Assembly (NCBI GenBank): GCA_950295325.1
Contig: OX485806.1
Location: forward strand, 47,549,169-47,613,168
Direction of reading: 5' to 3'
DNA from: Polytrichum commune
Lineage: Eukaryota; Streptophyta; Polytrichopsida; Polytrichales; Polytrichaceae
DNA: 64,000 nt
Shown here: positions 1 to 64,000 of the stretch, piece after piece
Position numbering within the stretch: the stretch's first letter is position 1
Layout: each line of letters starts with the position of its first letter
Program-made: the position numbers and the translations under genes
Notes under the pieces: model-generated
The model's input: the letters and a program-made list of their open reading frames with translations, nothing else
Databases searched by the model: none
Told to the model about the DNA's origin: nothing

Positions 1-112
1 CCTCACAATGGGCCAATGCCCATGGAGGCCTTGCCGTTCGGCCTCGGGTGGGTGAGGCCACACCACCTCACCCATATAAGCCTCTAGGACTTTACACGGG
101 GCCCCTACCCCA

Positions 113-1971
113 TGTGAGGCCAAAACCATCCCCCTTAAGCGTCCTAGTCCGGGTGATGGCTTTGAGAATCACATGTGTTGCCTAGAAATTTGAAACAAGT
201 GCGAAGTAACTCTCATGTTCAAGAGAGCGTGTATGGCTTTGAATCATTGTGCTTTATTAACATTAGCCTATTGGCTTGTGGTAGCGTTGGCTTTCTCAAG
301 AGTCCAACCCGCGGCTTTGGCCACGCACGCCTTCAAGGATACTCCCCTTGTCCTCTTTACCTTAACCTCCGTCGTGGGTTGTGGACAAGGGTCCTTGACC
401 TTCTCCATCACTTGTGTAATTGATTTAGTTGGTTAAAAGATGTGAGCGTTGAAAAACGCTATTCTCTGTAATAGCCTCTAAATACAACCGTCTGTCAACC
501 ACACATGCCCCTACCTAGGCTAATGTGACTACCCCCCTATCTATGGGTTTATAATTTGGGCTAAATGCTAAGTGTCCTTAGCCTCATTAACTTCCAACAA
601 TTTGTAGTTATAGCACCTAATTCAATTCCATCCCTTTCCTAATTAGCCAAACACCATGGTGGCTCCTTGATCCCAACTTAACCCCAGCTGGGCCATCTGC
701 CTACTTATTTAACCCCTTCACTAATATCCCAGCCACCTTAGCTACCCTTCACCAGCTTCATAATTGAGAGCCCTTAACTGCCCAAGCAGCTGCAGTCCCA
801 GCCGCTGGAGGTCCAGCAACTGTCTCCCAGCAAGCTGCGGCCCAGCACTGTATCCCAACAACCTTTAGCTCATAAATCTGTATTTCCAGCAGCTGCGGCC
901 CAGCAACTGTATCCCAGCAACCTTTAGCTCAGAAATCTGTATTTCCAGTAGCTGCGGCCCAGCAACTGTATCCCAGCCACCTTAGCTCAGAAATATGTAT
1001 TTCCAGCAGCTGCGGCCCAGCAACTGTATCCCAGCAACCTTTAGCTCAGAAATCTGTATTTCCAGCAGCTGCGGCCCAGCAACTATATCCCAGCCACCTT
1101 AGCTCAGAAATCTGTATTTCCAGCAAGCTGCGGCCCAACAACTGTATCCCAGCAACTGTCTTCCGGCAGACTGTAATTCGGGAAACCCTTAGCTACTAGG
1201 CTGATGTCCCTTAATCATTGTAACCACAATCTTCTAACCTAGTATCTAGTCAAGCATTCCCCTAATCACCTAACTAATGACTAACATGTCCCACTAATTT
1301 AACCAACTAACAACCACCCATAGGTGTAGTCTAATGATTCTACACTTTCCCTCCTTATGATGGGGGTTAACTTCCTAACTTCACTAATAACTAGCTACTA
1401 CACACATAAAACCTCAAGCTCTAAGAGCTCGCTCCCTTGAGAGGACTTGAGAGAGAGCTTAACTAATTCACTTCACTAAAAACTAATAACCCACACACGT
1501 GGCTCAAGCTCTTAAGAGCTTGCTCCCTTGAGAGCGCTTGATGGAGAGAGAGGAAAATGAGAGAGAAACCACCTTAAGTAGCAAAGAGGGAGAGAGGGAG
1601 AGAGAGGTGAGCATAGGGTGAGAGGATTAGCACCTCCAATCACAATCCCTTAACCTTCACCTTCAAAGTAGGGACTAATCCCCTTCCACCAAGCTTCCTT
1701 CTTCCTAAACTAACAAAGTGGATCCAAAAGTGGGCATTTAACCCGCGGAGCTCACCTTGCCTCACCTTACCCCCTACTCACATAATCAAGGCATCCTCTT
1801 ATTGAAATCAAACCTTGAAATAACTACACAACACATTTTAATGCCTAAACTTAAATCCACACCACACTTCATTCTTTTTATGTTTTGTGAATAATCATAA
1901 CACCTCAAAGTCAAACTAAAATTGGTTTCGAAGAGTTAATCACCACATGTGGGCACCATTTTGGACTCACA
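113..1971. mobile_element. Solo LTR, family B (1,859 bp)
   Basis: The unit begins TGTGAGGCC and ends GGACTCACA, so its termini are inverted (TGTGAG/CTCACA). It is flanked by a perfect 5-bp target duplication CCCCA at 108-112 and 1972-1976. It interrupts LTR-A copy 1. Inside are a 59-bp tandem repeat and a duplicated block rich in CTCAAGCTCT-type sequence near 1400-1545. No gag or pol frame is present. A related copy with attached internal sequence lies at 57916-59529 and shows that this family reads on the minus strand when drawn in this direction. Confidence 0.9.
780..1190. repeat. 59-bp tandem repeat inside LTR-B
   Basis: About five units of a 59-bp motif follow one another, clearest at about 884-1145. 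Each contains CAGCAGCTGCGGCCCAGCAA followed by a block ending in CTCAGAAATCTGTATTTC. Units differ by a few substitutions and small indels such as AGCAACCTTT versus AGCCACCTT. The unit contains the E-box-like palindrome CAGCTG. A regulatory role within the LTR is possible but not shown. Confidence 0.8.
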
Positions 1972-2248
1972 CCCCACCGTCAACCAACCTTTTGTCTCTC
2001 CACCAAGAGTTGGGGCCAAGTGGACATTTTCCTTTAGCTGCTGGGCCTAGAACCCCCCTAGCAGCTTCAGACCATCATAACTTCCTTGTATGATGTCTGA
2101 TCATAACAACCAACCACTCCATCTTCATCTACGCTTTACGTAGATGTCGATGGACTCCTCACTTACCCCATTCGGGCAAGTCTTGAGGAAGTTATGCCTG
2201 TTTGAACCTTGGCAGTCCCGGGAATCACTCCCAGGCACTGCTGTACCA

Positions 2249-2272
2249 GGGCGCTGTCCCGGGACAGCGCCC
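2249..2272. repeat. 24-bp perfect palindrome in LTR-A
   Basis: Arm GGGCGCTGTCCC is followed directly by its reverse complement. The same perfect palindrome occurs in the reversed LTR-A copy at 31802-31825. It is decayed in the copies near 7740 and 62400. Confidence 0.85.
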
Positions 2273-2729
2273 CACTCAAATGGCCATAACTTCTAGCTCA
2301 CACCTCCGATTGAGGTGATCTTGAGCATTCTAGAATCACATTGCCATGAGCTACGCATAGCTCATGGCCTTACCCTTGTGCATCCTAGTCTCCATGGGTG
2401 GGAGGCGTTCCCAACGCCCGGGGCCCTCGCCCACACTAGGATCACTTGGGCCCTCTCACCAAAGGCGCCACAAGTCCCGGGTGTCACTCTGGGGTCCCCC
2501 TTGTGCCCATGGTGTTTCGGGCACTCCTCATGGAGAGGTGCGCGACACTAGGGGGGACCGTTTGATCAATGGTCCGGACCACTGGTCCGGACCTAGTAAC
2601 GGTTACGCCAAGATTAACCAACGGTCCGGAAGTGGCGGTTACAACAGACTTATGACGGTTGGGGGAAAACCGTCGGAAAACGGTTGGCTACCGTTTTCCG
2701 TTAAACACTAACGGTAACAGGGGGAAGGA

Positions 2730-2736
2730 TATTTAA
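2730..2736 (+). promoter_or_regulatory. TATA-like box upstream of family C gene
   Basis: The sequence TATTTAA lies about 240 bp upstream of the conserved ATG at 2969. The corresponding positions in the other two copies are similar (for example ATATTTAGGG on the reverse strand near 55590). Function is inferred from position only. Confidence 0.4.
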
Positions 2737-2968
2737 GGAACCCTTCCTTCTCCTCCCCACTTTTTGCAAGAAGAAAAAAATTGTTGAATGAATGAGTGGT
2801 GAGGCTGTTTTTTTTTTCGAGCCACCAGCAGTTGGATTGCTGGGACTCCGTAATTTCCAGTCACCGGCAGTTGGCTTGCCGGGACTCCGTAGCAGTTAAG
2901 CGGAAGAGAGGGAATCCGAAGGGGAGAGAATTTCCGTGGTTGAGACTGAAGTTGGGAGAAGTAGGAAA

Positions 2969-4990
2969 ATGCCGGAAGCACGGGAAGAGGATCGGAGGGA
3001 ACCCATCTTGGTTCCGCTCAAAGCCCTCATCCCTGCAATTCCGAGGGAGGACGGGGAGCTGCAGGAGCTAGCGGAGGATCTCCGGGTTATGGGTTGCGCG
3101 GGGTTGCTCGCCAAACCCTGGAACCTCCGAGCGGAAGTTACCCTCCGGGAGTTCAAGTTCGAGAGAGGTAATCAGTGGCTAGGGACCAAGAGGAGGGATC
3201 CGGGTAGTTGGACTCCGGATGTTTGGAATAGGGTCTACGGTTTTTCGAGGGGAATTGCAGAGGGATGGGCCGGCCGTCGCGATGGCTTATTCGCCGGAAA
3301 GTTTAGAGGGGACGCGGACCCGAAGGACAGCTTCCACCCCGGGAACTGCCGGAACCTTAGAGAGCGGAGAGTATTAGAGTTCCTCCTGCCCATCCTTAAC
3401 CCGGACAAGCCTAAGCGGATTAGCCTTACCATGGTTAACACCCTGTTCGGTGCTATGTCCGAAGTCCGGCCCGTAAATTGGGGGCTGATAATTCAAGAAA
3501 TAGTAGGGCGGGCCCTCCCCCATATAGGTCGGAAACCCTCCTTCCTCTCCCCCTTCATTCTGCACCTCTATCAGCACTTTGACTGCATCACGGCCGAGGA
3601 GGAGGACCTGCTGACGATTGTGGCGGATGAGGTCACCTACAAGCTCCATCCGGAAGCCGGAGACCTCAAGACGAAAACTTCCAGCGACCCCATCATTCCG
3701 GAAGCACCTCCCTCTTCACCCGGAAGCCCGCTGCCGACCATCCAGAGGCCAATCTCTCCTCCCCCTCATCATCATCCGGAACCCGGACCCAGCCGGGAGA
3801 CCACTTGGCGGAATGTGGATCTCTCCGCTTGGGACTTTCCGGAAAATCCCTTCAAGCGAGTCCAGGAGGATTTGCAGAACCAGTACTACCGGCTGGAACA
3901 CATCGTCCGAGGAGCAAACCAAGCCCTAGACGATTGCGGACCCGGAAATATTCTCCGGGAGTTGGCAAAGAGGGCGGACAGGAAGGAGCTCGAGCAAGCC
4001 AAGATGGAGAATGCTCACCTCACCGCGCAGGTAGCGGCCATGACTCAGGAGCTGAGTCAGAAGAGCGAGGAGATCCGGAAGTACCACGCGGAGTAGGCTC
4101 TTCAGTCGGATCCGGGAGCTGGTGGGGCATCCGGCAGGATCGTCAACAAGGCGCATCTCTACGACCGGATGATGGAGTCCGGAGAACCCGCTTCCACTAG
4201 GCAGACCCTTCCCATCCTCGTGAAATACTCACAGACGATGAAGGATCTCCTGGCGGAAATCCAGACGGTGGTTCCGCCAAGCGGAATACCCCTGCGGAAA
4301 CTCTATCCGGGTCCGCCTGGGTTACCAACTGGAACCCTCTACGAGGTGGTTGGTGAAGTCGCCCTGGTCTAGAATCGCCAACGTCTGCAGGACCCAGCCA
4401 GCAGGGAGGCGACTCTCGGCCTGCTAGTTCCGGAAGAGCTCCGGAAAGGATCCGCTCTCCCCAGGTGAAGCGGAAGAGCACTGGGTCTGTTAGATCCGGA
4501 CGAGGCCAATCCCCTGTCCCGCGGACCTCGGATCGGTCCCGGACTCCGGACAGAGCTAGGACGCCGATAAAGCACCAGACTTCGGATCGAGAGGCAACTC
4601 TGAGTAGGGGTAAGGCCCCTATGACCCAAGCCTCGCCGTCGTCTCCTCCGGACTGCCAAATGGTTAGCCCATTCCCTCCGCCACCCTCAAAGGCGGCTTC
4701 CAATAGGGATCCACGGACTGCCTCAATCTCGGGCAGACAGAATCCGGAACAGCGCACCGGAAGCGATCCTTCCCCGATCCGGAGCGTCCGGAAAGGAAGT
4801 ACAGTTTCCGGAACACCGTGGACCGAAGGAGCAGCGGACTCGGAGGATGAGATCGCCCCTTCTCCGAACATGAGGAGGATGCTTACACGGCTACAGAAGG
4901 CTTCGCCGGGAGGGGGTTCATCCATCGTCCGTGGACTCGGCAGCCATTCGAAGGAGGGAGCAGCTCAGAAGAAGCACCGCTCTTCTTAGC
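2969..4990 (+). pseudogene. Family C element protein, unidentified, about 670 aa (broken)
   Basis: The start is the ATG that begins MPEAREED in all three copies. An N-terminal half of about 375 residues reads openly to the stop at 4094-4096. It contains a conserved globular region with blocks such as GNQWLGTKRRDP, WAGRRDGLFAGKF, FHPGNCRNLRERRVLEF, PKRISLTM, NTLFGAMS, RPVNWG and PHIGRKPSFLSPFILHLYQH. Then come a Pro/Ser-rich linker and a coiled-coil-like stretch (LQNQYYRLEHIVRG, LAKRADRKELEQ). The TAG replaces a Gln codon of copy 3, and a nearby deletion shifts the frame. The C-terminal half continues to 4990 as a basic Ser/Arg/Pro-rich tail (SRTPDRARTP repeats) ending KKHRSS. It resembles gag-like proteins of plant retroelements in layout, but I cannot assign a named family. 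Confidence 0.7.
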
Positions 4991-5270
4991 TTAGGATGGT
5001 AGTTAGATTACTTAGGCAGAATAGAGGTAGGAAGATAGGACTTAGGAGTTTTTGAAGATGAAGAATAAAATTCTTCCTTGGGTTTTGTCAGCGGAAAACC
5101 TGGATCTTGATCCAGGAAATCCGGGAGGTCGGAAGCAGTTAGGGTTTTCTTAGCAGCGGCCGCCTGGGCCGCCGCCCTCAGGTTAGGGATTTTGGGCCTC
5201 TACTTAAGGCTGAATAAGGAGTTGGGGAAGGGTTCCTTCTCCATCGTTGTATTTTGATTGCTCCTACTCT

Positions 5271-5276
5271 AATAAA
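5271..5276 (+). terminator. Poly(A) signal of family C gene
   Basis: AATAAA lies about 280 bp after the stop codon. Other family C copies keep related sequence at the corresponding place (reverse strand, about 53030-53050 and 35255-35270). It suggests that the transcript ends inside the unit, leaving about 1.1 kb beyond it. Confidence 0.5.
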
Positions 5277-6455
5277 CTCTTTGATCTCTCACTCCTTGAC
5301 TATCCTTGCTTGATTTTGCGTACGAATGATTATGAGATTGTTAGCGGAGGAGAGAGAGCATGAGGGGATAGGAGTTCCGGATAGGGCATAGGAGAGGAGA
5401 CCCGGATCAGAACTAGTTATTGCCTTGCGGATCCTCTCTATGTGTAGTGGGAGGGAAACCTCACTATTCCAGATGGTTGAGTAATGTCTAGGTGGGATAG
5501 CCGTTGGGAGGATTGGGTGAGATCCGGAAGGGATCCGGATTTACGCCAATATGATCTTTTGAAGAGGTCCCACCGCCCTTAGACGGACCAATCCGGAAAG
5601 TGGTACGGATCGCCCAGTTAGCTCAGATTGAGTACAGTCCAAGGTGGTGGTAGCCGGATCGATCCGTCGGAAGGAGGCGGGAAGGACCGGAACAGTTAGG
5701 ATTCCGGGTCGGAGGCCATCTCCGGAGAGTAGTGGGGAGGAGACCTCATTGTTCCGGATGTCTGGGTAACGTCTAGGTGAGATAGCCGTGGGGAGGACTG
5801 TGTAAAGATCCGGAAGGGATCCGGACTTGCACCAATCTGATCTTCTGAAGAGGTCTCACCGCTTGTGGACGGGACAATCCGGAAAGTGGTACGGATCACC
5901 CACTTATCCCGTCGAGTCAGATCTCCGGGTGGAATCTGGAATACTCCGATCGTTGTAGCCCTAAGACATAACCCAGATCTCCCTATGTGACCCGCCAAAA
6001 CGGATTTGACCAATCCGGATTGGTTGTGAGGGAATATCCGGATCCTAACCTTATAAGGGACGCTTTCACCAGAAGAAACCACCTATTCTAGAGGGTAGAA
6101 CGTAGAGGGATAAATCTGGATCATAGGGGTGAGTAAGTATTATAATTAGGACCTAGAGATACAATCCGGAAAGGCAAATTCCGGGGGTTTCCGGAAATTC
6201 GGCTAAGGAGTGGAAAATAAGTGAGTACGGGGAGTTCCCAACCTCCTACACTTCACAGAATCCCTGGACGATACTAGGGTCATCCGGACAAAACCGGATT
6301 AGGCACTTAAAAACGCCAATCCGGATATTTTGGTGTTCGTGTGTCCCCATATTGAACATAAGAATTTTAAATCTTACCAAGAGGCTAAGCATTATGTAGT
6401 CGTTGCTACATGTAAAGTTTATCCTAGGGCTTCACAATCTAGTAGTAGAGGTAGA

Positions 6456-7064
6456 TTATCTTAAAGGAAATTTCAATAATCCAGCCTCCTCTCTCAGGTT
6501 GGTGTGTTTGTATGTCGTGAGCAGCTTTGTAAATATGTATGCCTGTTGAATAGATGTGGGCACATAGCTCACTTCAATCTGTCCTTCTGCTGGTTTCTCA
6601 CGCACAACATGGTAGTATGTCTCGATGTGTTTTGTCTTCTCATGAAGAACGGGGTTGTGAACTAGCCTGATACTTGATTGATTGTTGCAAAGTAGAGGCG
6701 TAGGATCACCTCCGATGATTCTTTTGATTGTTGCAAAGTAGAGACGTAGGATCACCTCCGATGATTTTTAGTTCAGATAGCAACCTTCTCAGGTATACAA
6801 TATCTTTTGTGGCTTCACAAAGGACTCGGTACTTTGCCTCAGTTGTTGATAAGGCAACATTAGGTTGTTTCTTGTCTTCTCCAATCTATTACAGCTTCTT
6901 CTAGTTTATGGATTATACTTGATGTTGATTTTCTTGTATCTTCGCATCTCCCGTAGTTTGAGTATGTAAAACTGACTAAGGATTGATTGTCACCAAAATG
7001 ATAGGACATGGTTGAGTCTAGAATGCCTTTCAAATAACGCAGGCAGTTTTTCAGGGCGGTCATG
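6456..7064 (-). pseudogene. Copia polyprotein, RNase H end (3' fragment)
   Basis: Minus-strand frames give TALKNCLRYLKGILDSTM (end of the reverse-transcriptase/connection region). Next comes RNase H sequence with ADW-like and LLCNNQSSIRLVHNPVLHEK motifs, then HIETYYHVVREK and the terminal SIQQAYIFTKLL block, ending at the stop at 6456. These are standard Ty1/Copia RNase H landmarks. Frameshifts are present. No 3' LTR follows. About 100 bp after the stop the sequence meets the family C unit, so the Copia 3' end is missing. The upstream part continues beyond the LTR-A copy at 7065-8036. Confidence 0.9.
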
Positions 7065-8036
7065 TGTCGCAACCCTTGCTAGCCCCCTTAACAATCTTGC
7101 TAATTTTCAATTCTAGCAAAGGTTACGAGCGCTAACCCTTCGCATTCCACCATGCTAATGATTAGCTCTTCCTACCCCGGACCTTATAGTTCATAAGAGG
7201 GGAACCAACCCTCCTACTTTGTTTTTTCGGGACTCACCCCTTAATCGGTAACCAATACTTAGATTTGGACTTTCATCCATGAAAACCCAATCTTATGTTG
7301 ATCATCGCGTTGCCGGAGCAACACTACAACCCAAAGCATACTAGGCAATTATGGCCTCACATTGGGCCAATGCTCATGAAGGTCGTGTCGTTCGGCCTCG
7401 GGTGGATGAGGCCACATCACCTCACCCATATAAACTTCTAGGACTCTAGGCAGGGACCCTAACCCATTGTCGAGAAACCTTTTGTCTCTCTACCAAGAGT
7501 TGGGGTCAAGTAGATATTTTCCCTTAGCCGCTGGGCCTAGAAGCCCCTAGCAGCTTCAGACCATCATAACTTCCTCGTATAATCTCTGATGCTAACAAGC
7601 AACCACTCCATCTTCATTTATGTCTCACGTAGATGCCATTGGAATCCTCATTTGTCCCATTCAATCAAGTATTAAGGAAGTTATGCCTGTTCAAAGCTTG
7701 GCAGTCCCGGGAGCACTCCCAGGCCATTGCTGTAGCAGGGCACTGTCGTAGGACAACACCCCACTCAAATTGCCATATCTCCTAGCTCACACCTCCAATT
7801 GAAGTGTTCTTGAGCATTCTAGAATTTTCACGCCATAAGCTACGCATAGCTCATGGCCTTACCCTCGTGACTCCTAATCTTTGTGGGTGGGAGGCGTTCC
7901 CAATGCCCGGGGCCCTCACCCACTCTAAGATCATTTGGCCCCTCTCACCAACGATGCCACAAGTCTCGGGTGTCACTCCGGGGTCCCCCTTGTGCCAATG
8001 GTGTTGCGGGCACTCCTTATGGAGAGGTGTGCTACA
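7065..8036 (+). mobile_element. Solo LTR, family A copy 2 (972 bp)
   Basis: The unit runs from TGTCGCAACCC to GTGTGCTACA. It is flanked by TCATG (7060-7064) and TCATA (8037-8041), a 5-bp target duplication with one change. It interrupts the Copia reverse-transcriptase/RNase H junction, and the Copia reading continues on each side (VHMM on one side, HMTALKNCL on the other). No internal domain is attached. Confidence 0.92.
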
Positions 8037-8041
8037 TCATA

Positions 8042-9626
8042 TGAACTTTATGTGGTGCAGTTGCAAACTTACTCATACAGCTCACAACAAAGCAAATATC
8101 GAAGTGGGTGTTGCAAGCATAGATTAGAGATCCACAAATTGATTTGAAGATATGAGTATTTGCTGGTTTATTTCTCACATTTGCTCTCATATTTGCGTTT
8201 GTACTCATAGGGTCTCTCAGTGCATTACAGTTATGCATTCCATAACTTTGGAGAAGGTTCTTGATGTATCTCCTTTGATGAATCCATATTCCATCTTTAT
8301 TGTAAACTAATTTTGTTCTGTTCTATTATGTTCTCTAAGGCTAAACATTCTTCTACTTTGTCCATCTCTTGATGATTATCCCCTACCAATATAAGGTCAT
8401 CAACATAGAGAAGATGCATTATGTATTTGCCATTGATGATCGAATAATATAGACTGGGATCAGCAGTGTTTTTAACAAGACCTAATTCTTCAACTAAGAA
8501 TGTATAAATCCTTGCAATCCAAGCTCTAGGAGTTTGTTTCAATCCGTAGAGAGCTCACTTAAGTCTAACCACTTTCCCTTCCATTCCTGGCTCTTTGAAA
8601 CCTTCTAGTATCTCCATATAGACCTCCTCTTCAAAATTTCCATTAAGAAATGTTGTCTTCACATCCAACTATTTCAATTTCCATCATTTATGAGTTGTTT
8701 ATGCTTATGTTGTCCTTATTGTACTCCACCTAACTACTGGGGAAAATGTCTCATAAGAGTCTTCACCAGGTACCTGCTCATAACCTTTGGCTACTAATTT
8801 TTCTTTCAGTTTCCTAACTTCTCCTGAGGCATCTTTTTTTTCCTTAAATATCCATTTTGTAGTGATGGTGCGTATTCCATCAGGAAGATCAACCGCCTCC
8901 CATGTTTGGTTCTTCTTTATTGACTCAATTTCTGATGCAATGGCCTCTTGCCATCCTTTCGATTGCATTGCTTCAACATAAGTTTGAGGTTCTCTATCAT
9001 GATCCATTTATGAAAACAAAACCATGTAATCACAAAGTCGCGACAATGGTTGTCGTTCTTTGTTTAGGTACGTTCTATGATGTCCTCCGTTTACATTTCA
9101 AATATTTTTTGGTTCATCATCTGTTTGTTGGTCCAATTCCTCTCGTACAACCTCCCTTTGTCTCGTCCTAATTACTGTAACTGGAATGTGAGCCTCTTCT
9201 GGAATTCCATTCTCTAGTCTCTTTTCCTTCTCTGCAACTGGAGGTAACTCGATCACATTTGGCTCCTCATTTTGATATTCTAATATTACGTCCATGAGCT
9301 GCTCCTGGAGTATATAACCACTTCTCTGTCTCCATTTTTAGTGATGATTGGTCCTCTCACAGTTATAATTTTTTCTTCGACAGGTAAGGGTTTCTTGAAG
9401 TGATTAAACCCTACTTTAGACTCATCAAATACTACAACCCTGCTAAGTTGAATTTTTCTTTCACTAGGTGTGTATATCCTATATACTTTGTTCACATCAT
9501 CATATCCCATAAATACTCCCATCGTTGTTTTGCTACTCAATCTCTGCCTTTTCTCTTGAGGTACATGCATTCAAAAATCTTAAGGTGACTTACATCAGGA
9601 ACTTTTTGGAGTTGGGACGACACTTG
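8042..9626 (-). pseudogene. Copia polyprotein: integrase C-terminus and reverse transcriptase
   Basis: Read on the minus strand from about 9622 downward. The integrase C-terminal part has VPDVSHLKIFEC and TTMGVFMGYDDVNKVYRIY, followed by an acidic linker (DVILEYQNEEPNVIELPP). The reverse transcriptase has AMQSKGWQEAIASEIESIKK, TWEAVDLPDG and KWIFKEKKDASG, the finger/palm block KLVAKGYEQVPGEDSYETFSPV, and the catalytic LLYVDDLILVGD at about 8400. The frame is broken by several stops and shifts. It joins the RNase H part across LTR-A. Upstream it is cut at 9626 by the 20 kb TIR transposon and resumes at 29966. Confidence 0.92.
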
Positions 9627-9675
9627 TATGTGAGCGTAGAGCGGAGAGCGGAGAGCGGAGATTTGGAGAGCGGAG
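9627..9675 (+). repeat. Left terminal inverted repeat of giant transposon
   Basis: TATGTGAGCGTAGAGCGGAG is followed by extra GAGCGGA units and TTGGAGAGCGG. The right end shows the same sequence reversed with fewer GAGCGGA units. The repeat number therefore differs between the two ends. Confidence 0.85.
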
Positions 9676-9703
9676 AGCGTAGAGGAAATAAAAATAATAA
9701 ACT

Positions 9704-12542
9704 TGTGAACCCTTTGAGTGGTCCACCACTCTGCGGGATCACTTTTAGTTAGAATGTTAGCATTAAAAGTTAGAATTGATAGGGAATTTAGGAAAAATTA
9801 GTTTATTTAGCATTTAGCCTAGAAGAAGGAAGGTCAAAATGAAACTAAGTAGTGCTAGAAGATAGCAAAGTAGAAAAAATGTGCTAGCTAGTAAAAACAA
9901 CTAGCTAAGCAAATATTAGTAGATGCTAGTTATTAAGCAAATGTTAGTAGATGCTAGCTAAGCAAGTGTTAGTTTATTAGTTAGTGTGAGGCACACAAGA
10001 CTATTGGAGGTGTTTTACGTAAGAAGATAAAATCGGCGTGAAGAATTTTGAAGAAAAAAAAGAAAGAGAGCAAGGGGGATACTTGCCCACTTGCCCCCTT
10101 GCCAACTCGATGGCGGAAAAATTAGAAAGATTTCTAAAGGTTTTTTGTCGGAGCCACCTCGGCGAGAGGGTGGCAACCTCAACCGGGAAAACCCCCGAGC
10201 CAAAATTTCGGGAAAGGGTTTGAAAAATGGATCCGGTGGAGGAGGGGTCCAACCCTTTTGTGAGAGGGTTTAAAAACCCCTCCTTCTACCTTGTAGCTCT
10301 CTCTCTTTCTCTAGTTTTTGGGCGAAGCCCTGCTTCAATGTAGTTAGGAAAACATCCTTTAGCATGTATTCTCAATGGTCTAAAAGAAAGGCTTGAGAAC
10401 CTCCTCTACTCTCTCTCTCCTAGTTAGGTTGTGTGTTTATTAACACACCAACAAAATTATTCCTTCTTTTGTAGAGGTAGGTTGGATGGTAGAGTTTTGA
10501 GTAGAGGCATTATAGACCTCATCTGCCAATGCCCTGAAGGCTTAGTTCAAAAGCTAGAACAAGATACTTATCATTTTTCTCTTAGAGAGATTTCATATAG
10601 CTATCCATAGCCGTTTCCCATTTGTGATTTGGTTGAGATGACAATTAGTTATGGATTTTCAAAGATGGAGTAGAAAAACTGGGTGGTCTTGTGGGTAGCG
10701 GCTGCTGGATCAGACCTGCGAGCCCAATAGGAATTTTAATTCCAAGAAATTATATTTTTCCCAAGTAGAACTGTTGTGTAGCTTTCCAAAATGGCTTAGA
10801 ACATTTGATTTGAGCATGATTTGAATTAGATATGAATTATGCAAGATGGGACACATAGTTTGAGAACTTTTGGTTGACTGCTGCATTACAGAGGACCTGC
10901 TGGGTTCACTTCGGCTTACCTTTCTAATCACATATTTTTATCAAATACATCTTTTTAATATCTCTCCAGGGTCATATAGAACTTTTGATTTGACGAAGAT
11001 TTGAATTAGATATGAATTGTTGAAGGCGAGATACATAGTTTAAGCCTTCTTGATTGACTGCTGTGTTACAAGGAGTCCGCTGAATTTCTATTAGCTTAAC
11101 CTGCTGATGTCATAATGTTTCTAGTTAGAGCTTGTTCATAGCTTTCCAATGGTATAAGGAAAGCCTAGATCCAAGTAGTAAGGAATGTGCTATGAATTTT
11201 TGAAGTTAGAAGGTAGATAGGTGGATTGGAAGGGTCGGTTGAATCGACCTCACACTTCCAACCCTCATAACTTTTGCATTTCTTATCCGATTAGAGTGAT
11301 TTTTAGATCATTGGAAAGATAATTTGGTGCACTAAGTATAAATATTATGCTTAGGATTAAATTACAGGGAAGAATAACACTTTATATTTTAATTGTTAAC
11401 TAAGGTACGCTTACTACCAAACTAGTTACAAAGAAGGAGGCAAGGTCGACGCTCGGAAAGTGGAGCAAGGAAGGAGGTAGCGGCTCGGCCTACATCAAGC
11501 CCAAATCAACCGAGGAAAATTGAGGTAAATTAACTAACCTTAAGCCTTCCATTTAGGATTGGAGGGAGCACGGCTAAGGTACGCATCTCTAAACCCACTC
11601 ACCTATCTCGTAAGGTCAAGTGGCTTGACCACTTGACCGCCAAGGGAGTACCCAATTCCATTGTTTTCGGGGCCCTTGGTATGTTTTGTGGTAGTAGCTT
11701 CATTTATTAGCAAGTTTCGTGTGTGGTAAGTCGGATTAATCACCGACACGACCACTCTGAATGTTGTTGGTGGAAAGGTGGGGTTAATGACCCGCGAATC
11801 CACTATTATGTTGTTGGCCCCATAGATTGGGAGTAATGGCCCCAATTTATGAAGATTGCGCAACAGGTTGAACCTACAGGTCGCCCGTCACCCTGGTCCC
11901 ATTGAGTTGCATTTCGTGGTCTATCCAGTGTAAACACATTTAACAATCAAAACATACAAAATAAATCGTAAACCCTTGTTGGCAAGAGACCCGAGGTAAG
12001 GGGTGATGCCTAATATATTAATGTAGTAAGTTAGGACGTGCAAACAAAAGTAAGTAATTAAGAAGGAATTTGTGTGAAGGGTGGGACTTAGGCCAAGTTC
12101 CCCCGCTTAGAAAACTAAATAGAACTAAATAAAGAAATAGGAAGAATTGAATGGTCCATCAAATTGTCGTTATTCCGTTCGTTGAGTTAGGGTGGTATGA
12201 GTCACACCCGGTTGGGTGTATCAGAACCATCCCAATTCACAAATTAGGATTGCCTTGGTTTCAAGGCTGGTGCGTCTGCGCGTAGAATAGGTTGTAGGTT
12301 AAGGTTAGAACTAGATATGAAATTGGTTAGTGGAGTTTAAAGCCACACTAGTAAAAAACTAAGGCCTAACCTCCGGAGGTACTACGACGCATATTTAATC
12401 TCCCTTAAAAATCTAACTACTCACGTTATACACCTATCATCCGGGTTCGGCTTGGGCGCCTGCAAATGCAGGCCACCTTCACCGAAGGGCTTGTGTGATA
12501 CTTTTAGGCTCCCTCGAAAGGGGGTGGTCCAAAAGTACCACA
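9704..12542 (+). mobile_element. Solo LTR, family D copy 1 (2,839 bp)
   Basis: The unit begins TGTGAACCC and ends GTACCACA. It is flanked by a perfect 5-bp target duplication AAACT (9699-9703, 12543-12547). It sits just inside the left end of the giant transposon, so it inserted after the transposon did, or travelled with it. A reversed second copy (47786-56538) aligns along its length, including the region with GGTGCGTCTGCGCGTAGA and the terminal GGGTTCGGCTTGGGC block. It has no gag or pol frame. Short frames inside (for example around 10000-10270 on both strands) are not supported as genes. Confidence 0.92.
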
Positions 12543-12547
12543 AAACT

Positions 12548-13004
12548 TGTCAGACTAAAATTCGGATATTTCAAAATAGCCAAGAATATACCAAGAATAG
12601 ACCAAGAATAGACCAAGAATATTCCAGAATCTGACAATAATAGTAAAAAAATTGGACCTATTTCCGTGGGATGTATAGGTCATAAAATAAAATAAAAACC
12701 CTGAATTTGAAATGGTCACATTAAGTTTGGAAACCGTGAGGTGGTTGAATTATTAAAACCAAGGATGACTACAAGAAAAAATCAATGAAAATGGATTTTT
12801 TGAGATTGGTATAATTGAAGAATGAGTCAATTAAAATACAAAGGAATCAAAATAATAAACTTGCTTGGTTTTTATTCATCACTTTTCTTTTTGTCTTATA
12901 TGTGAGTCTATTCTATAGCTTAGACTTTAGCAATTATCGTTTGTGGCCGAATAGATTATAAATTGGACTCATACCCAACATCATTATATATACAGTTGTA
13001 CACA
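12548..13004. other. Non-coding stretch inside giant transposon
   Basis: AT-rich sequence after LTR-D with a short repeated CCAAGAATA motif near 12580-12620 and no convincing coding frame. It probably contains the promoter of the small gene that follows. Confidence 0.5.
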
Positions 13005-13420
13005 ATGGGAGATGAGAGAGACATGTTTGCTGGATTAGGATGGGATAAGGAAATTAGAAGTCTAGCAGATCCTCATATTCCGGTTAATTCATCGCCGGAA
13101 TTTGAGTTTGCTGCTGGAAATCGAAGTAGTGATGACTACGAGCTGACTCCATTTTCGCAGTCTACACAAGCATGGAGGTGGAGGGTGCGGGAGGAGCAAA
13201 AAAATATGAGAAAAAAAAAAAAAAGCAGGAAGATGTGCCGGAGAAGGATGCTGATTTGGATGAAGACAAATCGAACGAAACGGAGGAGGAGGTGAAGGTG
13301 GAAGGGGAATCTTTGAAGTCTCTTTCATTTCGCGAACGGATGAGAGGAATGACGCCGCATCATCTTCCGCTGAAGGATCGAAAGAGAGATAAGACAGTTT
13401 CTTATATGGATTTGCTTTGA
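13005..13420 (+). pseudogene. Small charged protein of giant transposon, unidentified (frameshifted)
   Basis: The likely start is MGDERDMFAGLGWDKE. The first frame reads to about FSQSTQ, and a one-base shift near 13170 passes into a second frame. That frame is Lys/Glu-rich (KKYEKKKKKQEDVPEKDADL), continues with SLSFRERMRGMTPHHLPL, and ends DKTVSYMDLL at 13420. Total is about 138 residues. A run of 12 or more A residues lies near 13210 and could also cause slippage. I do not recognise the family. It is encoded on the strand opposite the transposase, about 210 bp from the transposase 3' end, in a convergent arrangement. Confidence 0.45.
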
Positions 13421-13632
13421 CCGGATCCACCTCCCTCGCAATTATCTAAGAAGTATGCAAAACGGAAATAGAGTTGATAGACATAGGAAGTATTGTAATA
13501 CAAAATTTTGAAGCAAATAAAAATAATCATTGAGATTATACCTTTATTATATCAATCAATTATTGCTTTGCAAGAGGTCCAGAAATGGATACGTATATCA
13601 TAGCCCAAAGTACTGCTAGGCTGAGATAAATC

Positions 13633-16600
13633 CTAAGAAGTAGACTTTATCAAAAGACCCCCTTCGAGGATGAGTTTGACTTCGTTGAAGCTAAATGTCG
13701 GGGCGTGAATGAACAAATCCACTTCCGCATCCAAATTAGAAACCTTGATGAAAATGTAATACAAATGCTTACAATTCAGATAAGAATTTCGTTTGCGGCT
13801 GAACTTGGAAATCATATTCAAGAAGTATGTGCAGTTGCACTCTGGAAGAGAACTGACTGTCACTTGGTAGATCGGTGGTTGGGGTTCTGATTTGGATTGC
13901 AGTGTGATAATGCAACCAAATCCCGGTTGAGGGATCATAGTTAACTTCAGAACGGTACCATGCATAGCTTCAGCAGAGGCCACCATCTGCCTCTGCTTTG
14001 CCGAAGGTGCGTTGCTGGATCGCCGAACAAGCTTGGACAATCTTGTCGGAGGGATCATGTCGGGGTTTTCTCGAACACGGATTCCAGACATATCCAGCGG
14101 GGGAGCAGAGTTGGTGAAGAGTTGAGTCGGTGTGATGCACTCCTTTGGTGGGAGTTGAAAACCTGTGTTCTCAAGGGCGAAGATCTCCGAGCGGGTGAGG
14201 TTGGTACCAATCTTCACGGGCCAGATTGGGGGAATAGGAGGCTTTTGGTCATCAGCAGAGAACTGCATGACCCATTTCCGACGAGGGCCCTTCATGCAAC
14301 GCTCAATGTCGTCTGGGCAAAAGACAAAGTCCGTGCGCTTCATAGATTGGAGTTTGTAATGATGCCACATACCGGTGTAGGTCGGCGCAGGGACGCTCTT
14401 ATTATTAGTGACGATTCTTGCGGTGCACTTTTTCTTCGTGCCCGCATGATTAGCCCAACAAGACTTCCCAGACGTATAGGGTATGCGGGCAATATGCCAA
14501 AGAGAGACATCTACTTTGGTTTCTTGCACGGCAGCGACACGCTGGAAACCAAGTCCTGCAGGTGAAGGCACTTGAACCTCTTGTACAGAGGGGGAAGACT
14601 CCTCAATGATAGTGGGTAGTGTTTCTGGTTGAGATCGAGTGACACGCTTACCGGGGGGAGGGCGAGAGAAGTTCACGGTATCGGGGCGGTGGGTCTCGCC
14701 ATCATCACCAATTGGAGTGTCTGGTCTTCGCTTCTGCGATCCAAACACCTCGGCGCCCTCAAGGTGTGGATCGCGAGTGCAAAATTCTTCCCCACCGGAC
14801 ATGTCAAGCAAGACCTTCTGCAACACTGTGGGGTCGCCAGTACGCTGAGCTCGACGTTGAGCACCCCTGAGCTTTAGTTCTTCTTTGCTTGGACCATCTC
14901 CGCCAATTCCACCTTTAAGGAACTGGTAGTATGCAACAACTTGTAAGAAGGCGCGAATGTAGTCGTCAACCGTAGCCACGTATAGATCTCCACCCTTGTT
15001 GCCGGAGGCTTGAAGCCACTTGTTGTGGACGGACTCCGCAAGATTGCACGACGGCATCTCGGCCAATTGGTCTTGGGTTAAAACCTTTTCCTGATTGGAG
15101 AAATCAAGTATTAATATAAATGTACAGAGAGAGGAAATCGAATCCAAGAAAAACCAATAATGAATTATAAAGGAGATGTACCAGTTCCATGAAACCACCC
15201 CATTGAAGGTAGCGGAAGTGCCAAAAAGCAAGCCAGAGCTGAAGATGCTTGAGACCGTCCTCACTTGTACAATTCGATGACGCCCACCAAGCCTTGATAG
15301 CTAGGTACCTAGTCTCAGCCTCTTCCATAGATGACGCATTTCGATATTGAAGGCAAAGATGTCTATGTTGGTCTTGTAATTCATGCTTTATATACGATTT
15401 CGTATGTTTTTCGAGCGATTGTTTCCAATGGAAAAAACAAGTGCGCTCACGACCCTCCATTGGAACTTTGGGATCCCCTGAACCATACACAATGCGAACA
15501 GCGTTCCAATTGGCTTGGGCACTGTCCGCCATGAAGCCTATAAAGTTTGGATGTGGAATACCGTGTCGGGCCATGACGTGGTTGAGGTTCTGCCAGAAGA
15601 GAACTTGGGCATCCTTATCCTCCGATTGGAAATCACAACATGAAATGGTCATGACCCGTTGATAAGTCCCATCGTACACATGAGCGGCCATGGTGGTCCA
15701 CCCTTTGACCCGCTTCACGTGATCGGACATCATCCACGCGTTCTCCAGGTCCCCACCCGGTTGCATCCGACGAACCAAATCCACTCCACTTCCAGGACCA
15801 ACCTCCGACATCTTAAAGACGAACACCTTGTCTGTATCGTCACCTTGTCATGGGAATTGGTTCCGTTGGACGTAGGCCCAATTGCTAACGCCTCGGAGCT
15901 TCGCGATGCCATCCATAACACCAAACCTCCGCAAATATTTGAAAGAGGTAACCTTAGAGCGAAGGTTTGGGGAATTCAACTCTCTACAGCTCTCAAAAAC
16001 AGGTTCAAGCTCTTTTAAAGAGAAGAGACGGTGTGTGTCATTATCGCCAGAAAGGAGAAACTCACCAACAATGTCCTTGCTAGCTTCAAGGACGATCTTG
16101 CTGTGGGTGGCTTGAGGCGTACGTTCAATGTGCTCCTCAAGAAGTGCATTGATACGCTTCCGACTGTCTCTGCAGTCTCCAACCTTCACTGGATGTTGAT
16201 GAGAACCGAGATGAATGCAGGCTCTTTGGGATGACTCCTTCCCATGGACGTAGAAGATTTTGGCCTCGCATAGTGCAATGCATTTGGGAGGCTCTTTACA
16301 AATCCTGCAGACAAGAGTAGATCCGGATGGCACAATGCCAGAGAGAGGGAAAGGATCTTTAGTGAAACCTTCAAATTCTGTGTCATTGACCTTAGAGGTA
16401 CGATGGGCGTGTTGAAGGTAATCACAAGTCGGGTTTTGGCATTGGAGATGGTCAACACATGTAGAGGAACGAAATGCAAGGCCAACGTCGTTTGTAATGT
16501 TGGTGGTTTGAGTCTTAGTCCAAACATGGCCATCATATTGCTTGTCCATGCCGTCCAACGACTTGGCCCTGGTTTTGAGATGAAGAGACTTCTGCTGCAG

Positions 16601-17306
16601 GGAGGACAAATAACTGGGTGCCATCGAAACGAGGGGGAAGGTGATTAACTTCTTGGATTTTGATTTTATCGTAATCTATTTTCTTGAGGACGTTCTTACT
16701 ACCGGGCATAGAGCCAAGACGACGAAGACATTGAACAATAGTTTGAGGAGGTTTAGATGTAGGGACCGAAGTAGTTGAAGGGACAGAGCTAGATGGAGAA
16801 GGCGTTATGTAGGATGCAAAGGGAAACAAATGAGGGGAATCATGGACAGCAACCTTATGCACTGGTACATCTTCACTCGAAGAATCAGACAAGTCTATAA
16901 CGTTGTCTACGCCAGGCTCGGTCTTGACGCTTATTATCGGGGGTGTGCTAAAGGCAACAGTGGATGATCGAAGAGGAGGAAGGATTTCTGTTGACACTCC
17001 CATCTGAGAATCTGGCCAGCCACAAACCCTATACTTTCCCGCGCCAAGCTCCCACACTACATTGCCATTGTCAGTTACCTTGGAGGTCTCATGGAAGGTA
17101 TGAACGAGCAATCCAGTATCAGGATGGTAGATCTCACGCTCTACCCATATTGTACTAGCTTTCAAAGAGAACCTAATGCTAAGATGAAGCTCCGAGACAA
17201 CAACAATACCTTGTGCACCAATGGGGAATATAATAGGGACCCCGATGCCATGTGAACGAAGTTCGGCCATCTCAGAGACGGGAGGAAGAATTGAGGTGGA
17301 AGCCAT
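13633..17306 (-). pseudogene. MULE-like DDE transposase with SWIM zinc finger (frameshifted)
   Basis: Read on the minus strand. The N-terminal region begins MASTSILPPVSEMAEL at 17306; an upstream Met at 17345 is possible. Next comes a Cys/His region with STCVDHLQCQNPTCDYLQ and LVCRICKEPPKC, reminiscent of WRKY-GCM1-type fingers. The catalytic part has HVYDGTYQRVMTISCC (first Asp), NFIGFMADSAQANWNAVR (second Asp), CFFHWKQSLEKH, and NLAESVHNKWLQASGNKGGD (Glu). These agree with the D-D-E layout and C...H motif of Mutator-like transposases. A 91-nt intron (15091-15181) separates the second Asp from the Glu. The C-terminus has PECNCTYF followed by YLNCKHLYYI, a CxC...CxH SWIM finger. Frameshifts lie near 16620 and 15845, so it is a decayed copy. 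It is the likely mobiliser of the 20 kb element. Confidence 0.8.
15091..15181 (-). other. Intron of the transposase gene
   Basis: On the minus strand the donor is GTACATCTCC and the acceptor ends CCAATCAG. The intron is 91 nt. Removing it joins GGFMELV to EKVLTQDQLAE in frame. Confidence 0.75.
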
Positions 17307-17345
17307 GAAGGCAGAGAAAGCAAACGTGAAGGAACAAAGATGCAA

Positions 17346-17625
17346 AGATGCATAGAGAAGGAGAATGGTGATGATGATGAAGTTATAAACAAATACGCAT
17401 GAATATTAGGAAGGAGACAAAACTATCAGGCATCCTAAAAAAAGATACCCCTAATTACAAAGATGGTTGTCAGATAGTAAAGCGCGCCTCCCATCGGGAG
17501 GTATTGCAATTATATATTGAAAAGAATGCGATTGCTCACTTTATTTCCAATGTGTGAGTTTGATGTGGTGAGGTTGTGGAAAGGAAATAGAACGAATAGG
17601 TCTGAATTGCGGGAGGGTTGAACAC
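17346..17625. promoter_or_regulatory. Divergent intergenic region, possible bidirectional promoter
   Basis: These 280 bp lie between the minus-strand transposase and the plus-strand RG-rich gene. The sequence is AT-rich with GGCGCGCT-like GC patches near 17480. It is inferred to hold both promoters from gene orientation alone. Confidence 0.35.
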
Positions 17626-18624
17626 ATGAAGGAAATAGGCAATTCACAACCTCCGACAACGGAACCATCTAAGAAAAAGAAGAGGAGGCGATCGTCTACA
17701 CATTACACTGATAAGAAGAGAAAGACAGTGAGGACACAAAAGTCACAGGCAAGGAAAGCGCCAATCGAGGGCCGTGGGATGCCCGAGGATTTGAGCCAAA
17801 GCATAAAGGACCTGCGGAACCTTCGTGGAGGCTAGACTGTGGGATTCGGCCTTTTCATTTATCACCGATTGTAGAAGAGGCGGACGGAAGTAAAGCGCAA
17901 CCAATGGCAGAAGTGGAGGAGTTGGGAAACGACATCATCCAAGAGGACTCACGCGAAGAGACAAACTCTACAAGTGTCGTACGTATTCTTCGGGTTCTCC
18001 ATATATTCAGTTGTTTGAGCACATAATAAAAATGGTAGAACATATTCAACTGTGAAACAACTTTTCTTTTAGATATTATGGTTTGTCATCATTGTTATAA
18101 ACATTGTTTTATCTTAAATATAGGAAGAAGGGGGGAGTGGAGATAGTGGAAATATCTACGAAAAGGACAACAAGGAGGTAGCACAACAAATTGAGAAGGC
18201 GTTAGAAGAGCGAGAACCGATGTCGGGACAACCAACGATTCAAGCTAGAGAAAAAATGAAGGCGTCCAAGAGGAAAGCGGCAAAGGAAGATCTGAAATCA
18301 ACTTTGTTGGGAGGCCGCGAAAGAGCTGAAGGAGGAGACCCATGCGCAGAAACCCTAAGTGTGGATGTTGTGACCCCTGCTTCAAGATTTCAGCGAAGCA
18401 AGGCGGGCGGAACACAACAAACATCAAGGCGAGGGCGTGGCCGCGGGAGAGGAATGGCGCAAGTAAACCTCGGAGATTCGAGAAGCACTCCAATAACGCC
18501 GACAGAGGACGGGACCTCGGAAGATAGTGGCGCCAATATAGGGGCTTCAGTGGAGGGCATACTCCAAATTCTGGTAAGGTGTCGGGATCTCGGCCAAGCT
18601 ATGTTCGCCAACGTTTTTGCTTAA
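17626..18624 (+). pseudogene. Charged, RG-rich protein of giant transposon, unidentified
   Basis: The first exon begins MKEIGNSQPPTTEPSKKKKR, a nuclear-localisation-like basic region, and reads to a stop at 17835. An acidic segment (VEEADGSKAQPMAEVEELG) continues in another frame to a donor GTACGTATTC near 17979. After an acceptor near 18122 the frame EEGGSGDSGNIYEKDNKEV reads on to 18624. It passes through a methylation-type RG box (SRRGRGRGRGMAQ) and a Ser/Thr-rich tail. It is divergent from the transposase, about 320 bp away, so the two may share a bidirectional promoter. There is no recognised domain. An accessory role such as the helper proteins of large MULEs is only a guess. Confidence 0.5.
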
Positions 18625-18714
18625 TTTCTATCACCTTGATTTCTCATAGTATTTGGAATATCAGCTTGACTTGCTTTCGGCCTTGTCCTGATTTGGGTTT
18701 AGGAACATGTCAGG

Positions 18715-21400
18715 AAAGGTATGTTTGTGCTTGAAGAATCAAAATGTTATGTGCACATCAATTGCTCTCGGCCTTGGCTCATTTTGTGTAGTGCACAAGA
18801 ACGAGCTAGGGGAAGAGGCCTCGGATCCGAGGCCTCATATTTGTGTAAGTTTGAGTATGTGAAAGGTAGGGTTTTGAGAGAGGCGAGGTTCTTGATTTCT
18901 CAAACAAATGGAATGTCGACTTTCTTGCTTTCTTGATTCCTTGCTCTCGGCCATTTCTTCTATTGTGTAGTGCATAAGTGGGAGCCATAGGAAGAGGCCT
19001 CGGATCCGAGGCCTCTTATTTGTGGGTAGGTTTGTGCTTGAAAAATCAAAATGTTATGTGCACATCAATTGCTCTTGGCCTTGGCTCGTTTTGTGTAGTG
19101 CACAAGAACGAGCTAGGGCAAGAGGCCTCATATTTGTGTAAGTTTGAGTATGTGAAAGGTAGGGTTTTGAAAGAGGTGAGGTTCTTGATTTCTCAACCTA
19201 ATGGAATGTCAACTTTCTTGCTTTCTTGATGCCTTGCTCTCGGCCGTTTCTTCTATTGTGTAGTGCATAAGTGGGAGCCATAGGAAGAGGCCTCGGATCC
19301 GAGGCCTTTTATTTGTGGGTAGGTTTGTCCTTGAAAAATCAAAATGTTATGTGCACATCTATTGCTCTCGGCCTTGTCTTGTTTTGTGTAGTGCATAAGA
19401 AAGAGCTAGGGGAAGAGGCCTCGGATCCGAGGCCTCATATTTGTGTAAGTTTGAATATGTGAGAGGTAGGGTTTTGAAAGAGGTGAGGTTCTTGATTTCT
19501 CAAACTAATGGAATGTCAACTTTCTTGCTTTCTTGATTCATTGCTCTCGGCCATTTCTTCTATTGTGTAGTGCATAAGTGGGAGCCATAGGAAGAGGCCT
19601 CGGATCCGAGGCCTCTTATTTGTGGGTAGGTTTGTGCTTGAAAAATCAAAATGTTATGTGCACATCAATTGCTCTCGGCCTTGTCTCGTTTTGTGTAGTG
19701 CACAAGAACGAGCTAGGGGAAGAGGCCTCGGATCCGAGGCCTCATATTTGTGTAAGTTTGAGTATGTGAAAGGTAGGGTTTTGAGAGAGGCGAGGTTCTT
19801 GATTTCTCAAACAAATGGAATGTCGACTTTCTTGCTTTCTTGATTCCTTGCTCTCGGCCATTTCTTCTATTGTGTAGTGCATAAGTGGGAGCCATAGGAA
19901 GAGGCCTCGGATCCGAGGCCTCTTATTTGTGGGTAGGTTTGTGCTTGAAAAATCAAAATGTTATGTGCACATCAATTGCTCTTGGCCTTGGCTCGTTTTG
20001 TGTAGTGCACAAGAACGAGCTAGGGCAAGAGGCCTCGGATCCGAGGCCTCATATTTGTGTAAGTTTGAGTATGTGAAAGGTAGGGTTTTGAGAGAGGCGA
20101 GGTTCTTGATTTCTCAACCTAATGGAATGTCAACTTTCTTGCTTTCTTGATTCCTTGCTCTCGGCCGTTTCTTCTATTGTGTAGTGCATAAGTGGGAGCC
20201 ATAGGAAGAGGCCTCGGATCCGAGGCCTTTTATTTGTGGGTAGGTTTGTCCTTGAAAAATCAAAATGTTATGTGCACATCTATTGCTCTCGGCCTTGTCT
20301 TGTTTTGTGTAGTGCATAAGAAAGAGCTAGGGGAAGAGGCCTCGGATCCGAGGCCTCATATTTGTGTAAGTTTGAATATGTGAGAGGTAGGGTTTTGAAA
20401 GAGGTGAGGTTCTTGATTTCTCAAACTAATGGAATGTCAACTTTCTTGCTTTCTTGATTCATTGCTCTCGGCCATTTCTTCTATTGTGTAGTGCATAAGT
20501 GGGAGCCATAGGAAGAGGCCTCGGATCCGAGGCCTCTTATTTGTGGGTAGGTTTGTGCTTGAAAAATCAAAATGTTATGTGTACATCAATTGCTCTCGGC
20601 CTTGGCTCGTTTTGTGTAGTGCACAAGAACGAGCTAGGGGAAGAGGCCTCGGATCCGAGGCCTCATATTTGTGTAAGTTTGAGTATGTGAAAGGTAGGGT
20701 TTTGAGAGAGGCGAGGTTCTTGATTTCTCAAACTAATGGAATGTCGACTTTCTTGCTTTCTTGATTTCTTGCTCTCGGCCATTTCTTCTATTGTGTAGTG
20801 CATAAGTGGGAGCCATAGGAAGAGGCCTCGGATCCGAGGCCTCTTATTTGTGGGTAGGTTTGTGCTTGAAAAATCAAAATGTTATGTCCACATCGATTGC
20901 TCTCGGCCTTGTCTCGTTTTGTATAGTGCATAAGAAGGAGCTCGGGGAAGAGGCCTCGGATCCGAGGCCTCTTATTTGTGTAAGTTTGAGTATGTGAGAG
21001 GTAGGGTTTTGAGAGAGGCGAGGTTCTTGATTTCTCAAACTAATGGAATGTCAACTTTCTTGCTTTCTTGATTTCTTGCTCTCGGCCATTTCTTCTATTG
21101 TGTAGTGCATAAGTGGGAGCCATAGGAAGAGGCCTCGGATCCGAGGCCTCTTATTTGTGGGTAGGTTTGTGCTTGAAAAATCAAAATGTTATGTGCACAT
21201 CAATTGCTCTCGGCCTTGTCTTGTTTTGTGTAGTGCATAAGAAAGAGCTAGGGAAAGAGGCCTCGGATCCGAGGCCTCATATTTGTGTAAGTTTGAGTAT
21301 GTGAGAGGTAGGGTTTTGAGAGAGGTGAGGTTCTTGATTTCTCAAACTAATGGAATGTCAACTTTCTTCCATTTTTGATTCCTTGCTCTCTGCCTTGTGC
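18715..21400. repeat. Palindrome array 1: 307-bp higher-order repeats
   Basis: About 16 copies of a 22-bp perfect palindrome (arm GAGGCCTCGGA followed by its reverse complement) lie at alternating spacings of about 128 and 179 bp. This makes a 307-bp higher-order unit repeated about eight times. For example one copy is at 18994-19015, and equivalent landmarks recur at 19271, 19578, 19885, 20192, 20499, 20806 and 21113. Between palindromes, each half-unit carries TTGCTCTCGGCC and GTGTAGTGCA(T/C)AAG blocks. One palindrome near 19120 is half deleted. Short frames repeated every 307 bp are artefacts of the array. Confidence 0.95.
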
Positions 21401-21422
21401 CCCACGGGTGAACGCCCGTGGG
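21401..21422. repeat. CCCACGGG-type inverted repeat 1
   Basis: Arms CCCACGGG and CCCGTGGG surround TGAACG. It is followed by CCATGTAACAAGTAACTTGG, a flank shared with copies at 23725 and 24119. It lies at the junction of palindrome arrays 1 and 2. Confidence 0.85.
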
Positions 21423-21479
21423 CCATGTAACAAGTAACTTGGTTAGGCATGTCTTTATGAGACACTTTGGTTGGTTCTG

Positions 21480-22800
21480 AGTATGTAAACTAGTTTGTGT
21501 GTGAGGCCTCGGATCCGAGGCCTCTCGGTCGAGGCCACTTGAGGTTTTTTGATTCAAAGTATAACTTGTATGAATGAGGCACTTTGCTTGTTTTTGAGGA
21601 TGTGAACTAGTTTGTGAATGAGGCCTCGGATCCGAGGCCTCTTTTATGTGTTCCAAAACAAGTGTACGGAATAGGCACTTTGGTTTGTTTTGAGTATGTA
21701 AACTAGTTTGTGAATGAGGCCTTGGATCCGAGGCCTCTTTTATGTGTTCCAAAACAAGTGTACGGAATAGGCACTTTGGTTTGTTTTGAGTATGTAAACT
21801 AGTTTGTGAATGAGGCCTCGGATCCGAGGCCTCTTTTATGTGTTCCCAAACAAGTGTACGGATGAGACACTTTGGTTTGTTTTGAGTATGTAAACTAGTT
21901 TGTGAATGAGGCCTCGGATCCGAGGCCTCTTTTATGTGTTCCAAAACAAGTGTACAAATGAGGCACTTTGGTTTGTTTTGAGTATGAAAACTAGTTTGTG
22001 AATGAGGCCTCGGATCCGAGGCCTCTTTTATGTGTTCCAAAACAAGTGTACGGAAGAGGCACTTTGGTTTGTTTTGAGTATGTAAACTAGTTTGTGAATG
22101 AGGCCTTGGATCCGAGGCCTCTTTTATGTGTTCCAAAACAAGTGTACGGAATAGGCACTTTGGTTTGTTTTGAGTATGTAAACTAGTTTGTGAATGAGGC
22201 CTCGGATCCGAGGCCTCTTTTATGTGTTCCAAAACAAGTGTACGGATGAGACACTTTGGTTTGTTTTGAGTATGTAAACTAGTTTGTGAATGAGGCCTCG
22301 GATCCGAGGCCTCTTTTATGTGTTCCAAAACATGTGTACGGATGAGGCACTTTGGTTTGTTTTGAGGATGTAAACTAGTTTGTGAATGAGGCCTCGGATC
22401 CGAGGCCTCTTTTATGTGTTCCAAAACAAGTGTACGGATGAGACACTTTGGTTTGTTTTGAGTATGTAAACTAGTTTGTGAATGAGGCCTCGGATCCGAG
22501 GCCTCTTTTATGTGTTCCAAAACATGTGTACGGATGAGGCACTTTGGTTTGTTTTGAGGATGTAAACTAGTTTGTGAATGAGGCCTCGGATCCGAGGCCT
22601 CTTTTATGTGTTCCAAAACAAGTGTACAAATGAGGCACTTTGGTTTGTTTTGAGTATGAAAACTAGTTTGTGAATGAGGCCTCGGATCCGAGGCCTCTTT
22701 TATGTGTTCCAAAACAAGTGTACGGATGAGGCACTTTGGTTTGTTTTGAGTATGTAAACTAGTTTGTGAATGAGGCCTCGGATCCGAGGCCTCCTTTTAG
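21480..22800. repeat. Palindrome array 2: 96-bp units
   Basis: Fourteen copies of the same 22-bp palindrome (some with CCTTGGATCC in place of CCTCGGATCC) lie about 95-96 bp apart (117 bp for the first spacing). Between them are TTTTATGTGTTCCAAAACAA and a TTGTTTTGAGTATGTAAACT block. Spacer bases vary at a few sites. Because the unit is a multiple of three, a 456-codon frame stays open on the minus strand (21342-22712) with a 32-residue repeat beginning EASDPRPHSQTSLHTQNK. I treat this as a by-product of the repeat unless expression is shown. Confidence 0.95.
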
Positions 22801-23005
22801 TGCCCTCGATCAGCAGTCCCCAGGGAATGGCTCCGGGGACTGCGAATGTTTAAACAGGCATAACTTCCTTGAATTTTGCCCAAATGGAGCAAGTGAGGTG
22901 TCCATCGGCATCTGCATTTCACGTAGATGACGATAGAGTGGTTGATTGTTAGATTCGGAGACAACACGTGGAAGATATGGAGGTCTGAAGCTGCCGGGTG
23001 GGGGA
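22800..23005 (+). repeat. LTR-A-related module, copy 1, inside palindrome array
   Basis: It contains CAGTCCCCAGGGAATGGCTC, AAACAGGCATAACTTCCTTG, GTGTCCATCGGCATCTGCAT, GTAGATGACGATAGAGTGG and GAGGTCTGAAGCTGC. The same blocks, in the same order, are found in family A LTRs (for example reversed at about 2060-2230). It therefore derives from, or was donated to, LTR-A. Confidence 0.75.
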
Positions 23006-23274
23006 AATGTGTTTTGTTAAGTGCATATGTAGGAGCTAGGAGAAGAGGCCTCGGATCCGAGGCCTCTTTTATGTGTTCCAAAACTAGTGTACGGATGAGG
23101 CACTATGGTTGGTTTGGAGTACGTAAATTACTTTGTGTGTGAGCCCTCGGATCCGAGGCCTCTCAGTCGAGGCCACTTGAGATTTTTTGATTCAACGTAT
23201 AGCTTGTATGAATGAGGCACTTTGCTTGTTTTTGAGTATGTACACTAGTTTCAAAATGAGGCCTCCTTTTAGTG

Positions 23275-23475
23275 CCCTCGATCAGCAGTCCCCTGGGAGT
23301 GGCTCCCGGGACTGCGAATGTTTAAACAGGCATAACTTCCTTGATTTTTGCCCAAATGGAGCAAGTGAGGTGTCCATCGGCATCTACATTTTACGTAGAT
23401 GACGATAGAGTGGTTGATTGTTAGATTCGGAGACCACACGTGGAAGATATGGAGGTCTGAAGCTGCAGGGGGGGG
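23275..23475 (+). repeat. LTR-A-related module, copy 2
   Basis: Nearly identical to the module at 22800-23005, with GATCAGCAGTCCCCTGGGAG and the same CATAACTTCC and GTCTGAAGCTGC blocks. The two lie 475 bp apart with a palindrome-bearing spacer, consistent with a segmental duplication. Confidence 0.75.
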
Positions 23476-23724
23476 ATTGTATTTTGTTAAGTGCATATGT
23501 AGGAGCTTTGGGAAGAGGCCTCGGATCCGAGGCCTTTTTTTTTGTGTCAAGGTTTGTGCTTGAAAAATGAAAATGTTAGGTTCATTTTTGAATTCTCTCG
23601 GCCATTTTCTGTAGTATGTATTTCATAAGGAGGGGCATTCGGAAGAGGCCTCGGATCCGAGGCCTCATTTTTGTGTCAAGGTATGTGCATGAAAAGTTAG
23701 GTTTTAACATGATCAAATGTGTGC

Positions 23725-23746
23725 CCCACGGGTGAACACCCGTGGG
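23725..23746. repeat. CCCACGGG-type inverted repeat 2 (perfect)
   Basis: Arms CCCACGGGTG and CACCCGTGGG with an AA spacer. It is followed by CCATGTAACAGGTAACTTGG. Confidence 0.85.
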
Positions 23747-24118
23747 CCATGTAACAGGTAACTTGGGTAGGATTTAGCATCATCACGGGGAGATGTCTCC
23801 ATGTCAAATATTTTTAAAAATTATGATTTTTTTTCTCTATATTCACAACCATTGATTATATCTTTTGGTTATTTTTTTGGAATTTTTTGTCATCTTCATT
23901 TTTCCTAGTAATTGTTTTAGTTGAATTCTACGTCATTCTAGGTAGAAATGGTATGTTTTCTAGAAAAATATGATCATCAAATTTGGTCATGATATTTTAC
24001 TCCGTAATAGATATCATATATATCTACCTTCCAGAAAAATTTGAGAAAAATTTGACCCATTTTGGTGATGCAACTTGGCAATGGAGTGACCTCCCCTGGA
24101 ACATCATCAAATGTGAAC

Positions 24119-24140
24119 CTCACGGGTGAACACCCGTGAG
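24119..24140. repeat. CTCACGGG-type inverted repeat 3 (compensatory change)
   Basis: Arms CTCACGGGTG and CACCCGTGAG with an AA spacer. Relative to copy 2, both arms changed at paired positions, so pairing is preserved. It is followed by CCATGTAACAAGTAAATTGG. Confidence 0.85.
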
Positions 24141-25026
24141 CCATGTAACAAGTAAATTGGTTAGGTTTTAAAATCATCAAGGAGGGGCATTTGGAAGAGG
24201 CCTCGGATCTGAGGCCTCATTTTTTAGTCAGGTTGTGTGCTTGAAAAAAGAAAATGTTAGGTTCATTTTTGAATTCTTTCGGCCATTTTATGTAGTATGT
24301 ATTTCATAAGGAGGGGCATTCGGAAGAGGTCTCGGATCCGAGGCCTTATTTTTGTGTCAAGGTATGTGCATGAAAAGTTAAAATGTTATGCTCATTTTTG
24401 AATGCGCTTGGCCCTATTGTTTTGGGTAGTGCATAAGTAGGTATTTTGTGAAGAGGCCTTGGATCCGAGGCCTCATTTTTGTGTCAAGGTATGTGCTTGA
24501 AAAATGAAAATCTTATGTTCATTTTCGAATGCTCTCGGCCTTCTTGTTTTGGGTAGTGAATAAGTATGTGTTTTGGGAAGAGGCCTCGGATCCGAGGCCT
24601 CATGTTTGTGTGAATTTTATGCTATAAAAATCAAAATGTTATGTTCGTGTAAGATTGCTCTCGGCCTTCTTGTTTTGGGTACTACATGAGTAAGAGGTTT
24701 GTGAAGAGGCCTCGGATCCGAGGCCTCATTTTGGAGACAATGTATGGGCTTTAATAGTCAAACTGCTATGTTCACATAAGATTTCTCTCGGCCTTTTTCT
24801 TTTGGGTAGTGCATAAGGAAGAGGTAGGAAAAGAGGCCTCGGATCCGAGGCCTCTCATTCGTAGGTAGGTTAGTGCTAGAGTTGACCACTTGACTTAGCA
24901 TTCGGCCATTTCCATTTGTAGTTTGCTCTCGGCCTTGTATTGTTTTTGTGAGGATTTGTTTCTTTATAGTTACGAAGTTATTGACTTTTCTTTGTGAAAT
25001 TCTCATTTTCTCCATGTTCTTAGGAT

Positions 25027-28000
25027 ATGGACTCTTCACAGGTTGCGCAATCGCAATCCCAATATGGAGAGGATGTTGTTCTTGCGGCCCCCGCGGTTGA
25101 AGTTGAAGCTGTGCAGGTTGAGAGTCTCAATTCGCAGGGCCCATTACAAGTAGAGGTGAGTTGGATAGTTGTTGAGTAATTTGTTGAGCAAGTTTTTTGA
25201 GTTCTAGCTTTCTAAGCATGGTTTTACTATTTGTGTTTTTGTTAGGCTCTCGCAATGAACGAAGATGCCGTTCAAGCAGTTGCCGACACGGATCCCGTGG
25301 TGTGTGAGTTTGAGCTTCGGAAATCACAAAAGGAGGACTCCATTGGTGTTATCCAACGCCTTCGGATTAAGCCAACCTATAAGTCCCGCTTATCCATTCC
25401 TTTGTGCCGCTTGAGAGCCCTCCCTCTCGTCCGTCCTATAAGTGAGGTTGAGGTGCAGCGCTTGGAATGTGAATTTGTAATGGGATACCGAGAGGGTGAT
25501 CGAGCTCTTTACGTGTCTGCTTTCAACGACGTTCCCGTGGACCTCCCCATTCCCCCTGGCATTATGGCCTCTTGGAGCCCTCTCTGGCAAGAGGCCTCCG
25601 CAGAATTTGACGCCAAGCTCAAGGAGGATCCGGATCGTGCACATTTCGCCGGGAAGATGTTCTTCGTCTGGGAAGGCAATCATCGTCTCACCGCTTGGTG
25701 GAGACACATCAATAACCACCACGCCGATGACAAGAGTTGGCATATCTCGGTGGATTGCATTGTTGTTGATCCTAGAGGATACACCGGTGTATTTCTCAAT
25801 GCCATGAGCGACATTAATTGGTAAGCTCACTCATTTTTTTCATTCATTTTTCATTTTTGTTTTAATTCTTTTCCATTCTTTTCACCTCACGTTCCTCACA
25901 TATTTTCTCTCAGGTCAACCGAGCATGATTATGTCAAGGCAAACATTCCGGCCAAGCTCCTTTGAATCCGCACTTTTGGAAGGTTAGAGTTGTCCACCTT
26001 TAAGGATCTCATATCGCCATCTGACTACAAAGCATGCGAGAAGATAAAGGAGAGTCGTCCAACTTGGTACACCTTGACCGCGGATGTGTTCGTTAAGTTT
26101 CTTTACAAGGTATGGTTTGTGCGTTCAATCATTTAGAGCTTCTAACATAGATAATTTCTATGCCGATTATATGAACTCACAAGATCATTTCTTGCAGAGA
26201 GACATTTCGGCTCAAGCAGACCTTGCAGTGAGGCATTACCGTGAGACCACACCCGTTGCGGAGAGGTCGGCCACTGAGATTTGGATTGTTATGACCAAGG
26301 CCCAGGAGAGGACAATCAAAAATATTCGGGCCCGTTCTTTTGAGAAGTACATATCCGTTGCACACCTTGACAATGGAGAGGATTTCTTTCATGAGGTACT
26401 CTTTTGAACTCAAATCACTCTTGAACGCAATTCATCCAAATCACTCTTCAACTCTATTACTCTTTTGAACTCAAATCATTTTTATTTTGTGCACAGATTG
26501 ACCGCCATTTTAATGAGTTCTTTTCGACGGACATGACAATTGAAAAATTGCAAAAAATTGTCACATGCCCGGTCGAAGCTTCGTTCAAAGCTAAGTGGCT
26601 TTACTGGTGGAACGCCCCCCTTCGTGAAAGGTTAGATAACAAGTTCCCCGTCGACAAGCCTATGAGGGAGAGGACTTTGGACGACTGGCTACACAAGGCG
26701 TCCTTATGGGCTCAGGTAAATCCATTCCTCGGCTTTCTTCATTTTCATTTTCCTCTATTCCATTTATCTCATATCTAATCATCGCCCTCTCTGCAGTTGG
26801 AGAAGGAAGTCGCGGTTGAAATTGAGACCTTAGAGGAGAGCCTCTCCGTCGACATTGATTGGGATGCATCAGAAACTATCTTGCGCCCTCGTGAGTACGT
26901 TGATCATTGGCGGATTGTCCTTTGGGACAAGGCCTTCAAGCCTTACCTCGGCGATAAGCCTGACATCGCCTTTGCCAAAGGTGATAATCTCTTGGAGTTC
27001 GAGGAGGGGGCTCTCGCTATCAAGCGTGTGGCCTATCGGTAATACATCTATCCTCCACTTTGCACCTCTCCTTAATTTCATTTCTTGCTCGTTTTCTTGG
27101 TTTTCTTACATTCTTGTTTTGTCATGTAGGTATATCATGAGAGAATTGGTTGTGAAGAATGCATTGGCCTCATCTTCCTTGCTGGACTACCTCTCGGACT
27201 GGGTGAATATTTTTTCTAGCCTCTGCGTGTACACGACCGCGCAAACAAACAAGTTCTCCGAATTGCACTTGCAAGGTGGTGGATGGTACTTGAATTGTGC
27301 TGCAGGATTTGTCCCCGGGGAAGAGAAGGCTTTGTTTGCTAGCCTTGTGGGTAGTGCTCCGGATGATAACATTGTTACCTTGGAGGAGCCTGACATCGTT
27401 GAGCTTCCCCCTCCTCCTTCTAAGGCACCAAGGAGAAAGGGAAGGCCGCTCTTTTGGATACCAGTGCCACCTCTTCGGATGCCCCTAACACGCTTTCTCT
27501 CATCGAAAATGTGGACATGGTTCAACTAATGTTGGATTCCGAGGTTGCCGGAGGTCCCCTCCCCGCATATACCCGCATTCAAGAATTCATTGCCAAGGTT
27601 TGTATACTTGCCTTCGTCAATTCTCAATTTTTTTTCCTTTGCTTTGCTTATTTCTTTCCTTCTTGTTTTCTCATGAAGTTTCAATTGCAGGTTGGGGCAA
27701 GTCGTTCCCGTGTGAACACCTCAACTACAACTCACAAGGGCCTCGATTTGCTCTTCGCCGACATTCCCGAGAATTTGCCGGTGCCGAACATCTCCACCGA
27801 TGTTCCTGCTTAGAACAAGCTCCATGAATCATACTATGAGTGTATTTTTGCATTTGCAAAATCTAACCTCTATGATCATGGTGTCCTTGTTCTTGCCCAT
27901 TGTGCGAGTGCCAGTGTTTCTAGGAGTATTTTCGATTGGGCACACACTTATGACTTCTACGTCGCGGAAGATTGGTTTGGAATGAATGATTTGGACCTCC

Positions 28001-28989
28001 AATCTCCCGTTGTTCCCTCTGGAGTGGTAAGCAAGTCTCCCTCTCTTCCCCTTCCGTATTGCTTATCATTTCAATTCCATTTCATTTCAATTCAATTTCA
28101 TTTTCATTGTTGCAGACTCGGAAGTTCAGCATCAAAGTTCTTGTTCGTGTTAACTCCGTTCTTAGAGTGCGGGAGGAGGCCATACAAGAGTATGGTTACA
28201 ACCTCCAACGAGATGGATGGTTGAATACCTTCATCGATGAGAACAGCCAGGCGATGCGCAGTAATGGGGTACCTTGGCGAGGTGCCCATGAGAAACATCC
28301 TATTTTTTTTTCCATCCTTCTCGCTACTCTCACCGACAAGAATGATGTTATTATGGACTGGCAGTGTGGTGTAGGTACGCCTTGTTTTTCAACTTCATCT
28401 TTACTTTGAATTTTCCATTATTTTTCCTTGACTAATTTCCATACTAACATTTTACCTCTCGTTGCTTTAGGTGGTTCGATTACAGCATGTCGCTCCCTTG
28501 AGCGGCATATTGTGGCCCTTGAGAGTGACCCCGTCATTTTCAATTCACTCCTACTCCCCATGCGCGATCCCCAGCCTGCGCGTATATCTCGCTCAGTTAC
28601 CGCACCGTCTACATCTATCTTTGATCCTCCTCAAAAGATGACCAAGAGGGCATTCGGATTCTTTTGTGCGTAAGTTTGCTTTCTATATTTTGCCATGTTT
28701 GCCTTGATTTCAAATTCTCATTTTCTAGTGTCATCATGTTTCTAATCCTTTTGCTTGGGTGTTTAGAGAGCCAGCGGAGGTCGCAGTCATTCGTCGAGAC
28801 ATGTTTTCAAGTCCTCCGAAGCCGTTTGAGCTTCCCCCGTATGTTAGTGCAATGGCGGATTGTTTTGCGAAGGCGGAGTCCCCATCTCCTCCTCGCGTTC
28901 GTCATTTCTCGCGTGGGACACGAAATCTTTTCTTGTTAGAAGCAAATGAGGGTGAGGAGAGTGATAGGGAATGTTCTCCAAGCCCTTAG
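25027..28989 (+). pseudogene. ParB-like / N4-N6 DNA methyltransferase-like gene, 11 exons
   Basis: Exons that I can join by GT-AG borders: 25027-25155, 25246-25820, 25914-26109, 26198-26395, 26497-26715, 26797-27038, 27130-27597, 27691-28026, 28116-28374, 28471-28669, 28767-28989. The N-terminus is MDSSQVAQSQSQYGEDVVLA. A ParB-like core is in exon 2 (KMFFVWEGNHRLTAWW). Exon 8 has GLDLLFADIPENL, placed like methyltransferase motif IV (usually DPPY), and DHGVLVLAHCAS like the next strand. Exons 9-10 have NDVIMDWQCGVGGSITACRS followed by HIVALESDP, which fits motif I (D..xGxG...E.D). The order IV then I fits the beta class. Breaks: TGA at 25963, frameshift near 27430, TAG at 27813. DIPE in place of DPPY suggests a binding rather than catalytic protein. 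Confidence 0.72.
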
Positions 28990-29044
28990 TTTATCATTTT
29001 GGTTTTGGAGATTATAACTCCGTTTGTTGTTGTTATCCGGCTTT

Positions 29045-29050
29045 AATAAA
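29045..29050 (+). terminator. Poly(A) signal after the ParB/methyltransferase gene
   Basis: AATAAA in CTTTAATAAAAGTTGTG, 56 bp after the stop codon at 28987-28989, followed by TTGGTTTT-rich sequence. Confidence 0.55.
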
Positions 29051-29099
29051 AGTTGTGTGTTGGTTTTATTTTTGATATCCGGCTCAAGTTTCATTCTTT

Positions 29100-29929
29100 C
29101 TCTCCATTATTTCATATTCATAATGTCAATCCGCATTGCATTCTTTATTTTTTCTTCATCGTTCGGATCTCTTAACTTCTAGTCACAAAACAATCTAGCT
29201 CTCAGCTCTTAGTGTGAGATCTTAGTTATAGGGGGACCATACTTTCTATTAGTGTGGATGGTTTATTTTATGGTTGTGCACACTAATCACATTGGCCGTC
29301 TTCCAATTCCAATTGCTATATAGCAATTGGAAGTTTTGTTTGGCACGCGAACATAACCTCGTCAAACTTTTTAAATTGAACTTCATGTTGTTCTCAAAGA
29401 GCCGGCACGTCACCTCAAAAATTTCCAAGAGGATTCTAAGGTTGGACTTGGGGGATTTGTCTTTGAGGTCTTTGGCTAAGCTAAGGACTGAATTGGAAGG
29501 CTGTTATGGTGCGACGGAATTTTATTGCATGTTCTTTGGATCATTTTACCCATATTGGACATGCCCGGCAGATAGGGTGTAGATGGCCCTAAACTAGAGT
29601 ATATAGCTATTTTAACTAATTACCCATTTTTGTAAGTCTTGAGGTTGGCTACATTTTGTTAACCAATAAAATATTTTGTGTATGGTATTTTGATTTCAAT
29701 TTGGTGACGTCAGCCTTAATTTAATATTATACATTTGAAAACATATACTATAAGATGTTTGATAACAAATGCAATCTTCCACGCCTATAGGATCCATTGG
29801 TTTCTCAAACAATTCTGGGTTATTATGTCCACGGGAATGGGGGTACCTTTCCAAATATAGAATTCAAACTATCTCTAATTCCACGGAAATAGGCACTGCT
29901 TCTCCTAAAATTACCCAACAAAATCTAAA
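29100..29929. other. Non-coding right arm of giant transposon
   Basis: AT-rich, without a supported gene. It includes a 26-bp palindrome at 29307-29332 and leads into the right terminal inverted repeat. Confidence 0.5.
29307..29332. repeat. 26-bp perfect palindrome
   Basis: Arm TTCCAATTGCTAT is followed directly by its reverse complement. A partial CTTCCAATT copy precedes it, so it may be the tip of a small foldback element. Confidence 0.8.
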
Positions 29930-29965
29930 TTTTCCGCTCTCCAATCTCCGCTCTACGCTCACATA
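29930..29965 (-). repeat. Right terminal inverted repeat of giant transposon
   Basis: Read on the minus strand it is TATGTGAGCGTAGAGCGGAG, then ATTGGAGAGCGG. It matches the left end except for the missing GAGCGGA duplications. Copia sequence starts immediately after 29965. Confidence 0.85.
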
Positions 29966-29969
29966 CTTG

Positions 29970-31526
29970 AGTTTCATTCTGGAGTTGGTCCTCTGTCGAT
30001 GAGATAGTTAGCAGTATTCACCATCTCCGTCCACAGGAAAGCTGGAAGGTTACATTCTGTTGCCATACTTTGTGATTTTTCTATGAGAGTTTGATTTCTC
30101 CTTTATGCAACTCCATTTTGCTAAGGTGTTCGCGTTTGTGTCAATTGTCTTCGTATTCCATTCCTCTCGCAATATGTGATGAAGTTTTTAGACAGGAACT
30201 CCCTTCCCCTATCTGTCCTTAACTTCTTAATATGTCTTCCAATCTCATTTTCTACCATTTCTCTAAAGATTCCTAAATTTCTCATATGCCTCACCTTTAG
30301 ATTTCAAGAAGTAGGTCTAGCTTTTGCGAGAATAGTCATCCGTAAATACACATATATATCTTGATCCATTCAAGGATTGTACAGGCAAAGGACCTACCAA
30401 ATTTGAGTGCATTAATTCTAGAGGAACTTTGGCTCTGTTCTTAGTTTGCCTTGGAAATGGAGCCATGTGTTGCCTTCCAGCAAGACACTCTGCACATACT
30501 TCTTTCAGTGAGTCAAGATTCAGCAAACCCTTGACTCTTTCCTTTTTCGCCAGATGATTCAACCCTTTGTAGTGCAAGTGGCCGTATCTTTTGTGCCACA
30601 ATTTTATTTCTTCTGCAGTTACAAAACTATTTGCTTCATCCTTTGGTGTCTCAATAGAATTTTCTTCTAATGAATTTGGTTTTCTTGAGCAAACTCCTAG
30701 ATGGTACAAACCATTTTCTTTATGTCTCACCCCTTGTGTTACAATGTGTTTGTTTTGAACATTATCCAGGACTAGGCGTTTCCTGTTGGTAGACACGTTT
30801 ACATGACCTTCGTCGGCTAACGAACCAACAGAGACCAAATTGCATTTCACGGAAGGCACATACATAACGTTGGTTATCTTTATTTCTCCGCAATCTGATT
30901 TGACATTTACATCACCACTGCCACCTACTGCATGACGCTTTCCGTTTGCAGTTGTTACAGTTTTTCTTCCTATAAATAAAATCATTGACCCAAGATGCTC
31001 TCTCGCACCCGTAGCATGACGAGACGATCCTGAATCCATATACCACTTGTTGTTGGTATCCAAGCTCTCTTAAATTTTTGTGAAGGCTACTTCTAGTTCT
31101 ACTTGTTTTGTTTCCATGTCAATCTCAGTATCTTTTTCTACTAGATTAACTGAAGATGATGACTGACCATACCTATGCCAACATTCTCTGGCAAAGTGTC
31201 CAATTTTTCCGCAAACCCAGCAAGTCTCTTGGTGAAGAGCTCCTCGGACTTGGCTGGTGGCACCTCTCCCTTGAATGGCTACCCCACGTCGTCTGAATTC
31301 AATTCCTCGTCCTTGAGTTGGCCCTCCATGTAATGGGCTCATTTGACGTCCTCTGTAGGCAAGTCCCGTCCTTCTTCTTGTGAATCTGCCTCGTCCCCCT
31401 GCATTTCCCAGATTCAAGTTGTTTCTAAAAGAAACAGCGAGGGCTTCGTCATCATCTCCCAAGAGTTTGTTTTGGTGCTGGATCCTGTGATACTCAGTTA
31501 TGAGCTTAGAACACACGATATCAAAT
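29970..31526 (-). pseudogene. Copia polyprotein: gag zinc knuckle, protease, integrase
   Basis: On the minus strand downward from 31526: a Gly/Arg-rich gag tail, the zinc knuckle CWVCGKIGHFARECWHR (CX2CX4HX4C), then protease with KWYMDSGSSRHATG (catalytic D-S-G). The GAG-pre-integrase block has LWHKRYGHLHYKGLNHLAKK, and the integrase core has ELMHSNLVGPLPVQSL and YICVFTDDYSRKS. Further integrase sequence reaches about 29990 in broken frames (EMVNTANYLIDRGPTPE). It is cut at 29966 by the giant transposon, and the continuation is at 9626 downward. A stop near 31070 and shifts near 30320 show that it is dead. Confidence 0.92.
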
Positions 31527-32505
31527 TGTATCGCACCTCTCCATGAGGAGTGCCCAAAACACCATGGGCACAAGGGGACCCCGGAGTGACACCCGGGACT
31601 TGTGGCGCCGTTGGTGAGAGGGCCCAAGTGATCCTAGTGTGGGTGAGGGCCCCGGGCGTTGGGAACGGCCTCCCACCCACGGAGACTAGGAGGCATGAGG
31701 GTAAAGCCAAGAGCTATGCGTAGCTCATGGCGTGGTGATTCTAGAAAACTCAAGAACACCTCAATCGGAGGTGTGAGCTAGGAGTTATGGCCATTTGAGT
31801 GGGGCGCTGTCCCGGGACAGCGCCCTGGTGCAGCAGTGCCTGGGACTGATTCCCGGGACTGCCAAGGTTCAAACAGGCATAACTTTGTCAATACTTGCCT
31901 CAATGGTGCACATGAGGAGTGCATCGGCATTTACGTGAAGCGTAGATGAAGAAGGAGTGGTTTTTTGTTATCATCAGACATCATACAAGGAAGTTATGAT
32001 GGTCTGAAGCTGCTGGGGGCTTTTAGACCCAGCGGCTAAGGGAAAATGTCTACTTGGCCCCAACTCTTGGTAGAGAGACAAGAGGTTTCTTGACGGTGGG
32101 GTAGGGGCCCCGCGTAGAGTCCTAGAGGCTTATATGGGTGAGGTGGTGTGGCCTCACCCACCCGAGGCCGAACGGCACGGCCTCCATGGGCTTTGGCCCA
32201 TTGTGAGGCCATAGTTGCCTAGTATGGTTCGGGTTGTTGTAGTGTTGCTCCGGCAATGCGATGATCAACATAAGATGGGACTTCCATGGATGGAAGTCCA
32301 CATCTAAGGATTGGTTACCGATTAAGGGGGTGAGTCCCGAAAGCAAAGTAGGAGGGTTGGTTCCCCTTCTATGAACTATAAGGTCCGGGGTAGGAGGAGC
32401 TAACCATTAGCATGGCGGTATGCAAAGGGTTAGCACTCGTAACCTTTGCTAGAAATGGAAATTGGCAAGATTTTATTTTTAAGGGGACTAGCAAGGGTTG
32501 CGACA
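31527..32505 (-). mobile_element. Solo LTR, family A copy 3 (979 bp, reversed)
   Basis: On the plus strand it runs TGTATCGCACC...GGGTTGCGACA. It is flanked by a perfect 5-bp target duplication CAAAT (31522-31526, 32506-32510). It interrupts the Copia gag region. It keeps the 24-bp palindrome at 31802-31825. Confidence 0.95.
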
Positions 32506-33155
32506 CAAATGTTGGGAAAACTAGAGCATAAGTCAGACTTGGAATCACAAATTCATAGCTTTTGGGCAGACCATTCAACACAATCTGCACTAGAGTCCTA
32601 TCTACGACAGGGTCCCCTATAGCTGTTAGTTTATTTTTCAACTCTCTTGCCTTACTGAGATACCCTTCCATCATTTTTCCTTCTGACATTTTTAGTGAGT
32701 GCAATTGACTTTGATACATCAGCAAGTTTGATGCATCCCGTGAATGGTATGTCTGTCTAAGAGCTTCCTATGCTTCTGTTGGGTCTTCATACTTTGTTAT
32801 CAGATCTACAACATCATCTTTCACTGACGCTATGATTGCCGCCATTGCACTGGCCTTCATCTCATTGAGTGTATTCATATTTTCTACTTTGATTCCACCT
32901 ATCATTGCTAGAAACACAAGTGGTTTAATCTTGTTTTCTGTAATCACCCACCATTTCTCTCTCCGAAATATTGCTCTCATTCTGAGGCCCCATACATGGT
33001 ATTTGGATGCACCATCTAGTTTGTTGGTTTCACCAACCGAGATGTTCCTAACTTCTTTCATGGTGGCTATCAGCTGACCTTCTTGTCAGTTCACATTTTT
33101 TGTTCTATGTACTCCTACAGTACACTGCCTATATCTCCACTAGCTACAGGAGCTC
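32506..33155 (-). pseudogene. Copia gag N-terminal part
   Basis: The likely start is MKEVRNISVGETNKLDGASK at 33061. Then come YHVWGLRMRAIFRREKWW (a typical Copia gag block) and, after a stop near 32768, SQLHSLKMSEGKMMEGYLSK, KNKLTAIGD and VQIVLNGLPKSYEFVI, which match the UBN2/retrotrans_gag region of plant Copia elements. It continues beyond LTR-A copy 3 into the zinc-knuckle portion. Confidence 0.9.
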
Positions 33156-33167
33156 GCTCTGATACCA
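33156..33167 (-). other. Copia primer-binding site
   Basis: Read on the minus strand it is TGGTATCAGAGC, the standard plant Copia primer site complementary to initiator tRNA-Met. It directly follows the 5' LTR and fixes the LTR end at 33168. Confidence 0.92.
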
Positions 33168-33388
33168 TGTTGTTTCCAAAGATTACATCTTTACTACAAC
33201 CAGATAGAGATATACATGCTTCATTCTACATTCATGTCTTCACCTAACACTAACTTTCTAGCGATGCACCGAGAGGTCCTGATGACCAAGCAACTTGTTG
33301 ACGTCATGAACGAGACCTTATCAATATAAGAAAGGAAGAAAAAGAAAGTAGCGATGGAGAGCGATGAGCGTAATAGTAACTTCCAACA
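33168..33388 (-). mobile_element. Copia 5' LTR (221 bp)
   Basis: On the minus strand it begins TGTTGGAAGTTAC at 33388 and ends GGAAACAACA at 33168, with TG...CA and 5-bp inverted ends. A TATA-like CTTATATTGATAAGG lies inside. No matching 3' LTR remains near 6350, where the element is truncated. Confidence 0.8.
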
Positions 33389-33621
33389 TTTTTTAACCAA
33401 TCAATGGTGTCAATTATCTCAAAGGCGAGGTGGGAAGAACATTTGTCTTGTTTGCAACGGGCAACTGCATCATTTTGATCTAAATATATGAGGGATTTGT
33501 GCTGAATTTTTGAGACATACCCCACGGAATAGAGGAAGGCTTTAATATGATTCACAATCTTCATGCACTGGATTTGCACCAAGATTGAGTTGATTTTTGA
33601 TGGACTACGCAATCGCCTCAC
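33389..33621 (-). pseudogene. Unidentified coding-like fragment flanking Copia
   Basis: The minus-strand frame begins MRRLRSPSKINSILVQIQCM and continues with SLIYLDQNDAVARCKQDKCS and HLAFEIIDTIDWLKN, where it meets the Copia LTR. It may be the target into which Copia inserted. I do not recognise it. Confidence 0.3.
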
Positions 33622-34179
33622 ATTTTCGTGAAACTACTAATTGTATCAAAGATGACCATTAATATTAATGTTTTCAAAAGTCTCTCTTCCAACAATGAAG
33701 AAGTTGAGTTGAGAATTGGGGCCACTTTTTACTATGTACAGTTCTAGGATTAGAGTTTATATGCCTTTTTCATGAGGATAAGCTATGAGAGCTAGGTCCT
33801 TTATACCTTTAAATGCAAGAGCTTTAAGATCTAATTTATTTCATAGCTATTCAAAATAGAGTCAAAGTAATTGGTTGCATAGTCACCATGGAGTTGTGCA
33901 AGAGAAAATTCCTTATTCTTGACAAAAAATGGAAATTCATAGGAGGTGAGAATAGTTGCATGAGTTGAGGTTGGATCACTCAATTGAAAATTTGATTATA
34001 GAATTGCAAAGCAAATGAATCAAAGTGAATACTCAAGAGTCACGTACAAAATTGAGGAATTCTAGAAATGAAAGTGATTACCAATTGGAGTGGAAAGTTA
34101 AAAGGAGTTCTTTTGGATAAACCAAGGCAATTGGTGTGAGAGAATAAACAACTCAAGAATGTTGGTATGAGAGAGTTGT
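33622..34179. other. Non-coding stretch
   Basis: AT-rich sequence with no supported gene. It contains the 5-bp target site GTTGT (34175-34179) used by the family C unit. Confidence 0.4.
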
Positions 34180-37100
34180 TGTGGGAGCACACGAACACCA
34201 AAAGTTCCAGATAGGCGTTTTTCAATGCCTAATCCGGTCTGTCCGGATGATCCGAGTATCGTCTAGGGATTTTGTGAAGTGCAAGATGTCAGGGACACAC
34301 TTTTCCTGCTTGAAAATCGACCACCGGCCGGATTGGCTTTCCGGATCCGGATAGTCCTTTGGAAGTCCTTATTCCGGGACTTGCTTTCCGGAATGAACCT
34401 CTATAATTAAATCTTACTCCTACATGCATCTTTCCTCAATACCTACCTACCTACTTCCTACCTCCATTGATGATTGGGTTCATCCGGTGAAGACGTCCCT
34501 ATATGGTCAGAATCCGGATTTCTCTCACAACCAGTCCGGATCGGCCTAATCTTTCTTGGCAGGTCACACAGAGAATCCGGATGGTTCCCGGAACTACAAC
34601 AACAGAAAGGTCAGGATTCGGCCGGAGATTTGTTAATCCGGGATAACTGGGCGATCTGTGCCACTTTTTGGATTACCTCGCCCAAAGACTGTGAGACCTC
34701 TTCAGAAGGTCGGATGGCATAAGTCTGGCACCTCCCTGATCTTACCCAGTCCTAACAACGGCTATCTCACATGGATGTTACCCAGGCATCCGGAATAATG
34801 AGGTTTCCTTCCCACTACACGCCGGAAATGACCTTCCGGACCAGAATCCTAACTATTCTGGTTTCTCTCCTCCTTCCGACAGATCGATCCGGCTACAACG
34901 AACTTAGGCTCTACTAAATCTGAGATAACTAGGCGATCTGTACCACTTTCCGGATTGCCCCGCCCAGAATCCGTGAGACCTCTTCAGAAGATCGGATGGT
35001 GTAAGTCTGGCACCTCCCTAATCTTACCCAGTCCTAACGACGGCTATCTCATATAGGCGTTACCCAGACATTTGGAATAATGAGGTTTCCTTCCCACCAC
35101 ACTCAGAAAGGATCCATAGTACTGTAGTCGGATCCGATCCGGGTTTCCTCTCCTTTGTCCTATCCGTATTTCCTACTCATTCATTCCCCCTAGATTTGCA
35201 ACATTCTCCTAACAGTCCGTGCACAAAACAAGTCAGAGTAGATGGAGAACTAGAGCTTTATTGAGTAGGGAGCAACAACATACAACATCGGAGAAGAGAA
35301 CCCGTCTCAAGCTCCTTATTCAGCCTTAAGTAGAGGCCACAATCCCTAACTACTGGTGGCGGCCCATGCGGCCGCCTTGAAAACCCCAGGCAACGAGAAA
35401 TCTGGAAACGCGTCCTTAGCGGAATTTCCGGATCTCAATCCGTTTTTCGCGCTGACAAAAATTTGAATTTATAATTTTGCCAAAAAACCAAAAAAAAGGA
35501 TTCCTAACCTCTGCCTACCTAATTCTAAACTATCTACAGCTACATGCCTAAATCTAAACTAGGTGGTGCGGTGCTTCTTCAAAGCCGTCCCTTCCTTAGA
35601 TTGACTCGCGGGTCCGCTGATGGCGGAAGAGCCTCCCCCAGGGGTCAAAAATCGTCGCTCCTGTAGCCTCGTAAATACCCTCCTCATGTTCGGGGAGGGG
35701 GCGACATCTTCTTCGGAATCGTCTGCCACGGGCGAATCCTATTTTGATCCGTCACCCGATCCGGATCGCACTGCATCGGAAACATTCTTCTCCTTCCGGG
35801 ATCTCTGGCCAGGTGAGGGGTTATTTCTGGTGGCCGACTCCCTGTTCCGGCCACATGAGACGGAAGTCATCCGAGGATCCCTTGCGGACATCGCGTGTGA
35901 GGGTGGAGGAGCCACGGCTCCACTATCATACAATCGAGAGCGGGAGCTGGTGAAACCTGCGACACCGGTGCCTTACCCCTATCCGGAGTCTTCGTCCGAT
36001 CCGGCGTCCTCATCCTTTCCGGAGTTTTGGCCCTCTCCGTCCTTCTCCATCTCCAGGGTCTCCACCTGTTTCCGGTCCGTCCGCTTGGCCAACTCCCGGA
36101 GGATATTTCCGGGTCCGCAATTGCCTAAGGCCTTGTTCACCCCACGAGTGATGTGCTCCATCCGGAAATACTGGTTCTGGAGCTCCATCAACTCATCCCG
36201 GACGCGCTTAAAGGGGGCTTCCGGAAACTCAAAGGTTGAGAGGTCGATGTCCTTATAGGGAATTTCTCGGCTGGGTCCAGTTTCCTGTCGGGGCGGTGGC
36301 GAGGCGGGTTTCCGGACCTTCGGAGGGGACGAAACTGGAGGTGGTTCCGGAACCGCTGTGTCGCTCGAGTCCTCTGTTCCGGTCTCTGCAACTTCGACTT
36401 CCGGACCGAGCTTGTACACCACCTCATCCTCCGCTATTGTCAGCAGATCCTCCTCCGCTTCGTTGATGCAGTCGTGGTGCTGGTAGAGGTGGAGGATGTA
36501 GGGGAAAAGAAAGGAGGGTTTCCGGCCAATGTGGGGGATGGATTTCTCCACATACTCCTGAATTAATCTACCCCAATTGACAGGCCGGGCTTCGGACATG
36601 GCCCCGAACAGGGTGTTGGCCATGGTAATGCTGAGCCGCTTGGGTTTTTCCGGATTAAGAATGGGGAGAATGAATTCTATGACTCTCCTCTCTCTAAGAT
36701 TCCCACAATTCCCGGGATGGAATCCGTCCTTCGGATCCGGATCCGTTCGGAATTTCCCTGCATAAAAGTTATCCCAGCGGCTAGCCCAACCCTCGCCCTT
36801 TCCTTTCGGAAGTCCGTAAACCCCAGCCCATACCTCCGACGTCCATTTCTCCGACTCCTGCCTCATTGTCCGAATCCACTGATTGCCTCTCTCGAACAGA
36901 AATTCCCGCAATGTGGCTCCGCCCGGAGATTCCAGGGCTTGGCGAGTAATCCCTCGCAACCCATTCGGCTAAGGTCCTCTATGAGCTCCTTCAGCTCGGA
37001 ATCTCTCTTCGGGGTGGCCGGCGATACCGGTTTCATGGAAATTGGGACTTGCTCCCTCTCATCTTCCTCTCGTGCTTCCGGCATTTTGCTTCACACCCTC

Positions 37101-37592
37101 AATCCTCCAACAATCCCCAGCTTCTTCCCTCCATAATTCTATTCGCTAATCACTAAGGAATCCCAGCAAACCAACTACTGGTGACTTGAAAAACAGCTCA
37201 CTACTCGTTCTCTCAACAATGCCACTCGCGCAAATGGCTCGGAGAAGGGGAAGAATTTCCTTAAGTACTCTCTCCCTCTTCCTCTAACGGGTCTGGGTCC
37301 GTAACCGTCTCCTCCGCAACCGTTCAGATTCCGTTGCAACCGTTCGGATTCTGGTGTAACCGTTTTCCGGACTGGACCGTTTAAAAACGGTCTCCCTGGA
37401 TTAAGTTCCGGTCCAGCCAAAGTATATGTTCTAACCATTTTAACGCTTAAGGCGGATGCCTAGAACCTTATTTCGTAAAACAACTAACCTACCCTAGGAA
37501 ACCATACTTTAATCACAACCCCAAGGTATTATCCGGGTATTAATCCGGTTAGGAAGCCAATCCGGACTGCCGTGGATTTTTGGGCTCCCACA
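34180..37592 (-). mobile_element. Family C unit, copy 2 (3,413 bp), perfect target duplication
   Basis: On the plus strand it begins TGTGGGAGCACACG and ends GGGCTCCCACA, with 8-bp inverted ends. It is flanked by GTTGT at 34175-34179 and 37593-37597. The inner gene reads on the minus strand. In that orientation the unit has an upstream region with repeated AACGGT motifs (near 37310-37390), the gene (37084-35559), a poly(A)-signal region, and a CCGGA-rich tail with three diverged repeats. I found no second internal terminus, so as seen it is one TG...CA unit. It is either a very long solo LTR that carries a gene or a DNA-type element with 5-bp duplications. Confidence 0.88.
35559..37084 (-). 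pseudogene. Family C element protein, copy 2 (diverged, frameshifted)
   Basis: It begins MPEAREEDEREQVPISMKPV at 37084. A frameshift near 36960 leads to the long frame with GGATLREFLFERGNQW, WASRWDNFYAGKF, FHPGNCGNLRERRVIEF, NTLFGAMSEARPVNWG, PHIGRKPSFLFPYILHLYQH and the coiled-coil-like NQYFRMEHITRGVNKAL. A second break lies near 35980. The C-terminal Ser/Arg-rich part is shorter than in copies 1 and 3 and ends KKHRTT. Many differences are synonymous or conservative relative to the other copies, which suggests past selection on the protein. Confidence 0.72.
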
Positions 37593-37597
37593 GTTGT

Positions 37598-39907
37598 GAT
37601 AGGGAGAGTGAGTGTCCAGAGCAAGAATGAATGGTAATTGAGCATGTGTATATATATATATATCTCTTTCTAGGTTGACTTGCTATAGGACAACATAAAT
37701 TTAGACATGATTGATTCCCTGTGCATTCCAATGAACATATTATCACTATTTTTTATAAGTATAATTCATCCTACTATATTCAAGTCACAAAAATTGTTGT
37801 TAGCTTTCATATTGGAATACTTAAAAATGATAGAAATTGGCATGAATGTAAAATAATATGATTACAACATATGATGAGATTCCTATCCAACAACTATCGA
37901 GTGATTTATAATATTTATATACATATCGTGGCTATGCTAAAAGTATATATAATTATCTGTAATTGCAAACCATATTTTGTTGTGAGTTTATCATAAATAA
38001 ATAAACTACCCGAAAAGGGGGTTGAGGAATTGCTAGATTAATCATCAATGAGGAAGAAATTCCTTACCAACAATTTCCTTACTTAAAGAAGATTTTTTTC
38101 TTCTTCTTTAAGGATGAATTTTTTTTTTTGGTAGTGAACCCATTGACATTTATACACTTCATATTTTCTCACACAAAATGCTAGTCTACATTTGATATTC
38201 TCTAGAAAAAAAACAGCATGTTCCATGCATGATTACAAAATGACATGAAAAATATGAAAGAATATTGACATAAATTTAGATAATCGTAGAAACACTTTAA
38301 GATCCCACATGTTATCCGTTCTAGGATTATTTTGTCCATGAAAATGCATAATCGCCTTCTGTTTCACCTTCTATGAAGGTCAACCACAGAATACACCATC
38401 AACGAAGAGAATTGAATCAAACTAGGATTTGAAAGTTTTTACAAATACAACTTAGGGTCCATGTGTCGATGTGTCATGTGTCCATGTGTCCATGTGTCCA
38501 TGTGTCCACGTCCTTGATGACTATCAAAACATTATAAAATTGTCAAAGTCATAGTTCAAAATTTTGTTTGCCAAGAACATGTGTAGTAAGTTTTTGCTAT
38601 GACTTAAAACAACAAACCCAAGGAACTAAGTCTCCAAGACGACTGAGATAGTGTCTATAAGGGTTAATGTCACATTGGATTAAGGTTCACAATAACAACT
38701 TAGGTTCATTATCACTTCATTCCTTCTTTATTCCAATTGTTCCCCCACTCTTATAGTTCATTTGTGTTTTTTCAGTCGTGAGTGATTCCGTCCTATCTTC
38801 AGGGAAATTTTCTATCACTCTACGGCTTTGACCTATTTCAGTCGTGAAGCTCAAAAGCTTGGCAAGTTGTCCTTGGCAATTCGTCGGGACCGAAGTCCGG
38901 GGTAATATCTTTTTGTAACCACATCGTCTTTACATAACAAAAATTGAGTTTTGCAATAACTTCAAATTAATTCATGAATTTTAATTTGACTTACAGCCAT
39001 TCGGCCAATATTCACAAGACTGTAATCATCATCTTTGTCTTCAACTTATCTAGCAACTTGTCCACACAAATCCCCACAGCATTATATATAATCAATGCGT
39101 CAACAATGTAGGCAGTATTCCTTGATTAAGGCCTAATTACATTTTAAGTTTGAAAGGATTAGCCTTTGGTAATGTCTTACACTAATTGATCAACTTCTCT
39201 TTCATGAGATGGTAATGTCTTTCGCAGCTCACGCCTACGAATAATTCATCTCGTCTCTGCAATCACTGCAACGGCTTCCCGCCAGGTAATGTCTTAGGGT
39301 AAGCCTTTGGCTATGCTCCCACGAGCGGCCTCTCTGTTCTCTTTCTCTCTTCTATCTCAGGGACGACACCTACTAAGCCTATAGCCCTACAGGACGTTAC
39401 TCTCTCAACTCTCGCTCAAGGTCTCTCGGTAAACAGATGGGCGATAGCCAAAGGACTCAGGCGATAGCCATTCCTTGACTATTTGCCCTCATAGACTTCT
39501 CTCGGTACTTCCCTCGACACAGCCTATCGCCTAGGCCTTGCCTCACGGAAGTTACAGACTTCCATGACTCTATTACTCACTGCCTAATTGCCAAAATACT
39601 TGGTCATGCTTTCGGCTATGGCCCCTTCCTCCACTCTTGGCAAATAGCCCTTAACTTCTATAGCAAACTGAGAGAAGTCTCTCTCTTGCTTATGGCCATG
39701 TTCAGACTCCGACTCTTCCTTCTTCCACTAGGCTATTGCCCTTCTTTCTCGGCAATCGGCCTTTGCTTTGTTGACATAACTCACTCTCATGACAATGGCC
39801 ATAGTCCAACTTCGACCATTGCTACTTCCAGATTCAATTACAAAGTCTCTCGCCCTCTCGGCGGATGATGCATCTATTTCATTACCCACAATTATTGCCT
39901 CAAATCA
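37598..39907. other. Intergenic/repeat-derived stretch without supported genes
   Basis: AT-rich to about 38900, then a CT-rich part with GGCGATAGCC and GGCTATCGCC-like words near 39430-39490 that recur beyond the CACTA element. From about 38900 to 42900 it may therefore be one unnamed repeat split by the CACTA insertion. A (TA)n run is at 37647-37662. I found no TG...CA borders with a target duplication. Confidence 0.4.
38458..38510. repeat. Short tandem repeat, CATGTGTC unit
   Basis: CCATGTGT(C) is repeated about six times with small variations. Confidence 0.85.
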
Positions 39908-40936
39908 CACTACAAGAAATCGCAGTCCGAATCAACATAAAATCAACTAATTTTCTGTTGATTTCAACAAATTTGGGAAAAACAATGTTGAAATGGATCC
40001 ATTGTGCGACACAAATCAACAGAGGGAACATTTATCTGTTGATTTCAACAGAGGAAGATCATTTATCTGTTGATTTCAGGAAAGGAATTTTAATTATTGT
40101 ATTTTAATTTTTAAATAACACTAATTATGTTAAAGTAATCAATTACTATGATTCCTATAATTTACAATAATTAAATAGTTTGATTAATTTGCAATATTTA
40201 ATTATTGTAATTACTTAAATTTACAATTATAGTAAATTGTGAATGATTGTAATTTTTCTATTTATAGTATCTTTAATTACTAATTAGCAATTACTCTAAT
40301 TATTATACTTACTCATTAAAGTAATTAAAGTAATTACAATAATTACTAATTACAGCAAATAATAATTACAGAAGATACTAATTAAAGTAATTACAAAATT
40401 TACTAATTAAAATATTTACATAAATGACTAATTAAAGTAATTACAGTAATTACAAATTTATGTAATTATGTAATTATGTAATTATAAATTTTACAAAAGT
40501 TTATAAAATTTACAGCCTTTTTATACAAATGTCTTACATACTCGTTCTACATCATGTGATGAGTGGTGGTTTAGTGGCTGAGGCCTCCTCGCGGTAGCCA
40601 AGAGGTTCAAGGATCGATACCCTTGGCCTTCACCCTTGGGCCTAGCCTAAGTTAGGTAGGTGGCTAGGTCCTTTAGCCTAGGTTAGGTATGTGGCTAGGT
40701 CCTTTAGCCTAGGCTAGGCAAGGTGGTCCTTGGTAGTAGGTGTGTAGGCCTGGGATGTGAGGAGCGGAATTACTAATTTATATGATTTTTACTAGTATAA
40801 CTTGGACATTTAACCAATGCCTTAATCAAGAGATATGTGTTAAAATTGTTCCGAATCAAGAGTTCCGAATCAACAGGTAGAATCAACAGAATTCTGTTGG
40901 AACTCTGTTGGAACGGAACCGTTTTTTCTTGTAGTG
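39908..40936. mobile_element. Non-autonomous CACTA (En/Spm) element, 1,029 bp
   Basis: The left end CACTACAAGAAATCGC and the right end ...TTTTTTCTTGTAGTG are inverted. They are flanked by the 3-bp target duplication TCA (39905-39907, 40937-40939), as expected for CACTA elements. Subterminal TCAACAGA and CTGTTGATTTCAACAG words occur near both ends. There is no transposase frame. The interior is very AT-rich TTAATTAC-like sequence plus a SINE-like insert. Confidence 0.93.
40556..40765 (+). mobile_element. SINE-like tRNA-derived insert within CACTA
   Basis: GTGGTTTAGTGGCTGAGG resembles a tRNA-type A box, and 30 bp later GGTTCAAGGATCGATACC resembles a B box. The downstream part holds three GGCTAGGTCCTTTAGCCTAG-like repeats. 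It is GC-rich within an AT-rich host element. It lacks a full cloverleaf, so it is not a tRNA gene. Borders are approximate. Confidence 0.55.
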
Positions 40937-41449
40937 TCACACAAGATAATACCCATATTCAAACAACAAGATTACAGTCAAAATGTCACTCTAGAATTAT
41001 TACGACAATTACTCTTAAACAATTTACTGCTCAAAGTTAAAGTTCCAAGTTCTCTGAGAGTCCGAATCACTCGGCTCTCACATCTGTTCCTACTGCTGCC
41101 CGCCTCTTGCTGGGCGCTGTCTATTGCCAATCGTTCAACCTCAATCATTGAGAGCTTGAACTTCCTATCAGCCTATTGCTATCCTATCTTGAGACTACAT
41201 CGAATTCTACAATGGTAAATAGCCTGCTCTAACAATGGCCGGTCTCCTCCTTATCAGCGGGGGAGATGAAGATGGTTGTAACTGTCTGCGGAACGGCTAT
41301 TGCCCTCTGTTTACACTGGCAATTTGCCCCTGAGTGATTATCGCCGCTAATTGTCACTAATTTGAAAAATGGTATCTCTCCAGTTAGGCGATAGCCCAAA
41401 AATTGCGTTTACATATTACCCCACACTAATCTTTTTGCGTCCCGCAAAA

Positions 41450-42870
41450 CCTATCTCTTCATGCGCTTATTGCCTTCGTCCATGTTCTTAAATGGCCTCT
41501 GTGATGAAGCTCCATAGTCTTCGACGTATCCTGGTGCCATCACTTTCTCTTGAGGCACCACAGTGTTATGTATCAGTCGCTGATTCTTCAAGGCTCAGCT
41601 AATCACGCCATACCTGGTTGCTCCGAACTCATTCACCAGGCTATGGTGTGGGCCAATAATGAAGTAAGTTGCGTACATCGCCTCCAAACATCGGTACCAG
41701 CGAGCTGAGTTGTAATTTATCTTTGTCAAGAACATTGCCTCGCGGTTAGCTCTCCTCAACAAGTTCACATTGTAAGCAAATTCATACCTCTTGCACCAAA
41801 ATCCTAGGATCGCTGTGAAGATAGCCGCTCGAAAGCAGACCGGGTCTTGATGCTCGCGATGCTCATATGAAAACTACGTATAGGACTCGTAGCAATCCTG
41901 AGGTGTCACAAAATTGCCCGAAATGATTGGCCAGTTATACTCCAAACTATCGATAAAGGCTTGAGGTGGCCATTTGCATCTCCTCGGACAATCGCAAAAC
42001 CTCGGATCATTGGTGACGGTGACTGGGGGTGTCGAACTCCATCCATGGCAAATCCTCCTGTACACAACATCATGTGCTTCCTCCGATCGAGTGTTGATTT
42101 GCCTCGACAAGCCTACGTCTTCAAAAATCCAGTCGAAGGCCTTCCAGCTTGGTATTGGCTCCTCGACTTCAAAATTGAAAAGGGCAGAGTAATTGCCCAG
42201 GTATTTGTGGGCCAAGGGCGAAATAGGTGGTCGCCGCGTGACATACAATGTCCTCTGCACCAGACTAGCAGGTGGCACAAAAATGGTCAACTGGTTCTGC
42301 AGTTGAATCTGTATTCGGCCATTCGGCTGGGCGATTGTCTGCAAGCTCCTTGTCAGCCTATCGCCAATCTGATCAAACTTGAGCTCGTATTGCCCTGGCC
42401 TAATATCCAAATGTTTGGCTATCGCCAACCTTTATGAAGTTGCGTCCATTACCGACTAGAGGTAGTTGTCATTACCCAAACTTGCCTTCAGCCTTCCCAG
42501 CTCCACTCGCCATGGCTGCATCAAGTGAGGTGGGCAAATCGCCATGGCAGTGTTGACCGCATGGTTCCACCTTTGAAGATCTACTTGCCTCTGTCTTCGA
42601 GACTAATCGCCTTTTGCACTTAGGGATAACTCTTGTTGACTATAATATAAAAAAACGTGAACCCCCAGGTCGGCGATAGTCTGGAAACCTTTAAACGTGT
42701 CGCTCAAAGTAAGCTCACCCCTTGCTAACATTTTGGTCAAAAGATGTTCCTGACCGTCATTAGTGGTCTCCTCCCAAAGACTCTCAAATTCAGATGGTTC
42801 CAAGACTTGACATGGTCTCAGGCTATAGTCCACGAAGAAAATATCCCTCTGCAGCTCATAATTCTTAAAG
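41450..42870 (-). pseudogene. Decayed unidentified protein gene, about 460 codons
   Basis: On the minus strand one nearly continuous reading starts around NYELQRDIFFVDYSLRPCQV and passes through LWEETTNDGQEHLLTKMLAR. It continues through QRWNHAVNTAMAICPPHLMQ, LAIAKHLDIRPGQYELKFDQ, NFEVEEPIPSWKAFDWIFED, and FCDCPRRCKWPPQAFIDSLE. It then runs through AAIFTAILGFWCKRYEFAYN, RWYRCLEAMYATYFIIG and KVMAPGYVEDYGASSQRPFK to the stop near 41450. In-frame stops occur near 42603, 42450 and 41874. I do not recognise the family. It lies in GCGATAGCC-rich repeat sequence, so it may be an LTR-borne gene like that of family C. Confidence 0.5.
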
Positions 42871-42959
42871 ATTATCAGGAACTATTACGGGAGGTATTTC
42901 TTCAATATTTGGATTAGGTCTAGATGTGGGAGGATGGATCGCTTGATTCCAATGATTAA

Positions 42960-45360
42960 AATAGTTTCAATAAGGAGAATCATCTATAACTAAAACATAA
43001 TGTAACGTGGATTCTTTTTAAAACCCTAAGTTATAGATCCTTCATTAGAGATGGTTGTTTTGGTTATCATAGTGTTTGGAAACATTGCAAAAATTTTGAT
43101 AAAAATCCAACTTCTTCATCGCACCTAAAGAATCTACATTTCTCAAGTAATGCGTCAATCATTTCTACGTTTTTTGGCTTCCAAGTAAAAATCCAAAACA
43201 AAATATCAACCTCAATGTAGTATTACCGGTCTAGAAGGTCGTTTGCGCTTGGTCGCAAAAAAAAACCTTGTCTTTTTAATTCTTTGGTTTAAAGCACAAA
43301 AACTCATTTGAATCAAACATTAGAAAACATTTTATCGATGGCACATTAATGGACTAAAGAGGCAAGTTAATTGATGTTGTAATATAACAAAAAAATTACA
43401 AATAGGCATATGAACCTGTTCCATCTAATATACTATTGTGAAGAACTAAGCATTAGAAAACCCCTTCATACTCAAACAATTTAATATAATTAAGTATTCA
43501 AATACAAAAAGCGAGGTAAAACATACCTCTTAAAGACAATGTGGTTGGCATCTTGTGTAGAATTGTTGAATTTGTAGCAATAGACTGAACAATCTTTTTT
43601 TTTTAGTCTTTCATGTTGCCATGTGTTGACCATATGTTCATAACCTATGATGCTCAACCAACCTTAGGGAAAGAGACTCCAACCACGTAGAATTTTAGTT
43701 TCTAATGGATAGGTGGTCAAAAGGGGTATGCTCAAACTTAGATAGTTGACATTTGTCCAATAACCTCCAAAAACTTGTTTTCCTCAAATTTGTGGTGGAA
43801 AATATTTTTTAACCGTCTCAGGTGCATTAGGTGGAGGTTGGGGTGTAGAAAATGCAAAGTCGAGAGCATATGGGGTTGCAAATTCATAGGCAAGACCAAA
43901 AATCAAGTGAGGTGGAGAGTGACCAAGGATTTGTGATTAAATGTGGGGCATTGAGATCTCTTTCGATGCTTCATGAGTGTTTGAGACCCCCTCTCTTTGA
44001 TGGTCTCTATATTAACAAGATTGCAAATCTCCATTTCATTATCACTTTCATCAAGATTTTGGGCATGCATGTTTTTTACCTTCCTCATTACAACATCCTT
44101 TAGTTTTCTCTAAGCACATGATATTTCATCGTCAACTACCTCCACTGCAACGTGTTTTTGTTTGTCATTAATTGCTTGCGTTTATATTTGCAAAAGAACT
44201 TATGATTTTTGCTACTACACCTTGGCAAAGTATGCACTTAGTTATGGTTGTGATAATGTCAGCAGTAGGAAATTGTTTGTAGATATCCAATAATGTCAAA
44301 TTTACACCATATCAAATGTTGAATATAATTTTATTGGATTGAGTGTGATACCCATAATGGCATGAAAAGATGAAATGTTGAGTTGAGCACCCATGGTCGA
44401 CCAGTTGATTAGAGAAGATTTTTTTAGGGTTTTCAAATCAACAAGTTTCACATATTTGCTGACACCAAACATTTTTTCCAAATGCTTATGGATGCAGCTT
44501 TTGCGAGAACTTTCGGGAAAATCACCAAAACATACACCATGACCTACATCTCTTGAGCAGGTTCCAAAAAATGTCTCCATCAGATTATTGTGTGTGACAA
44601 CCAAGGAATGGTAATTCCAAATACGAAGGTCACAAAGCCATTTAAGGCATCTTGCTATAGTTTGCAAGGAAAATATAATTGTTTCCCAATGGTGTAGAAT
44701 TTTGCACATCTTTGTCTTTAGAATGTGCAAAAAATTATGTTGGATTGTGAGCGTAATTGTCACACCAATGGGAGTAAATTTTTTTAATACAAATACCATA
44801 TTTGGAGGAATAAAAAACACCCAAGTCCTTCACAACCCCCATAATGTTAGTCAACACCTTCATACTGATGATAATGAGTTGTAGGTTTTTCCTGAGTTGC
44901 AATCCCTACACATAAGATTCAACTTCTAATAGAAAATATTTCATTAAATCATTTTTTCTTGCAACCAAGCATTCCATACATCAATTCCCTCACAAACTCC
45001 CCCATCATGGTCATGAAGGTGTCAAACTTGTGTTTTTTGGACATGTCCACCCAGTCTTGGTAAGTCCACGCTTTGTATCTTTCATCCTATGAGGATGTTT
45101 CCAACCATGCTATGTCATGAGATCTTGATTGAAAACAATTTTGTCATTCTTTTGGTCATACATATCAACAAAGGATACATGGGATTCCACATCAAGTTGA
45201 AAAACTTTGTGGCACATTTTGTTTTAAGAATTAAGGTGCGAATCTCATGAAACATGTCCTTTGGAAGGCCCTCAATGTGACTTACGTAAGACTTCGTGAG
45301 AGGAGGCCAATTGGATGTTCTCAGGTGTGAGACTCAAATCCACATACATTGGTATGGGTT
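42960..45360. other. AT-rich stretch with no identified gene
   Basis: No domain is recognised. It contains one 172-codon minus-strand frame (44302-44820), listed separately, and scattered short frames on both strands without family resemblance. Confidence 0.4.
44302..44820 (-). CDS. Unidentified open frame, 172 codons
   Basis: Begins MFFIPPNMVFVLKKFTPIGV and includes CLKWLCDLRIWNYHSLVVTH, MFGVSKYVKLVDLKTLKK and SFHAIMGITLNPIKL. It is long for AT-rich DNA, but I see no motif, repeat or signal. It could be part of the same damaged transposon as the gene at 45549, or be chance. Confidence 0.25.
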   Translation of the reverse strand: MFFIPPNMVFVLKKFTPIGVTITLTIQHNFLHILKTKMCKILHHWETIIFSLQTIARCLKWLCDLRIWNYHSLVVTHNNLMETFFGTCSRDVGHGVCFGDFPESSRKSCIHKHLEKMFGVSKYVKLVDLKTLKKSSLINWSTMGAQLNISSFHAIMGITLNPIKLYSTFDMV

Positions 45361-45363
45361 TGT

Positions 45364-45385
45364 CCCACGGGCGATCGCTCGTGGA
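45364..45385. repeat. CCCACGGG-type inverted repeat 4
   Basis: CCCACGGGCGATCGCTCGTGG, imperfect arms around GATC. It is followed by ACCATG. It lies 164 bp upstream of the ATG at 45549. Confidence 0.7.
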
Positions 45386-45548
45386 CCATGAATTCTGTAA
45401 CACCTGGTTTCTTTATGGCTCAACATATTACAATTCTCTTTTGCATTTATTTGAAGTAAGTCTACATATAGTCAATCAATTGAAATAGACAGTGGGTATT
45501 TCATTCAGGTACATAGACTTATTGCACTGATCTCTCTGTTGATGAGAA

Positions 45549-47785
45549 ATGGCAAAAACCAAGCAAACAACTCGTAAAGGTAGAACAACGCGACCTACAA
45601 AATATCATGAACATTTATTGACTAAGAAAGAACATAAACGTCTTGTGAGTACTAGCATGTCCATTTCTTCTCCACAGTGCTTGGAGGATTGTCCAGGCCG
45701 GTGAATTGGGATATCGACGTCTTGGGAGAGGATGTCAAAGGATTCATGCAATACATTGGTTTTGGAGAGACAACGGTGTTGTCATTATACACCAAGACTA
45801 CAAATAACTCCACATGGAGGAAGTATATGAGAGCAAAATATGTATTGGATGTTCAAGTAGATGGGAGCCAACTTTTGATAATGTGCAACTCTGTAGAGCG
45901 GAACAGGGATTTTAAGGTTGCAGGATATGTGGACTCTTTCGCATATGAGGAATTTAACGAAGAGCTAAACACTAAGGGAGAGAATATCCGGTTATTGAAT
46001 GGAGAATTTTTGACTTATTGTATCGTTTACTATGAAACAAAGGAGCATGCAAAGACCTTGCAAGAGGGAGCAGTGATGATCGAGCATGACTACAAAGTTG
46101 TTCTACGCTGGGTGAAGGTTATAGTGGATGAGGCAAAGGAAACAAGGCTGGAAACATCATCAAAGAATAAGCAAATCCGTGATGGGAAGTGAAAGGTTGG
46201 AGAAGGTGTCCGTGAGGAGATATCTAGGAAGAAAGCGAGACGGGATAATGAGTTGGAAGTGACTATACCTAACAATCTCGAGGTGGATGTGATTCCCAAG
46301 AAAGGGAGGAAGAAGATAGCCGATTTAAGTCCATTTCTAGAGGTAGAGAAGGTTCCTAAAAAATCGAAGAGTGGGCCCCCAGACAAATCCGTGGGAGACA
46401 TGCTAATGGACATGGAGCTCTTCAAGAACAAATACCATAGGGTGTGGATTTTTGGCAAAGAAGTCTCTAGATTTGTGAGCATTTTTAATATAGAGCATGG
46501 AGATGCAGGGTATAATTGTTGACCCATATCGAAGGCGCATTTGAAAGAGATGAAGATTTGGTTATTTAACTATGCATTTTTGCCAAAGAATTATGCCAAC
46601 TTCCTTACAATTGTTCCTTCAGATAGAAATAGAAAACGCACCAATTTTGATGAAATTAAAGACAAATCATTTCACGTTGTCAATGGACAACACACGTTGG
46701 CAGCTTGCCTGGAGTATGTGAATAATCCCAACCTTACCGAGGAGGTGAAGGAATTTTTTTCTAAATGGCCATGTAATGTGGTATGAGCTCCCAAAGGTGA
46801 TGATGACCCTTTGTTCCACCTTTCTAGTGTTCTTAACTTGGATAGTAAATATAAAAACACTTTCCATCATGGATTGAATCCATTCAACACGCCAGGAAGA
46901 CATGGATTAGACGAGGAAGGCCACCTTGAATTATGCGAGAGAAGACAAGAAACTTAGAAGCTTTTAAGAAGTGGAAGGTATTTTCCAATCCTTTTTTTTG
47001 AATCAACTAATGTGTTCGAATCAACTATTTTTTTTGTAGCAACGATTATATTTGAACCAATTAATTTGTTTGAATATATAAATATGTTTAAAACAAATAT
47101 GTGTTTGAGTCAATCAATATTTTTTAATCGTTTGTGCATTAAAAGTCTACTTGTAGTGACGCCCACGGGCGTTCACCTGTGGGAGAACGACCTCTCTAAT
47201 TTGGAAGGGGAAATATCGTTGTATTCACGATTCATTTTTTAACTTAAATTTTGCAGGATTTCTTGACGTGCCTCCTATGGACCTTTCATGTGGAGAAGGA
47301 GTCCAATTTAATCTTGGAGCACGTCTTCCCTGCGCTAAATGATGAACTATGGACAAAGCGGAAGTTCAAGAAAGGTGAGTATATAGATGCAAAGACCCTC
47401 AGTCTCATGAAAGACAAAAATGTTATAAACCCATGAGCGTTGTGAAGAACGACTTGAAACACACTCGCGGCTTGACATAGTTAGAGCTTGACATGATAGC
47501 ATATCAATGTTTGGTTACCAGAGAAGGTGAAAAATACCCTAGGCATACATTGAAAACTATTGGCGAGTGGACGTTCAATAGGAAGAAGAAGAATGAGACA
47601 TATATTGCAATGGCAAAGTGTCTAAACCCCATCCATCTTTATCTTGTTCAACATGACCAGAAGAAGAACATTGACCGGGATAAATGAAAAATGTGGAAGC
47701 AGATAAACAATTTTGGTCGATTAAAGAGAGAACAACTTCTAGACTTGTTGGCAGTGGATTACCTTGCTGCTACTCTGAATCCAGT
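45549..47785 (+). pseudogene. ParB-like gene relic, N-terminal part (second transposon family member)
   Basis: The start ATG gives MAKTKQTTRKGRTTRPTKYH. After a short unresolved break at about 45645-45677, a long frame runs RPVNWDIDVLGEDVKGFMQY, MRAKYVLDVQVDGSQLLIMC, and VDSFAYEEFNEELNTKGENI. It continues through a basic segment to a ParB-like motif FHVVNGQHTLAACLEY at about 46670. The intron 46978-47256 (GTATTTTCC...TTTTGCAG) leads to DFLTCLLWTFHVEKESNLIL and then NDELWTKRKFKKGEY. Later frames include HTLKTIGEWTFNRKKKNE and LLAVDYLAATLNPV. In-frame TGA stops at 46190, 46520 and 46784, TAG near 46953 and TGA at 47434 break it. It is cut at 47785 by LTR-D. The domain order parallels the gene at 25027, but sequence similarity by eye is low. 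Confidence 0.55.
47162..47183. repeat. CCCACGGG-type inverted repeat 5 (in an intron)
   Basis: CCCACGGGCG, TT, CACCTGTGGG. It lies inside the predicted intron 46978-47256 of the ParB-like relic. Confidence 0.75.
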
Positions 47786-50700
47786 TGTGGTGCTTTTGGG
47801 CACCCCCCTCCGAGGGAGCCTAAAAATAATGTACAAGCCCTTTGGTGAGGGTGGCTTGCCTTGGCAGGTGCCCAAGCCGAACCCGGTTGTTTGGATATTT
47901 AATGGGTGTTTTGTATTAGTGGAGGGATTTGATAATCGCGTCGTATCCTTCTGATAGGTTGTGCCTAAATTTTAAATGCCTAGGATAATTATCAAGTTTC
48001 CTAACCTAATGCCTACTCTATCCTAGTCTACGCGCAGACGCACCAGTCTTGGGATCAAGGCAACCTAACCGTAATGGATGAAATAACCTTATCTTTTAGG
48101 CCACCTCTAATTCTTTACTTCTTATATATTAAATTCCCTAAACGGAGGGACCTTAATTAAGTCCCATCCTCTCAACCTTTATTCTTAGTTTATGGTTGAT
48201 TGAACAAAGCTTATGTTATTAAGTTCATAATATATGGCATCACCACCTACCTGTTTGGTGCACGACTAACTCGAACCCTTCAAGGCCTTGTGCGGGTCTC
48301 TTGAAGGTTGATTGATACTTACACCCTCCGATCTTTGCCGTCAGATGGGTAGTCTCAAACCTCCGAATTAAGTTTCCGGTTGGTTTTTTGCCCACGGGGG
48401 TCGTATGTATGTTGTTGGTTATTACTTAGTTCAACAAGGTTTGACCACGAAAATTCAACTTGATGGGACCGGGGAATAAAACAACTTGTGTGTTCAACCT
48501 GTTCCACAATCTTCAAGGATTGGGGCCATCACCTCCAACCCTTGGGGCCAACAACATGATAATGGTTTCGTGGGTCATTACTCCCACCTTACCACCTACA
48601 AACATACAGAGTGGTCATGCCCGTGATTAACCCAGCTTCACCATATACGAATGAGCTATGAATGGAAAGCTACTACCATAACATTTAACCGAGAGGCTCC
48701 GCATACATGGGAGTTGGAATCCCCCTCGGCGGCTAGATGGGTGATGCCCCCCTAGCCTTACATGGATAGTGGGTTGGGATGAGAATTTATCTTTGCCGCG
48801 CTCCCTCCAATCCTAAATTGAAGGGTGTAGGATTAAAACGCTTATTGATTGACTTCCATCTTGGCTTGGCGAAGGTTGGTGCGGAACCCCTACTCCAACG
48901 TCGGGCCGCTCATAACACCAACTCGTACCCGCCAACCTTGGATGGACGAACCTCTTCTCGTAAGGCAGCAGACACCCCTTTGTTTAAACGGCTACAACTT
49001 TTGCTCACAAGCTAAAAACAAGAGATATAACTCATCCAATTATCAAAGCAACAATATGTTTCTTCTTAAAGATTTGAGCTTACAAAGTCAACTCTTAGAA
49101 TTCAAGAGGCAGTTGGGATACCTTCATTCAAACATCCATCACTTTTGCTAATTAACTTAGCTTCCAGCAAACTTAGACTTTCTTGAAATCTTAAAATTAG
49201 ATCTCCAACTGCCCCAAATATTAAAAAAACTCCATGCTTCTTCTTGGGGGTATGAGCTTACAAAGTCAGCTCTTATATTTTAGGAGGCAGCTGGGATACC
49301 TTAATTCAAACATTCATAACTCTCACTCCTTAAATCTGATTGTGACAAACTTATATTTTCTAGAAAGCCAACAATAAGAACTATTATTCATTTAAATATC
49401 AAAGCAACATGATCATTTTTTTTAGTCATGTGCTTGCAAAGTCAGCGCTTGTAATTTAAGAGGCAGCAGAGACACCTTCATTCAAACACTCATAACGTTT
49501 GCTCCCTAACTCTGATTCTAACAATATTAGGCTTTTTGAAAAGCTTACATAAAAGCTTACATTCACTCAAAATCTGAAGGCTAAATTGTAATTTTTGTGT
49601 CCACTACACTTGCTTGGAAGTAGTACAGCTACTTAGGGGTGTGTTTAAAAACACACTATCTTCTCTTAAGAATTCTAATTTATGGCTATATTTAATGAAT
49701 GAGGATGTTTCCTCCTTCAAACTACAATTTTAGAGGGTTTTTCCGTGTAAACAATGAAGATGTGGAGAGAGATTGAAAGGGGAAGAGGGGATTTTTAAGC
49801 CCTCTCAAAAAATAGTTGGACCCCTCCGCCACCGGCTTCATTCTTCGAATCCTTTCCTAAAATTTTGGCTCGGGGTTTTTTCTCAGTTGAGGTTGCCACC
49901 CTCTCGCCGAGGTGGCGTCGACGGGGAACTTTACAACATTTTTAATTTTTCGCCATCGAGTTGGCAAGGGGGCAAGTGGGCAAGTAGCCCCCTTGCTCTT
50001 TTTCTATTTTTTTCTTCAAAAGTCTTCAAGCTGATTTCGTCTTCTTACGCCAAATACCTCCAATAGTCTTGTGTGACCCTTATTAACTAATAAACTAATA
50101 TTTGCTTAGCAAGCATGTAGTTAGTTTTTTGCTCTCACTTAAATAACCCAAACCCAGGGTACAGACTCTCAAGGAAGGCTTAACTGGTATCCATTACAGG
50201 CATTTGTTACTTTACAATTCATTAATTAGACCAAAGGGTTGCTATATTCACTCTAAATCATGGCTGGTATGTCTTTTACTCTCTTTTTCCCTCTTGGTTT
50301 CCTCTCACTATGTCTCATTTAGTGGGGTATGTGTGTCAGTAAGCTGTAGTTTCCATCTCGTCATGAGATTTTGTATAACAATAGTCAAGAGAGAACAATA
50401 GTCTTTGAGTAACACAATTGTCTTTGATAACCATTGGGCAATGCATCTTCAATTAAAAAACAACTCCTTTATTAATTGGTCAATGTTAATTCCAATACAA
50501 AACAATTGTTTATTCCTTAACTCCAGATTTAATCATTACTCACAACTTATGCAATTAACCATTATCAGTCAAGCTATAATCTTGGTAGCCCTACACAACC
50601 TGCAATCAACAACAACCAGGGTAACACACAAGATAATAGTTGAAAGGGTTACATCACATTCCATACTCAAAGATCTCTCCTCTTGACTGATTAACAATTA

Positions 50701-51933
50701 AAACTTCAATTAAGGTTAGATTAACTTATGCCTAGGTCTCCTTTTAATCTCAAAGTTAATTATAACTTACTTACTTTTAATCCCTCTTACATTCCTTACA
50801 CCTTCCTCTAATCAACTGATCAGAAGCGATTTCTCATCACTTCAGTTGATTGAGATTTTCTCTTAAATTCCATTCTTCCCAATTATAACCTATTAGCCTA
50901 AGTTTAGGTTTTCATTATATTATCTTACGGCTGAACTATAATCATCTCACTCAATATAATCTCTTATAGACTCCAACAATAAACCTTCCTCTCTATCAAC
51001 AGGCCTTTGGCCTTCACACTTTCTTACAATGCCTATCACAAGCCTTAACCATCGTCAATAGTTACACTATCGGCCCACCACTTGGCCTTCAGGCTTCACC
51101 TGACAATTGTTCAACTCCCTCGCCCTCTCTCTCTCTCTCTATCTCTCAGGTACGCCTCTCTCCTAGAACTACCCGAATATAGTTTTCTCTATACTCCATT
51201 TCTCTCCCTCTCCGCACATAACATATATTCTACTTTGTTTATAGTTCTACTGAACCTCACCCTCGTGTAGTTTTGAGCAATTGGTTTATCGTTCGGACAA
51301 CTATATTCCTTAGTCAGACAATAGTTATCTCATCCGACGTGCTCCCCTCTCTGGTGCTCAACTACAGAAGATTCAACTACGATTAATAACTCTTACTCAC
51401 TCGCTCATTACCATTGCTCCTTCTCGGTCTCAATTTACTCACAATGCTTCAAGTGTACAGGTTTCCCTTCTTAATTCATCATTCACAAAATTCTCCATTT
51501 GCTTCCTCTAAGTAATTCCCTTATTCACTCTCATATTCATTCAATTCTCCACTCCATATTATTCAATTACGTTCAAGAGACTTCACTCCAATGTTGGTTG
51601 CACACTCCTCAGTTTCTTCCATAAATAGTTCCCACTCATATCTCCTCTTCCCTCTCACACATCAGATTGCTCTACTCTCAGAGTTATAATTACAATCTCA
51701 TGTTCACTCCGTTGTACTTGTACTTAATCAGAATTACGCTTCGGATTATAACGTCACAATAAGCACATTCTCTCTCTTCACTCAGGACCCAATTCGACTC
51801 ACTCTCAGTCATTCAACAATTTTCATTCATAATTACAATACTCTTTCCACATAAAACAGCAACTCGCAATCACTGCGAAGTTTGCTAAGAAAATAGTTAA
51901 CTATAGACCTCACACAATCGGTGTTGAGAATCG

Positions 51934-54900
51934 TGTGGGAACACGCGAACACCAACATATCCGGATTGGCGGTTTTAAGTGCCTAATCCGGTCTGTCCGG
52001 ATGACCCTAGTATCATCCAGGGATTTTGTGAAGTGTGGGAGGTCTAGAACTTTCCGTATCTGCTTATTTATTCTTCCTTAGCCAAATTTCCGGAAACCCT
52101 AATTCCCGGACTTTTGGTCTTTGGGGACACTCTTAACCTTTTTCCGGAGTGTGCCTTTCCGGATTGTACCTCTAGATCCTAATTATAATGCTTACTCACC
52201 CCTCTCTACGTCGACCCTCTAGAATAGGTGGTTTCTTCCGGGGAAGACGTCCTCGATAAGATTGGAATCTGGAAACTCCCTCACAGCTAATCCAGATTGA
52301 TCAGATCCGTATTGGCAGGTCACACAGAGAGATCCGGATTGTTTCTTGGGACCATAGTGACCAGAAGAGTCCGGATTCCGATCGGAGATCTGACTCGACG
52401 GGATGAGGGGATGACCCGTACCACTCTCCGGATTGTCCCGTCCACCGGTGATGAGGCCTTTTCGGAAGATCGGATAAGTCCGGATCCCTTCCGAACCTTT
52501 GCCTAACCTTCCCCGCGGTTGTCTCACCGGGACGGTACCCTGACGTCCGGAACAATGAGGATCTCTTCTTACTACACTCCGGAGGTGGCCTCCAACCCGG
52601 AACCTTTGCTGATCTGGTCCTTCCCTTCACCTCCAGACGGATCGGTCCGGCTACTTCTACCTTGGATTCTACTCAATCTGAGCTAACTGGGCGATCCGTA
52701 CTACCATCCGGATGGGTCCGCCTAAGGGCGGTGGAACCTCTTCAGAAGATCAGATTGGCGTAAGTCCGGATCCCTTCCAGATCTCATCCAATCTTCCCAG
52801 CGGCTATCCCACCTAGACGTTACTCAACCCACCGGATTAGTGAGGTTTTCCTCTCACTACACCCAGAGATGATCTACAAGGCGATAACTGGATCTGATCC
52901 GGGTCTCCTCTCTCACGTCCTATCCGGAACTCCTACCCCTCATGCTCTCTCTCTTCCTCCGCTAACGCTCTCCGGACCATCCACACAAACATTAATCAAG
53001 GAAAGTCAAGAGTGAGAAGTCAAGGCATTTATTAGAGTAGGAGTAATCAGAATACAACAATGGAGAAGGAACCTTTCCCCAAGTCCTTATTCAGCCTTAA
53101 GTAGAGGCCCTAAAATCCCTAAACTGAGGGCGGCGGCCTAAGCGGCCGCCGCTAAGGAAAACCCTAACTACCCCCGGTCTCCCGGATTTCCCGGATCAAG
53201 ATCCGGATTTCCCGCTGACACACCCAAGGGAAAACTTTATTACTCTTCTTCAAAAACTCCTAAGTCCTACCTGCCTACCTCTATTCTGCCTAACTAAACT
53301 TGTTACTCTCCCCAACTAAGAAGAGCGGTGCTTCTTCGGAGCCGATCCCTCCTTTGAGTGACTGCCTAATCCGCTGACGGCGGATGAGCCCCCTCACGGC
53401 GATGCCTTCTGCAGTCGCGTGAGCATCCTCCTCATGTTCGGAGACGGGGCAACCTCGTCCTCCGAATCGGCTGCTCTCTCGGTCCGCGGTGTCCCGGTCC
53501 CTGGGGTTCCGGAAACTGCCCCCATCCGGAGGCTCCAGACCGGAGAAGGATCGCTTCCGGTGCCCTGCTCCGGATTCTGTCCGCCCGAGATCGAAGCCGT
53601 CCGCGGATCCCGGTTGGAGGCCGCCCTTGAGGGTGGCGGAGGAAAGGGACTGACCATTTGGCAGTCCGGAGGAGACGATGGCGAGGCTTGGGTCATAGGG
53701 GCTTTGCCCCTATTCGGAGTTGCCTCCCGATCAGAAGTCTGGTGCCGGATCGGCGTCCTAGCCCTATCCGGAGTCCGGGATCGATCCGAGTTTCGCGGAA
53801 CCGAGGACTGGCCTCTCCCGGATCGGACCGACTCGGTACTTTTCCTCCTCACCTGGGGAGAACGGACCTATTCCGGAGCCCTCCCGGAACTAGCCGGCTG
53901 CGAGCCGCCTCCCTGCTGGCTGGGTCCTGAAGACGTCGGCGGATTCTGCACCAGGGCTACTTCACCAACTACCTCATAGAGGGTTCCGGTTGGTGACCCA
54001 GGCGGACCCGGATAGAGTACCCGCCGGGGTGTTCCGCTTGGTGGAACCACCCTCTGGATTTCCGCCAGGAGGTCCTTCATCGTCCGTGAGTACTTCACGA
54101 GGATGGGAAGAATCTGCCTAGCGGAAGCGGGCTCTCCGGACTCCATCATCCGGTCGTAGAGATGCGCCTTGTTGACGATCTCCGCCGGATGCCCCACCAA
54201 CTCCCGGATCCGGCTGAAGAGCACTGCCTGCTCTGCGTGGTACTTCCGGATCTCTTCGCTCTTCTGACTCAGCTCCTGAGTCATGGCCGCTACCTGCGCG
54301 GTGAGATGGGCGTTCTCCATCTTGGCCTGCTCCAGCTCCTTCCTGTCCGCCCTCTTTGCCAACTCTCGAAGAATATTTCCGGGCCCGCAGTCGTCCAGAG
54401 CCTGGTTCGCCCCTCGGACGATGTGTTCCATCCGGTAGTACTGGTTCTGCAGGTCCTCCATCCCTTCCTGGACCCGTTTGAAGGGATTCTCCGAAAAGTC
54501 CCAAGCGGATAGATCCACATTCCGCCATGTGGTCTCCCGGATGATGATGAGGAAGAGGAGGAGAGAGTGGCCTCGAGATGGTGGGCGGCGGGCTCCCGGG
54601 TGAGGAGGGAGGTGCTTCCGAAATGATTGGGTCGCTGGAAGTCTCCGTCTCGAGGTCTCCGGGTTCCGGGAATAGCTTGTAGGTGACCTCGTCCGCCGCT
54701 ATCATTAACAGGTCCTCCTCCTCCGCTAAAATGCAGTCGAAATGCTGGTAGAGGTGCAAAATGAAGGGGGAGAGAAAGGAGGGTTTCCGGCCGATGTGGG
54801 GGAGGGCCCATCCGACTATCTCCTGGATGATCAGGCCCCAGTTCACCGGCCGGACTCCGGACATTGCACCAAACAGTGTGTTAGCCATGGTGAGGCTAAT

Positions 54901-55974
54901 CCGCTTCGGCTTGTCCGGATTGAGAGTGGGCAGGAGAAACTCCAACACTCTCCGTTCCCTAAGATTCCGGCAGTTCCCAGGGTGGAATCCGTCCTTTGGA
55001 TCCGCGTCCCCTATGAACTTCCCGGCAAACAGGCCGTCGCGGCGGCCGGCCCACCCTTTTGCAATCCCCCTGGGAAACCCGTAGACCCTGTTCCAGGTAT
55101 CCGGAGTCCAATTTTCCGGATCCCTCCTCTTTGTGCCTAGCCATTGATTGCCTCTCTCGTACTTAAACTCACGGAGGGTATCTTCCGCTCTGAGGTTCCA
55201 GGGTTTGGAGAGCAGCCCCGCGCAGCCCATGACCCGGAGATCTTCCGCGAGCTCCTGCAGCTCCCTATCATCCCTCGGAATTGCAGGGGTGAGGGCTTTG
55301 AGCGGAATCGGGATGGGTTCCCTCTGATCCTCTTCCCGCGCTTCCGGCATTTTCCTCCCTTTCTAACTTTCCGGCTTGCACACTTCCTCTCCCTCTCTTC
55401 CGGATTCCCTCTCTTCCGTCTAACTGCTACAGAGTCTCGGCAAGCCAACTGCCGGTGACTGAAAAGTGTTGAGTCCCAGCAATCCAACTGCTAGCGGCTC
55501 GAAATGACAACAACCTGACCACTCGTTCTCTCAGCAAGTTTGTCTTTTGTGAATCAGAAAAAAGTGGGAAGGAGAAGGAAGGGACCCCTAAATATCCCTC
55601 CCCTGTTACCGTTTGGGTTAACGGAAAACGGTTATAACGGTTATAACGGTTTTCCGACGGTCTTCCCCCAACTGTCATAAACCCGTTGTAACCGCCACTT
55701 CCGGTCCGTTGGGTAATCTTGGCGCGTCCGTTACTTGGTCCGGACCAATGGTTCGGACCATGATTACACGGTCCGCCCATCCAAATTGACAGACCGGTCA
55801 TAGTACTTATTTTAAGTCGTTTTATCGCACAAGGCGGAGTTAGAATACCCTATTTCCTAATACAAGTAATTTTAACCTAAGAGACCCTATTACCTTCAGA
55901 TAAGCAAGGTAAAATACGGAGATGGAATCCGTATTTCCGTATTTCCATATTTCCGTCGAATTTGGACTCCCACA
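51934..55974 (-). mobile_element. Family C unit, copy 3 (4,041 bp)
   Basis: On the plus strand it begins TGTGGGAACACGCG and ends TTTGGACTCCCACA. It is the longest and best-preserved copy. The flanks AATCG and AAAGA do not form a target duplication, unlike copy 2. It contains the gene (55350-53316, minus) with upstream AACGGTTATAACGG repeats near 55625-55650, and the CCGGA-rich tail (51934-52980) made of three diverged tandem blocks. Confidence 0.88.
53316..55350 (-). pseudogene. Family C element protein, copy 3 (best preserved)
   Basis: The start MPEAREEDQREPIPIPLKAL is conserved in all copies. The N-terminal domain (about residues 50-250) has GNQWLGTKRRDPENW, WAGRRDGLFAGKF, FHPGNCRNLRERRVLEF, NTLFGAMSGVRPVNWG and PHIGRKPSFLSPFILHLYQH. 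After a Pro-rich linker, a frameshift near 54535 leads to WDFSENPFKRVQEGMEDLQN and a long coiled coil (HIVRGANQALDDCGPGNILR, ELEQAKMENAHLTAQVAAMT), then a VVPPSGTPRRVLYPGPPG segment. Stops at 53868 and 53394 interrupt the Ser/Arg/Pro-rich tail ending KKHRSS at 53316. About 675 codons in all. It looks gag-like or DNA-binding, but no catalytic motif is visible. Confidence 0.75.
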
Positions 55975-56538
55975 AAAGACAAATCAATCGTTCTACAATG
56001 CGCTCAAACTTTTGAGAATTGTCTGCCTACTCTTCCCTCGCCGGCCTACTTACGGGGGCGGGGAAAGAAAGATGATAGTTACAGTAACCGACTAAGGCCT
56101 CCTATGGCCGCGGCTATAGTTGTACTTCCTTCTAAGCCTATTGTTCAACTATAGTCATCTAGTCGGATGACTTCATCCAAACTTAAAGTATAAGCCCATA
56201 GTTTACTAAATGACCAAAAATTTGGCTCACAAAGCATCAACTAATATTTGCTTAGCTAGCATATACTAACATTTGCTTAGCTAGCAGTTTTTACTAGCTA
56301 GCATATTTTTTCTACTTCGCTATTTTCTATCACTACTTAGTTTTCATTTTAACCAACCTTACCCTTCACTAGAATTTTGTTACTTCCGGTTGAAGGCCCG
56401 AAGTCCTTAGTACTCCACCTTCATTATTCTAGGCTAACTACTAATTTTCCCTAAATTCCCTATCAATTCTAACTTTTAATGCTAACATCCTAACTAAAAG
56501 TGATCCCGGGGAGTGGTGGACCACTCTAAGGGTTCACA

Positions 56539-57915
56539 CTAGCCAAGAAAAATGTGCTTATTTTTGGACGATTTAAGGAGGGAGGTGGGATGACGTGTCC
56601 ACCGCCGCTAAGTTTTGTGGAACCACAATTGGTAGACCTCTCGGTCTAACCAATGGATCAATGGGATCCACAGGTGGTACGGGCACGTCTCCGCCTCCAT
56701 CCTTAGCCATGGTGACTGGTGTATCCCCTCCTATGTCCCTATCAATTTCTACTGAAATGCTTTCCCTACGTGTATTAGTCTCTGATGTTATCTCGTCACC
56801 CGACTTGGGAAGAGTTGCCTCGTCCTCAAGTTGAGCTCCTTCCTCTACTATTATTAATAATGGACTAACACTAGGTTCCACATTCAAACAACTTTCTAAT
56901 CTAACTCCAACTTCTTCCATAATCTCAGTAATCCTAGATGATCTCCTTATACGTGTAAATTTATATACTCCTAATTCCAACCTTGGTTTTTGAGATCGAG
57001 TTTTACCTTGCATTCTCCAAGGAATCAATCAACCTTCACTTGACCAAACATACCCCTCACTATCTTCACTCATTAATGTTTTCACTTATCTTGGTGTAAT
57101 TAGAAATTGAGGAGGTGAAGAAGAGAACATGCAAGCCCACTTAAGTGAAAAATCCCATACATGGGATAGGCATGTTCGTGCCAATTTTTAGTCAAGCCGG
57201 AAAATCACCTCTGCACTTTTCCTTAAATTGGCACTCACCACAATACCGAGAGTGAGGGGCTGACCTTCGCTATGCATCGCATTAAAGACTGAGGCATCAT
57301 CCTCTCGTCTCCAACACAATGCAATGACTAAAGAATTACCCTCTACAACGGATAACGACAAAGACAAGTACTAAAATCCTTCCTTAATTTATTAGCAATT
57401 TCACTTAGAAGAATGTCATACCTCAAGCAATTTGCTTCCCCTTGCACGTTAGCACTCACCCTCGACCGTGAATCAATGTGACATCAACACAACAACTCTA
57501 AACTAACAATTCTAGGCTACACATCAAATTCAAAAATCCCCTAACTTGGAGACTCACCTAAGGTGAGTGTCGAAGTTGACTCTTCCTAAATTTAATTATC
57601 CCTCTCAATTTTTAGTGAGCTAATGATCGCAAGCTTAGTGTTATGTCCTTATGCCATTCCCAAGAGAGTTTAGGATATACCTTAGCCACGCTCCTTCCTC
57701 AAAATGAAATTGCATAAATCACAATGCAATTCATCCCAAGGAAATGATTGAAATACAACTAGTCTTCTTAATAAAAATATCAAAACCCAAAATAAAACAC
57801 TTACCGCACGTCAAGTGCTCCTTCCTCTCTCACAAGTTCGTGCCTCCAAGTCTTCCTAGTTGCCTCCAAGTCTTGTCTCCTAATCCCGGTTCACTCCCGG
57901 CGGACGCACCATTTA
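56539..57915 (-). pseudogene. Internal region of a family B retroelement (partial)
   Basis: On the minus strand, directly after the LTR end at 57916, comes TGGTGCGTCCGCCGGGAGTG, which has the placement and TGG start of a primer-binding site. Downstream is a 152-codon frame (57028-56573) beginning MIPWRMQGKTRSQKPRLELG, with an Arg/Ser-rich start and an acidic centre and ending TSSHLPP. It may be a gag-like start, but I cannot name it. The rest of the element is missing at 56538, where LTR-D lies. Confidence 0.5.
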
Positions 57916-59529
57916 TGTCAGCCACAAACCCCCATCCTTAAGCGTTGTAATCCGGGTGAGAGCCTGTAGCTCACATCAGTCATATGACATTACCTCATTA
58001 TTCAGGATCACCTAATTCCAGCACTGGATACATTAACCACACCCATTTATTCCATATAGAAGTACAAACATTAAAGAATGTTGTTCTAGTCTTGGCCTCT
58101 CTTCTTCTCACCATTCTATACTCACCTCCATCTTCACCCTTATACAACTATCGTCCTCCCAAGTGAGTAAGTCTAGTTAATGCTAATTTTTCACCCCCTT
58201 AAGCCCCAAATCTCTAATTAATCCTACTACTTTAGGCCCAGAAGGTAATCCCAGCGGTGTACTGCCCTTGGTTCCACCCCATAATGCCGACAGCTTGATC
58301 TTAGTATCAAGGTTTACGGAGTAATTCTATGTTGTTCGCCAATGTACCTGGCCCGTCACTGCCCGTCATCGGACGGCAGCTCTGAGCCCGACACCCACAT
58401 ACTCCAGTTGTCACCATTTGGTGAGGGACCCTTTTAATAGACCCTGTTCGCAAGCCCAGGTTCCTCAGCCACATCGGCTTTATGCTGGGCTACCAAGCAG
58501 CCGTGTTGAGGCAATCACTGCATCAAGATTAGACCTTTTTGTAGCTCAGGTGCACACAAATGTGCACACACCTGAACTTCCTGTTTCGCCCATTGCAGGT
58601 GATCAATTGGTGCCGAACTCGGTCTCAGGCAACGAGCCCAGCGACCACTTTAGACTGTCATTCGGTGCGAATTCTCCTCTTTCTCAATCCGGTTTTCCTT
58701 CACTGCCCACCTGCTCTTAAAATTGCCATCCAGGGAACCCACAATCCTAGCAATGTGACTTGTGGTTGCAGCAAGGGAGTTAGGACTCCCGGCCCACCTT
58801 GCCGTAGAAATCTGTGTGCTCAAAATTCACAAGCCTTCAAACCAGAAGGCTCACATTGCCCTGGATTCGCTCATGCCGGTCCTTGCAGCTTAGTTGCATC
58901 CCTTCCCCAGTTTGCCTGCTCTTACTAGGAATCCTCGGCTGCTTTTTTTTCGGCAGCTTGCAGCTACTCACCCCCCTATGCTCTCCCACCAGGGCTCTTT
59001 GTGCCGCCGCCTTCTGTGTGTTGTTTTGGTTTTTTCGAGAGAGAGAGCGAGCCAGCCAACCGAGCAGAGAGCTCTCTACAGTTCCGGTTTCCACCTCTGA
59101 TCCTAAAACTCCGGCTTTTGCACCCTAATCCTATCTCAGTCCAAAGCCTAGCTTAAAACTAACCCATGCCTAGCCTAATGTGAACAATAAGGGATTGGAA
59201 TTTGCGACTCCCCCTCACTCACTAATTTAACCACATTAAATCCTATCGTAACCATGAATTAATCATTAAGCTCAACTTACCCAACCCGACTCACTCCTAA
59301 CACCTAATCAATCTTAAAAATCCCTTCCACTCACTCAAAGCACACAAAATCCACCCTTTAAGAGTAAACTCCAACATCAATTCCATATAAGTTCTAAACT
59401 CCATTGCAATTCTAACATTATGGTTCCACTCTTTTTATCCTTTTGAATAATAACATAAAACATCAAAATTTAACTTCTAATGGTTTAAAAGGGTTAAGAA
59501 CACATGTGGGACCCAACTTTGGGTTCACA
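57916..59529 (-). mobile_element. LTR of family B relative, reversed (about 1.61 kb)
   Basis: On the minus strand it begins TGTGAACCCAAAG and ends GGCTGACA. Both ends resemble LTR-B at 113-1971: GTTAA...CACATGTGGG near one end and CCTTAAGCGTTGTAATCCGG near the other. Here internal sequence follows at 57915, so it is the 5' LTR of a partial element. No target duplication is visible (right flank AGGGT). Confidence 0.7.
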
Positions 59530-61217
59530 AGGGTGTATCTTAATGAATCGTCAAGATGCATTTTCAAGGAGGAGTTGAGGATGCAGACATACATTGATAT
59601 CATCAAGCCTTCATGTCTGGAGGGGACAATTTTCCTAAATATTTGTGGAGAAAATATGACCCATATCGTGGCACATGTTAGTATTTACAACATTTTTTCC
59701 TTAATATTTATTGAGTTTTTGGTTTTCATTACTGCCTTGGCAATAAGTATGTTTTCACCATTCATACAGTGTTCTTATTTTATTTTTGTAGGCACTGGGT
59801 ATGAAAATTGTCAACATTGTGCATGTGGATGTTGGTGAGAACGCCAAGGCGAAGATGTTTGCAGATGTTGACTGGAGCTTGTAGAGGTAGTATGAAGAAG
59901 GGCGAGAATCAGACGACAATATCGAAGAAGAAGATGGTGATAACGAAGTGGACTCAAATATTGATCGTGAAAGGAAAAGCAGGCCTGCGAATGACACATA
60001 TGAGGAGGAGGACGTGGGGGATCGTGGACACAAGCACAAGGAGCCCTTGTGGACAAGAGTACGAGGAGGAGCATGATCAGGAGGAGGATAAGGAGCAACA
60101 TACGCCACCCCACACCCCTGTACATGAGCTAGGGGAGTCTGGTGAGGAAGGGGAGGAGGTTGAAGATGTCCCCCATGAGCAATCGTCCGTGGGAGTTGGG
60201 GAGGGTAATGGGGGAGATGAGGTTGGTGATTCTGAATCGGATCAAAGCCTCCTCCTCCCTGTAGCATCTTTTACATCTGGGTTTCCACCTACACTGGCGC
60301 GCGGGTTTTGTCATGATGATATGACTAGAACAAGCGAAGAGCAAGAAAAATATCAAGAGGAGTAACGGCTAGCTGGTACACCAAAATCAGCACAAGAGGC
60401 CCCGCAAGAGAGTATGCTTACTACATCAAAACCAACTGCTCAGAAGAAAGTCAAGGCTACCTGAAAGGGATGAAAATCCTTACGACCTCCAAGGGATGGA
60501 GAGGCTTCTCGTTCGTTGGAGGATATCGCACCTACTAGTCAAGATGTCGAGGGTGAATTTTGCAAAGTTCTTGGAAATGAGGATGACAATGTAGGCGATG
60601 TCCCTCTTATTGATAGTCAATATCAGAATGTGGAAGCTCCTCCGGCAGGGGTGAAGAGGTCTGATTCTATGCATGCGGGTGGGGGACGAGTTGATTTGAA
60701 CGTGTCCTTCCCAGTGGAAGAGGTTGTTGTTCCTTTCTTGAGTATCTAGGACAAGGGCGACCAAATGATGAGCCCCCTGTAGTTGTGATGGAGGAGGAGC
60801 CTACAACTGCGTCACTGTCCAAGGAGGCAGAGGTGGTCATTCGAACCGAAGTCATTTTCTTGGATAATGATGACGATGTGCCTGAGAGACGAGTGGAATT
60901 AGATGTGAGGGTGAAGGTGAAGGACCAGGTTCCACATCGGGTTTGGGGAACGTTTGCCGACTACATGACAGACAATTCGGAAGATGAAGACTACGGTAAA
61001 CCTGGATACAACAGGGTGAAATTCAACTTCGTTGATGATCCACACCCGGTTTTTGTTGGAAGACCTCTATCGAATGCATCGGACAAGGACAATGGCAAAG
61101 AATCAGATGATAAGGACAAGGTACATTTTGCTCCATTTGTGGACAAATATTTATCAGAGGTTCCTAAGAATGTGCAATTGAACCTGGCGGCAAATCCTCT
61201 TGGACCCCAAGCTCAAG
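59530..61217 (+). pseudogene. Methyltransferase motif I fragment and acidic region (relic)
   Basis: Resumes next to LTR-B with RVYLNESSRCIFKEELRMQT. Then CLEGTIFLNICGENMTHIVAH precedes a probable intron (about 59680-59790), and ALGMKIVNIVHVDVGENAKA follows. The spacing of a hydrophobic strand, CGxNMTH, alpha-helix, hydrophobic strand and acidic position resembles SAM-dependent methyltransferase motif I-II. A long acidic low-complexity stretch (EEEDGDNEVDSNID, SGEEGEEVEDV) with stops and shifts continues to 60360. Frames with EDIAPTSQDVEGEFCKVLGN, VVIRTEVIFLDNDDDVPERR and HRVWGTFADYMTDNSEDEDY follow, to a donor at 61218 (CAAG|GTACAT). It may be the C-terminal part of the ParB-like relic at 45549 plus the N-terminal part of the HAD gene that follows. 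Confidence 0.45.
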
Positions 61218-61251
61218 GTACATTATATTGTGTAATATGAAAGAGGTTGGT

Positions 61252-61273
61252 CCCACGGGCGAACGCCCATGGG
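61252..61273. repeat. CCCACGGG-type inverted repeat 6
   Basis: CCCACGGGCG, AA, CGCCCATGGG; one arm mismatch. Confidence 0.75.
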
Positions 61274-61354
61274 GCCACTGATTCATGCTTTTCAATTGTC
61301 ACTCCAATCATTTTGTCAGTGCTTCTATATCTACCTAGGTTATTTGATATTATG

Positions 61355-61376
61355 CCCACGGGTGAACGCTCGTGGG
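61355..61376. repeat. CCCACGGG-type inverted repeat 7
   Basis: CCCACGGGTG, AA, CGCTCGTGGG; two arm mismatches, wobble-compatible. It sits 82 bp after repeat 6. Confidence 0.75.
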
Positions 61377-61608
61377 AGAGCTTGCGTTTGACCATGTGGT
61401 ACTGAAGACACTATGTGTGGATGTGGTCAGATGTCATTTGACAGAGGATCAAGTGCCTCCTACAGTACGATATTATGTCTGAATTTGCAGACCTAATTGA
61501 ATGTCTCAATACTTTTCCATCTTACATATGTATTATTCATATCTACCCATAGTATTGTTTCATTAGATAAATAAACCTTAGAATAACTTTTAATTTTGTC
61601 ATCGCCAG

Positions 61609-63247
61609 ATCCTCACTTTTCTAGATATAATTGTTCATTGGAGAGAGAAAATATGGTTAGTGTTGGATGTCAACTAGATTCTTGTGAGGTCAGCAAAGTG
61701 CGACAATGTCAACACCAAGAATGTCACAACCCTTGCTAGCCCCCTTAACAATCTTACCAATTTTCATTTCTAGCAAAGGTTACGAGCGCTAATCCTTCGC
61801 ATTCCGCCATGCTAATGGTTAGCTCCTCCTACCCCGGACCTTATAGTTCATAGGAGGGAACCAACCCTCCTACTTTGCTTTCGGGACTCAACCCTTAATT
61901 GGTAACCCATTTCTTTGATGCGGATTTCCATTCATGGAAGTCGAATCCTATGTTGATCATCGCATTGCCGGAGCAACACTACAACAACCCGAACCATACT
62001 AGGCAACTATGGCCTCACATTGGGCCAATGCCCATGGAGGCCGTGCCGTTTGGCCTCGGGTGGGTGAGGCCACACCACCTCACCCATATAAGCCTCTAGG
62101 ACTCTACGTGGGGCCCCTACCCCACCGTCAAGAAACCTCTTGTCTTTCTACTAAGAGTTGGGGCCAAGTAGACATTTTTCCTTAGCCGCTGGGCCTAGAA
62201 GCCCCTAGCAGCTTCAGTCCATCATAACTTCCTTGTATGATGTCTGATGATAACAAAAAAACCACTTCATCTTCATCTACGCTTCACGTACATGATGATA
62301 GACTCCTCACTTGCCCCATTTAGGCAAGTATTGATGAAGTTATGCCTGTTTGAACCTTGGCAGTCCCGGGAATCACTCCCAGACACTGCTGTACCAGGGC
62401 GCTATCCCGGGACAGCACCCCACTCAAATTGCCATAACTCCTAGCTCACACCTCCGATTGAGGTGTTCTTGAGCATTCTAGAATCAACACGCTATATGCT
62501 ACGCATAGCTTTTGGCCTTACCCTCGTGCCTCCTAGTCTCCGTGGGTGGGAGGCGTTCCCAATGCCCGAGGCCCTCGCCCACACTAGGATCACTTGGGCC
62601 CTCTCATCAACGGCGCCACAAGTCCTGGGTGTCACTCCGGGGTCCCCTTTGTGCCCATGGTGTTTTGGGCACTCCTCATGGAGCGGTGCGCGACAAGGAA
62701 GGTTTTTGAATCACAACATAGCCCAATGATAAGCGGGGAGGTGGCTCCACTATTTCTCCCATATAGTGCCATCATACCTAGGAAAGGATTGGGACGTTTT
62801 TTGCGCTTTGTGCTTTCAAACTTCTATGTTGTCGTTTGGTCGTCAAAGCTTCTGAAGAATCTCAAGCCACTTGTCCATCACTTCCTCAAAGGTTGAAGGC
62901 AACTTGAGTTTGTGTTTGGGCAAGAGATGTGTCACATTCTAGGCGATGAAAACGGATAAAATATTCCTAGTCATGTGAATGTTGATTCAAGCTTCTTCAT
63001 GAAGGACTTGTGCGGATTTTTTGAGTGGAGCCGGATGCATCCAGTGCCGCATTTGAAGCAACCCACTCATAGAACTACATTACTTGTTCATGACTCCCCT
63101 TATAAATGCATCACGAACCTCCAAGGAGGTACATTAACCCCCCCCCCCTTTTGGTCAAACCAGAGCTTGGATATTCTCCATAATTACCTGCAGAACCTCT
63201 TGAATTCTCAACAATATATCCCGGATTTTGTGGGGAGGAACCCTTAA
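61609..63247 (+). pseudogene. HAD phosphatase-like (FCP1/NIF type) gene, split by LTR-A
   Basis: The exon from 61609 reads ILTFLDIIVHWREKIWLVLDVN, then TAG, then ILVRSAKC. LVLDVN-I-LV fits HAD motif I of the plant FCP1/NLI-interacting-factor group. LTR-A copy 4 lies between NTK and KVFESQ. After it come SGEVAPLFLPYSAIIPRKGL, FLRFVLSNFYVVVWSSKLLK (motif II region, WSS), a frameshift near 62895, EFVFGQEMCHILGDENG with TAA, FFMKDLCGFFEWSRM, and TTLLVHDSPYKCITN. The last matches motif III, usually DDSPYK, with His in place of the first Asp. The domain ends NQSLDILHNYLQNLL and YIPDFVGRNP at 63247. Substitutions and stops show an inactive relic. It probably belongs to the same mobile unit as the ParB-like relic. 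Confidence 0.75.
61722..62695 (+). mobile_element. Solo LTR, family A copy 4 (974 bp)
   Basis: Begins TGTCACAACCC and ends GCGCGACA. Flanks AAGAA (61717-61721) and AGGAA (62696-62700) form a 5-bp target duplication with one change. Removing it restores a continuous HAD-domain reading. The 24-bp palindrome is decayed here. Confidence 0.92.
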
Positions 63248-63594
63248 CCATCAGGCCAGGGACCCTTCAATCTAAATTTACAAAATTCACAGATATATAA
63301 GCATGCGTTGGCTAGACATAGCCAACTGACTTTTGACCGTAGAATTCTAACTGCGTAGATGTCTATGTAGACACCCAAAGGGCGTCTTGCCATAGTGTAC
63401 ATTTCTTCAAGCTATATAATTTATTGGATTTATGTGGAACTCAAACTGTATTGGCTAAGCACTTCACTTGAAATGTGTTTTGGCTTTGTTGTTGTTGCTC
63501 ATGTAAGGTTGTTGTATCGGCACAATCATCTAAACATGTATATATGTCATGTGAATCTAATAGTTTGCAACATTGGGTATTCATCTGTCATTGT

Positions 63595-63615
63595 CCCATG
63601 GGCGTTCCCCCGTGG
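63595..63615. repeat. CCCACGGG-type inverted repeat 8 (decayed)
   Basis: CCCATGGGCGTTCCCCCGTGG; arms partly mismatched. Confidence 0.6.
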
Positions 63616-63759
63616 CAAGCATATTGTGGATGTGACGATTGTGTTAGATCACTTTGACTTAGTTAGTTGCGTTTACAGTCCTTCTATTTTCTTTATTAGG
63701 GATTAATATTTTGGACTCCTTGGGCTATATTCTATTTTTGATGCACTTGTTCAATTTTT

Positions 63760-63780
63760 CCATGGGCCATCGCTCGTGGG
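63760..63780. repeat. CCCACGGG-type inverted repeat 9 (decayed)
   Basis: CCATGGGCCATCGCTCGTGGG; arms partly mismatched. Confidence 0.55.
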
Positions 63781-64000
63781 CTTCTGCTTCACACAATGTC
63801 CTTCTTGCATGCAATAACCCCATGTATCCTGACAGTATTCCCCATTGCATACACATGCCAAGAATCATGTTCCCACTCCACCTCGTCGACAACATGTTCT
63901 AGATGCTAATGCGGACTCCGCCGAAGTGTCGTCACCATGTCCTAAGGTAATTTATTTTCCATTTGAATGCCCTTTTGTAGTTGTTTCTTCATCCTAGGTA

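Follow-up and report, generated by a model that had tools for sequence, protein, structure and literature searches.

In the 64,000-nucleotide stretch of Polytrichum commune DNA analysed here (the window), a transposase gene, small charged-protein genes, an array of palindromes and a gene for a ParB/methyltransferase-like protein lie between two inverted repeats. This raises the question of whether these parts form a single mobile element and, if so, what such a protein would do beside so many palindromic sites. Both borders carry inverted ends, as the sequence-only reading had claimed: exact inverted 20-mers are found at 9627-9646 (+) and 29946-29965 (-), compared to none in 100 shuffles, and the inverted ends of the window element pair over 39 nt at 90%. 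Comparison of the flanks among copies shows that end conservation extends 12 bp outside the 20-mer repeats on both sides, while beyond these 12 bp the flanks differ from copy to copy and bear 10-bp duplications. The CTTG, previously taken as an outer flank, therefore belongs to the element, and the true duplication of 10 bp lies further out. The whole transposon spans 9615..29977 (20,363 bp). Its left end (9615..9646, +) consists of GGACGACACTTG followed by the inverted repeat TATGTGAGCGTAGAGCGGAG, and its right end (29946..29977, -) of the inverted repeat followed by CTTGAGTTTCAT in the window copy and by CTTGAGTTTCCC in most copies. The left and right target-site duplications, TTTGGAGTTG at 9605..9614 and TCTGGAGTTG at 29978..29987, are identical at 9 of 10 positions.

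The genome (408 Mb, 64 contigs) was scanned for ends, exons and palindromes. Exact ends occur 141 times; among the first 100 of them, neighbouring ends less than 30 kb apart form 19 inward pairs, with no outward and no same-direction pair, at a median spacing of 18.0 kb, which agrees with the prediction of facing ends 10-25 kb apart elsewhere. These pairs take up 38 of the 100 ends, and the other 62 lack an exact inward-facing partner at up to 30 kb. Hence many single ends also exist, but the unit survives the objection that its ends might occur only singly and without the genes. Nine of the 18 inward pairs other than that of the window (again among the first 100 ends) were fetched as copies E1-E9, and eight short stretches at listed ends were viewed, four of them being the ends of E1 and E2. 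The ends are conserved in all ten copies and the gene set recurs; the 10-bp duplication is identical in E1, E2, E4, E5 and E7, matches at 9 of 10 positions in E9 as in the window copy, and is not found in E3, E6 and E8. Intact copies sharing genes and direct duplications had been anticipated, and the duplications are thus present in 7 of 10. Given the inward pairing of the ends, the common gene set and these duplications, the unit at 9615..29977 is one mobile element.

The Copia sequences flanking the element read as successive parts of one integrase, but this Copia copy has degenerated: it contains stops, and its frame changes at the junction. Near its left end the window element itself contains a nested TG...CA insertion of 2.84 kb flanked by AAACTTG (9706..12542), which is missing from the two copies compared, E4 and E5. 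Between copies, the identity of the transposase region is 97.7-99.75%, and about 93-94% for E8, in an alignment made without E2 and E6. This high identity indicates that the DNA transposon family, with about 15-29 kb per element, is young.

The transposase of 1193 aa is encoded on the minus strand by two exons, exon 1 (15182..17306), which in the window copy contains a single frameshift and a single TGA, and exon 2 (13633..15090), with a CxC...CxH SWIM-like end. Among eight aligned copies the frame is open in E1, E3, E4, E7 and E9 and broken in the window copy, E5 and E8. Residues 300-860 retrieved 62 relatives. The transposase matches no Pfam transposase family and its CxC..CxH pattern was read by eye; one relative, P0059, scores 22.8 bits with the Pfam SWIM profile, above its cut-off of 19.6 bits. 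A relative of 33% identity was modelled at low confidence (mean pLDDT 54.3), and the best Foldseek matches of this model are three ISCth4 transposase chains (E 0.003-0.008, none below 0.001, with low TM-scores). ISCth4, of the IS256 family, is bacterial, whereas the moss transposon is eukaryotic; IS256 elements are bacterial kin of MULEs. PMC6446971 gives as traits of the MULE superfamily a target duplication of 8-11 bp, terminal inverted repeats, an RNase H-fold DDE transposase and a zinc finger, often SWIM. Terminal inverted repeats are present here, and the SWIM zinc finger of the relative P0059, the ISCth4 structural matches and the 10-bp target duplication together point to a MULE, the superfamily to which the transposon most likely belongs.

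The small charged-protein genes were also recovered in the other copies. The lysine/glutamate-rich ORF at 13136..13420 (+) has 55-96% matches in 8 of 9 of them; in the second small gene region, part 1 is a charged ORF at 17715..18026 (+), and the charged ORF with RGRGRGRG at 18124..18624 (+) has 78-97% matches in all nine, in two pieces in E7. A light-harvesting gene family is also present; for one member the best single-domain solved-structure matches are 8htu and 7xqp, which are Physcomitrium structures, the top match 9vfj being a longer multi-domain protein. This marks the host as a land plant, probably a moss.

The accessory gene, on the plus strand, had been described with 11 exons but is best read with 10. 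Exon 1 (25255..25820) encodes the ParB/sulfiredoxin-fold domain and is followed by exons 2 (25914..26109), 3 (26198..26395), 4 (26497..26715) and 5 (26797..27038), a Ser/Pro-rich linker in exon 6 (27130..27597), and the methyltransferase-like part with exon 7 (27691..28026; DIPE at the motif IV position), exon 8 (28116..28374; motif X and the start of motif I) and exon 9 (28471..28669; remainder of the motif I region); exon 10 with the stop lies at 28767..28989. In the window copy the gene is broken: exon 2 has a TGA, exon 7 has a TAG, and exon 6 has lost about 0.2 kb. In E4 the frame is open over 1041 aa, with one splice donor being AT. Genome-wide, accessory exons gave at least 263 matches, of which 14 places were fetched; alignment A3 comprises seven of these and E4, the seven broken or partial ones being left out.

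For exon 1, a confident structure model displays the ParB/sulfiredoxin fold, and 29 of the 31 entries listed by the structural aligner are ParB, KorB, Noc, PadC, SbnI, SerK or sulfiredoxin, the other two being uncharacterised. The model thus supports the earlier ParB-like call for the N-terminal domain. Furthermore, the Box-II arginine is invariant in the 34 rows of alignment A1 and is altered in the broken copies E1 and E7. Profile searches of exon 1 against Pfam, NCBIfam, PHROGs and PDB returned no ParB family, and Pfam no family in the accessory protein. Single exon 1 relatives match DUF1015 (E 0.04) and DUF6551 (E 0.24), neither significantly; both names occur in a ParB-fold paper (PMC12704722). 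As a query, exon 1 alone found 139 relatives at E<=1, while the whole 1041-aa protein found none, probably because the database proteins were predicted without introns. Scans of IMG/VR and GTDB with two short peptide patterns, which detect close relatives only, confirmed no exon 1 relative among 32 and 87 pattern matches respectively. Canonical ParB has a helix-turn-helix after the ParB fold; PDB profiles gave no meaningful match for exons 2-4 (best E 1.1).

In beta-class DNA amino-methyltransferases, motif IV reads [DNS]PP[YFW]. The motif X-I region (AdoMet site) of the accessory protein matches beta-class methylases weakly but consistently, which supports the methyltransferase-like call, but the motif IV pattern is not found: the position reads D[IV]PE in 6 of the 8 copies of A3, NVPE in L038 and DIPK in L034. 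This speaks against ordinary DNA methylation and the protein is not classed as an active methylase. The methyltransferase exons are under constraint, and this part is probably a DNA-contacting or AdoMet-sensing module.

The array extends over 18815..24854 with about 40 copies of the 22-bp palindrome GAGGCCTCGGATCCGAGGCCTC in units of 96, 127/128 and 307 bp. The earlier count of about 40 is borne out by 31 exact sites and by 41 matches when up to 5 mismatches are allowed, of which one is partial and overlapping. Across the ten copies the sites number 7 to 41, and allowing up to 3 mismatches gives 132 in E2; genome-wide, GAGGCCTCGGATCCGAGGCCTC has 1903 exact sites and its reversed control none. 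We dismissed a peptide-repeat ORF spanning the 96-bp array, because the other unit lengths, 127, 128, 139 and 307, are not multiples of three. Rfam at gathering scores gave no match within the window.

We examined the DNA upstream of six accessory gene places (L046-L051) and found the palindrome in five; L049, upstream of another copy, shows neither exon 1 nor the palindrome core and was left out. C3 (L048) carries a variant of the window palindrome (type A), and C2 (L046), C4 (L047), C2b (L050) and C1 (L051; two sites, one mismatch) carry type B, ACCCTCTCGG-NN-CCGAGAGGGT, with 1441 sites genome-wide on the two strands and none for the control. CTCGG-NN-CCGAG is common to both types, which differ symmetrically in both arms. 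As type B has no GATC, methylation of GATC at the palindrome centre was set aside. In five arrays, conservation is 0.947-0.983 within the palindrome vs 0.62-0.85 in the flanks. In 9 of 10 comparisons between arrays, the consensus flanks resemble each other no more than shuffled sequences do (17 to 162 of 200 shuffles reach the score); in the tenth, W128 vs L047, 1 of 200 does. The palindrome is constrained and switches in a subfamily-specific manner. Two type-B copies bear the terminal motif of the window family at their right ends, matching at 27 and 29 of 32 positions, against at most 19 and 21 in 100 shuffles; in the L056 stretch there is no terminal motif, and further type-B palindromes are present.

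Over exons 1-4 the identity is 82% between E4 and C3, both of type A, 80-88% among type-B copies and 63-66% between types; C4 yielded no exons 1-4 and was left out. The methyltransferase part groups differently: type-B C2 and C1 share 84-89% with E4 and C3, whereas C2b and C4, at 93% to each other, share 61-69% with C2, C1, E4 and C3. These groupings indicate that the accessory gene is a mosaic in which the palindrome type goes with the N-terminal half, and this tracking, as read from sequence, would fit with binding by that half. The association may also stem from a single recombination, the array physically adjoining the N-terminal half.

Building on the established element structure, gene content and fold match, we read the locus as a MULE-like transposon whose ParB/methyltransferase-fold protein would act on its own palindromes against silencing, with a probability of roughly 0.55. 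The accessory gene faces away from the transposase gene across the array, and a dimer of its product would most likely bind the 22-bp palindromes via its N-terminal half. Judging from related families, it may load on and around the array in an NTP-gated manner, like ParB at parS, and could spread over the element. By analogy with VANC and VirB, the purpose would most likely be to keep the transposon's own DNA open and expressed, or transposition-ready, against plant silencing. A more specific version is tentative: a eukaryotic ParB/parS-type system, in which an NTP-gated clamp from a phage-like ParB-methyltransferase fusion would load on self-specific palindromes, spread and exclude silencing, clamp and palindrome diverging together.

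Among the alternatives, the palindromes could be sites on the transposase side: the arrays would attract the transposase or function as internal synapsis or enhancer sites, and the ParB-fold protein would be a co-factor of transposition, a role that accessory proteins of large MULEs can have. Indeed, the array lies between transposase and accessory gene in all ten copies, and transposase pieces lie beyond it in L046, L047 and L048. However, palindromes also occur inside the accessory gene, past exon 4 (an array in L046, single sites in L050 and L051), and in L056 they lie downstream of a gene copy. These are not the element ends on which a transposase acts, and palindrome type goes with the accessory N-terminal half; we consider this explanation unlikely. 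Somewhat less likely still, the array would be a promoter-proximal operator through which the protein regulates only the accessory gene itself and the divergently oriented transposase gene, without anti-silencing. In L050 and the window the array ends 140 to 400 bases before exon 1, and it lies between the divergent genes, but the roughly 40 sites spread over 6 kb, and the 132 of E2, are more than a usual operator has. Satellite-like repeats arising by hairpin-driven tandem expansion or gene conversion, with no protein partner, would account for tandem units expanding in several periods but hardly for a core kept between unrelated flanks and two types differing symmetrically in both arms, and are the least probable.

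The preferred reading, a self-recognizing anti-silencing system, has counterparts in known systems. VANDAL MULEs of Arabidopsis, according to PMC10398659, have the anti-silencing accessory protein VANC and noncoding tandem arrays with a short motif differing between subfamilies. The moss element resembles them as a large MULE with an accessory protein and subfamily-specific motif arrays in noncoding DNA, and a VANDAL-like function is a reasonable analogy; it differs in its ParB fold with a methyltransferase-like domain, in its 22-bp palindromic motif and in that anti-silencing is a proposal here. VirB, a ParB paralogue, is described in PMC10653881 as offsetting H-NS silencing and needing CTP. 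With bacterial ParB/parS, Noc, KorB and VirB the moss system shares the ParB/sulfiredoxin fold, a Box-II-like arginine and palindromic sites near the gene, but it belongs to a eukaryotic transposon with dozens of sites in tandem arrays. Phage proteins likewise join a ParB fold to an N6_N4-type methyltransferase domain, according to PMC12704722, in whose main text the words plant, moss and transpos are absent; the moss protein differs in its motif IV, which is not DPPY, and in that the two-pattern scans linked its exon 1 to no GTDB or IMG/VR sequence. Outside subscription journals and preprints, the literature searched yielded no report of a ParB-type or methyltransferase protein on a eukaryotic transposon. 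Hence a MULE with self-recognition cargo is of a known kind, and the ParB-fold/methyltransferase cargo is a new variation.

In bacteria, ParB-type clamps are known to act in partition and, in the case of VirB, to relieve silencing on a plasmid. The accessory protein is a candidate binder of a defined 22-bp site in plants; its N-terminal half and the palindrome make a testable pair, whose natural variants may serve work on specificity. If the proposed reading is true, transposon self-recognition would have been invented twice independently, once with VANC and once with a ParB-type clamp in this young plant transposon family.

A second copy, with an inverted end of the transposon and methyltransferase exons of the accessory gene, lies at G000:C4:47464053-47466263, ~ 95 kb upstream of the window copy and in the opposite direction. 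Both copies give the same scores for two methyltransferase exons and carry the same TAG stop (exon 7 in the window copy); the pair likely arose by local duplication. Within the window transposon itself, a 2.84-kb TG...CA insertion is nested at 9706-12542 with AAACTTG at either side, and it is perhaps a non-coding LTR-type element.

Copy E6 (L020-L022) is a mosaic with two transposases, the first showing ~ 72% identity to that of copy E4; the second is partial, with 99.5% identity over 426 aa. In copy E3 (L014-L015), exon 7 of the accessory gene is interrupted by an insert of ~ 1 kb.

Elsewhere in the same genome, a cluster of ~ 94 kb (G000:C5:1751760-1846160) displays 14 light-harvesting gene matches, all of equal score.

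As for the 22-bp palindromes, those of type B are additionally observed inside the accessory gene, 3' of exon 4 (L046, L050 and L051), and downstream of a gene copy (L056). The array of the 27.9-kb copy E2 (L011-L013) is expanded, with 41 exact palindromes and 132 when up to three mismatches are allowed.
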